Of a stretch of DNA of 64,000 nucleotides, positions 1 to 64,000 are shown piece after piece. Below the pieces are notes generated by a model that saw nothing but the letters and a program-made list of their open reading frames with translations, did not search any database and had not been told where the DNA came from. Position 1 is the stretch's first letter, and each line of letters begins with the position of its first letter. Made by a program: the position numbers and the translations under genes. Source of the stretch: Cafeteria roenbergensis (lineage: Eukaryota; Sar; Bigyra; Bicosoecida; Cafeteriaceae); contig VLTN01000003.1 in the NCBI GenBank assembly GCA_008330645.1, forward strand, positions 124,001 through 188,000, written 5' to 3'.

Positions 1-1517
1 GGCCGACCATGCGCAGGGGCACGAGGAGGCGGGCGTCGTGGCCTGCCGTTGGGCCCTGTGCGCCGGACTTGGCAGCCCGGCGCTCCCTCTTGGAGGAGGG
101 GGCAGGGGGGAGGGCAGCGGCCGCGGCGTCGCCCAGGAGGGCCGCAGCGTCGGCTGCCGGCAGGATGGCGAGGGAGGCGTCGCCGGCGGCATAGAGGCGC
201 AACACGGACGCGAGGCAGGGGCGGTCAAAGGAGGTGGCGAGCGCGCGGGCGGGCAGGGGCGGGCCCGGGGAGGTGCAGGCCGCCTGCGCCAGCGCCGACG
301 CAGCGAGGGCCGCCACGTCGGGGTCGTCGAGGGGCAGGCCTCGCACCAGCAGGCGCAGGATGAGGGGCGCCCTGGCCGCCCGGCGCCGCACGTCTGCCAC
401 GGGGCAGAGCAGCAGCGCGGCCACGAGGCGGACCCACCAGGAGCGCACGTCGTCCCCTGCAGAGCCGCCGCCGAGCCCCATTCCGTCCGCTGGGCGCGTG
501 GCCGCGTCCACGGCGGCCCAGTCGCCGGAGCGCTGGCGGGCGCGGCGCTCCCGCCTGGCGGCGTCGGCGTCGTGCGAGGGGCCGCGGGACCTGCCCCCTC
601 GCATGCGCGCGAGCAGCGACCTGATGCGCTTGCGCAAGCGGGTGAGACGCCGAGTCATCTCCTGCCGCGAGGGCCCGGAGCCGCCCTTGGCGCCCTTGGC
701 GGCTGCTGCGGCCTCGTCGTCGGCCTCGTCGTCGCCCGCCGAGTGCGCGCTGGCCTTGGCCGTGGCCACGACGCTCGAGGCGTGCGGCTGGGAGGCGCGC
801 AGGAGCGCGAGGACCGGGAAGGCTCGGTACCCAAGGCTGATCCGCGCGGCCAGCGCACGGGCGGCCGGCACGCTGTGGCCGGCCACGGCGCCCAGCAGCG
901 CCAGCGTCGCCCGCATCAGCCGCGGAGACGAGCCGTTCAGCGCCGCCAGCATGAAGGTCACGTGCGAGCGGAGCAGCCGGCGCACGATGCGCAGGCCTTG
1001 GCCCATGGGGAGCAGCAACACCGCCAGACGGAGCACGCGAAGGATGCCCACCGAGGCCTTGGACGTGTTCCCCGCAGGCAGGCGCGCCAGCGCCGCGAAC
1101 AGCTCGGTTCCCTCCGGGGACACCTCGCTGTACTCGCGGAGGAAGCCCGACGGAGCCAAGCGGGCCGTGCGAGCGGCGAAAGGGCGGCAGAGCGCGGGAA
1201 GGCTGCCAGCGGCCTGGCGCTCCATCAGGCGGCATGCCTTGTCGAGAGCTGCGGACGATTCGGGCGACGCAAAGCACCGCGGCCAGGAGGATATGGCGCC
1301 GGAGGCTGCGCTGCAGGGCGCGGTTGGGCCAGCCGCATGCCTGGGCGCGTCCGAGGGCGCGCTGCGCAACAAGTCGCGAATGGCGCGGGACTCCGGCCGA
1401 CTCACCTTGCGCAGCAACGTCTGCATCCGTGCCGTTGATTGCGTCCAGGAACTCCGGGACATCGAAATCTTCGAGAGTTGCGGGTTTGAGCGTCTTGAGG
1501 GGCGCTTCGGCGTCCAT
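1..1517 (-). CDS. URB1: URB1/NPA1-like nucleolar pre-ribosome protein, N-terminal part (partial at left edge)
   Basis: Exons read on the minus strand are 1517-1406 and 1248-1 (continuing off the window); the intron 1405-1249 starts GTGAGT and ends CCGCAG and is the splice that restores frame. The predicted protein begins MDAEAPLKTLKPATLEDFDV. The downstream part matches the Npa1 N-terminal helical-repeat domain of URB1/Npa1: FLREYSEVSPEGTELFAAL, then LMRATLALLGAVAGHSVP, and later WWVRLVAALLLCPVADVRRR followed by ARALATSFDRPCLASVLRLY, the same order as in the family. URB1 works in the nucleolus in early assembly of the 60S ribosomal subunit. An acidic/basic linker lies between the two conserved blocks. 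An in-frame upstream ATG at 1574 could add 19 residues; I prefer 1517. Most of the protein lies outside the window. The family call is fairly secure; the exact acceptor is less so. Confidence 0.75.
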
Positions 1518-1928
1518 CACAGCCCCACCCCCGAAGTGCACCTTGCGGCGGCTCTGCCTCCCGTCCGTCTGCAACCGGCGGAATAGGGGCGCCGAGTCAG
1601 AGTTCCAGGCGCCGTCAACTATGGAGCCGCAGTCCGAGCGCGCCGGCGCAGCAACCGGTCGCGCTCGGGAGCCGCCGCAAATGCCAAGTACCGCGGCGGC
1701 GCCAGAAGCGCAAGCGGAAGCTGGCCGCGGCCCAGGGCTGGAACCTGTTCCTTTTTGTGTGTGTGTGCCTCCTTTGCCCCGCGGGATTCCGCTGGCGTGT
1801 TCGCGCTCGCGCCTCCGCCAAGCAGCAGCAACAGAGCCGACGCGAGCTCGCTCCCAGGGGCCGAGCTGTCCACTCGGGCGCTGTGGCTCGAGCTCGGGGG
1901 CGGCTGCGCGGCCGCAGCGGCATCAGCC
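1518..1928. promoter_or_regulatory. shared upstream region of divergent URB1 and P4H-like genes
   Basis: About 410 bases separate the start codons of two genes transcribed in opposite directions, so both promoters must lie here or overlap. There is a short GT run near 1756-1766. I see no TATA box or other recognisable core element. The inference of a shared promoter rests only on the head-to-head geometry. Confidence 0.3.
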
Positions 1929-3125
1929 ATGGCAAAGGCCGCGTCTCTGGCCCTGTGGGTGGCCCTGGCCTCGCTGGCGGTGGCGAGCAGCGGGGCGATT
2001 GCATCTCAGAGCGCCGAGCCGCCTCGCAACGGCAGGGACGCTGAGGTTGCTGGGTTGCGGGAGCAGGTTCAGGCGCTGGGCAGTGAGCTGCGCCTCGTCC
2101 TGGCGCAGCACGCGCGGCTCGTGGCTGAGCTCCGGGCCTGCCGCGACCGGACGGCGACATCCGGTGTAGACGCTCCGGCTCTTGTCCCCGCCGCCAACAC
2201 CTCGGTCGCGGCTGACCCTGCCCCGGGCAGTCCCCAGGAAGCGCCTCCGATGCTGACTGCGGTGCGCACTCCTACGAAAATCGCGTTTGAGCAGGGCACC
2301 GACCACGAGTACGGGCCGGAGCGGCTGTATCTTGTGCCGGGCGCCGCCAGTGCCGCCAACACGGCGCACATGTTGCGCGTGCTCCAGGCGTCCGGAGACA
2401 GCGTCCCGGAGGACGACGCCGTGTTCGAGCAGGCCCGCGACGTCATGCGCCGCCTCGCCTCGTCGCAGCGGGACCGCGCCAGCCCGCTCGAGGTGCGCAA
2501 CTTCTCAGCCACTCCGCCCGCGGACGGAATGTGGTCCGTGCCGTCGCTACAGAGCGGCAAGATCGCCACGGTGTGGCTCTTCCTCAAGGCTGCCAGCGCC
2601 AACGGCACGGGCATCGCCTTCCCCCGGGCCTTGCTGGCGGAGGCGGGCGTGCTGAAGCAGCGGCTGCTCGAGCTCGGGGCAACCGCCCCGCTGCTGCCGT
2701 CCGGGGGATACCTGTCCCTGCCCCAGCTGTGGGAGGCGCTGCAGCAGGCGGAAACTGGCGCCTCCCTCTTCGGGGGAGGGAGCCTGCCGCGAGGAGAAAC
2801 CACGCGGCAGCGGCTGGAGTCAGTGCTGCAGGCGGCGGACAAATTGCCGGTGCTGCCCGGAACGCGGCGGGGAATCAAAGCCGCTGCCACGAGCCGGTGG
2901 TGCGGATCGGAGGGCGTTTTGGTGCTGCGTCCGCGCGCTGGGGACGCAGTGGTGCTGTTTCACCGCGACCTCGAGCTGGGCGCCGACCCAGGGGCGGTGT
3001 GGGGCGAGTGCGCCGCGGTGGGGGAGGACGCCGAAGAGTCCGTGGCCCTGCGCATCCGGATCAGGTACTTCGGGGAGCCATCGGACGACCACTTTCGCAG
3101 GCTGCTCAAGGCGTGCCAGCAGTAG
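1929..3125 (+). CDS. secretory prolyl-4-hydroxylase-like protein lacking the iron-binding residues
   Basis: Single exon, 398 residues. The start at 1929 was chosen because it gives a clear signal peptide or anchor (MAKAASLALWVALASLAVAS); the frame is open upstream to 1755. A short coiled-coil-like stretch follows (LREQVQALGSELRLVLAQ). The C-terminal half resembles the 2-oxoglutarate/Fe(II) prolyl-4-hydroxylase fold: SPLEVRNFS, then GKIATVWLFL and GIAFPRA (family: RVATVLMYL and ETVFP), then LRPRAGDAVVLFHRDLE and DPGAVWGECAAV (family: KPKKGDALLF and DPSSLHGGCPV). The HxD pair expected before the ATV strand is absent (MWSVPSLQSG), and the distal His is Trp near residue 357, so iron binding looks lost. 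What is seen is a P4H-shaped sequence without catalytic ligands; a non-catalytic ER or secreted role is inference. It could be a distant family I under-recognise. Confidence 0.6.
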   Translation: MAKAASLALWVALASLAVASSGAIASQSAEPPRNGRDAEVAGLREQVQALGSELRLVLAQHARLVAELRACRDRTATSGVDAPALVPAANTSVAADPAPGSPQEAPPMLTAVRTPTKIAFEQGTDHEYGPERLYLVPGAASAANTAHMLRVLQASGDSVPEDDAVFEQARDVMRRLASSQRDRASPLEVRNFSATPPADGMWSVPSLQSGKIATVWLFLKAASANGTGIAFPRALLAEAGVLKQRLLELGATAPLLPSGGYLSLPQLWEALQQAETGASLFGGGSLPRGETTRQRLESVLQAADKLPVLPGTRRGIKAAATSRWCGSEGVLVLRPRAGDAVVLFHRDLELGADPGAVWGECAAVGEDAEESVALRIRIRYFGEPSDDHFRRLLKACQQ

Positions 3126-3693
3126 TGCCCCGCTGTTGTCAGCGGGCACGAGCGTGGCGCGGCCGCGTCTCGCCTGACGCTCCAGGTTCGCGCGCGTGCG
3201 CGTGAGCCGCGCAAAGGCGGACAACGCCGCGGAGCAGTCGTGGCAGCTCCAGGGGAGCAAGGGCGCTACCGGCGCGCGCTTGGAGCGATCTGCTGGTGCG
3301 CTGGCGAGAGCGTGGGTGTGAGTGCGGGCGTTGGGAGGGGGGGCAGGCGTGAACATGTCGAGCGTTTCGAGGGGCGGCGAGCTTGGCACGCGCCACTCAA
3401 AACACTGCCTCGAGCAGTGCCCGCGCAAGCCCCACGGCACGGGGGCGCTGTGGCTGTGGCCGCAACATCGCAGCCCAGGAAGACACACGCAAGGTGGTCC
3501 CAGGGTCCACGCACCATCGCAGCCACACGCTCAGCACCGGCAGAGGTCAGGACCCGCGCGCGCGGAGAGCGCGTCCGTTCAGCACAGTGGCAGGAGTAGA
3601 AGACGTGGGCGGAGGAGGAAAGGGGCAGCAGGCTCGTCCGAGCGCTGTGCAGCCGCTCGAGGCGACTCAACGCCAGACCCGGCCGAGACGGCC
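3126..3693. other. intergenic region between convergent genes
   Basis: About 570 bases between the stop codons of the P4H-like gene and cytochrome c1, so it holds the 3' ends of both. Several open frames cross it, but none has family similarity or a plausible start and splice structure. I see no clear AATAAA-type signal. Confidence 0.4.
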
Positions 3694-5327
3694 TCACTTG
3701 AAGTAGGAGATCTTGGTGTTCTTGATGGGTGCCCACTTGAAGCGCTTGTGGTAGCCGGCGATGACGGCGCAGATGGCGAAGAGGGTGAGCATCTGCTGGC
3801 CGACGCGCTTGCGGTCGTCCTGGTGGGGCTCGGCGGCCCAGGCAAGGAAGGTGCACACGTCCTTGGCCATCTGAGAGGCGGTGGACTCGACGCCGTCGTC
3901 GTACTCCACGGCGCCGTCGATGAGCTGCAGGGGCATGCCGATCTTGCCTCCGGGGAAGTACGGGTTGTAGTACTGGCCGGCGTCCTCGTTCACGGTCACG
4001 CCGGCGGGAGCCTCGCGGTAGCCGGTGAGGAGCGCAAACAGGTAGTCCTCGCCGCCGTGGCGGGCCTTGGCGATGAGGCTCAGGTCGGGGGGAAGGGCAC
4101 CGTTGTTGATGGCGCGGGCCTGCTCCTCGTTCTCGTACGGGGCGGGGAACACGTCGGACAGCTTGCCCGGGCGCTCGAACATCTCGCCCTCGTCGTTGGG
4201 ACCGTCCTCGACCTCGATCTGCTCGGCAAGGAACTTGGCCTCCTTCTCGTTGTAAGCCACGCCCACGAGGTCGCGGTAGTGCATGTACTTCATGGAGTGG
4301 CACGACGCGCACACCTCCTTGTACACCTGGTATCCGCGGCGGATGGACTTGGTGTCCCTGCGGTCCCGGAACAGGGCGGCGGGGAGGCGCGGGCGCGCGG
4401 GTCAAGAGGGGCGCGGCTCGGCGGGAAGCGCGGGGAAGCTCCAGCCGCACCTCGCGGGCACCCCGGGCGGCCCCCCCAAGCACGGGTCCCCGGCTCGCAG
4501 CGCCGCCCGCGCACGCGGGCGCGCACGAACGCCCGCTCCCGCCCGCCGGATCGGGCCGGGCCGGGACTCGCGGGGCGGAGCGGGCGGCCCGGAAGCGGCA
4601 CAGCTGAGCGCGGCAGAGCCGGCCGAGGCGCGGATCGCTCGAGGACCGCCTTTGCTGGAGGCGCTTTGGACGCGCCCCGGGCGCGGCGGGGCGCCAGCGC
4701 CGGCGGGCGGCGCGGCGGCCGCAGCCCGGCCCTCGGAGCCGCGCCCGCCGCCTAGAAGGGGCGGTCCGGGGCCGGCGGGCGGGACGGGGGCGGTCGCGGG
4801 GCGAGCGGCACGCGGTTCAGGTGTTGGCAGCAGACGCCTCACCAGGAAGAGAACGGGCCCTTGTGGCTGAAGGGGTAGTTCGGGGCGGGCACCACCTCGT
4901 CGTTGGCGCTAGCCATGACAGTGGCACCAGTCACGACTGCGGCCACGGGCAGGACTACCCGGGCAGACTCCCGAAGCTGCGCAAAGCAAGGGCGGCGGGC
5001 GAGCGAGCAAATCGGCTTGAGCTTGCCCGGCCGGGCGGGCCGCCGCCGCGCGACCGCTCCCGGCGCGCGCGTGCCGCGCCCTGCGGGGGCGCCTGGGGTC
5101 GGGAGCAGCGCGCCACCAGCCCGCCTCTGCGCGGCGCCGGCCGCGCGGCGCGCTCCGGCGGCCAGGGCCGGAGGGCGAGGCCGACCGCAGCGTGACCGGG
5201 CCAGGCGCCATGACGCAAGCCGCCCCCCCCCCCCACCCCGGCGCCCGACGGCGGGCGGGCCGCGCCGCGGGTGGCCGCACGCATGCCACGGGCAGCAGGC
5301 GCTCCGACTCACGGCTGCGGCGAACAT
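3694..5327 (-). CDS. CYC1: cytochrome c1, heme protein of mitochondrial complex III
   Basis: Three exons on the minus strand, 5327-5313, 4976-4843 and 4357-3694, give 270 residues. Introns are 336 and 485 bases (GTGAGT...GCGCAG and GTGAGG...CCGCAG), and all phases join exactly. The first exon encodes only MFAAA. Residues 6-31 form a hydrophobic targeting stretch ([20 protein letters not shown]). The family signature follows: [28 protein letters not shown], then the covalent heme site CASCH at 66-70. Further on are [19 protein letters not shown], the region of the axial Met ([10 protein letters not shown]), and a C-terminal membrane anchor ([20 protein letters not shown]) that holds the domain in the inner membrane facing the intermembrane space. 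It passes electrons from the Rieske protein to cytochrome c. The gene is head to head with DNAAF11, 196 bases apart. Confidence 0.95.
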
Positions 5328-5523
5328 GGTCACAGGCGCGCGGGCGCAGTGCACGGCGCCTGACGCTGCGTTCCGGGAGCGGCGAGGCTCCTGTTGTCGG
5401 ACGGCGCCGGCAGAGCCCGCTCGCCCCTCGCTCCGCAACGGCGCTGCCTGCTGCGGCGGGCGCTCGCCCGCCGGCCGCCCGGCCGCCGGGCACTCAGCGC
5501 GGGCGGCTCGCCGCGGGCCTTGC
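5328..5523. promoter_or_regulatory. short bidirectional upstream region, cytochrome c1 / DNAAF11
   Basis: Only 196 bases separate two divergent start codons, so the two genes probably share a bidirectional promoter and have very short 5' UTRs. The segment is almost pure G+C with no visible TATA box. The promoter role is inferred from gene geometry alone. Confidence 0.4.
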
Positions 5524-7529
5524 ATGTCGGAGCTCACCGAGGACCTCATTCGCCGCAAGGCGGAGCACCACGATGGGCTGCTTTCCGACTTGGAGGAGAT
5601 TTCGCTGCACCAGTGCGAGTTGGTCCGAATTCGGGTGATCGGCTCCCTGTGCCGCAAGCTGCGCATTCTTTACCTTCAAAACAATGTGATTCCCAAGATT
5701 GAGGGCCTCAGCCACATGAAGGACCTCGAGTACCTCAACCTGGCTCTCAACAACGTGTCGAAAATTGAAGGACTCGAGTGAGAGCGCGCAGTCGCAGCGC
5801 ACCCCCAGCCTCGCTGCGGGCGCGAGAGCGAGGGCCGCAGCGCACCTCTCTCTCAATCGCGTGCGCTAGCCCTCCGGGGCTGGCCGTTTGGGCGGCAGCG
5901 AGCACGCGGGCAGCACGGTGAAGGCGTGCCGTTGCAGGTCGAGCCGTCGCGGCCGCCCCGGCAAGCGCTGCACGCCGCTGCCCGCCATGGTGGAGCAGGT
6001 GCGCCGGTGGCAGCCGCGGGCAGTGGGGCGGCGGCGGCGCTCTCGCGCTGGGGCCGGCAGCGGGGCGCGTGCGCGCGCCGCCGCGCGTTGGGGCTGTGGC
6101 TGCCGCGCGCCATTCACTGCGAGGGTGGGGGCGTGCCCATGGTCTGGCTGGCGTGGTTCGCAGCGAGTGCGAGTTTCTGAACAAGCTGGACTTGACGGTG
6201 AACTTCGTGGACCTCGACGAGCTGCGGGCCTCTTGCGAGCACATGGCGGGCCTGCGCTCGCTGCGGGATCTCTACATGACGGGGAACCCCTGCACCGACT
6301 GGAAGGGGTTCCGCCCGTACGTGCTGGCCAAGGTGCCGCAGCTGGAGCGCCTTGACGGGGACGACGTCACGCGGTCCGAGCGCATTCGGGCGGTCCAGCA
6401 GCTGCCGCAGCTCGAGGCCGAGCTGGCCACGCTCGCCAGCGCGAGGGCGGAGAGCAAGGCGGCCGAGGCGCGCGCGGCCGAGGCGGAGCGGGCGGCAAAG
6501 GCAGCTGCGCGGGCCGCGGCATCCGGTGCTGCAGCCGCGTCCGGGGACGGCGACGTCGAGGACGACGACGAGGACGGCTCGTCGCCGTGGTGCCCGGAGG
6601 AGCGCGTGAAGATCGCCAAGGAGGTGGCGAAGCAGAAGGCGGAGGACGAGAAGAAGCACGACCACCTGCGCGCCCCGGAGCGGGACTACGCCAAGGAGCA
6701 CCGGGAGCGCCTTGCCGAGGTGCGGCGGCGGGAGGAGGAGGAGGCTCGGCTGGGAGAGCGAGTGCGCGCTCGCAACGAGGCCAAGCTGGAGTTCACGCTG
6801 GACGACGAGGACGGGCAAGGCAACGTGGTGCTCGTCCTGCAGCTGCCCCGCTTCCTCGACAGCAGCCTGATCGACGTCGACGCGCACCCGGGCCACGTGA
6901 GCATCGTCGCTCGCGGCAAGGTGTTTCGCATGGCCTGGCCCGACGAGGTGGTCGTGGCCGAGGGCAAGGCCACGCGGTCCTCGACCACGGGCGCCCTCAC
7001 CCTCACCATGCCCAAGGCGCGCAAGAGCAGGCACGCGATGCGGCTTGCCAAGGAGGAGGCGGCGAGGGCTGCGGAGGCCGCCGAGCAGGAGCGGCTGCGC
7101 AGGCTGGAGGAGGCTGGCCGCCGCCGCAAGCTCGACGTCCCGGAGAAGCTGGCCGACGCCATGCTGGAGAGCGCAGGCGCTCCGGCGGGCCTGGACTGGG
7201 CGAACATTGTTGACGACTCCACCAGGAGGAGGGCCGGGCTCGCGTCTGATGCGGACGACGCGGTGCTCCCCAGCGCGGAGCCCGCGGCGGCCGCGGCCAG
7301 CGGAGCGGGCGGCGGCTCGGGGGAGCCCGCCTCCAGGGTCAGGGGGGGCAAGGGAGAGCGACTGGCCGCCGCGGCCGGTGCGGGGCAGGGCCGCAAGGCC
7401 CGGGGCATGGGCAGCGCGTTCGGGCTCGGGCCAGGCTCCGTGCGCAGGCCCAAGAAGGAGCGCAAGACGAAGGTGTCCGGTTTGATTCAAGAACTCACGG
7501 GCCTAGACGCCGAGCTGCTGGCCGAGTGA
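5524..7529 (+). CDS. DNAAF11: dynein axonemal assembly factor 11 (LRRC6/TilB/Seahorse)
   Basis: Two exons, 5524-5777 and 6164-7529, give 539 residues; the 386-base intron (GTGAGA...TCGCAG) joins in phase. The N-terminus matches LRRC6 closely: [29 protein letters not shown], then leucine-rich repeats with [17 protein letters not shown] and [17 protein letters not shown]. After the splice come [34 protein letters not shown] and [16 protein letters not shown]. An Ala/Glu/Lys-rich helical segment leads to a CS/p23-like domain at about residues 293-371 ([33 protein letters not shown]). DNAAF11 acts in the cytoplasm with other assembly factors to preassemble outer and inner dynein arms. Its presence implies the organism builds motile cilia. 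The C-terminal 170 residues are low-complexity. Confidence 0.93.
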
Positions 7530-7724
7530 GCGCCAGGCAGCGCGTGCCCCGCGCCCCGTTGTGTGGTTGCCCCGGGCTTTCCAAATCGGTTTGCTGCGGG
7601 TCCGCAGAGCCGACGCGGCGACTCTGGCGGCCGCAGTTGGCGGCAGAGCGCGACGAGGTTCTGCCAGCAGTGCCGGCGTCGACACGGACGGGCCCACACT
7701 GCCAAAGCCTCCTTCGATCGAAAC

Positions 7725-8849
7725 ATGGCTGACTCGGGCGCCTCCACCGTGTTCCCCATCCGCGCCGGCGAAGTGAAGAAGGGCGGCCACGTGATGATCA
7801 AGGAGCACCCCTGCAAGGTCATTGAGGTAAGCGACGTTGCAGGAGAGAGCCAACCTGAGACTTTCTCGCTTCGCCGCGCCGCCGCGCGCGCGCCCGGGCA
7901 GCCGAGCCCCATGGGCCGATCCCCACCCTCTCCGAACGCGGCTCGCTGCCCATTGGTTCCGCTCTGCGCAGGTGACCACCTCCAAGGTGAGGCGTGGTGC
8001 CACACCCCCCGGTTCCGACAACGGTTCCGACAGGGATCTCGGGCTTGGGCGCCGCGTTTTCGGCCCGACCCCACAGCGCGCCCCGGCTCCGGTGCTGCCC
8101 CCACACGTGGACTTGGGAATTGTTGGCCCTTTCGCTATGGCGCAATTGGGCCCCGGCCCGCTTGGGCCCGGCGAGGCCGCCTAGGGCGCAGAGCTGGCTC
8201 GACTGATGCGCGCCCGGCATTTGCTGACCGTCGCGTCCGCTCGCTCCGCCCTCTCGGCCGAGGTGTGCCTCCGCAGACCGGCAAGCACGGCCACGCCAAG
8301 GCTAACATCACCGGTGAGCTCCCTCTCGCTTCGGGCGGTGCCTCAGGGCGGCCGGCAGAGGGCGACGACGCTGCGTGACATGTTGCCGCTTCAGAGCGCT
8401 GCGCCCCCCTCCCTTCCCTCCCCTCCTTGCCGCTTTCGGAGCGCAGGCATCGACATTTTCGAGGGCAGCAAGCACATGGACATCTCCCCCACCTCCCACA
8501 ACATGGAGGCTCCCGTGAGTGACGCTACGCGCACGTGCTGCCGGCCCCGGGCCGGCTGCCTCAACGTCGATGCAACCCAGCCCGCCACCGCCTCGGCCCT
8601 GTGCTCGGCCCTCTGCCCCTCCCGGCGCAGTTCGTGACCACCACCAACTACACCATCATCGACGTCGGACCCGAGATGTTCGCCACCCTCATGGACGCCG
8701 AGGGCGAGACCCGCGAGGACCTCAACCTCGACATCGAGAAGTACGAGCACCAGAAGAAGGTGCACGATGAGTTCCTCGAGAAGGGCGAGTGCGAGGTGCG
8801 CGTGATCAAGGCCTGCGGCCGGGAGATGATCTTCCCCCTTGCCGGCTGA
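7725..8849 (+). CDS. EIF5A: translation elongation factor eIF5A, copy 1
   Basis: Five exons, 7725-7826, 7972-7986, 8277-8313, 8447-8514 and 8631-8849, give 146 residues with exact phases. Exon 2 is a 15-base microexon encoding VTTSK. The protein begins MADSGASTVFPIRAGEVKKG; the hypusine loop TGKHGHAKANITG carries the modified lysine at position 42, preceded by MIKEHPCKVIE. The OB-fold domain follows (NYTIIDVGPEMFATLMDAEG) and the protein ends REMIFPLAG. eIF5A binds the ribosomal E site and helps peptide bond formation at stalling sequences and termination. It needs deoxyhypusine synthase, encoded elsewhere. A second copy lies 500 bases downstream in the same direction with the same intron positions; this copy differs at DSGASTVF, at the first residue of exon 5 (F) and at one Asp (KKVHDEF). 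Confidence 0.97.
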
Positions 8850-9349
8850 GCTGCCTGCTTGGCGTCGGCGCAGCGGTTCCCGGTGGCCGCCTCGCTGCGG
8901 ACCTCGAAGGCGGGCCTGGCAGTGCGCCACGCGCTTGGTCAAGCGTCCACATCCGACGCGGACAGGCGCGCGACGTGGCTTTGCGCGCGCTTGGGTGCTC
9001 CGGTGGACTGCCGCAGCGCGAACGCGCCCTATCACCCAACACGCGCAGCCCCTGCCTCCCGCCAGCTCCCACACCCCAGCCACGCACAGCACACGCGCCC
9101 CTGCATCCCAGGCGATGGCGCACACCCGAGCAACCAGGGCGGCAGCCTGCAGCAGTCGGCAAGGACGCGAGGCAACCGACTCCAAGGCTGTGGGGCAGCC
9201 AACCCTCGGAGGTCGCAGCCGGAATGAGCAAGCCCGCCGGAGTCGAGTGCGATCGACGAAGAAGGAGGCTCTGCAAGCCGCCTCGAGGTTTGTGCAACTG
9301 ATCTGCGCGCTCCAGCGGCCTTGGCACACACCACCCAAAAGTTATCGAC
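8850..9349. other. intergenic region between tandem eIF5A genes
   Basis: About 500 bases holding the 3' end of copy 1 and the promoter of copy 2. It does not look like the 5' flank of copy 1, so the duplication is not visible in the flanks by eye. No further gene is supported. Confidence 0.4.
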
Positions 9350-10556
9350 ATGGCTGACGCCGGTGCCTCCGCTGTTATCCCCATCCGCGCCGGAGAGGTG
9401 AAGAAGGGCGGCCACGTGATGATCAAGGAGCACCCCTGCAAGGTTATCGAGGTGAGTCCTGGCACCTTTCCGTGACGCTCGCCGATTTCGGCCTTGCCGC
9501 AGTTGCCCGCGGCTCCCTCGCGCCCCTCGCTGCTTCCAGGTCGCGGCACCAAGCCCTTTGTCCATCCTCTGTTGCTCCGCTCCTCCCGGCCTCGCTCTGG
9601 GCGCAGGTGACCACCTCCAAGGTGAGCGGTTCGCGTGACCCCCAGTTCCGCTGGTGGTTCTGTCTTGGCACGCGGCGAGCAACTCCTCGCGATTCCAGTC
9701 CCCGTGGGCAGTTTTGGAGACCCGGACTTCTCCCCGAGCCCGGATTTTCGCTTCGCTTGCGGCGCTGGCCCAAGGGTCGCCCGGAAAGCGAGGCTGCTGG
9801 CCCGGACGCAGGCGCGCAAAGAAGCGCCGCCCGTGCCTCGCTGCAGAGCCGCCGCCGCAATTGAAGCTGCGCCCTTTCCTCTCGCGCGCGCCCGTCCCAT
9901 CCGCTGCGCAGACCGGCAAGCACGGTCACGCCAAGGCCAACATCACCGGTGAGCGCGGTCTCCTTCCTCTCCGGTCGCTGCCCGCGCCGGGCAGGCTCGC
10001 AGGCCGGGTTGCTTTGCTTCCACCCTTGCGATCCCTCTCCTCACGGTGGCCGCCCCCCTTCCCCCCCCCCCTCTCTCTCTCCCTCTCTCGCAGGCATCGA
10101 CATCTTCGAGGGCAGCAAGCACATGGACATCTCCCCCACCTCCCACAACATGGAGGCTCCCGTGAGCTGAAGCGTTCCCGTTGCGCTGTGCCTCGCCCGG
10201 CGGTGCCCCCGCCCCAGTCCACCGGCCTGCCTCCCGCGCGGGGGCGCGCGCCATGGTCACACGTGTGGAAGCCGCTCTGCCCGTCTCACCGAAGCCCGCT
10301 CGGAGCCTCTGCTTGTGGGTGCCACCGATCGCCGCAGGTTGTGACCACCACCAACTACACCATCATCGACGTCGGACCCGAGATGTTCGCCACCCTCATG
10401 GACGCCGAGGGCGAGACCCGCGAGGACCTCAACCTCGACATCGAGAAGTACGAGCACCAGAAGAAGGTGCACGAGGAGTTCCTCGAGAAGGGCGAGTGCG
10501 AGGTGCGCGTGATCAAGGCCTGCGGCCGGGAGATGATCTTCCCCCTTGCCGGCTGA
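9350..10556 (+). CDS. EIF5A: translation elongation factor eIF5A, copy 2
   Basis: Five exons, 9350-9451, 9607-9621, 9912-9948, 10094-10161 and 10338-10556, give 146 residues. All exon lengths are identical to copy 1 (102, 15, 37, 68 and 219 bases), including the VTTSK microexon. The start reads MADAGASAVIPIRAGEVKKG, the hypusine loop is TGKHGHAKANITG (Lys 42), and the end is REMIFPLAG. Differences from copy 1 are a few residues near the N-terminus, V for F at the start of exon 5, and E for D in KKVHEEF. Exon 5 is otherwise almost base-for-base the same in both copies, while the introns share no obvious sequence beyond splice sites. Both copies keep every key residue, so both are probably functional. 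Confidence 0.97.
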
Positions 10557-11250
10557 GCAGTCCGGTCGCCGGTTGGAGGAGAGGCGATTTGACTCGTACC
10601 CGCGCGGCGGTACCGTCCATCCGCGCTGCCGAGTTTCAGCCCAGGTGCTGCAGTACTGGTGCTTCAGACAAGGTGCATTGGGCACAGCAGAAGTGCTGCC
10701 GGCGAAAGCTGTCGCAGCCTCGGTTGCGCCGTGTTGCGTGTGAGTTGGTGCGGCGTTAGAATGCGCTCTTCCGGTGGTGAAGTGTCCCCCAGCCGACGCG
10801 CCGTGCCGCACACGCCCTGCTGCCTTCACCAAAGCGAAAAACAGTGCCGCTTGAAGGGGGGTTGGTTGGGGGAAACGCCGGGGTGCTCGTGCGCGCCAGA
10901 CTCGTGGACGCGGCTGAGCTCGCCTTTCCCGTCACGACGCCGCAAACCCATTGTGAGGCGGTTTGTGCGTGCGTGCACCGTCGCGTTGGTCGGTTCGAGA
11001 GACTGCCGGCCAAAAATGCTGTCACCCGCCACTGCAGCGGACGCATGCAAAGGGCACCCTAGCAGCTGGCCCTCGGCCACAGGGTTGCTCGATGCTCGCA
11101 ACTGTCGCAGGGGCTCTTGCCGGCAGCGCTCGCCCCTGGGAGCACACGCACGCGTGCGCGAGCGAGTTGCCGCACCAGCAGAGCCGCTCGGTCGCTCACT
11201 GCGCGCCGCAGCCGGCGCTGCGGCCGCACCGACGCCTTGCGCGGGCTGCC
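10557..11250. other. intergenic region upstream of the giant IPT gene
   Basis: About 690 bases between eIF5A copy 2 and the chosen start of the giant gene. It must carry the 3' UTR of the former and promoter of the latter. The frame of the giant gene is open upstream to 10963 with other ATGs (for example 11092), but none of these gives a signal peptide directly at the start. I see no tRNA or other RNA gene. Confidence 0.4.
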
Positions 11251-14200
11251 ATGGCGGGCGTGACTGGCGCCTGGCTGGCCACGTTCCTGCTGCTCGCAAT
11301 GGCAGTGCTGGCGGCGCCAGCTGACCTCTCGGCGCTCGACCGCGCCTTCGGCGAGGGCTCGAGCGCGCGCGCAGAACTGATGGCGGCGGCTCATCGCGCC
11401 AGGCACGAGCCCATCGAGCACAGGCAGTACAGCGACTCCGGAAGCGTGCTTCTCCAGCTGCGGCGCAGGCAGCGCAGCCACGAGGAGGTGCTGGAGCTTG
11501 CCAACTCTCTCAAAGTTCGCTCAGCAACCTCGCCCGAACACGCGGCCAGGCTAGCCGCGCACGCTGGTGAGAGCAAAGGCGCCAGGCGCGCGCCCTCCTT
11601 CACGGCAGCGCTCGTGCTTGCGCGCTCGGAGCTGGGGGCAGACTTGGTCGCCGCCGCCGCTGCCGCCATGCCTTCCCGAGTCGCGCCGTCTGCTCTCGTG
11701 CCCCCGGGCCTGTCTCTGAGTTGCCCGCCGCAGATAAGCGCCCCCATGTATCGCACGTGGCGCCCGCGGCCGCCCCGTTGACAGGCGGTACGATGATCAC
11801 CGTGTTCGGGCGCAATTTGGACGGCGGCGATGTGTATCGCTGCGCCTTTGGCACGGCGACCTCCCCAGCCACGTTCCACCCCGGAACGGGCGTGGTCACG
11901 TGCGTGGTCCCGCCCATTCACACGGGCCCTGCGGCGTCGGCAGGCGCGTCCAACGCGTCTGCGGAGGCCATCCCCGTCGCAGCGTGGGACGTGTCTCTCA
12001 CGGTCGCCATCGTGTCCCACCACGCGGACCGGCTCTCTCACACGGCCACGCTTCCCTCGCCGTTCCGGCTCTACTCTCCGGCGCTGGCCCTGCCGCGCGT
12101 CAGCCGCGTGGCGCCGCTGGCAGGGCCCTCGGTGGGCGGGACGCGCGTCTTCGTGCAGGGGCGGTTCTCCAGGGCGGTGCCCTACGACTGCGTGTTCGGG
12201 TCGAGGAGGGTTCCTGCCGTGCTGGTGTCGGAGGTGTGGGGCGACGAGGGGGCGGCGGCGGACGCGCACACGGCCGCAAGCGGCCCTTGGCTGGGTCCCA
12301 GCCACGCGGCGCACGCGCCACTGCGGGAGCGGACGGATAACAGCTCGACTGCCGGGAGGCACGGCGTCCCGGGGGCGCGGCTTGCGCAGCCTGATGCCAG
12401 GGGCGACCAAGGCGAGCCGACGCCCGTGCTGCTGCAGCTGGCCTCTTGGCACGGCTCGCAGCACGAGGCGGCCCCGAGCTCTGCCGGGCTCGATTCGCGA
12501 GCGCGAGCGCGGTGGGAGGGAGGGGGAAGCTCGAGGCTACTCGACGCGGCGTGGCGCAGCGGGGGCCGTGGCAGGGGCTTCATGTCGCTGCGAGAGCTGG
12601 AGCGGGCAGTGGAGCTTCACGCGCCCGCAGGCGAGCAAGAGGCGGGGCCGGCGGGGCGTCAGCCGGGCGACGGGGATTCCTCTGCGGGGGGCGCCGGGGC
12701 GGGCGGCGCCCGTGAGATCTACGCCAGCCTGGTGCAGCTGGCAGCCGCAGACGGGCACGGGCGCCACGGCGGCGGCGTTGCTACGGCGGCACGGGACACC
12801 GACGGCAGCCACCATGCGGGCGTGCCGGAGACGGACCCGAGCGGGGTGAGCGCGCGGCGGCTCCACGACGAGCAGCACGCGTCCTTGCTGCAAGCCTTCG
12901 CGGCGGCCGGCCCGGGCCACGGCGGGAGCGGGGGCGAGCACGGGGTGGTGCGCATGGCGACGCTGCGGGAGCTTGAGCGCGGCGGGGTCAAGGGGCCCCA
13001 GGCCGCGCGGCTGGCCGCCCTGGCCAGAATGCACGCGCCGCGCCCCGCGCCGCACTCGCGCGGGCTGGGCCTCGACACGCTCGTGTGCCTGTCACCGATC
13101 CACGCTGTGCCCGGGAGCGTGCGGTTTCGCGTGGTGCCTGCGGGCTGGGGCGACTCGTCTCTCGTTCGTGAGGCTGTTGCCAGCGGCGGCGATGGGGCCG
13201 ACGGGGGCGAGCAAGCTGGGGACGGGGTCGACGCTCTCTCCAGCGCCACTGCCAGCGTCAGGCGCGACCGCGCTGTCGCGGCCCTGAGGAGCAAGCTGGA
13301 GGGCATGATCCCAAAGTCGGCCCTCCCTGCTGCGCTCGGCAGAGCCACGGAGTCGCTCGAGCAGAGCCTGTCGGAGGACGAGGAGCGGTCGAGAACGCGA
13401 TCGGCGGCAAAGGGGACCTTCGTCAGCAAGGCAGACGCTCGCGACCCGACCAAGCCTGTGACGCCGCGCGCGCCGGTGCCCGAGGCGCTCGCCGTGCTGG
13501 CTGGCACCGACCTCTCCTTTGAGTTCTTCGCTCCGCCCTCGGCGGGGGCCCCGGCCCCGCCCGCAGCGAGCGCGGCGGGGGACTCGGCGGTGCGAGTGCC
13601 TCTCGACGTGGCGCCGCCGCGCGGGGCCGTTCCGATGTGCCGCTTCGGCCCTGCGACCGGGCCCGGCAGCGTGGTGGTCCGCGGGGCGTGGGACGACGGG
13701 TTCCGCTCGGTGGCCTGCATCGTGCCGCCGTCGGAGCAGCTGCTCCCAGCCGGCTGGCGGGCCCACCCTGCCTCCCTGCCGCCCGGCCTCCGTCTGGTGG
13801 CCGCCGCCGCGGCGACGCCCGAGCGCCAGGCCCGGCCGCAGCAGGCGGCAGCGCCTTCGCTGCTGCAGCGGCAGGGGGCGTCCGCGGGGCAAAGCCCGCC
13901 GTCCAGTGACGCGGCGTCGGACCTGCAGGACTCGGGCTCTGAGGAGCGGCTGTCGCGCGCGGGCACGGCCCCGTCGGTGCCCTGGGCGGGCGCGGGCGGG
14001 TTCGTGCGGTCGGGCGCACGGGTGTCGCCAGCGCCGCCGCCGCCGGACAGGACAGGCGCCGGGTGGGTTCGCTACGACCGCGCAAGCGACGGGCACTTTG
14101 GGCCGGCCGGCCGCGGCTGGGGCCCGCTCAACAGGGACGGGCAGCTTCCGCCCCTCACGCTGGCCGACGCGCTGGCTTCGGCGGTGGGAGGGGCGGGCGG

Positions 14201-17200
14201 AGCGGGCGGAGGCGGCGAGGCGCGCGGCCGGCCGTCGCCGGAGGACACGGTGCTCGGCGATGGTGCTGGCGCGAGGCCTGTGAGCGACGCGTCGGACGTG
14301 GGGTCGCTCTCGTCGCTCTCGTCAGGCCTGATGGGCTCGAACCTGACGGGGCCAGGCCCGCGCTCCGCGCAGGACCACGACGCAGCGGCCCTGCGCGCTG
14401 CGCTGGGGCCAGACCTGGCGGCCCACGCGCTCGACGCCCAGGCGCGCTCCGCGAGGCCGCTGCCCTCCTCGACCGAGCTCGGGACCGACGCGATGATGCT
14501 GGCTGGCGCGGCCATGGGCCGGCTCAAGCCCGTGCCCCTCCCCTCCAACACCAGCCTGCACCCGCTGACGTCCCCGGAGATGGCTCGGCTGGCGGCGCTG
14601 CGTCAGGGCCTGCTTCGCGCCTCTGCCAAGCTCAGAGCGCCGCTCCAGACCGTGTACGCGGCCGCCAAGGCGCTGTCCGAGACCCCGGCCTCGGAGCTGC
14701 AGGAGCGCGACGAGCTGGTGAGCAGGCTCTGCCTCAGCACTCTGGAGCTCGTCAACGCCACGTGCGAGGGCGGGGCGGTCGCGGCGGTGCTGGGAAGGGA
14801 CCTGCACGGCGCCGGTCACGCGGTGGAGGCTGCCCACTCGCTCGGGTGCCCGGAGAGCGGGCCCATGGGCGTAGAGGCCTTCTTCGCTGCGACGGGCGGC
14901 CCGGACCAGGCTCTGCTGCAGCGAGGGGCCAGCCAGGCCGGGGGCGCCGCGCCGCCCGGCGCGGGAGCACTCGGTACCCCCAGCGGACCACGTTCGGATT
15001 CCGGGCCGGGGAGCCCGCTGTCGCACCAGCAGTGGTCGGCGGCGCGGCGGCCGGAGGAGCTTCCCGAGTACGGTCGCCGGTCCGCCAACCGGCCCGCCCC
15101 CGGCAGCCCTTGCGAGGTGGCCCGGTTCACCTGCGCCACCTTTGGGGTGTTCCTTCGGGAGAAGATGCCGCGGTGCGGCCTGCAGGCCCTCCGCCCCGCG
15201 CCCGCCGCCCGCCCCGCGCGGGCACCGCTGCGCCTCGGCGGCGTCATCGGCCACCCGCCGCTCGAAGTGAGCGTGGCGGTGAGCTTCAACGGCGAGGACT
15301 GGACCCCCGCCTCCAAGCCCCTTCGCATCCACGATCCTTCCTTCGTGAACCTCACCGCGCTGGGGGAGGGCGCCGAGGCCGCAGCCACCACCGTCGCCTT
15401 CAGCCCGACGTCCGGCCCGGCCGCCGGGGGAACCCCGCTGACCATCTCGGGCCTCCCGGTCACGCTGTTGCTGGCGCCCAGCGACGGCGGCAACGCAACG
15501 GGCACCTCGGCCTCGGCTCGGGCTGAGGGGCAAGGCGAGGCCCCGCAGGCGCGGCCGCGCGCAGCGGACGTGCTGCTGCTCTCGCGAACGGTGCCGCTGG
15601 CGGCTGGGGGCGCCGTTACCGTGGGGTGCGAGCTCGGAGCGGCGCGGCTGCCCGGCCGAATCGAGTGGGGCCCTCCCCTTGACGCGGAGGCTCTCGAGAG
15701 CGTGCTTGCGTCCAGGCCCGCCGCGGCCGGGGCTAGGCAGCCGGCGGGCGACGTGCTGACGTCAGCGCTGACGTCGTTCCTCCCGCCAACGTTCTCCATC
15801 GTGTGTGTCACTCCGCCGCTTAGCACGGCCGCGGGGGGGAGCAGGTTCCCCGTGAGCGGCGCGGCGCTCCGGCCGGTGGTGGGCGGCAAGGTGCTCTCGG
15901 ACCTCCCCTTTACGTTCCAGACCCTGCCGCTGGCCGCCGGCGACGCGTGCGTGGTCGCCGACGGGGAGTCGGAGGACGGCGCTGGGCAGGGGGGGGAGGC
16001 GTCCGCGCCCAGGCGGCGGGTCCTCGCGTCCACCCGCGCTCCCCTGGCGGCCACGCTGCACGCCTTTGACAGCCCATGCCCGCCAGGCTCAGCGCGCGCG
16101 CAGGGGGCTGCCGGCGCCGGCCATGCCGCCGCGGCCATCTTCCGCTTCGTCGCCCCCTCCGTGCTGGCGGCCGGCCTCCCCGCCTCGGCCGCTGTCGGGA
16201 GCCCGCTCACCTTGACGCTGGCCGTGCCGGCGTCCAACCCGCCCCCGCTGGACTGCGTGGTCCGCCTCCGCGTTGCCGGGAGGGCCGTGGTGCGGATGCT
16301 GCCCGTGGTGACCCACACAGTGCTCTCTGCTGGCGTTGTCACCACGGGCCAGGGCGCGGCTGCAATGCCGCTCAGCCGGCCCCAGCTGAGCGCCGCGGGC
16401 GCGGCCGGGGCCTTTGACGGCTCTGCCTGGGTGCTGCTGCGCGCAGTGGGGTCCCTCCCGGACCGGCTCGAGCCCGGCAGAGCCGCTCTCGCCGTATCGT
16501 TCGACGGCAGCTTCTTCTTCCCGCTGTCGCGGCAGGTGGCCGACCCGTTCGACCCCCGCCGCGGCATGGACCCAGTCTACCCCACGGCGGGGCTGCGCCC
16601 CGAGATCCCGGCTGAGCTGCTTGCCGGGCCTGCCGCCTGGGCTGCCCTGAGCGCAGAGGCGGCGGACAAGCTGGAGCGGCATATGGACGAGGGCGCCGAC
16701 CTGCTCTGGGCGCAGCTGCAGCCGCGCAGCGGGCCCGGCGCCCCCGGCGTGCGCTCCATCGCCGCCTCGTCGGCGCTGTTCATCCACCCGCACCCGCACG
16801 CGTACGCCGTGGCGCCGACGTCGGCGTCGCCGCAGGGAGGGGACCCCATGGCCGCCGCGATGGTGTTGCTGCACGCCTCGCCGCTGGCCGGGCCCGCTGT
16901 GGGCGGCACGGACGTCACGGTGTTTGCTGTGGGCATCGCCGGGGGCAGGGATTTCATGTGCAGGTTCGGGTCCGTGGCGGTGCCCGCGGCGTTCCGGAGC
17001 GGCTGGTGGGACGACGAGGAGGCCGATGGAGCCGGCGGGTGGGACGACGAGACCGCGGACGCCGTTGGGACGTGGCGGCGCCACGCGGCGGAGGAGGCCG
17101 CCGAGCGGAGGAAGGCCCTTGAGCAGCTGCATGCCAGCGCCTCCGCGTGGGGTCCCGCGGCCGGAGCGGCGCTGCTGCAGCACGCGGCTGCGGGGCGCGA

Positions 17201-20200
17201 GCGCCACCTGGGCGCGCTGGAGGTGGCGTCGGCGGCCAAGGGCGGCGCGGTCTCGCTGGCGGACAGGCTGAGAGCGCACGCTCTCAAGTCCCACACGGCG
17301 GAGCTTGGCGACGCGGCGGTGGTCGGAAGCCGCCATGACGCCTCTGCGGGGTGGGTGGAGGGCATGGGGCTCACGGAGCTGGCTGCGCTCCGGTCCGGGA
17401 AGCTGAACTGGACGCTGTGGGACCTGGAGGCGGAGCGAGCGGCGCAGTGGCGGGCGCACGGGGAGTCGCTCGCGTCGATGCGCCGGAGCTTCGTGGGCGA
17501 CGGGTCTGACGGGGACGGGGGGGTGCACCCCGCGCAGTCGCTGCTGCAGCGCCGTGCGGAGGTCGCCACGGCGCGGCCTGCCCTCGATGCGGCTGTGAGC
17601 CGTCAGCGAGCCCGGCGCAGGAACAAGCTGCTGCAGCCCGGCCCGGGGGCTCTGCCGGGCAGGCACCGACTGGAGTGCCGCGCTCCGGCGGCGCAGGGCG
17701 GCAGGGCCGGCCGCGCTGCGCTGGCGGTGTCTATGGACGGAGGGCAGTCGTGGATGGGCCCGCTGGGCGACGCGCCCGGCGGCAGCAGCAGCGGCGCCTG
17801 GGCGCAGTCGGCCGAGGCGGACGGCCGCCGGCCGCTGACGTTCGAGTACCAGCCCGCGCTGACGGCAGGCGCGCTCGCGGTGGCGGGCAGCCCGTCTGCC
17901 CCTGTGGAGGGCGGCGGCGTGATCCGGGTGGTCCGCCCTGCTCTGCAGGCGTCGTTGCAGACCCCCCACCCCGCGGCTGAGGCGCAGGTGGGGAGCGGCG
18001 CCCCGTTTGGGGCCAGCGTGGCGGGCGGGCCCTTGCGGCCTGTGGTGTCGGCGCGCGACTCTCTTGTGGACCCGCGCGCCTCATCGGCTCTGCCTGTCGA
18101 CGTCGGCGACGAGGGCGGGGTCACAACTGTGGCGTCTGCCAGCGCGCCGCTCGGCGCTGGAGCGTTTGCCAGCGGCGTTCCCGGCGCGCTGCGCTGCCGG
18201 TTCGCTGGCCTCGTTGAGGTCGAGGGCGTCGCAGGAGCTGGTCCTGACGCGGGCGCGGTGCTCTGCCCGACCCCGTCGCTCAGCGAGCTGGCTTCGGCGG
18301 CATCGGCGGCGGCGGCGGCGGCGGCGGCGGCGGAGGCGTCTGGCCCGTTGGCGGCTGGCGGGGAGGCCCTCCTCGCCGCCTCGGTGCAGACGACGGAGGC
18401 AGAGCCCAAGGGCGACGCTGCAGACCCGTCGGCGCCGCTCAGCGAGCGGGAGGCTGCCGCTGTGCTTGCCGTGGCGGGGTGGGAGGGGGTCGGCCTGCGC
18501 TCGCTTGCAGGGGCCGGGCAGGCTGCAGCGGACGCCGCCACGGGCGCGCTGGGGAGGGGCGCCCCCGTGCTGGTGGTGCGCGCTGCGCTGGAGGTGAGCG
18601 TGAACTCTGGCGTGGACTGGACCGCCGTCGGGGGCGAGGGCGACGGGCCCGCTGCAAGCCTCCCCGGCCCCCGCAGCGGGGCCGGAGGAAGCGCCGTGTA
18701 CGCGGTGCCCGCGGGCGACGTCGAGGCTGCGGAGCTGTGCGAGAGCGGGGCAGCGTCTGACCCCGCCTCTTCGCTCGGCAGAGCCTGCAAGGGCGCTGTG
18801 GCCAGGGCCTCTGAGGACGGCGCGGCCGCGACGCCCCGCTTCGTGCCCGAGACCGCGCCGATGGAGGGCGGCACGCGCATGGCCGTGTGGGGCGCCGCCG
18901 GGGCCCTGCGGGCGGCCGCGCGCGCCGCCGGCGTTCGCATCCACGGCGACGGCGACAAACGCGTCGGGCGACACCGAGAAGCGAGCGTGTGGTGCGTGTT
19001 TGGGGACCTGCCCGTGCCGGCCACGTGGACCAGCCTGGCCGGCTCAGCGCCCGCCGGAGGCGCGCTGGCCGGCGAGCAGCACGCCCAGGACGTGGCGGCA
19101 GCGCTGGGAGGCGACGCCGTCGTGTCCTGCCAGGTGCCGTCGCTCGCCGCAGCGGCGACAGCGTCGCTGGCGGGCGGACCCCGCTTTGCATTCGACTCGC
19201 GCGGCGCCGCCAACGCGTCTGTGGACCGCGGGACGCGAGCGGCGCTCGAGGGCACTGCGGGCAGCAGCGCCGACCTTGCCGCCGGAGGCGGTGGCAGAGC
19301 GGCAGAGCTGGTCGCCGAGGCACTTCGCCGCGCGGGACCTGTGCGTCGCGCTATGGAGGCCAGCGGTTTCGTGTTTGGCGCTGAGCGGGCGGCTGCCAGG
19401 TCCGGGGTGCTATTCGCGGGCACACGCGCAGAGGCCGAGAGGGCGGGCCCTCCGCTGGGCGCCTCGTTCGTGCAGCGGGGCGCGAGCGACCGGAGCGGCG
19501 CTGCGGAGCGCGCGGGGCACTTTGCGCCCCTCGCGTCTCACGCCTCGGTGCCGGTGGCATTGCTGCTCACCGCGCCGCGCCGCGCAGTGTCTCGCGCCAT
19601 GGATGCCGCGGGGGCGAGGGAGAGGGCTGCTTACCCCAAGCTGGAGGCAGCGGCGCGGCGCCTGCTCCCAGCCGACGCGCGGATTCCCGCGGGCGTGCCG
19701 GGCGGGGACGCCCTGTCAGGCGCCGACGGCGGCGTGGTCGTGCTGGCCAGGGTCTCCCCCCTCCCCGGAGGTAGCTCCTCGGCCGCCGCCGTGGCGGCCG
19801 CGGCGGCTGCCTCTGTGCCCCGTGCCGGCCACAGGCCGGCCTCTCACCCCCTGGCCGCCCACGCCGCCGCGGCTCGTCTGCGCTACGTGCCGCGCGTCGC
19901 GCCAATTGCGGCTTCCAAGGCGGTTCTCAGCTCGGCAGAGCCCACCCGCGTGCGGTTTCGCGTGGCGAACGCCACGGCGGCGGGGTTCTCGCCCCTCGGC
20001 CTGCTCTCGGCCGCCGCGCTCGCCCGGCTGCCCGGGTCGGCATCGGCGGCCCTGCCCGCGTTCGGCGGGAGCGCTGCGGCTCGCGGCCCGCTGCAGGCTG
20101 CGGGCGTCGGCGCGGGCGCTGCTAGCATGCGCGTCCGACCCGACAGCCTGTTCATCGCGGAGCAAACGCCGCTGCGTCTGCGCGTTGGGGACACCGTGAC

Positions 20201-23200
20201 CAGGGCTCTGCCGCGGTTTCACCGCGCGGCCGGGCAGAGCATGGACGCAGTGCTCCCGCCAGTCCCCGCCGGCGCCTTCCTCGTGACAGCATCCGCTGAC
20301 GGGCAGGAGTGGCAGCCCCTTCGCGCAGACCGCTGGGCCATGGGTTCCGATCGCGTCGCTGGAGGGCACCCTCGCGGCGCCGGGGCAGGGGGCGCACCGG
20401 GCGGCGCGGGCGCGGCTGCGGGGGGAGGGGACCAGGCGGGCAGCCTGGGGCCGGCGAGCGTGATGCTGGGCTTCGACGGCGAGTCCGCTTGGCGGTTCGG
20501 CTGCGTGGTCGCGCCGCGCGGGTGGCGGACGGCGCTCGAAGCCAGGCGCGAGCGAGCGCGTCTCGACCGGATTCGGGCCGGGGACGGCGCTGAAGCCCGT
20601 GGCGACACGTCTGGCGGGAGCACCAACTCCACCTCTGCCTCCTCCTCGTCCTCCTCCTCCTCATCGTCGCTAGAGTCCGCAAAGGCGCTGCTGCGGCTGC
20701 GCCAGCTTGCTGCCGGTAGCGGCACCGCGCTTCCCAGGAGCGCCCTCCGCGGCCTGGGCGTGGACGTCACGAGCCTCGGGTCCCTCTCCCGCTCACCCGC
20801 CTTCGACGCCGCGCTTGACGCGGCGTTCGGCGGCGCCTCGACCTTGCAGGCTTCGCTCCTGCAGACGGCGGCCGCGCACGGCTCTGCCCACGCCACGGCG
20901 CTGGCCCACGCGGCAATGGGGAGCCTCGCCAAGTCGTCCTTGGGGCGCGACGGGGCGGACCTGGCCGCGCACGCAGCCACGGCGCAGGCGACGACGTCGA
21001 CGCCCGAGGACTTGCCAGGCCCGGCCCTTCCCGATGCGGGCGCAGTCCGCTGCTACTACCGCGGGCCGCTGGCGTCGGCGCCGCTGCACCTGTCCGGCGC
21101 AAAGGCGGCATCGCTCCCGTCCGCGCTACGCGCGGCGCTTGGGCGGGGGGAGGCTCTCGGCGTGCGGGTAGGCGAGCTGCGGGCGGAGGTGGAGGTGCCC
21201 GTGGACGCGCCCCAGCAGCCCCGCTCGGCCGACGGCACCGCCGGTGGGGACGATGCGGCAGAGCCCTCCCGCCCCGGTCCAGGCGGCCGGCTGCGCGCCG
21301 GCAGGCTGGCTCTGCTGTCTGTTCCGCTCCGCCCGGTCAAGGCCGAGGGCTCGGCTCTGTGGTTTGCGGACCTGCCGCTGTCTGCGCTCGACGCCACCCA
21401 CCGGCGGGCCGGCGCCGGGGGCTCGCTGTGGTTCCACCGCGTGACGGCGGCCGCCAGCGTGGTCGGTCGCAAGCACGGCGAGGCTGTCGCCGACGCCCGC
21501 CGACTTGCAAACTTCAGAGTGACCGATGACGGCGCCGGCCGCGGCTGGGAGGTGGACGTCTGGCGCCAGCCCTCGACGTTCACCCCGGACCTGGTTCGGG
21601 AGCTGGGCGGGCCCAAGGCGGTGGCGGCGCACGCTGTGCTCTCCGCGCGGGCCGCTAGGTCGCTCATGCGCGACGCGTCGCTGCCGCTGGTGCTGCTGCC
21701 GGCGTTTGCTGCGTCGCCCTCGCAGCGGCACGTGGCTGGGTCTGCCGACCGCGGCACGTTTGGGGCCGTCGGCGCGGTGCTGCCTGCGTCCCTGCTGCAG
21801 GTGGCGTCTGCATCCGAGCACCTTGCTGCCGGGGCGGGGACCGCTGGTCGCCGGCGGCTGGGAACTCCTACCGCCGCCGTTCACGACCACGCCTCGTACC
21901 ACGCCGGTCTGCTGGCGCCAGCGGCCCGCTTCCGCGACACGGCCGGGGCACCGGACCACAGGTTGCTCCGCCGGCTCCCGGCCCACGCTGCTCCGCCTTC
22001 GCTGGGGCTGCGCGGCGGAACCCTGTTCGCGCCGCTGAGCGCAGAGGCCTTTGCCACGTCGTACGCCCGGACGCTGGCCGAGAGCCGTCGAGTGGCAGGC
22101 GACGCGGCGCCCTCCCCGGCGCTGATGCGGGGGGGCGGCGACGCCCGGCGGCTGGGACGCGTTCTTGTGGCGCTCACGCTGGACGTTCCGCTCCCGCCGC
22201 CGCCCCAGGGCGCCACGGCGGAGGAGGCGGCGGCGGCCGAGGCGGAGTCGCGCGAAGTCGTACCCAAGGACATTCTGCCGTCGCTTCACGTGGCCGGGGG
22301 AGGGCCGCCGTCGGCGCTTGCGGCCCTGCCGCCGGGCGGCCCGACGACGGGAGCGGGGTTGGCTCACCTGCCGGGCTCCGCAGCGGCCCAGCCGCGGGCA
22401 AACGTCCGACCGGTGGGCGCGCACGCAGCTGTGTACGGAGGGCGGGCGGTCCCGGACCGCGTTGCCTGGGGCGGGCAGGCTGCCCCGGTCAGCTGGTACG
22501 CCGCTGGCGTCGAGACCATGTCGGTTGTGGTGCGGGCGTCCTGGGGCGGCGACGACCTGGGCGGCGCTGTGCCGGGGTCCACCATGCCCGCCCCCGAAGA
22601 GGATTTCCTCGCGGAGGAGGACGGCGGGCCGGGCGGCGCCGTCACCTTCGTCGCGCCTGATCTGAGCGCCACCATGCTGGTCGCGGCAGAGGCGCCGGGC
22701 CGCCCTCAGCGGTCCTTCCCGCTCAGCAGAGTGTCCGTTGCAGTGGGCCTCCAGGCCCTGGTCGCGCCTCTCCACGCAGGCCAGGGCGCCGACGACGCCT
22801 CGCCCGCCGCAAGGTCTGCGGGCACGCTCGGGGGCGCGGGGGCCACGTCTCGCGGGTCCGCTCCGCCCTCGGAGGACCTTTCAGCGCCGGAGCGCAGCGT
22901 GCTGGCGGCGGCCCCGGTGGCGTGGTCGCCCGAGACTGCCGGCGGCTTCGACATCGACGTGCGAGTGACGCCGGACCGCGGTTCCACCCTCTCTCCGCTC
23001 GTGCGGCGCCGGGGCCCGGAAGGCAAGCAGCCTGGCGTCCCGGGCACGATCCGCCTCGAGGCGCCCGTGCTGATGGCGCTTCGGCTCGACCCGCGGTCCA
23101 TGGCCGACACCCCGGTCCCGTTCCCGCTCGCGCTCGGCGCGCGCCCAGCGTTCGACGCCTCCGTAGCCTCGGACGTCGAGGGCGCGACCGGCGTGCCGGC

Positions 23201-26200
23201 GCACCGGCTCACGGTGCTCTCAGCGTCGGCGTCGTCGGGAGTGGTGGTCGTGCGGTGCGTGGGGTCGCTCGACCCCACGGAGCCGTCGTGCGGCTCTGCC
23301 AAGGACGCGCTGCAGGCTGCCGTGGCTGACACCGGCTCCGCCCTGCACGACGGCGTGGTGGGCTTCAACGCCGACCCCCTGTTCAACAAGGGGGGCCACG
23401 GGGAGGTCACGTCCAAGGGGGTCGTGGTCGCGGGCACCTGCAGCAACCCCGCGTTGCTGACGCGGAGGGAGTGCGAGTCGGTGGGCGAGTGCAGCTGCGA
23501 CGACGTCCGGCGCGACGACCCTGCCGCCTGCGAGCGCTCGGTGTCGATGAGCGGCCAGCCGTGTCTGTTTTCGGCGGAGCACACTTGGACGCCGGGCGCG
23601 AGGCGCGTCAAGTTCGCCGGCTGCACCGACCCGCGCTTCAAGAGCAAGGCGGCATGCTTGGCCGCTGGCAAGTGCTCCGACCCCAAGCTGCGCTCCAGGG
23701 AGGCCTGCCTGGCGCCCGGCGTGTGCCTGCCGCCCAAGGACAAGCGCGGCCCCGGGATGAACACGGTTGGCCGGCCCGTTATGGACTTCACGCAGTTCCG
23801 CACCAGGCAGGAGTGCATCGACCCCAAGGCGCGGTCAGAGGGCGGGGGGCGCTGCACCACGTCGCCCGGCAGCAACGACCCCGTGTACCCCTGCTTCCGG
23901 CACAGGGAGAAGCAGCCCTGCGAGAGCCCGCCGCACCGGCCCAAGCTTCCCGGCGAGCACGCGTGCGTCCGGCCGCCGGGCGGGGTGCCGTTCGACTACA
24001 CGCAGTTCACGACCCGGGCCCAGTGCGAGCAGCCGGCGCTGCGCGACTGCGCCGCGGTCGCCCGCCGCCACAAGGTGCTCTTTGGGGATACGGCCTTCCA
24101 GGGGGCCAGCCGGCCGTTCTTCCTTCAGACCGGCGCGACCGCCGCTGGCCTGCCACCGGTTGGCGCCATCTCGGGGGCTCGCGCGGAGGACTTGCTTTCG
24201 CCCCCGCCGCCTCCCATGCAGCCCTCGTTCGGCTTCCCAGCAGAGCGCGAGCCAGCCTCTCGCGAAGCCGTGGGGGCTGCGCTGGAGGCCTTGGGGAAGC
24301 TGCGCCCCGGTGAGGCGGACGGGAACGGCCTCACGTCGGCCGTGCGGTCCAAGCTGGCCAAGGGCAGCGCTGGGGCGGCGCCAGACTCGACAGGCCTGGA
24401 GGGCGTGGACACGGAACCGGGGCAGCCGGAGGGAACCGGCTCCGACGGCGCAGCGGCTTCCGACGGGGCGGACAACGGACAGGGCGGCAGCGGCAAGGCT
24501 GCCAAGGGCAGCGCGCAGGAGGGCGCCGGCCTCCCGGCCAGGCCCGGGGCGTCGCGCCCGGCCTCCGATAGCGCCTCCGCTGTGGTTCAAGGGAGCGACT
24601 GCGGTCCAAAGGGCATTTGGGCGCCAACATCGTCGCTTCTGGCCAAGGGCCCCGTGTGCGTGTGGCGCCCGGAGGAGAAGACTCCCCCGTGCAAGTTTGG
24701 CCAGCCGCCCCCCTGCATCCGCGACATCGACAGCGACGAGATGGATAGGCAAAAGGACGAGGACCCCGGAGACTGGGTCACGCCCAACAACTTTGACTCA
24801 ACCAACGACTGGAAGGAGGACGGCACCACGACGGAGGAGCCGTGCCCGTGCGAGTGGCCGGCCAACAAGTATCACCTCAAGAAGTGCAACTGGTGGAAGT
24901 GCGGCCCGGGGTCCCAGGTGAGCCGCGTTGTGGCGCCCCCGAGAGTCTGCCTGCTGACGAGTCATGCCTGCGCCAGCCCTCTCGTTCTCGAGCGACAGCG
25001 TGCCACGGATGGCGTGCTTGCAAAGCGCTGCCAGCCGCGCGCGGTTGCCGCGTCCGACGCAGCTGCGGTGCGCTCCGTCCACGAGTCGCTTCTGGAAGCG
25101 TTGAGAGCGTGTTGTTGGTCGCATTCCCCGACTCCGCCTGTGTCCCCTCCCACCCCCCCTATTGCCTTGCCTCACCCGCAGAGCGCCAGCGCTGACGGCC
25201 AGATTGACTACTACCGCCAGAAGCAGCCAAATGAGGTGAGCCGTCCGCTGCTGCTGGCCAAGCCGGCGCCGCTGCGATGGCATGTTGACGAGTGCCGGCA
25301 GCGGGCCCGCGCCACGGCTTGCGGGGTGTGATGCTTTGCCGCGGTGCTTTTCGTGACCGCAGATGGTGTCCGACTACAACGCCATGGTCAGCGTGGGCGG
25401 CAGCAAGCTGTGGATGACCATCGACACCTCAACCTCCACGACGTGGGTCATGTCCATGGCCTGCTTCACCGTCGGCTGCTCCAAGGTCAAGATCTACGCT
25501 GGGGCATTCATCCCCGCCCTCCCGCCGGGCCCGTTCCCCATTGACCTGCTCGAGGCCGGCCTGTTCCAGATTCTCTCCATGGTGGGGATCAACGGGCACA
25601 CAATGGTCAACGCTGGTGAGAGCGCCGCTTGTCCGCCGTTGAGGCTGCCCAGGCGGGCCCGCGCTTGGCTCGGGCGAAGGAGCTCCGCTCTGCCCTCAGT
25701 GCTCGATCTCCTCCCTTTGCGCGCTGCTGCTGCGTTGTTGGGCCCGCAGGTGCCTCTGTGATGGGCGCCCCGTTTATGTTCGGCATCCTGGACCTGGGGA
25801 CGATCAACCCCATGGCCTTCAACCACTCTGGCACTGTCGGCCTCGGTGAGCTGGCTTGGTCGTCGCGCGCCGTTCGCCCCGTTCATGCCGTTGTTGCGCC
25901 GCGCGAACGGCGGAGCGGACATGCCTGCGCTTGGCAGCCTTGCCACTCGACCTGCCTTGCAGTGCCCGCCGTCCCATTCCCGCCATGCGTCGCGCAGCCT
26001 ACTGGGAGGACAACTGGCCGTGGCAAATGGTCATCATGGACCCGATGCTCTCGGTGCTGGACTTCCAGCGCTGCGGCAACACGTTCTACCCCATCCCCAT
26101 GGTCCCGGTGCCCATCCCCAAGACGTTCCAGCTGTGGGCAATCCCGCCCGCGTTCCCTGGCGGCGTCACGCTCAAGGTGGCGTTCTTCTTCGGAGACACG

Positions 26201-29200
26201 GGAGGCTGCTACTTTGTCAACGGCGTGCCCGGCCAGTTCGCCAGAGCGGGGATGAAGCGGCTGATGATCATGCCGACCCCCGGCATCAAGTTCCTCACGC
26301 CGTCGTGGATGTTCATGATCACCGGCCTCAAGATCGGCGGGGCCAGCCTCTCCCCGTGCCTCATCCCAGCGCTCTGCCGTGGCGTCTTCACCACCGGGTC
26401 GTTCTCCACGTCTGGCCCGCTCATCCCAGTGCTGACCATGCTGGAGGCCGTGGCCGCGCCGCTCACCTGCGAGCACCTGGAAATTCTCCCGTCCATCACG
26501 TTTAACATCATGGGCTCGGGCTTCAAGCTCGAGCGGCAAGACTACACGATCCTGGGCTTCTCCTTCGACAGCGTGCAGTGCATGACCGCCTTCACGCCCA
26601 TGGCGCAGCTCATTCCAGGCATGGACCTCTGGCGCCTCGGCGACAGCTTCGTCCGCGCGTACTACCTCCAGATCGACATCCAGCCGATGCGGTCCGCCAA
26701 GCTCGGGCTGGCCGACCAGCCCTTTTACGAGAAGAACGGCTGCTCTGGCACGGGCGGCGTGGGCCCCGTTGCCAAGTACAAGAAGAAGACCTCTGAGACC
26801 GCTGGCAAGAAGGGCTCGGACGCCACGGCGTCCGCCACCAAGGAGCGCGGGTCGAGCAAGGCCAACATGTTCTGGAAGCGGCGCCAGAACTGGGAGGACG
26901 ACCTCAAGGGGATGAAGGACAACCTCAAGCCCAAGGACGAGGACGACTGCTCGGCCTCGCCCGCGGGCGGCGCCCGCTTCCGCAGCCTGGGGGGCAAGTG
27001 CGTGCCTCGCAAGCACCACCCCGAGATGGGCAGCCTCCGCGATCGGCAGAGCTCCATCTCGGGCATGATCGAGGCGCACCGGGAAAAGATTGACGGGTGG
27101 AAGGAGGGCCGGTACCACGGCGCCAACGGCGAGGAGGACGCGGACGCGTGGCTGGACGAGGAGGGCGACGAGGAGGAGGAGGGCGAGGCCCACGGCGACG
27201 CCGGGGTCGGCGGCCCCTGGGATGACGCGGAGGAGCTGGCGAAGGCGCGGGAGCGGGCCGACGAGGCGCTGCACCGCACCGCGGGCGGGGCGTGGCACGG
27301 AATTGGCCGGGACAGCTCGGCGGTGCCGTCCCAGGAGGGCGTGGCGCCCAGCGCGGACGTCAACCTTGCCTCGTCGTACTCTGCGCAGTTCTTCGGCGAG
27401 CAGGAGCGCGGCGGCGCCGGAGCGCTCCTGCAGGAGCAGGGAACTGCCCGGGACGGGCAGGGGCGGCGGCTGCGCGGCCACCGCCGAGGGCGAACGGCTG
27501 CAGGGGTGCTCGCGCCCACGCAGGACGAGGCGGCGCCCGCCGGCCTGTCGGGCGACTCGGCGTTCCACGGCCGCGGTGTGGAGCAGCCCACCGGCGTGGA
27601 CCTCTCTCGCCCTCTTCCCGCTCGCAGCCTCGACGCCGACGCCGGAGCCGACGGCGCGACCGCACTCCCGCTCGTGTCGCACGCCGAGCTGTTGGATGCC
27701 GTGAGGTCGCCGACGGAGCGGGAGCGCCGCTCCGCCGAGGCGGTGCACCGGGCGCTTCACGGGGCCTTCGACGTCGACGGGTTCCTCGGGGGGCTGGTGG
27801 CGCGCGACAACGAGGTTCAGTCCGCCCAGGAAGAGGAGGACGCGGAGGAGGCGCGGCTGGGGAGGAGCGGCGAGCAGTGGAGCGTCGGCGCGGAGGAGGG
27901 GCGGCTAGTGGGGCGGCTGCCGCCCCTGGACCAGCTGCAGTGGCCCAACGTGTCCGCGCTCAGCCGTGGCACGCTCCTCGCCATGTACAGGCGCGACGTC
28001 TGTCGCAGGCACAGCGGCAGCGGCAGCGGCAGCGGCAGCGGCAGCGGCAGCGGCAGCGGCAGCGGCAGCGGCAGCGGCAGCGGCAGCGGCAGCGGCAGCG
28101 GCAGCGGCAGCGGATCCGAGGCGGATCGGCCGCTTCCCCGGCTGTGTACGCAGGATCCGGTGCCTCGCGCACAGGGCGCGACCGCGGCTGCCGCAGCTCG
28201 CAACAACAGCTTCGCGCTGCCCAGCGCGGTGGAGTCGCGCCTTGACGGGCTGTCGTCGGGAATGTGGACGCTGCCGGACGAGCTGCGCGCCTGGCTGCTG
28301 GCCCGCACGCCGGCGACGGCTCCGCACTTGCACGCCGACGTGGACAGGGCGGCAGGGCTGAGCTCGGAGGCGGCAGGCAGGGCCAGCGATTTCATGCGCG
28401 TCCACACAGCCGTCGCCTTCGTCGAGAGCCAGGCCATGCAGGAGCGGCGGCGCCGGGAGAGGCTGCGCCTCGGCGTCGAGCCGGAGGAGTCGACGATGCC
28501 GCCGCTGCCTCGCCGGCAGAAGCGGCGAGGCGGAAGGCGCTCCGGCGCCTGGGCCCCGCACGCGGACCCGTACTACCGGGCGCTCGGGTACGGCAAGGCG
28601 TCCTGTGCGCACAAGCACCCTGACTTCGACCCCGCCTCCAGGCCCAGCTCGCGCCACGGGCTGGCCTACACGCGAGGCGGGGACATGATCGGCTGCACGC
28701 GGGACGGCGACCCCGTGGTGCTCCCCGTGCTGATGCAGGAGACGAGTAACGCGGCAGAGGAGGCCGCCCTGATCCGGAACATGAGCGCGGTGATGAAGCA
28801 CCTCGAGGCTGCGATGAACGTGAGCGACGCGTCGTCGCGGCTCTACTGGCGCGGCGAGAGCGAGGGCTTCGTCCTGCGCGAGACGCGGCGGTGGCTGCTC
28901 AGGTACCGGCGCCAGATTGAGCAGGCGCAGGAGACTGCGGCGGCGCACACGCTGCTCTCCAGGCAGCACAAGGAGGCGCTGCGTGCGTATGCGATGCGCG
29001 AGACGACCGACCCCGCGCAGCTGCTGAGCTCCATCAGGACCGCGCTGGCCAGGATGGGCGACGGGTCTGTCGTGGATATTGCCGCCCCGGCCGATGCACA
29101 CGGCGGGGACGCGGCAGTTGCAATGGCGGCGATGATGCAGGACGGCTTCGCCGGCGACAAGCGCCTCAAGTCCCGTGGCAGCAGCGACGGCGGGGACTGG

Positions 29201-29842
29201 CGAGAGCGTCAGAGGGGCAGCGTGGAGAGCGACTGGGACGCGCTGGAAGGGGTCAGGCACCGGGCAGCACCGCCCGGGTCCCTCCGGGCCTCCGGCGGGG
29301 GCGTGTACCCGTTCGTGGACACCCCGGACATAAAGGACATGGAAGAGGCGGCAGCGCGCGAGGCGGCGGAAGAGGCCGCGGCGGCCGCGCAGGAGTCCAA
29401 CCTGGACACAGCGGGCGAGGCACTCAAGCTGCTGGACACGCTAGTCACCACGGCGGCGAGACAACGCAGCGAGCGCGCGTCACGGGGCGCGGAGGACGCG
29501 CGCGGCAGTGCCATGGCGGCCAAGCTCGTTCGTGGGGACGACGGGCAATGGCGGCTTGAGAGCAATCCGGACGCGCGGGCTCCAAGCTCCGATGCTGCAG
29601 GAGAGGGGCCAGGGGCATCGCTCTTGCAGCGGATTGGCCGGGACCGCTATCGCAGCCTGTCCACGCAAGACGAGGGCTCGCTGGTCCGCGTGGCGGCCCT
29701 TGAGGCTCTCGAAATGCTCCACGCCATGCACGCCGAGGCGCTCAGCGAGCACGTGGAGTCGCTGAGGCGGCAGCTGCGCGCCGCCGAGGCCGACTTGGCG
29801 CGGGAGGAGGCTGCCGAGGCCGAGCGGGCGCGACTTGCTTGA
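11251..29842 (+). CDS. giant secreted IPT/TIG-domain protein with Cys-rich repeats and a degenerate pepsin-like domain
   Basis: Six exons, 11251-11566, 11734-24917, 25182-25235, 25363-25615, 25750-25845 and 25998-29842, join in phase to give 5,915 residues. The start was chosen for its signal peptide (MAGVTGAWLATFLLLAMAVL). IPT/TIG-type immunoglobulin folds are seen at about residues 111 (VAPAAAPLTGGTMITVFGRN), 225 (VAPLAGPSVGGTRVFVQG), 1326 (FSPTSGPAAGGTPLTISG), 1819 (ASPLAGPAVGGTDVTVF) and 2479 (APMEGGTRMAVWG), with long Ala/Gly/Ser-rich linkers between them. Cys-rich repeats fill about 4008-4211, and another Cys cluster precedes 4500. Residues about 4510-4870 form an aspartic-protease-like domain. 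The last 980 residues are low-complexity with a Gly-Ser repeat and an acidic helical end. No transmembrane helix is obvious near the C-terminus, so secretion or a cell-surface or scale role is inferred. IPT giants in protists are often surface proteins; the function here is unknown. Confidence 0.82.
23439..24050 (+). other. Cys-rich tandem module within the giant IPT protein
   Basis: Residues about 4008-4211 hold at least five related units built on C-S/T-D/N-P...R/K-x-x-C-x5-C: CSNPALLTRRECESVGEC, CTDPRFKSKAACLAAGKC, CSDPKLRSREACLAPGVC, then the degenerate FRTRQECIDPKARSEGGGRC and FTTRAQCEQPALRDC. The regular spacing suggests disulphide-bonded extracellular modules. I cannot assign a named family. 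Confidence 0.6.
25182..26706 (+). other. pepsin-like (A1) domain with lost second catalytic Asp, inside the giant IPT protein
   Basis: The domain is spread over exons 3-6. The N-lobe shows DYNAMVSVGG and IDTSTSTTWVMS, the place of the pepsin motif fDTGSSxLWV; Asp 4539 is kept but DTG has become DTS. SGTVGLG sits where the family has DGIlGLG. The C-lobe shows CRGVFTTGSFSTSGP at 4761-4775 where the family has C-x-A-I-V-D-T-G-T-S, so the second Asp is Thr 4766. Then come LEILPSITFNIMGSGFKLER and LWRLGDSFVRAYYLQ (family: lWILGDvFLRxYY). The fold assignment is well supported; loss of protease activity is inference from the missing Asp. Confidence 0.75.
28013..28112 (+). repeat. (GGCAGC)n hexanucleotide repeat coding for Gly-Ser
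   Basis: About 100 bases of nearly perfect AGCGGC/GGCAGC repeat, some 16-17 units, in frame within the last exon of the giant IPT gene. It encodes alternating Ser and Gly, a flexible linker. The purity suggests recent slippage and likely length variation between strains. Confidence 0.95.
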
Positions 29843-30143
29843 CTGTCGCTCGTGCTTGAAAAATTGGGCCGAGACGCGCAAACAATCCGTTTTCCTTGTT
29901 GAAGCTACGCTTTGCTGCGCCCCCAGCGCGCCCTGCAGACGCTCGCAAAGCGGGGGCACGCTCGCAAACTGACACTCATACACAAACGAACAAGAAGGCT
30001 GGGCGGGTCACGCGCGCCCGGGGCACAGGGCCGCTGTTCGGGCGGTGGTCGCTCCAGTCACTGCAGGCGCGTGCTCCGCAGCGAGCGCATCTTCGCCCCA
30101 ATCTGTCCCGCCGATCCGACAGGGCCTCGGTCGCGCCTTGCGC
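29843..30143. other. intergenic region between convergent genes
   Basis: About 300 bases between the stop codons of the giant IPT gene and the JmjC gene. It is less GC-rich than its surroundings near 29860-29990 and probably carries both 3' UTRs. No gene is supported. Confidence 0.4.
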
Positions 30144-31672
30144 TCACGCCTGTGGCAGGCGGAAGTCGTTGATCTTCGCCTCGACCTTTGCGGTCGCCGT
30201 GGCGAGCTCTTCGGGCGTTGCGGGAGGTGGCGACCTTCCGACCTCGCACTTGTTGATTCCTGCCGCATCTTCGCCGTACATGTGGCCGACCCCCGAGCGT
30301 GTGTTGCACTGGATAGAGCGCCCCATGCTGACGATGTAGTGGAGCCAGAAGCTGGGCATGTAGAGAATTTCACCGGCCCTCAGCACTGTCTCCACGGCCT
30401 GGGCCTTGTCCAGCTGCGCAGCCGTTTCCGGGTCAGAAATGGCCTCGGGGTCCGAAAAGTCGATGCCAGCGTGCCTCCGGGACGGGCCGGAGTGCATCAT
30501 GTCCATCGCTGTGCACGCTGCCGGGGGGTTGATCACGTAGCGCTTCATGCCGCGCAGCATGTAGATGAAGTTGCGGTGGCCATCCCAGTGCTGCTCCGCC
30601 ACGACGCCGCGCATGCCGAACCGGCAGTGCTGGCCCCGCACGTCCGTCGGCTCGGGGATGAACAGGTCGCGAGTCGGCGCGTCCTTTTCGAACAGGTTGA
30701 TGTCCCTGCTGATCATCGTGTCTCCGGCGCCCTCCCACGAGTCGCCAGTGCTCAGGTACAAGTGGCGGCTCTCGGCGTCCTCGTTGGGCGGCTTGGCCTT
30801 GTTCGCCTCCTCCAGGGCCGCGGATTCCTCCCAAAACTTGGCGAAGGACATGGGGAGCGGCACCGGCGGGGGGTGGTCAAACGTGTAGCCGCGCGGCTTG
30901 AACGCGTTGCTGGCCTGCTTCGAGGAGCTGTAGCCGTTGGCGGGCCGCAGGCTCTTCTTCAGCTCCTTGGCCATGGCGTTGCTTTGGTAGAACATAAAGT
31001 GCCCGTTGTGGGCCGTGTTGATCGTGTAGCTCTTGCGGGAGCTCATTCCCTCAATCACGTAGTCGTCGTCCGCCCATTTCTTCGCGACCTCGTCCTGCGC
31101 GCGCGCAGAGAGGACCCACAGCGCAAAAGGGGCCGGAGTTTCAGGAGACTACGAGGGGTGGAGGGGGGGGAAAGGCAAGGGCGCACGCGCCGCGCTTTGC
31201 CCGGCGGTCTGGTTCCCGCAAGCGCGGCGGGCAGGCGCACGCGAAGCCCCCGAGCGCCGCGCAGCGCGCCGCCCCAGAGCCCGAGGCGCACCAGCTCGGG
31301 CATGTTCTTGATCTTGAAGGGGATCTCCAGGTTCCGCAGCTCGGTGGCGCGCTCCATTGCGCCCTCGGTCGCCCAGTCGATGACCTCGAGGGTGTCGAAC
31401 TTGGAGCCTCCAGCGGGCTCCGCCGGGTCGTCCGGGTTCCACGCCAGGAGGACGTCCAGCATGCTCGCGAACTTGGGAAGGTTCTCGGCGTAGCCCTCGG
31501 GCGGCGCCGCGTCGGGGTGCCGCTTGTCGGTCGCCAGGGAGGCGGACGCGAGCCCGCGGAATGCCGCCGGCAGTCGCGCAGCGCCGCCGGCAACCACGGA
31601 GGCCGAGGCCGCCAGGGCCGCGGCCGCCAAGCCCACGCCCACCAGGGCCATCTTGCGGTAGCTCGGGCGCAT
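30144..31672 (-). CDS. JmjC/cupin-8 type 2-oxoglutarate oxygenase with N-terminal membrane anchor
   Basis: Two exons on the minus strand, 31672-31292 and 31094-30144, give 443 residues; the 197-base intron has a GTGCGC donor and GCGCAG acceptor. The N-terminus MRPSYRKMALVGVGLAAAAL is a likely signal anchor. Residues around 115-140 read IPFKIKNMPELDEVAKKW, typical of the start of JmjC proteins (a pass-through to a W-x-D-x-Y strand). The iron-binding set is complete: QHWDGHRNFIYMLRG with H296 and D298, and ILYMPSFWLHYIVS with H379. Such enzymes hydroxylate proteins or demethylate them using 2-oxoglutarate, oxygen and Fe(II). There are no PHD or chromatin-reader domains, so it is more like small cupin-8 hydroxylases than histone demethylases. 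The anchor suggests a secretory-pathway location, which is inference. Substrate unknown. Confidence 0.85.
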
Positions 31673-33158
31673 CGCGCGCGGGGCTGGGGCGGCCGTCTGG
31701 AACGGCCGGCTCTCGGGGTGGCGGAGCTGTGGCAAGCAAGGGAAGGCCGATCGCCGCCAGGCACACCGGCCGAGCACGACAGTGCCCTCTGCACGGCGGT
31801 CGAGCGATGGCGCGACTGGACTTGAGACGCCCCCTGCCCCCCCTGAGCGCCCTCTCTCCGGGAGCAGGCTCGCCCTCCGCCCCCCCCTCCCCCCGGGCGG
31901 GGCTCGGGCCGCACTGCGCCTCGGCGTCGGCGCTCGCGCCGGCAAGCTGTCGTGTTGCGGAGCGTCCGAGCCGCCCGGATCGAGTGCCGGCTGCAGAGCC
32001 GCCTTGACAACTGGGCAGAACGCGCCTGGACCGCGGTTCCTGCCCCGTGCCTGTTTGCCCTGGCTGCAGGCTCCAGTTGCTCGGAGCGCCCGGAGCGCCC
32101 GGGAGCGAGCGCCCGGCTGGGTGCGGCGGACGGCCCCGGGCCGGAACGGCCTTGGGCCAGGCCGTGCCGCTGAGACCCCAGCCAGCAGAAAAACTCCGCC
32201 AGTAGCAGGCCGAGCAGCGCTGTCGGCCTCTGCCCCAAGCAGGCCTCCGAGCACTCCGTTCGGCCCGCCCGGTTCGACCCCTCCTCCAGGTGAGCCAGGC
32301 CGCACGGCAAGAGCGCTTGCACGGCGCAGCCAGGCCCCGCACCTGCGGTGCCGCGCTCCCCGCGCGGGGGCCGTGGAACCCTGCCGGCGACGAGCTTGCT
32401 TTTGCGAGACGGCGTCGCTTGCTCGCCTCGTCTTGCCAAGAGTGCCCTTGCCCTCAACGGCCGTGTCGGCCGAGCCGCCCGCTCCGCCTTGGCCCCGCCT
32501 CGGCCGCCCGGTCGCGAACGCCGCGCCGAGAGGCCGGCCGGGATCCCGGCTGGGGAGGGGGGCAGCGTTGTCCAGCGCGGCCGGTGGCGCCGGCCGGCAA
32601 AAGCACGCGTGCCCGCCGAGCGATGGAGCAGTTCTCTTCGGGACTGACTCGCGAGAGCCTTTGCTAGCGCCCCGTGCCTTCCCCGCCTCCCCAAGTCGCA
32701 CGCGTGCCTGGGGCCGAGCTGCCACAGCTCGCGCCTGCGCGTCACGAGGGGGGGCGCGACAGGCGACGAGGGCTTGTGTTTCATGTCCGCACGCTGGAGC
32801 TGCGCTCTCGCGCGAGTCGCCCCGACGTCGCGAAAATCGTCTCGGGTGTCCCGCGCTGCCTGCCCCCCTCCTCTTCCCCCCGCCCGGCCGCGCGTTGCTC
32901 CGCCCCGGCGCCCCCGCCCCACCCTTCCCGGTCCCCCGCTCGGCCGCCGCTCGCTCGCGCCCGGCGGGCGGGGCGGCGGGGCTCGTCGCGTCGCTCCCTC
33001 GCAACCCGAGCTTGCGGCGAGGCGCACCAGACACGCAAGCCGATGCCCGGTGGTCTGCCAACACCACCCGTCCCGAGCAGCGGTCGCCCCACCCCCCCGG
33101 CCTCCGCAGGACCCCCGCCTCTGGACCCGCGCGGCCTGCCAGCCCCTGGACGCCCGTC
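31673..33158. promoter_or_regulatory. long divergent upstream region, JmjC / zinc-finger genes
   Basis: About 1.5 kb between two divergent start codons. Long frames are open on both strands here, including one continuous with the zinc-finger frame, but their composition (Arg/Ala/Pro-rich on both strands) is what very high GC gives by chance and none matches a family. It may hold promoters, 5' UTRs or an unrecognised upstream exon. Confidence 0.3.
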
Positions 33159-35849
33159 ATGGACCCGCGCAAGGCTGCCGCACCCTCGGAGCCGGTCGAC
33201 CGGGCAAATGGAAGCGAGTTGCTCCGGCCCGAGCCCTCGGGAGGAATCGGCGCAGCGCTCCTTCCGGCTCTTCAGGAACGCTCGACAGCAGCGCCCGATC
33301 CCTCATCATCAGGCCGGCCGTCGTGCGCAGACACTGTGCACATCGGGCGATCGGCTGCAAGCCCCGCCGCGTCCTCGTGGTCGCAGGGCGGCGCGACTGA
33401 CGCTCGCCAGCCTTGCCCGGATGGAGATGGGTCGCGCGCGTCAGCCTGTCACCCGGCCCAAGGCCAGCCACTTGCGCAGCCGCCCCCGGCCGACGCAACG
33501 GCCCTCCGCATGCATGCCGCTGCTGTTCCGGCGACCCTTGGCGGCCCGGAGCTTCTCCAGTTGCGTCACGGTGGGCAGGGCGCACCCGAGGGACACGGGC
33601 AACGCGTCCAGAAGCACGCGCCAGCCAGCCACGGCGGCCCTGCCCGCGCGCCCGAGCAGCCCACGGCGCGACCGGGGCCGACCCCTGAGGCGGAGCACCC
33701 CGCGGCTCGCCACGGTTCCGCGGGGGGGGGCTCGGACTATGCCCGCTTCCCGAGTCAGTCACCGCCTGGTGCGGTCAGCACTGGGTCTTTCTCCGCTGCA
33801 AGGCTGGCTAGCGGCACTTTTGCGCCCGCCCCAGGACACCTCCCCTCGCAGCTTGCCAACTCCGGCTGGTTGCCTGCAGCTTTTCCGGCCGCAATGAACC
33901 CGCGAGGGCCGGCCCCGCAGGCCGAGGCGAGCGGCCGCGAGCCAGAGCGCGAGCACGCGCAAGCCCCCGCTGCGCCGGGTTCCGGCGGTGATGTCGCTGC
34001 AGCTCCGGGTTACGCTGCCCCCGGCTGGTGGCCCGGGGCCGCCGCCGCACCGCAGCCGTACTACTCGCACCAGGGCATGATGTACGCGGTGGGCGTGCCC
34101 CCCGGGGCTGACGTGTACGGCGGGTACGCGCAGGCAGGCATGCCTGTCGGGATGCAGCACCAGCCGTATGCGATGCCCCCGCACGCCTACTTCGGCGCCG
34201 ACCCCGTGGCCGCGCAATACGCGGGCGGCTTTGGCTTTGGCGGGCATGCCCACCACGGAGGTGGTCGGCCGCAGGCATACGCGCCAGGCCCGCCGGCCGC
34301 GTGGCGACACGCCGAGCCTTCCGCCGCCGACTTCGGCGCTGGACATCTCGGCTCGGCCCCGCCCCCGTCCCATATGAGCGGCCTCCTGTCCCTGACCGCC
34401 GCGGCAGCCGCCGCAAACAGGCAGGCGGCGTCGAACCGGGGCACGCCGGAGGACCACAAGGCGCACGCGCGCCCGGGGCAGCCCTTCTTCCAAAATGATG
34501 GCCAGCTCCACTCCGCGCCGTTCCCAGGCGAGGCGTCGGACGTGGGGGCGCCAGTCCTGCTCATGTCACAACCCTACGGCCTCGCCTATGCCCCGCACCA
34601 CGCCCACGCCCCAGGGGCCGACTCCCACCAGTTTGCCGCGCACGCGGGCGCCTACGGCCGGCCAGGAGCGCCGGAGCACGGCGGCTGGCCGGGCAGCCTT
34701 GCCGCTGGGCCCGCGCATGGAATGCCCGACCACGCAACCGCGCACCACGGGGACGATGACTCCACGACGGCTGGCCCAGGGGGCGCGCGCGCGAGCGAGT
34801 TCAACCTCGACTCGTGCGGCCCGTTCCGCTGCGGGTGCGTTCGCGGCAAGCCCGAGCTGGGGGCGCCGGCGGCCGTCGCGGCAGCCCAGCTCACGCGCCA
34901 GCAGCTGACACCTTCGGGTGCAATCCGCCCGTGCGCTGACTACCGTGGCTCGTCCGTTTGCAACGACACCTTCCCGGACGTGGCCTCGCTCGTCGCCCAC
35001 AGGCAAGACGCTCACGGCGTGGTCCCCCCCGCTGGGGTGGCCTGCCCGCTTTGCTTTCGTGAGGTTTCGTGCAGGTCCCACCTCAACCGGCACATGCGTG
35101 GCTGTCACACCCGAGACCATCGCTGGAGCTGCGAAGAGTGTGGCAAGTCTTTCTCGTCGCTGTCCAACCGCGACGCGCACATCCGGTCCGTACACCGGAA
35201 AACGCGGCCCTTTGTCTGCAAGGCTTGCCCGCGCGCGTTCAGCAGGCGGACGCATCTGCGCGTGCACTGCAGGAAAGTCCACGGAGTCGACATCGGCTCT
35301 CGCACGCACACGGTGACTTGGAAGGACATCCACCGCCTTGCTGCGGGTGGCACGGCAGATTCTGACCTGGCGGGGCACGGCGGCGCCTCGCGAGCGCACG
35401 AGGAGGAGCAAGACGAGGAGGACGACGATGACGACACCCACAGCGGGCGCACGAGCCGCGACGGGGAGACCTCACACGACCGCGAAGGCGCGCTGGGCCC
35501 AAGCCAGGACGGTCCCCACGGGGCCAAGTCAGTGCTCGTCCCGACGGGCGGCGTCCTCCCCGTCGTCCCCTCGATGTCCAGCCACCGGGCCGCAATGGGA
35601 TCCACGATGGGCAGCCACGGCTACCACACGTCTGCCAGCGCGGACGTTCACGGCGTCTTTGGCCGCCTGCAGCACGCCTCTTCGCCCACGGGGGCCGCAA
35701 GTTCTGCCAACACGGCCTCGACCGCCGTTTCGGAGACGGGCGAGCCGGGTTGCGAGCCGTCCGCGCGCGCTCGCGTGATCACCATCTGCCCGCCCAACCT
35801 GTCTTCGCCGGGCCTCGACGCGGCCCTGCCGACATCGTCGCGCGGTTAA
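33159..35849 (+). CDS. C2H2 zinc-finger protein with long disordered N-terminus
   Basis: Single exon of 896 residues; the start at 33159 (MDPRKAAAPSEPVDRANGSE) is a plausible first Met, but the frame stays open far upstream, so the N-terminus is uncertain. Residues 1-580 are Ala/Gly/Pro/His-rich and look disordered, with a Tyr/Gly/His-rich stretch around 300-360. A zinc-finger cluster at about 588-710 holds an atypical first unit and three clear C2H2 fingers: CPLCFREVSCRSHLNRHM...H, CEECGKSFSSLSNRDAHI...H and CKACPRAFSRRTHLRVHC...H. An acidic run (EEEQDEEDDDDD) follows. This arrangement suggests a nuclear DNA-binding regulator. No specific orthologue is recognised. Confidence 0.8.
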   Translation: MDPRKAAAPSEPVDRANGSELLRPEPSGGIGAALLPALQERSTAAPDPSSSGRPSCADTVHIGRSAASPAASSWSQGGATDARQPCPDGDGSRASACHPAQGQPLAQPPPADATALRMHAAAVPATLGGPELLQLRHGGQGAPEGHGQRVQKHAPASHGGPARAPEQPTARPGPTPEAEHPAARHGSAGGGSDYARFPSQSPPGAVSTGSFSAARLASGTFAPAPGHLPSQLANSGWLPAAFPAAMNPRGPAPQAEASGREPEREHAQAPAAPGSGGDVAAAPGYAAPGWWPGAAAAPQPYYSHQGMMYAVGVPPGADVYGGYAQAGMPVGMQHQPYAMPPHAYFGADPVAAQYAGGFGFGGHAHHGGGRPQAYAPGPPAAWRHAEPSAADFGAGHLGSAPPPSHMSGLLSLTAAAAAANRQAASNRGTPEDHKAHARPGQPFFQNDGQLHSAPFPGEASDVGAPVLLMSQPYGLAYAPHHAHAPGADSHQFAAHAGAYGRPGAPEHGGWPGSLAAGPAHGMPDHATAHHGDDDSTTAGPGGARASEFNLDSCGPFRCGCVRGKPELGAPAAVAAAQLTRQQLTPSGAIRPCADYRGSSVCNDTFPDVASLVAHRQDAHGVVPPAGVACPLCFREVSCRSHLNRHMRGCHTRDHRWSCEECGKSFSSLSNRDAHIRSVHRKTRPFVCKACPRAFSRRTHLRVHCRKVHGVDIGSRTHTVTWKDIHRLAAGGTADSDLAGHGGASRAHEEEQDEEDDDDDTHSGRTSRDGETSHDREGALGPSQDGPHGAKSVLVPTGGVLPVVPSMSSHRAAMGSTMGSHGYHTSASADVHGVFGRLQHASSPTGAASSANTASTAVSETGEPGCEPSARARVITICPPNLSSPGLDAALPTSSRG

Positions 35850-36925
35850 GCAGTCGCGATGTCGCTCGTGGACTGGCGGCGCAGACTGGCACGGCTGCCG
35901 CGCCGGGCCTGCGCGCTTGCGCCTCTGACGAGCCACACCGCCGCCGCCGCCGCAGCAGCAGCAGCAACCTGAGGAAGCCGACAACCCCTTCCTGCGGCCA
36001 ACCTGGCTGCCCGCCGCTGCGCCGCCCACGCGGGTTGCGGTCCGCACTGCCCCGCCGTGGAGCGGCTCGTCTCCCCCCTTGCCTCCCCCCTATCGCCCCC
36101 CCGCCCCTCAAAAAAAAAAGAAGCTCTTTTGCGTTCTTTGACAAGGCTGCGCCTTTGGCCCATGCACCCTTGTGGCTCCAGCCGACGTGACCCCGCCACC
36201 CGGCTGCCGCCGGTGCTTTGGAATCGTCCCGCTGGAGCCAGCGATGGCCCTTCTGGACGCGCCTGCTTGTTTTTCGTCCCGGTTCTTATTTCCTTGTCAT
36301 CCATCAGCGCTTTCGTCGACCTCGGCCTGCCCTGAAGTACCCCGCTATGGCATGCCCGGACGTGGCACTTGCTGCAGAGTGCAGCCGCCACTGGCAGCGA
36401 GTGCGGCAGGAACATCCATGTGCTACGAGGCAGGCTCGAGCGGAACACTCCGCCACCTCCCTTTTGACGCCCAGCTTGTTCGAGCCCGGGACTCCATTCC
36501 TGTGGCCAGTCCGCCGCGCAGGCCACCACCGCCGGCCTGCGGCTGTGACTGTGTGCCACTTGCTGGACTCCTGCGTCGTGGGCGCTTGTGATCCAGCGCG
36601 GCTGGATGTCTGGCTGTGTGGTTCGGCTCGCTGCAAAACAAATGGCGAGAATCCCTGGCCCTCGCAATCAGCAGTTTGCCCATGCATCTGAAACCGCGCG
36701 ATTATGCCGGCATGATCCACCGCAAACGGCGGGCAAACAAGAGCTGGCCGTTTGACTCGGCGCAAGCGCCGGATGCGACGTGGGCGCAATGTGCGCGCGC
36801 GCACGCTGCTTGAATTGCGCGCGCGGCAGCATGTCAGCGCATCCCTTCCCTCTCCCCTGAGAGCGATGCAAATCGCCAGCTCAGCGTTGTGCGAACGCGC
36901 GCCCGACCAATTTGCGCGCGCGCGC
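35850..36925. other. intergenic region between convergent genes
   Basis: About 1.1 kb between the zinc-finger stop and the CDIN1 stop. It is visibly less GC-rich than the coding DNA and contains a run of ten A at 36110-36119, after a C-rich tract. Small open frames occur but none has family similarity or a splice pattern. An RNA gene cannot be ruled out; I see none. Confidence 0.4.
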
Positions 36926-38044
36926 TCAGGTACGGCGCCCCGCCGTCGCTGCGCAGGCCGAGCTGGCCCCCACAGGGGACACACACAATGCAGTCAAGGC
37001 AGCGCCGCCCAGGTGCTCGGGGGCCGGAAAGCCGGGATCTGGTGGAGAGTCTCCGCCGGCTGCAGTCGGCCGAATTCCTCCAGGCAGCAGCACGGCGGCT
37101 GGGAACCCACGGAGCGCAACGACACTGGGACCAAGCGCGCTCTCCGCCCCAGCCTCGATGCCAAACCAGTAGATGATGGCCCCCTTTCCAAACTCTCGTA
37201 CGTATGCCTGGCACTGCTCGGAATGGGCCCGCACGACGTCGAGCGTGCCGAACATGGCCTTGGAGTCGATCCAGTTCACGATGGCAGCTTCCGAGCCCGC
37301 CCCGCTGGCGTCGTCTCGCCGCCCGGAGGCGACCGCGATGGGGACCAAGAGCAGGGCGTCTGGCGTCACGCGCGCGCCCCTGGCGCGCAGCGCCTCCTCG
37401 TTGTCGAACGGAATCCCGAGCGCCGAGATTCTGGCCTCAAGCACAAGCTCCAGCTCCTGCCCCATGGCCTGCCGCGACGCGTCTGTGGCGGGGCCGGCCT
37501 CGTCGTCCGCTTCGACACACTGACGCACTGCCTCGCCCAGCGCGATGGCGTCGGGTCCCGCGCCGAGTGTGCCTGGGTCGCGCAGCCAGGCTGAAACGCT
37601 TTGCCGCTGGTCCCGAGCCGAGCCGCCCCCCGCAGCAGCATGCGCGCGGAGGGCCGCACGGGCAACCGCCACTGGGCTGGCGCGATGGCGCCTGGCTGCG
37701 GCCAGGAGACTGCCGGGCGACAAGCGACAAGGCGGTCGCGTCAGCTTTTGAACCTCCGACCGCGCTGCTGCAACCCTGGCCTTGTGATCGTCCTGGGAAA
37801 AGGCGGCAAACTCCTGCCGGGCAATCGCCGCTGCCGCCACCAAGTCGGGCAGGGTCGCAGATAGGCCCGGGACACGCTTCCGGAGCTCGTCGACGAGCTC
37901 GGCGGTCGTCAGCCCGGTGCAGAAGAGATCCCTCGCCTCGGCCCGGCACCGGGCCACGACCCCCGGCGCCAGGCCCCGCTCAGACGCCACGCCAGCCACC
38001 CCGGCGCCCGTCCTCGTTTGGGGGGCCGGCGGGCTCCGCCGCAA
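36926..38044 (-). CDS. CDIN1: CDIN1 (C15orf41) homologue, TPD-motif nuclease family
   Basis: Single open frame of 372 residues, minus strand. The N-terminal half has helical segments like the family (TAELVDELRKRVPGL, KLTRPPCRLSPGSLLAAARR, and SAWLRDPGTLG for the family's mLRDP). The diagnostic C-terminal domain is clear: GQELELVLEARISALGIPFD, EEALRARGARVTPDALLLVP (the TPD motif), VNWIDSKAMFG, and YVREFGKGAIIYWFGIEAGA, then GPSVVALRGFP. CDIN1 is a PD-(D/E)xK-like predicted nuclease that binds codanin-1 in animals and is linked to congenital dyserythropoietic anaemia type I. The Asp of TPD and the D-S-K are present, so the fold looks intact. The last 60 or so residues after GFP have no counterpart and may be read into an intron or 3' UTR. 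The true start could lie in an upstream exon. Confidence 0.85.
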   Translation of the reverse strand: MRRSPPAPQTRTGAGVAGVASERGLAPGVVARCRAEARDLFCTGLTTAELVDELRKRVPGLSATLPDLVAAAAIARQEFAAFSQDDHKARVAAARSEVQKLTRPPCRLSPGSLLAAARRHRASPVAVARAALRAHAAAGGGSARDQRQSVSAWLRDPGTLGAGPDAIALGEAVRQCVEADDEAGPATDASRQAMGQELELVLEARISALGIPFDNEEALRARGARVTPDALLLVPIAVASGRRDDASGAGSEAAIVNWIDSKAMFGTLDVVRAHSEQCQAYVREFGKGAIIYWFGIEAGAESALGPSVVALRGFPAAVLLPGGIRPTAAGGDSPPDPGFPAPEHLGGAALTALCVSPVGASSACAATAGRRT

Positions 38045-38378
38045 GCCCGTGAGTGGGCCGAGCGCGGTGGCGTGCCGGCCTCACTGCAGAGCTTTTGGCA
38101 TTCGTGTATGGCGCGCGCGCGAGCGCGCGAGCGCGCGGGACCGTGTCGGGCTGTGAGCGCGCCAAGGCGTGTGAGCACTGCGCGAGGCGCGGCCGGGAGG
38201 GCCTGGGTAAAGGTCAGTCTGAAACAGGACTTGGGAGACTTACGAATTTCGGCACACGTTCAAGCGCGGGGCTTGAGCGGATGGGTCGGCACCCAGCTGC
38301 GGCTACCAGCGACCGCGCAGCAGTCCCAGCAAGGGCTGGGCTCCTCAGTAGCGTGTCTGGTCTATGCCGGGGCGACAC
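38045..38378. other. intergenic region upstream of CDIN1
   Basis: About 330 bases between the CDIN1 start and the gp210 stop, both on the minus strand. It contains an alternating GC/CG-rich purine-pyrimidine stretch at about 38107-38140. It presumably holds the CDIN1 promoter and gp210 3' UTR. No gene is seen. Confidence 0.4.
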
Positions 38379-41300
38379 TCAGTGGCCGTGCACAAGCCTG
38401 GAGGCCAGGCCTGCACGCTGGCTTCTGGCCACGGACTGCCTGCTCAGAGGGCCGGCGTTGCGGTCGCCAGCCTGGCTCATGGCCAGGTACACGGCGATGC
38501 CACCCAGCACCAGCGCGGCGACCCACACCCAGCCGGGAGGCGAGCGACTCGCCGGTGCGTCGGGACCAGCCGCGCCGGCCGACTCCGTGTTCGGCTTCCG
38601 CTGCGTCGACGGAGCCCCAGTCGCCGCCGCCGACGCCTCGCCATCCGCTGACACGTCCACAGCGGCCGCAGCAGCAGCAGCAGCAGCAGCAGTCTGGCTC
38701 GGGGTCACCTCGTTCGTGCCCCATCCGCCAAGCGCCTCGGCCTCGGCCTGCTCGGCAGCTGCAGCGGCAGCTGCAGCGGCAGCTGACGCCGACGAGGAGG
38801 CTGCATCTGGCTGCGCCTCCACCTCCGCCCCCGCGCTGCCGGCCATCCACGCCCCGGTCTCGGGCATGGCCGTGTCCCCTGCCGCCAGGAAGCACACGGG
38901 CATGCGGGCGTCCAGACCCGTGACCGGGTCCACGACCCTCGCCCCGCGAGACACGAAGGACGAGCCTGCGCCCCTGCCGGCCCGGGCATCGCCCCGCAGC
39001 CACGGCGCAGCCACGGAGAGCGTCAGCCTCAGGGCGACGGGGCGGAATCCCGAGGCGCCGTTGCCCGGAACCAGCGCCACAGGGGTTGCTTGCAGCCGGA
39101 GCCGCGAGGCGTCGGCCGCATCGGCAATGCCCGCGTCCGCCTCCTGGAGCGACCCGTACGCGTAGAACTGGTACGAGGGGCGGGCGGCAGTCAGCACCAC
39201 AGCGCCCGTGGGACAGCCGGGGACTGCGGAGGAGCCGTTGCTGAGACGGGGCTCCTGCGCCGAGCGGCTGACCAGCGGGGCGGGCCTGTACGCCACGCTG
39301 GCAGTGACTGCCGAGGCCTCGCGACCCTCGCCGCCGCCGGTTCGCGGGCCCTCCAGCACGGTGACTCGCAGCGCGACGGAGTCGGGGACCGCGCCTCGGG
39401 GGCGGGCCAGCAGGATGGCCGAGCCGACCGGCGGCACGGGCGGCGGGCTGGCGACCATGAGGCACTCGGCGTCGCTCACGCCGCGCGAGAGACGCCGGCG
39501 AGCGGCCTCGAGGGCGAACGCGGGCAAGGCGTCGGTATCCGCCGCGGCGGGGCCGGCGGTGGCCTCGTCCACCGCCTGCACTGTCGGGAAGCGCGTGCCC
39601 GGCCCGACGGCCACCGCCGCGACCGTGCCCATGGCCGCCGCTGCGGGGTCGACGAAGCTGCAGCGCACGCGGAGGCCGTGGTCGACGGCAGATCCCGCCG
39701 CCACGGGCAGCTCCAGGCCGCTGTCGTCCAGCGGATCCAGGTCGACACGGAGGGAGGAGGAGACACGCCAAGGGTTTGCGCACAGGCCGTCCACGCGGCC
39801 GGCGCAGGCTGCCGGGACAACGCGGCCCAGCACCAGCGCCGTGCGGGCGGCGTGGGGGCGCTTGGCGGAGGCGCGCACGTCGGACGCGAACTCGGGCGTC
39901 CAGTCGTCGTCGGCGCTGACCTCGCCCTGGCGGAAGCAGTGGGGGTGCGCGTGGTCCTCCCATTCGAGGCGGAGCGAGCGGAGCCTGACGACGTGAACGC
40001 GAACGGTACGGCCGACCGCGGCTGCGGCGGAGCCGGCCTCGGCGGCGAGCGCGGCGGCGTCAAGCTCTGTGCCGGCCTCGTCGTCGGCGTCGGCGTCGGC
40101 GTCGCTGCCGCTCCCCGGGGCTGAGAGGGGCTTGGGCGGCGTGAAGGTCACAAGCGCGACGCCCTCCCGCAGCGCAGCGACCCTGCCGGGGCCGCGAACC
40201 GCGAGCACCGTTGAGTCGTTGGAAGCCCACGCCGCCAGGGAGGCGGGCGAGGCCGGGTTGGTGGCCGCCTCGACGTCCTCCTTGGTGCCTGCCACGCTGA
40301 AGGCGATGCTGCCGCCGAGGAGGAGGCGGACGGGCCCAGCGGGACTGAGGATGGTGGCGACTGTGACCACCGACCAGGAGCCGAGGGTGAGGGGGGCGGC
40401 GCGGGGGGCGTCGAGGAAGCGGGAGGCGCGGTCGATGTGCTCCACAGCCGGGCTGTGGAGGGAGGCGGTGGCGGCCTCTGCTGCCACGCGAGCGGCTAGG
40501 TTCATGCGCACCACCTGAACGGCCTTGCCGCCGGCGCTGCCGCCGGTGAGGTCGTCCCCGTCTGCTGCCAGCGCGGCCTCGGCGGCGGCCAGGATGAGGG
40601 AGGTGGCCTCCGGGTCCGATGCGGCAACGGAGGCGGTGTCGGCCCAGCTGGCCGGGAGGATGGCGCCGGCGGCCTCGGGGGCTGTGCCGCCCGCGGCGCG
40701 GTCCGATGGCCCCATCGCCTCTTCGTCCTGGAAGGAAGTGAACTCGCCCTGGGCGCTGGCCATGGCGGGGTGCAGCTGCGTCCAGCTGCCGGCGTGGCGA
40801 ATGGGGGAGGCACCGCGCGGGTCGAGCGACGCAGTGGCCCACGCGCCGGCCCGCCAGGCGGAGCCGTGGGCGGACAGCGGCAGCCACAGCCGCAGCATGG
40901 CCGCGCCATGAGAGTGGGTGGTCACACGCACCGTGCCGAGCGCCGTGACACGGGCCGACGCCACGGAGGGGCGCAGCGACGACACGGAGAGGGCAGTGAA
41001 GTCGGCGCACGCGCGGCCGCAATCGCGAGCCGGGCCGCTGTCCGAGGCGCAGCGCGGGCGGCCGCCGGGGAGCGACGAGGCACCCTCGGCGTCAGCGGCA
41101 GGCGCATCGCCGATGGCGGCGGCGGCGGCGGCCGAGGCGCGGCCTGTGCTGGAGCCAGGCGTGCCCGGGGCGAGGAACGCCTGGGCGTCGCACGCCGACA
41201 GCGGGGCGTCGAAGCCCCAGTCCACCCACGGGGACTGCGGCTGCAGCAGCCGGCCGCTGCGGTCGCGGGCAGTGATGGCAAGGTCCACCGTCTCGCCAAT

Positions 41301-44300
41301 GGGGAGCAGGCTCTGCCCCTGGAGGCCAAGCTCCACGGGCTCCGCGACCTCCACCACGACGAAGAGGCTCTGTCCCGTGCGCGAGTCGGTGACGACCACG
41401 GTCGACGTTCCCGGGGAGCTAGAGGCCACGCCCTCGCCGGTGGAGGGGGAGATGCTTTCGAGGCCGCCCGTGTCCACCAGGGCGAAGCTGAGACCCGCGG
41501 CCAGGCCGTCGGCAGCCGCGGAGGCGGAGGAGGAGGAGGCCGCAGAGGAGCGCGAGCCGGGGCGGGCGCGGGCCGCGCGGGCCGCCTGCGCCTGCACGCT
41601 GGTGACGAGGCGTACCCTGGAGCACGGGGGCACTACCACCAGGGGGGCGGTGCCGTCGGGCCACACGGCAGCCCTGGATGCGGCAGCGGCCTCTGCGGCC
41701 GCCTCAGCGGCGCTCGAGGCCGAGGCCGAGCCAGAGCCCGAGCCCGAGGCAGCGGAGCCGCCTCCGGCGCCGTGCCCGTCCTGCAGCGAGAGCTCGATGG
41801 ACTGCGGCGTCACGGGGCGAGGCCCCACGAGGCGGAGGCGCGGGTGCACGACCACGGTGGCAGACGCGATGGCTGTGTGCACGCGGGCGGGCGCGCCTGG
41901 TGTGCCGGCGCCGCCGACGAGCGAGGTCATGGTGACCGTAACCGTGGCCGTGCCCGGGCTGACGGCGCGGAGGAGGCGGCTGAACCCGCCGCCCCGGCGC
42001 AGGCGCGCGGCGTCGAGGGTCTGGGCGGCTGCCGGGGAGGCGAGGTCGCCAGCGGCGTCGCCCTGGGCGTCGGGGGCGGCGGTCACTGCCACGCCCTCCA
42101 CAGACCAGTCCAGGGAAATGGCCGCGCTGCCAAAGGCGGCGGGGCTGGCGCCGTCCGTGCCGCGCACCACCGCCCGCACCGCCTCTCCCTCGACGAGGGA
42201 CGAGTAGGGCAGCGAGAGGGCGATGGAAGGGGCGGCCAGGACGCGGACGGTGACGGAGGCGGAGTCGAGCACTTCCATCTCGCGCCAGACGTCGGCGGAG
42301 GGGGGAAGCATCTCCCAGCCCCACGGGCGGAGGGCGGCGGGGGCGTTGGCGGGGCGGGAGAGAGGGCACTGCCAGGCCTTGGCCACAGAGGGGGCGAAGC
42401 CGGGGGTTGCCCCCGCGCCCGCCTGCACGAGGTACTCGTGGAAGGGAGACGGCGCTGCCGGGGAGGTGTCCGGGCGAGCGGCCCCCGGGAGCGGCGCAGC
42501 GGCAGCGGCGGCGGCCCGCCAGGACACGGATGGGTTCTCCAGCAGGGCCGGGGCGGCGCCGCCGGGGAGGGTGGCCGGGCTGCTGCGGCGACGCACGATG
42601 CGGACGAGGACGGTGGCCACGCCGGGCCCGACCGCTGAAACGCGGCCAGAGGCGTCCACGTCCACGACGGCGGGGTCGGAGCTGCGGAAAATGGTCGAGG
42701 TGGCGAGCTCCGAAGGGCTGGGGCCGCCGGTGACCTCCAGCTCGACGGAGGCGTTGGGAAGCAGGGCGAGGGCGGAGGGGCGAGCGACCAGGGCCGGGAA
42801 GACGGTCACGCGAACGTCAGCCGCCCGCAGCAGGGAGCAGCCCGCGGTGCCGCTCGTGGAGGCCGGGCGGCACACGGTGGCCTCGGCGGCAAGAGCAAAG
42901 GTTCCGCACCTGAGCGGGCGGATGGCGAAGGCGGGGCCCGCGGGCATGGCAAGGGGAGCGCCGGGGGCCGCGGCGTCGGCCGCGTCGTCCGCCGCCGCCG
43001 CCTCCACCGCAGCGACAAGGGCAAAGGGGTCGCCAGCCGGCAGAGCCGCCGCCGGGACGGGGAGGACTGCAATGTCGGGCGCGCCTCCTGCCACGCGCAG
43101 CACCGGGCTGAGCGCGGCGTGGAAGCCGGGGGCGAAGCGCGTGCCGTCCGCGGCCGACGCGTGCAGGTACACGGGGCGCATGCGGCCCAGAGGCACGAAC
43201 GCCCACGTCTCGATGGAGAGCCGCGTCACGGGCGCGAAGCGCACGCTGGCGAGCGCCACGTGCCCGGAAGCGGCCCGGCCGAAGACGTCGCGCTCCAGGG
43301 ACGGGTCGGCGCAGCGGACGGTGGCGGTGCCGGCGGCGAGGCCGCGGAGGGCGGCCCGCGCAGAGGTGGAGGCGTCCGCTTCCAGAGCGCCGACTGCCGA
43401 GGCGGCGGCCATGCCAGTGGGGGACGCTGCCGAAACGGCGGCCGCGCTGCTTGAGCCGCTGCCGGAGCCGTCGAGCGTGATGTTGACCGCGGGGGAGCCG
43501 CCGCGGCAGGAGAAGGGCACGTTCACGCCCGTGACGAGAGGGGCGGTGACGGACGGCGGGGTCAGGGCCAGGCCGGAGACCACGCGAAGGCGGAGAGCGG
43601 CAGACGGAGCCGGCGGGCCCGACTGGGCCTCGAGAGTGATGGTCCTTCCGGTGGCCCAAGGCGCCACGCCGAGGAGCGACAGGGCGGACCCGGCAGCCGC
43701 GCGGGCGGCGAGGGGGCCGCGCGCAAGGACGAGCGCCGCGGCCTCGGCGTGAAGATCGGCCGCACCGAGCACGGGGGCCGGCGCCGCGGCAGCGGCCACT
43801 CGCCGAGCCGCTGGCATTGGCGCCTCCGCAAAGGCTGCAGCCAGCGCCGCAGCGCTCCACGAGGCAGGGGAGCCTGCCTGCACTGCTGCCGGCAGAGCCT
43901 GCACGAGGAGGGCTGCGTCCGAGTCGCCCGGCAGCGCGCCAAGCAGGCGGGCGGCCGACGGGTGGCGGCCGGTGTCGGCCGCGTCGTCGTCGGGGCTGCC
44001 GAGGAGGCTGGCCAAGCCCGCGGAGTCCGCACGGTCCGTGCCCACGGCGCGCGCAAGCGCGATGGCCCACGCCGCCGAGAGGGTGGCGGGCAGCTGGACG
44101 GCCTGGGAGCCGGCCTCGCGGGGGATGAAGTCGAAGGCGGACCGCGCCGCGAGCAGCGCGTGGAGGCGGGCGAAGGCGGGCGACGCGGGGCTGACGTTGG
44201 TCACGGCAATGTCCTCGGCGGCTGCCGTGGAGGGGAGGCCAGCCACGCGAACAGCACCGTCCGAGCCGGCGGGGAAGGCAGCGTCGCCGTCGTTGGCCGC

Positions 44301-47300
44301 GCGCACGGGAGCCCACACGTCCCGGAGAACGGCGAGCACGGTGCCGGCGACCACGTACGCGGTGGCGGGAGCGCCGGCACCCTCGCCGGCACCGTGGGCC
44401 GCTCCGGCCTGCAAGGCGGCGGGGGCGCTGTCCGAGGCTGGGCGAGACACGCCGGCTGGCAGCGCAGCCGCAAGGTCCTCCCTGCTGCTGGCCGCGCGGG
44501 CGATGCCCAGGGTGGAGAGGGCGCGCGAGGGGTCGGCGCAGGTGACGGTGACGACCGCCGTCTCCGCGGCCATCGTGTGCTCCCGGCTGGGGTCCGCCTC
44601 GAGCGTGACGGCGTAGGTCGCCCACCCGCCAGCCGGCACGCCCTGGCAGGACGCGCGGAGGAGCGTCCAGGGGCCCAGGCGGACGGAGCCGCCCACGTTG
44701 GCCGCGGTCAGGTTTGCGGCCCCAGCTGCCGTGCTGGCGAGCAGGGAGGCGGCCTGCAGGCGCGCGTCCAGCTCCTCCGCGCTCCGAGGCTCGGGGAGGG
44801 AGAGGCCGTCGGCGGACGGCGCGTGCTCGAGGGAGGGAGTGTGGGTGTCGTCGCTCGCGTGGCCGGCGATGCGCAGCACCGTCACGGATCGCGCGCCAGC
44901 GGAGCCCGGCAGGACGCCCGGGCCGCCCTCCAGGAGCACGGGCGCCTCGGAGAGCGCGGCTGCCGCCGCGCGGGGCACGGGGGAGCCGTCCGCGGAGAGG
45001 CTGGAGAGCAGTGCGACGCGGGTGACGGCGTCGGCCACAGCCGCCGGCTCGCCGCCCCGGCCGCCTCGGGGGAAGATGTCGATGCCGCGGCCGCCAACGC
45101 GAGCGCCGGGAGGGGCGTGCCAGCTGGGAAGCGGGGCGCCGGCCTCGCCCGCGGCGGCAGAGCCCTCGGAGGGCGAGGCGTCGCCGGGGAAGGCCGGGGT
45201 CGAGTCACCGGCCCTTGCCGCCCAGGCAGGGGGGAACGCCGCCCGGAGCGGGAGGTGCGCCACCACCTGCACCGTGGCCTCGAGCATGGCCGTGGGCTGC
45301 CTGCCGGCCGGGCGGCGCGGCGCGAAGCCGCCCGACACCGCGGCAGACGACGCTTCCAGGCCGGACCCCGCCGCCCCAGAGTCGAACTCGCTGGGCGCGG
45401 CAACAGTGAGCGACGCGCCCACCTCCACGACGCCTGGCCTGTTGGACTGCACGCTTGCCCAGGAGCACACGGCCTGGCCGGTGCGGTTGTCCGTCCGCCA
45501 CTCGGAGGCCTCGGCGTCGTCTGCGGGCTTGCTGAGCTTCGTTTGGGAGCTCAGCACCGACCCGCCGCGCACTGCCCACGCAGCAGAGCCGTGGAGGCGG
45601 TGGCAGACGAAGAACGGCAGGCTGTGGTCGCCCGTAGCACCGACGCCGACCCACACCGCTGAGCCCGCCCTCACCTCTGTGACGGGGGAGGGGAGCAGCT
45701 GGAGGGAGCGCACGGGCGACACGAGGACGGACAAGGCGTCGGCGTTGAACGGGTCAGTGGGGTCCAGGAACACGGCAACGGCCTGGCCGGACGCGAAACC
45801 GGCGCAGACACGCGAGCCTTCCAGCCGCAGCAGCAGCTCCTGGTGCGTGCCCTCCGCTGCCAGGCCGCCGCTGGCGCCGGCATCCGGCACGGGCAGGGGG
45901 GGAACGCTGCCGATCCAGCCGGCCTCCCTGGCCAGCGCCTGGCCGGCAACCGCGACGTCATCCAGCATGGCCTCCCGGGCCTCGACCAGGCCGGACGCGC
46001 CCGAGATGGAGACGTCCACGGCGTGGCACGCTGCCGAGTCGGACTCCATGTCGCTGTCCGCGCCGTCCTCGCCCGAGGTGGCGAGGCCGGACTGGGGCGC
46101 CGTCGCCGCGAAGGCGCCGGGAGCGGCCCGAGTGGCAGCCGCATCCAGCGCCGCATCCGACGCAAGGAGGGGGAGGGCGAGCGGACGCACGGGCGGCGCG
46201 GCGACGCGGAGCGGCGTGGTGGCCACGGCGTCCTCCTCGGCGGTGAGGGGGCGGCCTGCGGGGGCCTCCCAGCGGGCGGAGGGCACGACGGCGGACTGGA
46301 TGACGGAGAGGGACACGCCGACGCGGAATCCCGCGGGCGCGGCTTGGCACGGGCACACCGCCACCAGCACCGTCTGGCCGCGGGCGTGAGTGGCGTTGCT
46401 GACGCTGGCGCCCTGGGGGGCGAAGGCGTGCGGCCGGCGGGCCGCGGCAGAGGCGCCCGTGGCCTCGGCGAGGCGGAGCACCCCCTCCTCGGTCGTGGGC
46501 AGGTCGCAGGGGTCGGTCGGGATGGCCGAGAGGTCCGCCCCGGCGGGGGCCGCAGGCGACGTCAGGGCCTCGAGCAGAGCCGTGAGGGACGCGGGAAGGA
46601 TCCGCGCAGGCAGGCCCGGGCACGAGGCGGCTGCCTTGGGGGCTGAGGCCTGCGGCTTGATGGAGATGTCGAAGAGCGTGTTCTGGCCGGGCTCCTCGGG
46701 GGCGCCGCTGGTGGAGACGGAGCCGAGGTCGGCGCCGGCGGAGGCGGCCCCTGCCGAGAGGGTGGGGGGCGAGGAGTGCACCGAGGCGCGGAGCGCAAAG
46801 ACCTTGCCCCTGAGCATGTTGAGGTGGTGGACGCGGGAGGCGGTCTGGGTCCAAGGGCGGCCCCAGCCGGGGCGGAGCCAGGCCGGGAAGGAGGCTGCCT
46901 GCTGGAGGGAGGGCCTGCCAGGGCGCGATGCCGGCGGCATCCAGTCGCGCTCCTGCTCCACAGCGCCGCCGAGGTAGGGCGAGACCACGATGTCGAGGCC
47001 CTTGGGCTCGAACACCTCCACGGGCGCGTCGCGCACCACCTCGTCGTCGAGGCGGCTGTCGAGGACTCTCGCGTCCGCGGCGCCGGGGGCGATGCCCGTG
47101 GCGAGGAGCACGGTGCGGCGAAGCGCGGCCGCTGACGCGTTCGAGGAGTCGAAGGAGAACTCGGGCGTCGGCAGGGCCACGTCCTCCTCGTCCCTGCCGG
47201 GGGGCGTGCGGGTGAGGCGCAGCGTCTGGTCGGCGCCGATGGGGATGCGGACGCCCCAGCGGGGGTGGATGGCGAGCTGCTCCATGACCTTGATGGCCTT

Positions 47301-48453
47301 GCTGGTGGCGGGGGAGGAGGGGTAGCCGGGCTCCGTGAGGCTGGCCTGCAGGACCACCCGTCCGGGCAGGCGGCCGCTGAGCACGGCCTGGTCCGAGAAG
47401 TGGGTCCCGCTGCCCTCGATGCGGGCGCGGGTGCGGGAGACGCGAACGCGGGACTTGATCATGCGGTCCACTGCCAGGATGCTTGCGGGCTCGACTGCGG
47501 ACGCATTGGCTCTGCCGGCCTCGAAGGGCGCCACGCCCCAGTTGAACGTCAGACCCTCGAGGGTGGAGAACGTGTTCACGCCAGCGCGGTCCTTGGCAAC
47601 CACGCCCACGCGCTCAGAGGACCCCACCGCGATGGAGTTGGTGGCGGTCGCAATCTCGATGGAGCCGATGACGTCGACGGCGACCTCGGTGCGGAGGACC
47701 AGGCTGCCGTCCATCTGCGTCGCGGTCACGATGGCGTCCACGCGCTCGGCCTTGGCCGAAACGGCGGTGACCGTGGCCCGCTGGCTCGTCCCCTGCCTGC
47801 AGCGGGAGCTTCCGCCCTGCGCGACGAGGTCGGGGACCACCAGCACGCGGTCGCGGCGCGACGACTCCCAGGTGAAGCACCCGCGCGTGGCGACCAGCGT
47901 GAAGTTGATGTACGGCGGCCCGGGGCGGAACGGCAGCAGCAAGAAGTCCTCGTTGATCTGCGATCCGGCAATGTCGAGGCAGCGGGACGCGGGACCGTGG
48001 AGCGAGGCACTTGCCGAGGCGAGGCAGCAATGTGAGCGCGCCCAGGAGCAGTCAGTCGCCAGAGGCCCGCGGGCAGCCCGCCACGCCGACAGCAGCACAG
48101 CCCCGAGCCTCCTCCCGCCCAGCAGCGGGCCCGAGCGCAAACTGCCTCCGCCTCCGCCCGGCTCGCTCGCCTGTCATCCCGGCAGCAGGCCGGGCGAAGG
48201 CAACGGCGCAGCCAAACGTTTGCGAACGGCGGCCCCGATCGGCCTGCGCGCGCCCGGCTGCAGGCCCTTCGCCTGCCCCGATAAGGCCGCTGGGCGATGC
48301 GATGCGCGCGCGCGCGCTGGTCGGCTGCAGCGCCAGCGGCTCGCGAGAGGTGGCCTCGCGGCGCCTCACTCTGGTCTCGCTTTCTCGCTCGTAGCCGAAG
48401 GCCGATGCGAGGAACGCAGCGACGCAGACAGCGCCGAGCGCCCGTCCCAGCAT
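38379..48453 (-). CDS. NUP210: nuclear pore membrane glycoprotein gp210 (NUP210), expanded
   Basis: Two exons on the minus strand, 48453-48370 and 47957-38379, give 3,220 residues. Exon 1 encodes 28 residues with a signal peptide (MLGRALGAVCVAAFLASAFG); the 412-base intron is GTGAGG...TCGCAG. The mature start matches gp210: INEDFLLLPFRPGPPYINF, then LVATRGCFTWESSR, and VNTFSTLEGLTFNW where the animal protein has NTFSTLAGLVFEW. Many immunoglobulin-like and BIG2-like repeats follow, for example IFRSSDPAVVDVDASGRVSA and AAWASNDSTVLAVRGPGRVA. Near the C-terminus is one transmembrane helix (WVWVAALVLGGIAVYLAM, about 3171-3188) and a short basic tail, the expected gp210 topology with the bulk in the perinuclear lumen. 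The human protein has about 1,890 residues; the excess here is mostly Ala/Gly/Ser-rich insertions. A longer single-exon reading from 48140 lacks a signal peptide and was not chosen. Confidence 0.88.
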
Positions 48454-48742
48454 GGCTGCAGCCGAAGCGGGTGCGCAGCAAGCGAGGGTGCAGCTCCGCG
48501 CGCAGCGTTGAGCGCTCCCGCTCGACGCAGCCGGCCGCACAGTGCGGAAGCGTCGTCGGCCCAGAGGCCGGGCGAGGCAGCTCTGCCGGCCACAAGGGCG
48601 AGGACCCGGCCGCCGAATGCTCGACAGGGGGCCCACCTCGAGCCGACTCGGGTCTGCCGCACGCCCTCGTTGCCCCCGTCCGACCGCTGGCGCCGCAGGC
48701 GGCGCAGCTCGGCCGTTCGGCCACAGGCTCGACTCGCGGCCA
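48454..48742. promoter_or_regulatory. bidirectional upstream region, NUP210 / EEF1AKMT4-like
   Basis: The start codons of two divergent genes lie 289 bases apart, so promoters are shared or adjacent. No TATA box or other known element is visible. Frames open across it on both strands are treated as composition effects. Confidence 0.4.
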
Positions 48743-49734
48743 ATGGCCGGCGTGGACATGAGCAAGTTGGAGGCCGACGGCGTGACCCCCCGCAGCGGCT
48801 CGGAGCTGTACACGAGCAAGGACTACTGGGAGTACCGGTTCAAGCCCAAGGCCGAGGGCGGCGGAGGAGACAGCGACTTTGAGTGGCTGGCCAGCTGGGA
48901 CGACTTGAAACGCATCGTCGAGCTGGTCATTCCCGACAAGGCCGCCAGAGTCCTCCTGGTGGGCTGTGGCTCCAGCCGCCTGGGGCGTGACATGGCGCGG
49001 GCCGGCTACTCGCGGGTTGTGCAGACAGACTACTCGCTGGCGTGCGTGGAGACCATGAGGGCGGCCCACGCAGACGAGTTCCCAGGCATGGTGTTTGCGG
49101 TTGCCGACATGCTGCGGCTGCCGGAGGACCTCCGCGCTGCTGGCCTGCTCGGTGGCCCGGCCGGGGAGCCAGCGGCCGCGGCTGCGGACCCTGGTGCTGC
49201 AGCCGCGGGGCTGTTCGACGCCGTCATCGACAAGGCCGCCATGGACGCAATGCTCGCCGGCAAGGGCGACGTCTGGGACCCGCCGACGGACCTTCTGGAG
49301 CAGGCGCACGCAGTCTGCAAGGGGACGGCCGAGGCACTGCGCCCCGGGGGCGTCTACCTGCAGGTGTCCTTTGCGCAGCCACACTTCCGCAGGTGAGCCC
49401 CACTCCACCAACGCGCGCTGGCGTCCTGTGCTCACCTGCCCGCGCGCCGCGCCCAAGCAGCCGCCCGAAGGTGCCCTCCGCAGCGCATCTTGGCGCGGGC
49501 ATGGCGGACGTGCGCGGTCGCTCCTCCGGGCGGGCGGTTGCGATGCAACTTTGCGGAGCACGCTGCAGCCATGCTGGAGTTCGCGTCGTGCCCCCGCACT
49601 GGCTCCCTCTGCCGCGCAGGCCCTATTTGGAGCAAGAGGCCGGATGGTGGGCCGCGCCGCCTACGGTGCACAAGGTAGACAGAGGGCTGGGCTACTTTGC
49701 ATACGAGTACAAGACACCAAGCGCCGCCGACTAG
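48743..49734 (+). CDS. EEF1AKMT4: EEF1A lysine methyltransferase 4-like SAM-dependent methyltransferase
   Basis: Two exons, 48743-49392 and 49620-49734, give 254 residues; the intron (GTGAGC...GCGCAG, 227 bases) joins in phase. A seven-beta-strand methyltransferase is seen: YWEYRFKPKAEG with DFEWLASWDDLKRIV, the SAM-binding motif VLLVGCGSSRLGRDMARAGY at about residues 70-90, then VVQTDYSLACVETMRAAH, FDAVIDKAAMDAMLAGKGD and LRPGGVYLQVSFAQPHFRRP. This order is typical of EEF1AKMT4 and the first domain of METTL13. EEF1AKMT4 methylates a lysine of elongation factor 1A in the cytoplasm. An Ala-rich insertion lies before FDAVIDK. The family is clear; the exact substrate is inferred from orthology. 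A further ATG at 48758 in the same frame is possible. Confidence 0.88.
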
Positions 49735-50153
49735 CCATTTGCTGCAGGCTGCAAACTGCCGCCCGAAGCGGACCGCGAGCCGGGCAACGGGCTGCCGCCC
49801 GAGGCGCGCCTTCCCGCTGCGACGGGATCGCACTGGCACTGTACTGCCAATCGTTTGCCGCCCTAGCACTTCGTGGCGGCGCGCGGGGGACCAGCGACAG
49901 ACCCCACACTCCGCCGGCACTGCGCTGCGTGGCCAAGCATGGCGTTGGATTTATGCCCCCACTTGCGCCCGCGGGCGCGTAGCCAGTGACCGCACTTGGC
50001 ATGGCGGAGTCCGCGTGCTTGCATCGCGCTCCAGCCCTTGCAATGCTGCTGAAGGATGGCCGCGAATCGCCACTTGCACTTGCAAAGCGCGATCGACCAA
50101 GCCCCACTCTCGCCACTCAGCCAGCCGCACCTTCGGCCCAGCGAGCCGGGACC
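49735..50153. other. intergenic region upstream of the ankyrin gene
   Basis: About 420 bases between two plus-strand genes, less GC-rich than neighbouring coding DNA. It must carry the 3' UTR of the methyltransferase gene and the promoter of the ankyrin gene. No other feature is supported. Confidence 0.4.
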
Positions 50154-52840
50154 ATGGCCGCGGCCGCCGCCCTTGAAGTTGCCAACGCGCATGCGCGGAT
50201 CGAGCGCATTCTGTCGGGGGCCGGCATCGAAGGCGAGGCTGGAGAGCCTGTGTCAACCAAGCAATCCGACTTCTTCTGCAGCCACCTCGACTACGCGCTC
50301 AAGGTGAGCCCGCCCCCCCCCCCCCGCGGCCGGATTCCCTGCTTCCTTGAGAGGCGTGGCAAGGGGACGGACGGCTTGCGGCTCAGATCGGGCCTGTAGT
50401 CTGACTTGCGGTGTGTCTGTGCGCGTTGTTGCTGTCCGAGCGCTCGCAGTGGGTGACAGTGTCGTTGCACCCGCAAGCGGCGGACAAGGGGCCTGTGCCC
50501 CCCGGCATGCCCGGGGGCGTCTCCGCGGGGCAGCTCGCGTTTGATTTGCTCTCGCGTGGCACGGATTCCGAGGTGATGGGGCCTGCGAGCCTCAAGGACG
50601 CCACCGACGTGACCAAGAAGGCAATCGCTGACTGGCGCGACGGCGCGGGCAACAGCCTGCTGCATTACGCCGCGCTGGGGCCGAACCCTCAGGCGGTGAA
50701 GGCCCTGCTGGGCTGTGGCATCTGCGTCGATGCCAAGAACTCGGCCGGGGCCACCCCCCTGATGTACGCCGCAGGGCGCGCAGGTCCCCACTGCCCCCTT
50801 GTCGAGCTCCTGGCTGCCAAAGCCGACCTCGCCGCCGCTGATGGAATGGACCGGACCGTGCTCCACTATGCTGCCTTCTTTGGATGTGGCGATGCCATCG
50901 TCCGGGTGCTGCGCGAGGGCAAGACCAGGACTTGCCCGAGCGTCAACGCGCTCACTCACGGCCTGGTGTCCCCGCTCATGGTGGCCGCAAGCAGCGTCAC
51001 AACCTCTCGCCGGGACATTGTGGGCAAGCCCAGCTTCCAGCGGCTGCACGCGACTGCTGCGCTGCTGCGCGCCGGTGCGAAGATCAATCTCGCCGACTGC
51101 ATCGGAGAGACTGCGCTCATGCGGGCGATTCGCGCCCGCAACGATGAGGTCGTAGTCATGCTCATCATCTCGGGCGCAACCGTGGCCAGCGACAGCCTCG
51201 ACAAGCCGTGCGCAGGCCTGCTTGCCGCGACCCGCCCGTGCGCCAGCCCGGGGGAGCTGCTTGTCCAGCTCGAGGCCGCGGACGCGCTTGGCAGCGCCGA
51301 GCGCGCGAGCGATGACATTGCTCGCTCCGTGATCGGCGTCGATGCCGCCAAGGCGCGCCAGGTGGCGGCCCAGCTTGCGGCCAAGCGTGTCGAGGAGGCG
51401 CCGTCTGCCGCCGAGGCGCAGGCCGGCTCCGTTGCGCACACCGCCGCTGATGACGGTGTGGCCGGCGCCACCATGGCAAGCGCCTCTGACCACGAGGACG
51501 AAGGTGTGGCCGACGCTGCCGCGATCTCGCTCTCGGAGCCCCCCGCCCGGGCCCTGCCAAAGTGGAGCGGCGCGTCGCTCGGCGCGGTGCTCAGCTGCCG
51601 CGGGTGCGGCTGGTCTGTCGTGGCGCTCATCGCCCTTCTTCGCGCGCGGGCCAACGCGTGGGACCCTGCGTCGTCCGAGGACGAGGGCTCCGCGGGCCGC
51701 GCTGGTCTCCCCCGCAAGGCTGCCCGCGCCGTCCGCAACTGGGCCCGAAGCCTCCTCCTTCGCGCCCTCATGGTGCTGCCGTCGCCCTCCGACGACGCCA
51801 CAACCGCGTCCGTGGCGCCGGCAACCGCCGGCACCGCCGCCCCTGCCGGCCGCCCAGCAGCAGCAGCTGCGGCGGCGGCCACCTCTGCCGCGGCTGCCGT
51901 GCAGGCCGGCGTGGAGCACGTTCAGCCCATCGAGTACCTCGTCTACGCGCTGGCCCGCGCCAACGCCCTGAGCGACAGCCTCGCCTTCTGCAACCCCGCC
52001 AACGCGCGCGACTCCATCGGCGCCCTCCTCTTCGCCAAGATGCCCGCTCTCGCCACCGCGATCGGCCTCACCTCCGCAACGGGCCTGCCCGGCCGCACCA
52101 GCGTGACCTCTTTCACGGTCGGCATGGAGGCACGCCTGGAGGTCGTCAGCGCGACGTTCAATGAGATCTGCTGCCTGGCCGAGGTGGACGCTTCGGGCAT
52201 GGGGTTCCAGTGGGCGCGCGCCGCGGGGGACTGTATCCGCGTCGCCGACACGTACGACGGCTCCGCGCTGCATGACTTTGGGTCGTGGTCGCTGGAGGAT
52301 GCCCTCGAGCTTGCGGCGTGCGCGCCGAGCGACGCCGCGTCGCTCGTTCAGCTTCGGCGCGCATTGGGAGCGGCCACGGTTGAGGAGGGGCTGCGCGTTG
52401 CCGTCCAGGCCGCCCAGCACAGCAACGAGAGTGTCCTCCGTGCCTTCACTCCGCTGATTTGGAGCGTGTCCATCACCCGAGGGGTGGAGCCCATCCTTGT
52501 GACCGCCGAGGGCAACCTGGATTTCAGCGCGGTGGTCCGGACCGGCGCCTTCGGTCGCGACACCACCGCCGTGCAAGCCTTCCTCGAGCAGCTTCAGGAA
52601 AGCTTCCAAACGCTCAAGGACGCGAGCATCGTTGCGCAAGGATTCGACGACAAGGAGCGCGGGCTCGAAATGACGCTGGAGCACGACACGTGGGCGCACC
52701 TGCAGCTGTTTTACAGCGCCCTGCAGGCCGCGTGGCGCGAGCGCGAAAGCAGGCGCCTGTGCTCCGGCGTCGGCGGAGTGGAGCTGTGCAACTCCCGCAT
52801 CGGGTGCTTTGACCCGACCGCGGGCTGCGCGTTCCAGTGA
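50154..52840 (+). CDS. ankyrin-repeat protein with uncharacterised C-terminal domain
   Basis: Two exons, 50154-50303 and 50450-52840, give 846 residues; the intron of 146 bases is GTGAGC...TCGCAG and joins in phase 0. Exon 1 encodes a helical N-terminus (ALEVANAHARIERILSGAGI). Ankyrin repeats occupy about residues 114-294: GNSLLHYAALGPNPQAVKAL, AGATPLMYAAGRAG, RTVLHYAAFFGCGDAIVRVL, then ATAALLRAGAKINLAD and GETALMRAIRARNDEVVVML. Linkers rich in Ala and acidic residues follow. From about residue 540 a conserved-looking globular region appears (VQPIEYLVYALARANALSD, then FQWARAAGDCIRVADTYDG), ending with a short Cys-containing tail. I cannot name this C-terminal domain. The protein is probably cytoplasmic and binds partners through the repeats. 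Confidence 0.85.
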
Positions 52841-53301
52841 TTCGCCACCTGCTCGCAGCCTCCCCCCCCCCCCCTTCCCCCACCTGTGCTGCACGAATGC
52901 CGCCCCCGCGCCCCAACCCCAGCCTTGTCTTGCCGCTTTCGTTCGGGGACAAGGGCTGGGTTGCTGAGGCACGCGCTATGCGTGCTTCTTTGTGCGGGGC
53001 GCAACACTTCCAGCCGACCCTTGATGGCAAGTTGCACATCGAAAGCGTTCCTTCGTGCGAACCGACGCACGCGCTGCAGACTGTCACTTTCGCGCCGAGG
53101 GGGCTTGGCCGGCCCGCCCACGACGCGAGCGGCACGCAGCATCAAGCGACACTGTGAAACCGCTTGCAACACACCACCGGCGGAAGCGCACTGCAGGGTG
53201 ACGGCCCCTTGCGCGCAAAGCGATTGGCATTGGCTCGGCCTTGGGCCGGAGCCAGACGACCAACCAGTTGGGTCTGCAAGCGCTTGAGAAGGGCGCGCGA
53301 A
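52841..53301. other. intergenic region between convergent genes
   Basis: About 460 bases between the ankyrin stop and the stop of the right-edge giant gene. A C-rich tract lies at 52861-52880. It holds the 3' ends of both genes; no other gene is supported. Confidence 0.4.
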
Positions 53302-56300
53302 TCACTCGTCAAAAGACACTCCCGTCAGAGACACAACGCCCCCGCCGTCACGGTTCACTGACTCCCGCAGGAACCGCGCCAGCGCGGCAGGGTCAGCGTC
53401 GCCGGGCGGCGGAGGCAGTGCCGGTCGCAAACGCTGCGCGCCCCTTCCCGACTGCCGTGCCCAGCTTCCGGACCGCGACAGCGGTGCCGGGCCAGGCGGA
53501 GGCGGCGGAGGCGGCAGCGAGTCATCTCCTCGCCAGTCGGCCCCCCCAGCCCGCCAAGCCGAACTGGCCTCCCCCCAGTGCCACCCACCCGTGCTGGCCC
53601 GAGTGGTGGCGTCGGCCGCAGCCTGAGTGTGGCTCTGCCAGCCGCCCGTGCTGGCTTCTCGGCGACTCGCAGAGCCGCCCGCTGCGCCGGCTGCGGGCAG
53701 TGCCGACCGCGCGACGGACCGCAGCGCCTCCATCAGGGCCGCGTCGTCGTCCTGGCCGGGGCTGCTAGGCGCGCCCTGGCGCCCGTCGTCCGGGCGGGCT
53801 GGCCCAGCGCGGGGGCTGGCCGGCCTCCGCTGAGCGCGGCGCGGCTTCTCGGCTGCCGCGGCCAGTGATGCTGCCGTCTGGGCCTCAATGCGGCCAGCTG
53901 TGGCGTCGACCTCCCGCACGAACAGCTCGCCCTCGACGCCCTCAGCGGCGAGGCTGCGCCGCTGCGCGCACGCCGTCACCGCGCCCAGGCCCTCGGTCAG
54001 GCCCAGAGGCAGCCGCTCCGGCGTGCGCGCCCTGCCCTCCCCTGTTGCGGCGTCAAACTTCACAAAAGGGTTTGCGGAGGAGCACATCTCGCACTGAAGC
54101 TGCCAGGGCTTTTCCTGCACCCATGCGCACACGCCGCACGTCCAGCCACCCCCGGACCTGTAACGTGCGGTGAGCTGCTTGGCACGCCGGGCGTTGCGGC
54201 GCGCAGCCTCGGCAGCGGCGTCCTTGCGGCGGTTCCGCGCGGCCTCGCGAGCAGAGCCACTTGGTTTGGGCCGGTCGTCGTCGATGGCTCCCGTGGCCGT
54301 CGCGGAAGCAGCTCTGTCCGGGACCATGGGCTCCAAAACAGCCTGCACGCGAGCCGGCTCCCCTGGGCGTGAGACGAGCGCTGTCGTGTCGCTGCTGCCC
54401 CCGCTCGCCGCCTGCGACGCTGACTGCGGCGCCCCTGCGGCGCCGCGGATCAGCGCAATCGCCCGTTGAAGTTGCTCCTGCAGCTCTGCCTGCGCCCCGT
54501 CCCCGGCAGCGCCGGCAGCATCGGCGCCGTGGCGCTGAGCGCCAGCCTTGCTTTTCCCCGCGCCTTCCGCTTCGCTGGCCCCGGCACCGGCCTGCTGCCC
54601 GGCCCCCTGCGACTGAGGCGCAGCGCCAGGGCCGCTCGCGAGGGCAGCCCGGCTGGTGGCGCCTGTGCCTCCCCCGCACGACGCCGCGAGAGTGGACGCC
54701 AGCCCGCGGCACACGCCAAGCAGGTCCTCCACCTGCCCTCGAGTGGCGCTGGCCAGGAAGGCACCGAGGTTCTCGGCTGAGAAGATCGTGCCAGCCTTGC
54801 CCCCGGCCAGCAGCGCGACAGCAGACCCGGGCAGAGCCGCAGCCGCCGACTCGAGCGAGGCCGCAGCGCTCTGCGCGGCAAGGCTGGCCTCAGGCCGAGT
54901 CTTCTCAGCCGAGGGCTGCTCCTTTGGCGAGTCCGGCTCCGCGCGCGCGGCAGTCGCGCCGGCCACTGCCTCTGCTGCATCCGCGTCTGCTGGCGGCGGG
55001 AGTGCCGAGAGCACGCCGAGCACGCCGTGGGGCGACGCGCCGATGTCAAAGGTCGACCCTCCGGCAGACGCCCGGATTACGCCGGGAACCACCGCCGGGT
55101 GAAGGCCTTGCGAGAAGCCCAGGAATGCGTCCCAGCGGACCAGGAACCCGTCTGAGGGGACGCGGGCGGCCGCATCGGCGCCCGTGGTTGCGTGGCCTCG
55201 CCGCCTGGCCGCAAAGTGCCTGGCGAGAAGCACACCCTCCAGCTCGTTCACCGGCAGCCGAAGCGCCCTCACCGCGCCCAGGAACGCACGCGAACGAACC
55301 ATTCCCGTTCCCTTGGGATCGCCGTGAAGCCGGAAGGTGGCCGCCACCCCGGTGTCCACGCCGCCATCCAGCACGCGGCGCGACGCGGCGTGACGCACTA
55401 GCACTCCCTCCAGGCGAGCGAGCTCTGCGTCGTCCAGGTCCACCAGCCCCGACAGCCCGAGGCGAGCCGCGGCGTCGCGACCCGTGGTGGTCGCCAGCCA
55501 CCTTGCCTCCGGGTCTGGGCCTGCGGTTTCGCCGCTGCCCGCCCCTGGTCCTGCGCCCGGGCCACGGCCGCCTGGGCCACTCACCAGCAGCTCCGCGCTC
55601 GTGCCTGCGGTTTCGCGGAGGCGTTGGGCAAGCACAACCCCCTCAGACGGCGACAGCAGGTCGCGCTCTCGGCCGGCCACGCGAGCGACTGCGCCGGCCA
55701 CATCGAGGTCCGCTGCGCCCGGCCGCCAGGCGGCGTCGCGAATCCGCCTGCGCAAGCTGACTTCGGCGGGCGAAATAGGCGTCACCCCCGCGGCTCGGCC
55801 CGCCTTGCCGCCCATCAGAAGGCGCTGGAACGCCTGGTAGTCGATCCTTCCTTCGGCGTCCACGTGGCACCCAAGGCCGGTGGCGAGGCGGCCGAGGGCG
55901 ACGAGCGCAACGGGAGCGCCGCTCTCTCCGAGCGCTTCGGCCGCGTCCCGCAGCGACACCCTGCCGGAGGGCGGCGAGTGGCGGTCCCTGGCCGCAAGCG
56001 CCGCGAGCAGCGGCGGGAGCCCGGCGGCCCGGCCCTGCCGCAGCTTGGCGCGCAGCCCTGCCGCCGTGGCCACAGCGTCCTCGTCCTCCGCGTGGCCGCA
56101 GACGAGCTGCAGGAACAGAACGTAGTCAACCCACTCGCCGCCCGACGCTGCAGCGCTGGTTCTGCCCTCGGAGGACGCGGCCGAAGACCCGTTCCGACCG
56201 CCCGCGGCGGCAGGTTCATCGTCCCCGTCCGCGACGGAGGGCGGCGAGGTCACTGCGGCGATGGCGTCAGCCACCTCGTCGGCCTCCTCATCGGTCGCAG

Positions 56301-59300
56301 CCAGCCAGCCCAGCCGCCGAAGCAGCACCTTGCGGAAGGCTGACCGGCGAACGCGACCAGTTCCGCCGTCGTCCTCCACGGCGAACGCCCACGCCGGCTC
56401 GGCGGGCACCGCTCCCCTGGCGCGGGCGCGCGCGTGCACAGCCCGCATGCGCCTCACGCTCCGCCGCGCGCCCTCCGGGGCCTCCCACGCCCCGATGACC
56501 AACGCGGCTGCGTGTCGAGGGGCCGCTGGCAGCAGCATCGGCTCAGCCGACGTCGACGTCGTCTGGCCACCCGCCCCCGGTGGACCACTCCCGCCGGAGG
56601 CACCAGCCGCAGCGGCTGCAGCGGCAGCGGGAGGCCCCGCTGGGGCGACAGGCTCCCACCTGACGACAGTGGCAGAGAGCGCGCACCTGGCAACGTCGCT
56701 CTTGGCAGTCTCCCCGGGCGCGGCGGACCGGAGCGGGACCCACACTCGCGCCCCTGCTCGGGCCAGATCCGCCGCCGTCGGGCGCACGCCGGCGACCTCC
56801 GCGCCCCCGCCCCCCGCCCTGAGCGCAGTGCCGTGAGCAACTAGCGCGGTGGCGTCAAGCGGCTCGCTTGCGGCCTCCGCGCCGTCTCCTGCTCGCCTCA
56901 GCCGAAGCACCAGCCCCGACGCTGTCGTAGCAGCAGGTGTTGGTGTTGCTGCTGCTGCTGCTGCTGCTGCTGCCGCCGGCCAGCCAGCCAAGACCACCAC
57001 GCCCGCATCGCTCCCCAGCGACTGCGCCGCCGGCTCAAGCCGCAGCGCGTGGCTCGCAGTGTCCACCCTGAGTGGAACCTGATGGGAGCCTGCAGCGGTG
57101 GGGGCGTCAGCTCCGGCAGCAGCTCCAGCAAGGCAAAACTCTCCAGGGGCGGCTCCAGCCGCGCCCGGCCACGCGGAGGCCCGCAGGGATACGCGGAGGG
57201 GCTGGATGCGAAGCCCCACGCGCACTCCCCGCGAAGCAAGCGCAGTGAGCTCCGCGAGAGGGTCTGACCCCAGCGCAACGGCAACCCACCTCCCCGCCGC
57301 TGCTGCGCCGCTTGCGGAGGTCTTCCCGTCGTCCGACCACTTGTCGCCATCGTCGACAGCGCGGCCGGTCGGTGCGGCACCGCCCGGCGCGGCGCCTTGA
57401 CCCCCCTCGCCAGCACCAGCAGTCGCGGCCGGGGTTGCGGAAGACGACTGCTGCGAAGCGCTCTCCCCCCGACCGCCGGCGCCAGAGCGCGCCGCAGCTG
57501 CGCCGGGCGTGGTCGCCTTCGATGCTGCGGACCACGGCGTCCCTGCCTTGGCAGTGGCCGATGCCTCCGGTTTCGCGGACGATTCAGCCGGCGACGCGGA
57601 CGGCTCGGCCGGCGTTGTTGGCTTCGCCCCAGAGGCGGCCGGTTGGGGTGCGCTGCCAGCGGCCGGCGGCCCAGCCGGCATGACCGCCTTGGGCGACGTA
57701 GCGCCGGCCGCTGTCCCCACCCCAGCGGCGCTCGCGGGCGTGCCTGCTGCTGCCCCAGCTCCGGCCTCTGCTGCTCCTGGCGTGTGAAGCGGCCATCCTG
57801 ACGGCTGGATCTCCACCTCGAGCGTGCCGACCGTCGACCCTCCCTTGCGCAGCTGCACATGTGCGACCACGGGCTTGCCGGCCTGCAAGTCGGCGGGTGA
57901 CAGGTCCCTGACAGCCTCGCCAAGGAACAAGGCCTCCTCGCCCGAGTCTGTGTCAGTGCGCCACTCCCCACCGCTGTCGTTGCTACCATCCCGACCATCG
58001 CCGCTGGCGCCGCCACCATCCCCAGACGGGTCTCCCGCCGCGGCTCCGGAGCGCAGGCGAGGACGACGCTTCCGCCGCTGCTCCAGCAGCATCCGCAGCG
58101 TCACGGGGCCGGTGTCGCAAGCGGCAGTGACTGGCCCCGGTCCGGTCGCTGATGGTGCTCTGGCCGCGGCAGTGGCCGGCTTGGCGCTAAGCTCCACCAC
58201 GCTGCCCTTATCCGACGGCCGCCACCTGGCGACGCGGTCCTTGAGGACGGCCGTTCCGTTGGGGGTGGTGCTGCCTGTTGGCGTATGCCGCCCCGCGCTG
58301 GCGGGCAGCGTCGTCACTGTCGCGGTCGGGGAGCGCAGCGGCAAGAAGGTCTCGAAACCCCGGCGGGCGGGAGCCTCTGCAGACACCACAACAGCCACAT
58401 CCGCTCCTCCCAGCACCCTGCGCGCGCCGCTCAGCCCCGTGACGGAAACGGCGCGCACGCGGAGCGACCTGGGGCCCGGATCGGGACGGGAGACCTCACC
58501 GGTGGAGGGGCCTGCACTGCCCCCCGGGGCGGCTGTGGGCGCGCCGGCAGGGACAGCAGAAGCCGCCGGGCCGGCGTCGGCTCCTTCGCCTGCCTTCGTC
58601 GCGGCCGCTGGGGAGGCGGCAGCGGAGGCGGGCCCGCGCTTGGCTGGTCCTGAGCTATCAGCTGGCCGCCCAGGCTCCGCCGCGCGGCGCGCCCGCTGCC
58701 CGTCCGACCACAATGCCGCCGCTGCCTCAGCGGCCGCGGGCGGAGGAAGGGCCGTGCTCCACAGGTAGAGCCCGCCACTGGTGCCGTCGCGCTTGCGCCC
58801 CGGAACGGTGAAGCCTCCTGCCGGAACCCAACCCGAGAGCGACGACGGCGCGGAGTCTCTTGCCACGTCGAGCGCCGCCAAGAGCCCGGTCGGCAGCGCC
58901 TCCCTGCCAGGCGGGTCTTTGGGGGCGGCGCCGAGCCGGCCCGAGGCCACGTCGGCCGGCCTTGCAACAGACTCGTCCTTGTCGGAGCCGTGAAAGGCGC
59001 GCGACGGCGAACGCCGGCGTCGCGGGCCGGGCGTCACCAGCTCGCCCCTGGCTCGCGCCCCCCGCCGGTCGCGGCTTCGGCTGCGGCCGTGACTGCGGCG
59101 GCCTCTGCCGTCCCGGTCGGGGGAGCGCAGGTCACCGTCATCGTCTCGCCCTGTGATTGCAGGGGCGATGGGGGAGGGCCCCACGGTGGCCGTCACCTGG
59201 GTGATGGCATCCCAAGGCTCCCAGGCGGGCAGGCCATCGCCAGGGCGTGGCGCAGTCCAAGTCCCGGCGGCCGCTTCGCCCTCCCGCTGCGGGGCGGTGG

Positions 59301-62300
59301 CGGGGGCGCCGCCGCTGGCGGCCGCTGCCGTGGCTGAGGAGGAGGGCTCCGGCCACTGTCCCATGTCTCGCATCTGCCTGCGCCTTCGTCCCCTTCGGCG
59401 GCACCACAGCACCGCGTTCCCCTGCAGCGAGTCCACAAGCTCGAACCCGAACTCGCGCGCCCTGCGGGACCGGCGAAGCGCATCGTCCGACGTCGACTCG
59501 GCAGCCAGCACGGCGAGGGAGAGGATGGCATCGTCCGGCGTCCAGACGCCCCCGGCGCCCCTGCCCCCTGCGCCGGCAGGAGCGGACCCTGCCGCGCCGG
59601 GGAGTGCCGAGGCGGTGACGTCCTCGAACCGCAGCCACAGGCGGACAGGCTCCGTGGCCGTCTGCAAGGTGAGGTCAGCTGCTGCATCCGAGCCAGCGAG
59701 CAGGAGCGGCCGCCAGCCGTCGGCGGCGCACTCCGCCGCGGCGGTGGCCGTGCAGGTCACCCGCACATCGACGAGCACTGGCCAGCGCGGGGCCAGAATG
59801 CCGACGGACAGCGCCGACGAGGGCGACCCCGTTGGAGCCCTCGGGCCGTCGGCGGGCAGCAGCGCGCCGGTGTGCGGGTCCACGGGCGCGACTCGGGCGA
59901 GGGGCGGCAGCGGCCGGCCCCCGGCGAGGGCCCGCGCTGCTGCCGGCGTCTCGAGCCAGTGGCCGAGCAGACGCAGAAGGCGCGCCAGCGAGGGCAGCGG
60001 GACCTGAGGGCAGGCCGGCCGGGAGCCGGCCCCCGACGGGTGGAAGGCTGGCCGCCACCCCCCCACAGCCTCGCGCGCCTCCATCGCCAGGGCGTCCACG
60101 CCCAGCAGGTCTGCGATGGCGGCGGCCTCCCACGCGGACACCCTGCGGACGGCCACCTCTGCGTCGCGGCGGCCCGGCGTCAGGGCCTGGGTGCTGCTCT
60201 GCGCGGCATCCGTGAGCTGGAGAGCGGGAACGGCCGCCATGAGGGCGGGGCCCGGTCCCAGCGGGGAGGAGGACGCGGCCGACGCGCGCAGGGCGTCCGC
60301 TGCGGTGTCCAGGGCGGCATTGAGCGCTGCGCGCACGCCATCGGGGGAGAGCAGGCGTGCCTGCGGCACTGGGCCGGAGCGGCCTTGCGAGAGGCTGGTG
60401 CTGGCCGCGTCATGCGGGGGGCGGGTGGGACCGCTGGTGCCGGGGCGGCGGGTGGCCTGAGCGGGGTCACAGTCTGCCGAGGCGTCGAGAAGCGAAGCAA
60501 TCGTGGCGGGCGCCCCGGACGCGAGCAGGTGCGAGGCGGCGCCGGCGCGGCTGGCGGCGGCTGCCGCCATCGTAGCCTCGCGGAGGCGGTGCGCGATCCA
60601 CACAAGCAGCTCCGCCGCGTGCGAGTGGGGGGCTGTGGAGCAGGCGGACAGCATCGCCGGGCTCAGCGCGCGCCAGCCGGAGGCGGGCTGGCCGGCCAGC
60701 GCAGCCGCAGCGGGGATTTCGCCTCCCGCTGGCAGCAGCAGCTCGCAGACGAACGCCCCCGCTGTCAACGCTGATGCCTCCTCCTCCGCCTCGGCCTCCT
60801 CGGCCGCGGGCAGAGGGGCCTTGCCTCGCTTCCCGCCGGCCGCTGTGCCCGTCGCGGCAGCGGCACCAGCACCAGCGCCAGCTGCAGCGCCGGCACCACC
60901 ACCGGCAGCAGCACCGGCGCCAGCGCGGCCCTCCTGGCTTCCGACGCATGCTCGCAAGAGGTCCGCCACGCTCCGGATACCCCCCAGGGCGGCGGCCTCG
61001 GCCGTTATGATCTTGCCCGCCCCGGGCCCGGTCCCCCCTGCCGCCCGCTTCGCGATCTCGCCAGCTACGGCCCGCCCCCGCTCCGAGTCGTTGGCGACGC
61101 TGGCGATGGCTGGGACCCGGCTGACCGCCCAGCGCAGCGCCAGCGCCGGCCCGGCGGCCCTCACCTCCTCCTCGTCCAGCTGAGACACCAGCACCAGCAG
61201 CGACTCCGTGTACGCCACGCGGCCGGTGTCCTCGCAGAGGGCCGCCTCCACCAGCCGCGCGGCGGAGCGGGGCATTCCAAAGAGAGCGCCGCGGATGACG
61301 TCAGTGAGCCTCGCGCGGGTCACGACTGGCACGGCCGCCAGGAGAGCGGCGCCCGTCCTCTCGGCGCCGAAGCTGATCCAGGCGGGCACGGTTGGCACCC
61401 GTGGCGAGAGGGGCAGCCTTGGCGGCGACGCAGGGCCATCGTCGCCCATGTCGTCGCACCCCGCTGCGCGCCTCGCCGAGGCCTCCGCCGGGCCCTGAAG
61501 CAGGTCGACGAGCGAGAACCCGGCGTCGATGAGGGCCCGAAGGCGGGCCGTGAAGGCGCGGAGCGGCGGAGCGAGCAGGCAGCCGGCCACGGTCTTGGCA
61601 CTGTCGTCGAAGGAGCGCGCGCTTGGCCGCAGTGGCGGGAGCACTGGTCTTGGTACGGAGAGCGCCGCGGCGAAGGACGCCGAGGTGATGGAGTCGCTGC
61701 GGTTTGGGTCTGCAGCGGCACACAGCGCCCACGCTTCCGTTCGCTGCGGGGCACGGGGCAGGCGAGAAGAGGCAGGGGGGAGGAGGGGGGGGGGGGGTTG
61801 CTAGGGGCGGGGCGGGGCGAGGCGGCGGAGCTCGGGACAGCGCGAGGGCGGAAACCGTCCGCCGTGGGCGCCGCATGGTGAGGTCGCGCATCGACTCGAT
61901 CTAGAGCAAGTGCAGAGCCAGACGACGGCCCGCGCGCCGACCACGCCAACGCTGGCCCAGGGGCGCGGCTCACCTCAAGCTCGAGGTCCAACGCGCCAGT
62001 TCGCAGCGCGGAGAGGAGCGACTGGCGGCCCATGGTGCCGCCGGCCGCCGCGATGGCAGCGTGGATGCCCGCCACAGGCGTGCGTGCCGCCTCCTGCAGC
62101 CGCTGGGCCGACGGCGGGGCCTGCGACTCTCCCCCTGCTGCCAGCGCAAAGTCTGCTCCCAGAAATGTGGGCAGGCGCACCGGCCTGCCGCGCCGTCCGG
62201 AGGCGGCCGCAATGCCGCCAGGGTAGGGTGAGCGCGCCCCCTGCGGGGTTGGCGCCCCAGGGGTTGGGCCGAACGCCGCTGCCGCCGCCGCCCCGGTCCG

Positions 62301-64000
62301 CGAGAAGCCAGCCACTGACTCCGCCCGCATTCGGGGCGTGGCGCCCGCGCGATCCGCCCCCCCCGCGCCCGAGCTCGGGGCGAACCCGCCGGCGGACGGA
62401 AGACCGCCCGAGGCCGCCCCCTCGTCTGCAGCCACGTGCAGCAGGCTGAGGAACAGCCGCAGCGGGTCCGGCTCCGCCGCCAGCCCCCTCCACCGCGCGG
62501 CTGCGTGGCCCCCGAGAGCCCCGCCGTCGGCGTCGCCCATGACCACGATGCTGGACCCGAGGGACGAGTCTGAGCCCCGCCGGCGGGCTGTGCGGGAGCG
62601 AGGGCCCTTGGGGCCCGCCCCGGTGATGGCGCGTCGCGCCGACACGGGGCCGCCGCCCCCTCTCCCCTCCGCCTCTGCTCGCACGGCCGTGGAGCGCCTC
62701 ACTGCCGCCTCCCGCACTCGAAGCGCGGCCGTGTACTGCGCCCTCGCCCGCGCTGCCACGCGGCGCCGCACGAAGCCGGGGGGCACCAGCATCCTCGCCG
62801 GCATGGGCGGCAAGGATACGCCGGCGAAAGCGGCATCCAACATGACTGGCCACGTGGCCTCGGCGGCCTCCGTGGAGGCGTCGGGCCGAGCCGTCATGGA
62901 CCGAGACCACAGCCAGAGACGCATCCCGTGACCCATCGGGTGCACAGGCGCCGACAGCGGGCGGAACCCCGGCGCGGCCGGCCGGGCGCCGTGCGGACCC
63001 ACCCACACATCCAGCACCGGCCCGGCCTCCTCCTCCACCGCCTTGGCGTGCGCCTCGTCCTCCTCGGAGTCATCCTCCGCGGCAAAGAGGTCTGCCGCGG
63101 CCCCGCCCCGCCCGCCACCGCCACCGCCACCGCCACCGCCGCCGCCGCCGCCACCGCCGCCGGCCGCAGCTGCCCCCGCCCGTCGCACCCAGAGGAACCT
63201 CGGCTGTGAGCCCTCCTCGCCGCCGCTGAGGTCCACCGGCAGAGCCTCGAAGCCGCGCGAAGTGAGCCCCTGGTCGACTCGCGTGTCGGCTAGCAGCAGC
63301 GCCACCACGGCGTGGGACCAGGCGGCGGCTCGCCGCACCGGGTCCTCCACACGGCACGCACGCAAGCAGCCTATGGTAATGGGGAATCCGGTGGCGGCGT
63401 GCACCGCCAGCGGCTCCTCCTCGAAGCGGTATCCCATGGCGCGGTACTGGTCAGCTGTCCTGGCGTCGGTGGCCACCTGGATGTCCACGACGGGTCTGCG
63501 CCGGTCGAGGCGAGCGCGAGGGCGGGTGGGGCGCAGCGGGTGGGGCGGAGTTGGGGGGCGGAGCGGGTGGGGCGCAGCGGGTGGGGCGCAGCGGGGGGAC
63601 AGAGCCAGCAAGGGGCAGCAAGGGCGCGCGCGCGCGCGCTGGCACCCCGATGCTCGCGATGGCATGACCGTGCCGAGGCCTGGGGTGGCCTGACGAGCTC
63701 ATCGGGTGAGGCCTGGCGCAGGCCGGCCGCGCGCTCCGAGGAGGGAACGCTGGCATGCACGGTCGCGCGGCCGGGGGCAGGGGCCCAGGGAGGGGCAGAA
63801 GCAGCGAGAAGCCGCCGGCGAGCGCATCTTGTCTCACGACACGTCCACGGGCTCCGCTGTGAAACAGTCCTCCAGGTGGGCCTGCAGGAAATCGCAGAGC
63901 CCCTCAACAAGCGTGGCGGCAGGGGCGCTCTCGGCCGGAGCGTCCCTCGGCCGCGGGTCCGCAGCATCCTCAACGGTAGGAACAGGCGTGCTGTCCGCCG
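53302..64000 (-). CDS. giant multidomain protein with MABP-like modules, degenerate EF-hand region and RanBP2 zinc finger (partial at right edge)
   Basis: Minus-strand exons 64000-63838 (open at the edge), 63495-61974 and 61743-53302 join in phase to about 3,374 visible residues. The introns, 342 and 230 bases, are GTGAGA...GCGCAG and GTGAGC...CCGCAG. Residues from about 55 contain beta-strand-rich units of MVB12-associated beta-prism style: VVDIQVATDARTADQYRAMG with FLWVRR, and VLDVWVGPHGARPAAPGFRP with LWLWSRSM. Similar units recur in the large exon (VLVDVRVTC with LWLRFED; GFELVDSLQGNAVLWCRR). Helical, armadillo-like stretches lie between. About residues 2340-2780 resemble worn EF-hand pairs (GGTGRVRRSAFRKVLLRRLG; EGRIDYQAFQRLLMGG). 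A RanBP2-type zinc finger lies near 3093-3120 (WTCGVCAWVQEKPWQLQCEM followed by C). Pro/Ala/Ser-rich linkers are common. No catalytic domain is recognised. Function unknown; a membrane-trafficking scaffold is one guess from the MABP-like units. Confidence 0.65.
63111..63163 (-). repeat. GGC/GGT trinucleotide repeat coding poly-Gly
   Basis: A run of CCG/CCA triplets on the plus strand encodes about 17 consecutive Gly on the minus strand, between two MABP-like units of the right-edge giant protein. It is in frame and so is a flexible linker prone to length change. Confidence 0.9.
63522..63598. repeat. imperfect tandem repeat, unit about 14 bases, inside an intron
   Basis: Units like GGGGCGCAGCGGGT recur about five times within the first visible intron of the right-edge giant gene. 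Each unit contains CGCAG on the plus strand, but the gene runs on the minus strand, so these are not acceptors. It looks like a small minisatellite. Confidence 0.75.

What the first reader, a model, noticed from the sequence alone, without database searches (positions are those of the whole stretch)
11251..29842. Giant IPT/TIG protein fused to a pepsin-like domain that has lost its second catalytic Asp
Spliced exons place signal peptide, at least five IPT folds, Cys-rich repeats and an aspartic-protease-like fold in one chain of about 5,915 residues. The pepsin core is recognisable (SGTVGLG; LWRLGDSFVRAYY) but DTG is DTS in lobe 1 and TTG in lobe 2. I know of no described family with this IPT plus pseudo-pepsin layout. 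A binding or structural role of an inactive protease fold at the cell surface is inference.
Basis: partly seen in the sequence, partly recalled or inferred. Interest (0 to 1): 0.8.

Follow-up and report, generated by a model that had tools for sequence, protein, structure and literature searches.

The report
Giant secreted protein with dead pepsin
A single-celled marine predator (most likely Cafeteria) appears to make two giant secreted proteins, each combining sticky immunoglobulin-like domains with a pepsin-like domain that has lost a key cutting residue yet is the best preserved part of the protein, which suggests that the dead enzyme was kept for binding rather than digestion.

Summary
Confirmed and strengthened. 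The window gene (11251-29842, +) encodes about 5,915 residues in six exons: putative signal peptide, five IPT-like stretches (two weak), a Cys-rich block and an A1-pepsin-like domain. The decisive new evidence is a full-length paralogue in the same genome (C13:35355-50258) with the same layout in one uninterrupted 4,968-codon frame, so the fusion does not depend on the splice model. In both copies lobe 1 reads DTS; the lobe 2 Asp is Thr in one and Ala in the other; no flap Tyr is seen. All six other A1 genes found in the genome keep both aspartates. The dead domain is the best conserved part (73% identity against 40% overall; dN/dS 0.21, lowest of nine segments). Assembly statistics match Cafeteria strain BVI. 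Best reading: a secreted matrix or adhesion scaffold whose pseudo-pepsin binds a protein partner; the function is inferred. Pseudo-pepsins and giant IPT proteins are each known; my paper searches found no description of the combination. New variant of a known kind.

The parts
11251..11566 (+). Exon 1: putative signal peptide (about residues 1-22) and a conserved RRRQRSHEEVLELANSLKVRSATSPEHA motif
   Evidence: strongest hydrophobic stretch of this protein at residue 4; at E up to 1 the motif was found only here and in the C13 paralogue
11734..24917 (+). Exon 2: IPT-like domains, long low-complexity linkers, conserved segment, Cys-rich block
11742..11930 (+). IPT/TIG domain 1 (Pfam PF01833, over cut-off)
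12093..12245 (+). IPT/TIG domain 2
   Evidence: 21.3 bits with a profile from other genes; shuffle maximum 2.7
15390..15707 (+). Degenerate IPT domain with long insertion (weak)
   Evidence: 4.9 bits un-iterated, 20.4 after adding both proteins' own hits; Pfam 20.2 bits against a cut-off of 20.9
16869..16997 (+). IPT/TIG domain
   Evidence: 14.8 bits un-iterated; no Pfam match at E up to 1
18831..19163 (+). Degenerate IPT domain with long insertion (weak)
   Evidence: 4.3 bits un-iterated, 42 after adding own hits; no Pfam match at E up to 1; core CVFGDLPVPA here, CMFGDLPVAA in the paralogue
23043..23378 (+). Conserved segment before the Cys-rich block (SEA-like by recall only); holds a decoy DTGSA
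   Evidence: 51% identity to C13; no Pfam match at E up to 1
23439..24044 (+). Cys-rich repeat block
   Evidence: 52% identity to C13, no other match in this genome at E up to 0.001; no Pfam match
24588..24917 (+). Second Cys-containing module directly before the pepsin-like domain
   Evidence: Residues 4391-4500
25182..25235 (+). Exon 3: start of the pepsin-like region (QIDYYRQKQPNE)
   Evidence: alignment with C13
25363..25615 (+). Exon 4: lobe 1, IDTSTSTTWV (Asp codon 25423-25425), Cys pair CFTVGC, flap region without Tyr
25750..25845 (+). Exon 5: rest of lobe 1, up to the VGLAY segment
25998..26746 (+). First part of exon 6 (exon ends at 29842): family-specific insert WEDNWPWQ...FPGG, lobe 2 with TTG in place of DTG (Thr codon 26390-26392), LWRLGDSF segment
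26747..29842 (+). C-terminal tail, largely low complexity, with a conserved segment at 28604-29056

Best explanation
A giant secreted scaffold protein of a bicosoecid flagellate. IPT-like domains and Cys-rich modules form an extended extracellular chain, and a catalytically dead pepsin-like domain towards the C-terminus serves as a protein- or peptide-binding module in an adhesive matrix or cell coat. Shown by sequence: one chain (directly in the paralogue, by splice model here), signal-peptide-like start, domain order, loss of catalytic residues, strongest conservation in the dead domain, two paralogues. Inferred: extracellular location, absence of activity, binding role, adhesion or matrix function.
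For: One chain: the C13 paralogue has IPT, Cys-rich and pepsin-like parts in one 4,968-codon frame. Dead enzyme: the lobe 2 Asp is Thr here and Ala in C13, lobe 1 is DTS in both, and no Tyr lies between Y57 of the domain and the AYW segment, while 6 of 6 other A1 genes found in the genome keep both Asp. Homology: Pfam Asp E 2.4e-12 here and 5.6e-16 in C13; lobe 1 of C13 alone E 4.8e-4; 46 distinct PDB sequences at E up to 0.01, all named in the listing as A1-type proteins such as cathepsin E, pepsin and renin. Cys pairs CFTVGC and TCEHL...QCMTAF align with all four relatives; VGLAY and LWxLGDxF segments are recognisable. Selection: 73% identity in the domain against 40% overall; Nei-Gojobori ratio 0.213, lowest of nine segments. 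Secreted: hydrophobic N-terminus in both copies, no hydrophobic C-terminus. Adhesion: in the Cafeteria expression study, IPT-domain genes are enriched among genes upregulated in stationary phase and filed under cell adhesion (PMC7852580, section 13 read in full); that is a class, not this gene.
Against: No transcript, proteomic, localisation or structural data for this gene. Synonymous sites are near saturation (dS 1.06 to 2.11), so the ratios rank segments only. Lobe 1 is a weak match to solved structures (11.0 bits, i-Evalue 1.4 for cathepsin E). The hydrophobic-hydrophobic-Gly motifs are altered (TVG or VVG; RLG or GLG). Flap Tyr is not a strict mark even here: the C54 gene, with both Asp, has Phe there. 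C13 has an internal hydrophobic segment stronger than its N-terminal one. Two of the five IPT stretches are weak. No partner is known.
Confidence: 0.55

Rival explanations
1. Two separate adjacent genes (an IPT gene and a pepsin-like gene) joined wrongly in the splice model.
For: The frame changes between the parts, no transcripts were available, and the pepsin region holds four of the five introns in about 1.1 kb.
Against: The C13 paralogue joins the same parts in one frame without an intron; the two proteins align across all four of those junctions; the 88 codons of intron 2, although open, have no counterpart in C13.
Confidence: 0.03
2. A pseudoprotease that regulates proteolysis: the dead pepsin cleft captures inhibitors, propeptides or substrates of active secreted peptidases (own or bacterial) and acts as a decoy or sink.
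For: Pregnancy-associated glycoproteins are said to include inactive members that retain binding specificity (passages of PMC6221303). Six other A1 genes with both Asp are present in the genome.
Against: A family-specific insert of about 55 residues and the missing flap Tyr suggest a remodelled cleft; nothing links the protein to a protease.
Confidence: 0.2
3. A precursor cut into several mature chains, so that the IPT part and the pseudo-pepsin part act apart after secretion.
For: A recurring [SAV]LLQ tetrapeptide: 11 in this protein against a shuffle mean of 0.42, and 8 in C13 against 0.43; 3 of 12 LLQ sites here share an alignment column with one in C13 and two more lie within 14 columns.
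Against: No protease is known to me that uses it here; 7 of 12 sites have no near counterpart in C13; composition shuffles do not exclude repeat expansion.
Confidence: 0.15
4. The domain is still an active aspartic peptidase, with a displaced catalytic Asp in the conserved FFFGDTGGC.
For: The lobe 1 Asp and the following Trp are retained, and FFFGDTGGC is invariant in both copies.
Against: That DTG lies 65 residues before the aligned site and aligns with the strand IGPTGGMVTFGDID of the active relative C6; the lobe 1 Gly and the flap Tyr are lost too.
Confidence: 0.04

Closest known systems
Peptidase family A1 (pepsin, cathepsin D/E; Pfam PF00026)
   Same: Both lobes recognisable, Trp after the lobe 1 motif, Cys pairs, VGLAY and LWxLGDxF segments
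   Different: DTS in lobe 1, TTG or ATG in lobe 2, no flap Tyr, altered hydrophobic-hydrophobic-Gly motifs, conserved insert of about 55 residues, embedded in chains of 4,968 and 5,915 residues
Inactive A1 homologues: cockroach Bla g 2 and pregnancy-associated glycoproteins
   Same: A1 sequence family without (or presumed without) proteolysis; Bla g 2 is among the PDB matches. Described as inactive with unknown function (passages of PMC9541408) and as partly inactive yet retaining binding (passages of PMC6221303)
   Different: By recall these are single-domain animal proteins of pepsin size, without IPT or Cys-rich modules
Giant IPT proteins of the same genome, and fibrocystin-L-like proteins
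   Same: IPT/TIG domains in very long open frames; the Cafeteria expression study lists IPT and G8 under cell adhesion and fibrocystin-L under signal transduction
   Different: Among the listed matches, no IPT frame other than the window gene and C13 also holds an A1 match (150 of 250 TIG candidates were scored)

Membership tests
Active peptidase family A1 | Catalytic Asp in both lobes (DTG or DSG) | tested here: not met
   Lobe 1 DTS; lobe 2 TTG here and ATG in C13. Other A1 genes found in the genome: 6 of 6 have both
Active peptidase family A1 | Flap Tyr | tested here: not met
   No Tyr between Y57 of the domain and the AYW segment in either copy. Caution: the flap alignment is loose, and C54, with both Asp, has Phe there
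A1-like fold (homology) | Significant profile match over both lobes | tested here: met
   Pfam PF00026 E 2.4e-12 (C13 5.6e-16), two stretches each at E up to 1; C13 lobe 1 alone 4.8e-4. Lobe 1 against cathepsin E is weak
A1-like fold (homology) | Three Cys pairs (assignment recalled) | tested here: met
   First and third pair align with 4 of 4 relatives; the second (CLIPALC) has a like pair in C6 and in cathepsin E, none in the two C8 genes, and is half hidden by filler in C54
A1-like fold (homology) | Hydrophobic-hydrophobic-Gly motifs | tested here: inconclusive
   TVG (VVG in C13) and RLG (GLG in C13): second hydrophobic residue and Gly kept, first often not
A1-like fold (homology) | Predicted three-dimensional fold | not testable with these tools
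   Structure prediction switched off
IPT/TIG proteins | IPT/TIG domain over Pfam cut-off | tested here: met
   41-42 bits against 20.9; C13 part 40.9 bits
Fibrocystin-L (PKHD1L1) family | G8 and other beta-helix domains and a C-terminal membrane anchor (recalled) | tested here: not met
   Pfam scans of the two long frames at E up to 0.1 show only TIG and Asp; last 60 residues not hydrophobic

The most novel reading that the evidence does not exclude
A peptide receptor made from a dead digestive enzyme: in a bacterivorous flagellate the pepsin cleft has become a recognition module on a giant extracellular fibre that binds prey or matrix proteins, a domain combination not described before.
Probability: 0.15. 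Interest if true: 0.7.

Novelty: new variant of a known kind. Interest (0 to 1): 0.5.

Why it matters
It documents a protease-like domain that is held by selection although catalytic residues are lost, in a giant, probably extracellular protein of a heterotrophic stramenopile. The intron-free paralogue shows the architecture without transcript data, and the two copies carry different replacements (Thr, Ala) at the same catalytic site. If the domain binds a partner, it would add a protist example to the pseudo-pepsins; for one of them, Bla g 2, the function is stated to be unknown (passages of PMC9541408).

Tried and rejected
Relatives elsewhere: two scans of viral contigs and one of genome contigs for the pepsin-like domain confirmed no relative. 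These collections are viral and prokaryote, so this says little about other protists.

A third family member: the C-terminal segment gave a weak match on C27 (E 0.0016, one stop inside). In the 8 kb fetched around it, tblastn with either full protein gave nothing better than E 0.30: taken as chance.

Alternative acceptor of intron 1 at 11631: it is open and its global alignment score with C13 is higher (115 against 80, fewer gaps), but its extra residues match C13 no better than shuffles (123 of 500 as good). Left open, 11733 preferred.

Decoy motifs: DTGSA near residue 3971 and FFFGDTGGC were considered as catalytic sites and rejected by position and alignment.

Segmental duplication: none of 24 flanking ORFs of C13 matches the window at E up to 1e-4. 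Retroposition or intron loss for C13 was not resolved.

Literature on IPT or TIG with aspartic protease or pepsin: searches found 0 papers; one search found 138 papers with two of three terms, of which the 10 listed had no 'TIG domain'. Terms with a slash cannot be searched, so 'IPT/TIG' written that way may be missed. sought pseudo-pepsins and Cafeteria context; one search was too loose to be useful.
Full report
Where it is. The window lies in a genome of 36,303,456 bases in 167 contigs. Size and contig number agree with Cafeteria roenbergensis strain BVI (170 contigs, 36,327,047 bases, 70.1% GC; passages of PMC6972860); the window itself has about 0.69-0.77 GC in 2-kb steps. The identification rests on assembly statistics, not on a named record. 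That paper reports on average 1.67-1.89 introns per gene, so a spliced gene is unremarkable there.

Observation. Two long open frames carry a Pfam TIG match and a Pfam aspartyl protease match. The five introns begin GTGAG and end CGCAG. Four of the five fall within about 1.1 kb around the pepsin-like region. Third-position GC is 0.78-0.92 by exon, intron GC 0.68-0.74. The gene has no N. The first intron has a second possible acceptor, 34 residues earlier, that I could not exclude.

The decisive control. Searching the whole genome with the Pfam family Asp gave 15 matches that I read as 8 genes, and with TIG 144 matches, 150 of 250 candidates being scored. Among the listed matches only two genes hold both: the window gene and C13:35304-50258. 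The C13 copy is one frame of 4,968 residues from its Met at 35355, with a hydrophobic start, IPT domains, Cys-rich block, pepsin-like domain and tail in the same order. It aligns with the window protein over 4,563 residues at 40% identity. Queries with the Cys-rich block, the N-terminal motif and the segment before the Cys-rich block found these two genes only. The pepsin-like domain as query found these two and, weakly, three ordinary A1 genes (two on C8, one on C54; E 2e-4 to 0.006). A weak third match to the C-terminal segment did not hold up.

IPT domains. A profile from 11 IPT domains of other genes in this genome found five stretches in the window protein and four in C13 above the best of 200 shuffled sequences (2.7 bits). 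Three window stretches are firm (30.2, 21.3 and 14.8 bits), two weak (4.9 and 4.3). After adding the two proteins' own hits eight window stretches score above 13 bits (shuffle maximum 3.5), but that count is partly circular. Three other window frames gave nothing above zero bits. Pfam itself sees one domain over its cut-off and one just below, and none in two of the segments that the profile finds. 'At least five' is thus acceptable, with two of the five weak.

The pepsin-like domain. Pfam Asp matches the spliced domain at E 2.4e-12 and the C13 domain at 5.6e-16. A profile of both hits 46 distinct PDB sequences at E up to 0.01, led by cathepsin E and including cathepsin D, pepsin, renin and Bla g 2. 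The alignment with cathepsin E puts the DTS motif on the lobe 1 motif and CRGVFTTGSFSTSGP (printed as the profile consensus) on CQAIVDTGTSLITGP; the lobe 1 part of that alignment is weak (11.0 bits). The second catalytic Asp is Thr here and Ala in C13. The lobe 1 Gly is Ser in both, and no Tyr is present where the flap Tyr would be. Retained are the lobe 1 Asp and Trp, the first and third Cys pair in line with four of four relatives, a second Cys pair like that of C6 and cathepsin E, and VGLAY and LWxLGDxF segments; the first hydrophobic residue of the two hydrophobic-hydrophobic-Gly motifs is not kept throughout. All six other A1 genes found in the genome keep both aspartates (two on C8, C6, C54 and C30; C21). 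One of them, C54, has Phe in place of the flap Tyr, so that loss alone would not mark a dead enzyme. An insert of about 55 residues rich in Trp and Pro, absent from the four relatives aligned, follows lobe 1 and is 40 of 56 identical between the copies.

Selection. The domain is 73% identical between the copies. Nei-Gojobori counts give a ratio of 0.213 in the domain against 0.289 to 0.573 in eight other segments. Synonymous change is near saturation, so this is a ranking. The pattern is constraint, not decay.

Location and function. A hydrophobic N-terminal segment is present in both proteins; signal peptide is my reading from hydropathy. Neither C-terminus is hydrophobic. The window protein has no other segment near that strength (next 1.62 against 2.12); C13 has one at residue 2798 (2.05) without a like segment here, so a membrane span in that copy cannot be excluded. 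A secreted protein is the simplest reading. In the Cafeteria expression study, genes with IPT domains are enriched among those upregulated in stationary phase and are filed under cell adhesion (PMC7852580, passages, section 13 in full). That table concerns classes, and I did not see this gene in it. I therefore favour a secreted adhesive or matrix scaffold with a pseudo-pepsin binding module (0.55). Rivals are a protease-decoy role (0.20), a processed precursor (0.15), a still active enzyme (0.04) and separate genes (0.03).

Comparison with what is known. As a peptidase it fails the defining test of two Asp and should not be filed as an active A1 enzyme; as an A1 homologue it passes the sequence tests. 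Inactive A1 homologues are known in animals (passages of PMC9541408, and PMC6221303). Long IPT frames are common in this genome. What appears new, as far as four paper searches go, is the combination. No eukaryote protein database could be searched, so unannotated orthologues in other protists would not surprise.

Limits. No transcripts, no structure prediction, no other strains. The fold is supported by sequence profiles only, and activity was not measured.

Noticed in passing
Window gene and C13:35355-50258: A tetrapeptide [SAV]LLQ recurs: 11 in the window protein and 8 in C13 against shuffle means near 0.4; 0 in four other window frames and 0 in parts of two other IPT giants, 2,666 and 1,999 residues.
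   Followed up: partly
window 38379-48173 (-): A 3,264-codon frame matches NUP210 Ig-like domains 1 and 2: a gp210-like nuclear pore protein, longer than usual by recall.
   Followed up: no
window 9639-10556 (+): eIF-5A match at residues 234-300 of a 305-codon frame, upstream of the giant gene.
   Followed up: no
window 5922-7529 (+), 36926-38080 (-), 31662-35849 (+): Matches to an axonemal dynein assembly factor (DNAAF11-like) and a TPD family protein, and to C2H2 zinc fingers.
   Followed up: no
window 53302-61800 (-): A 2,832-codon open frame without a Pfam match at E up to 0.001.
   Followed up: no
G000:C10:653999-673322: Two very long IPT frames (8,336 and 2,007 codons) with IPT units repeated 837 bases apart; those read are nearly identical, which suggests a recent tandem expansion.
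   Followed up: no
G000:C13:35355-50258: The paralogue has no intron where the window gene has five; its flanking ORFs share nothing with the window at E up to 1e-4, so retroposition and intron loss are both open.
   Followed up: partly
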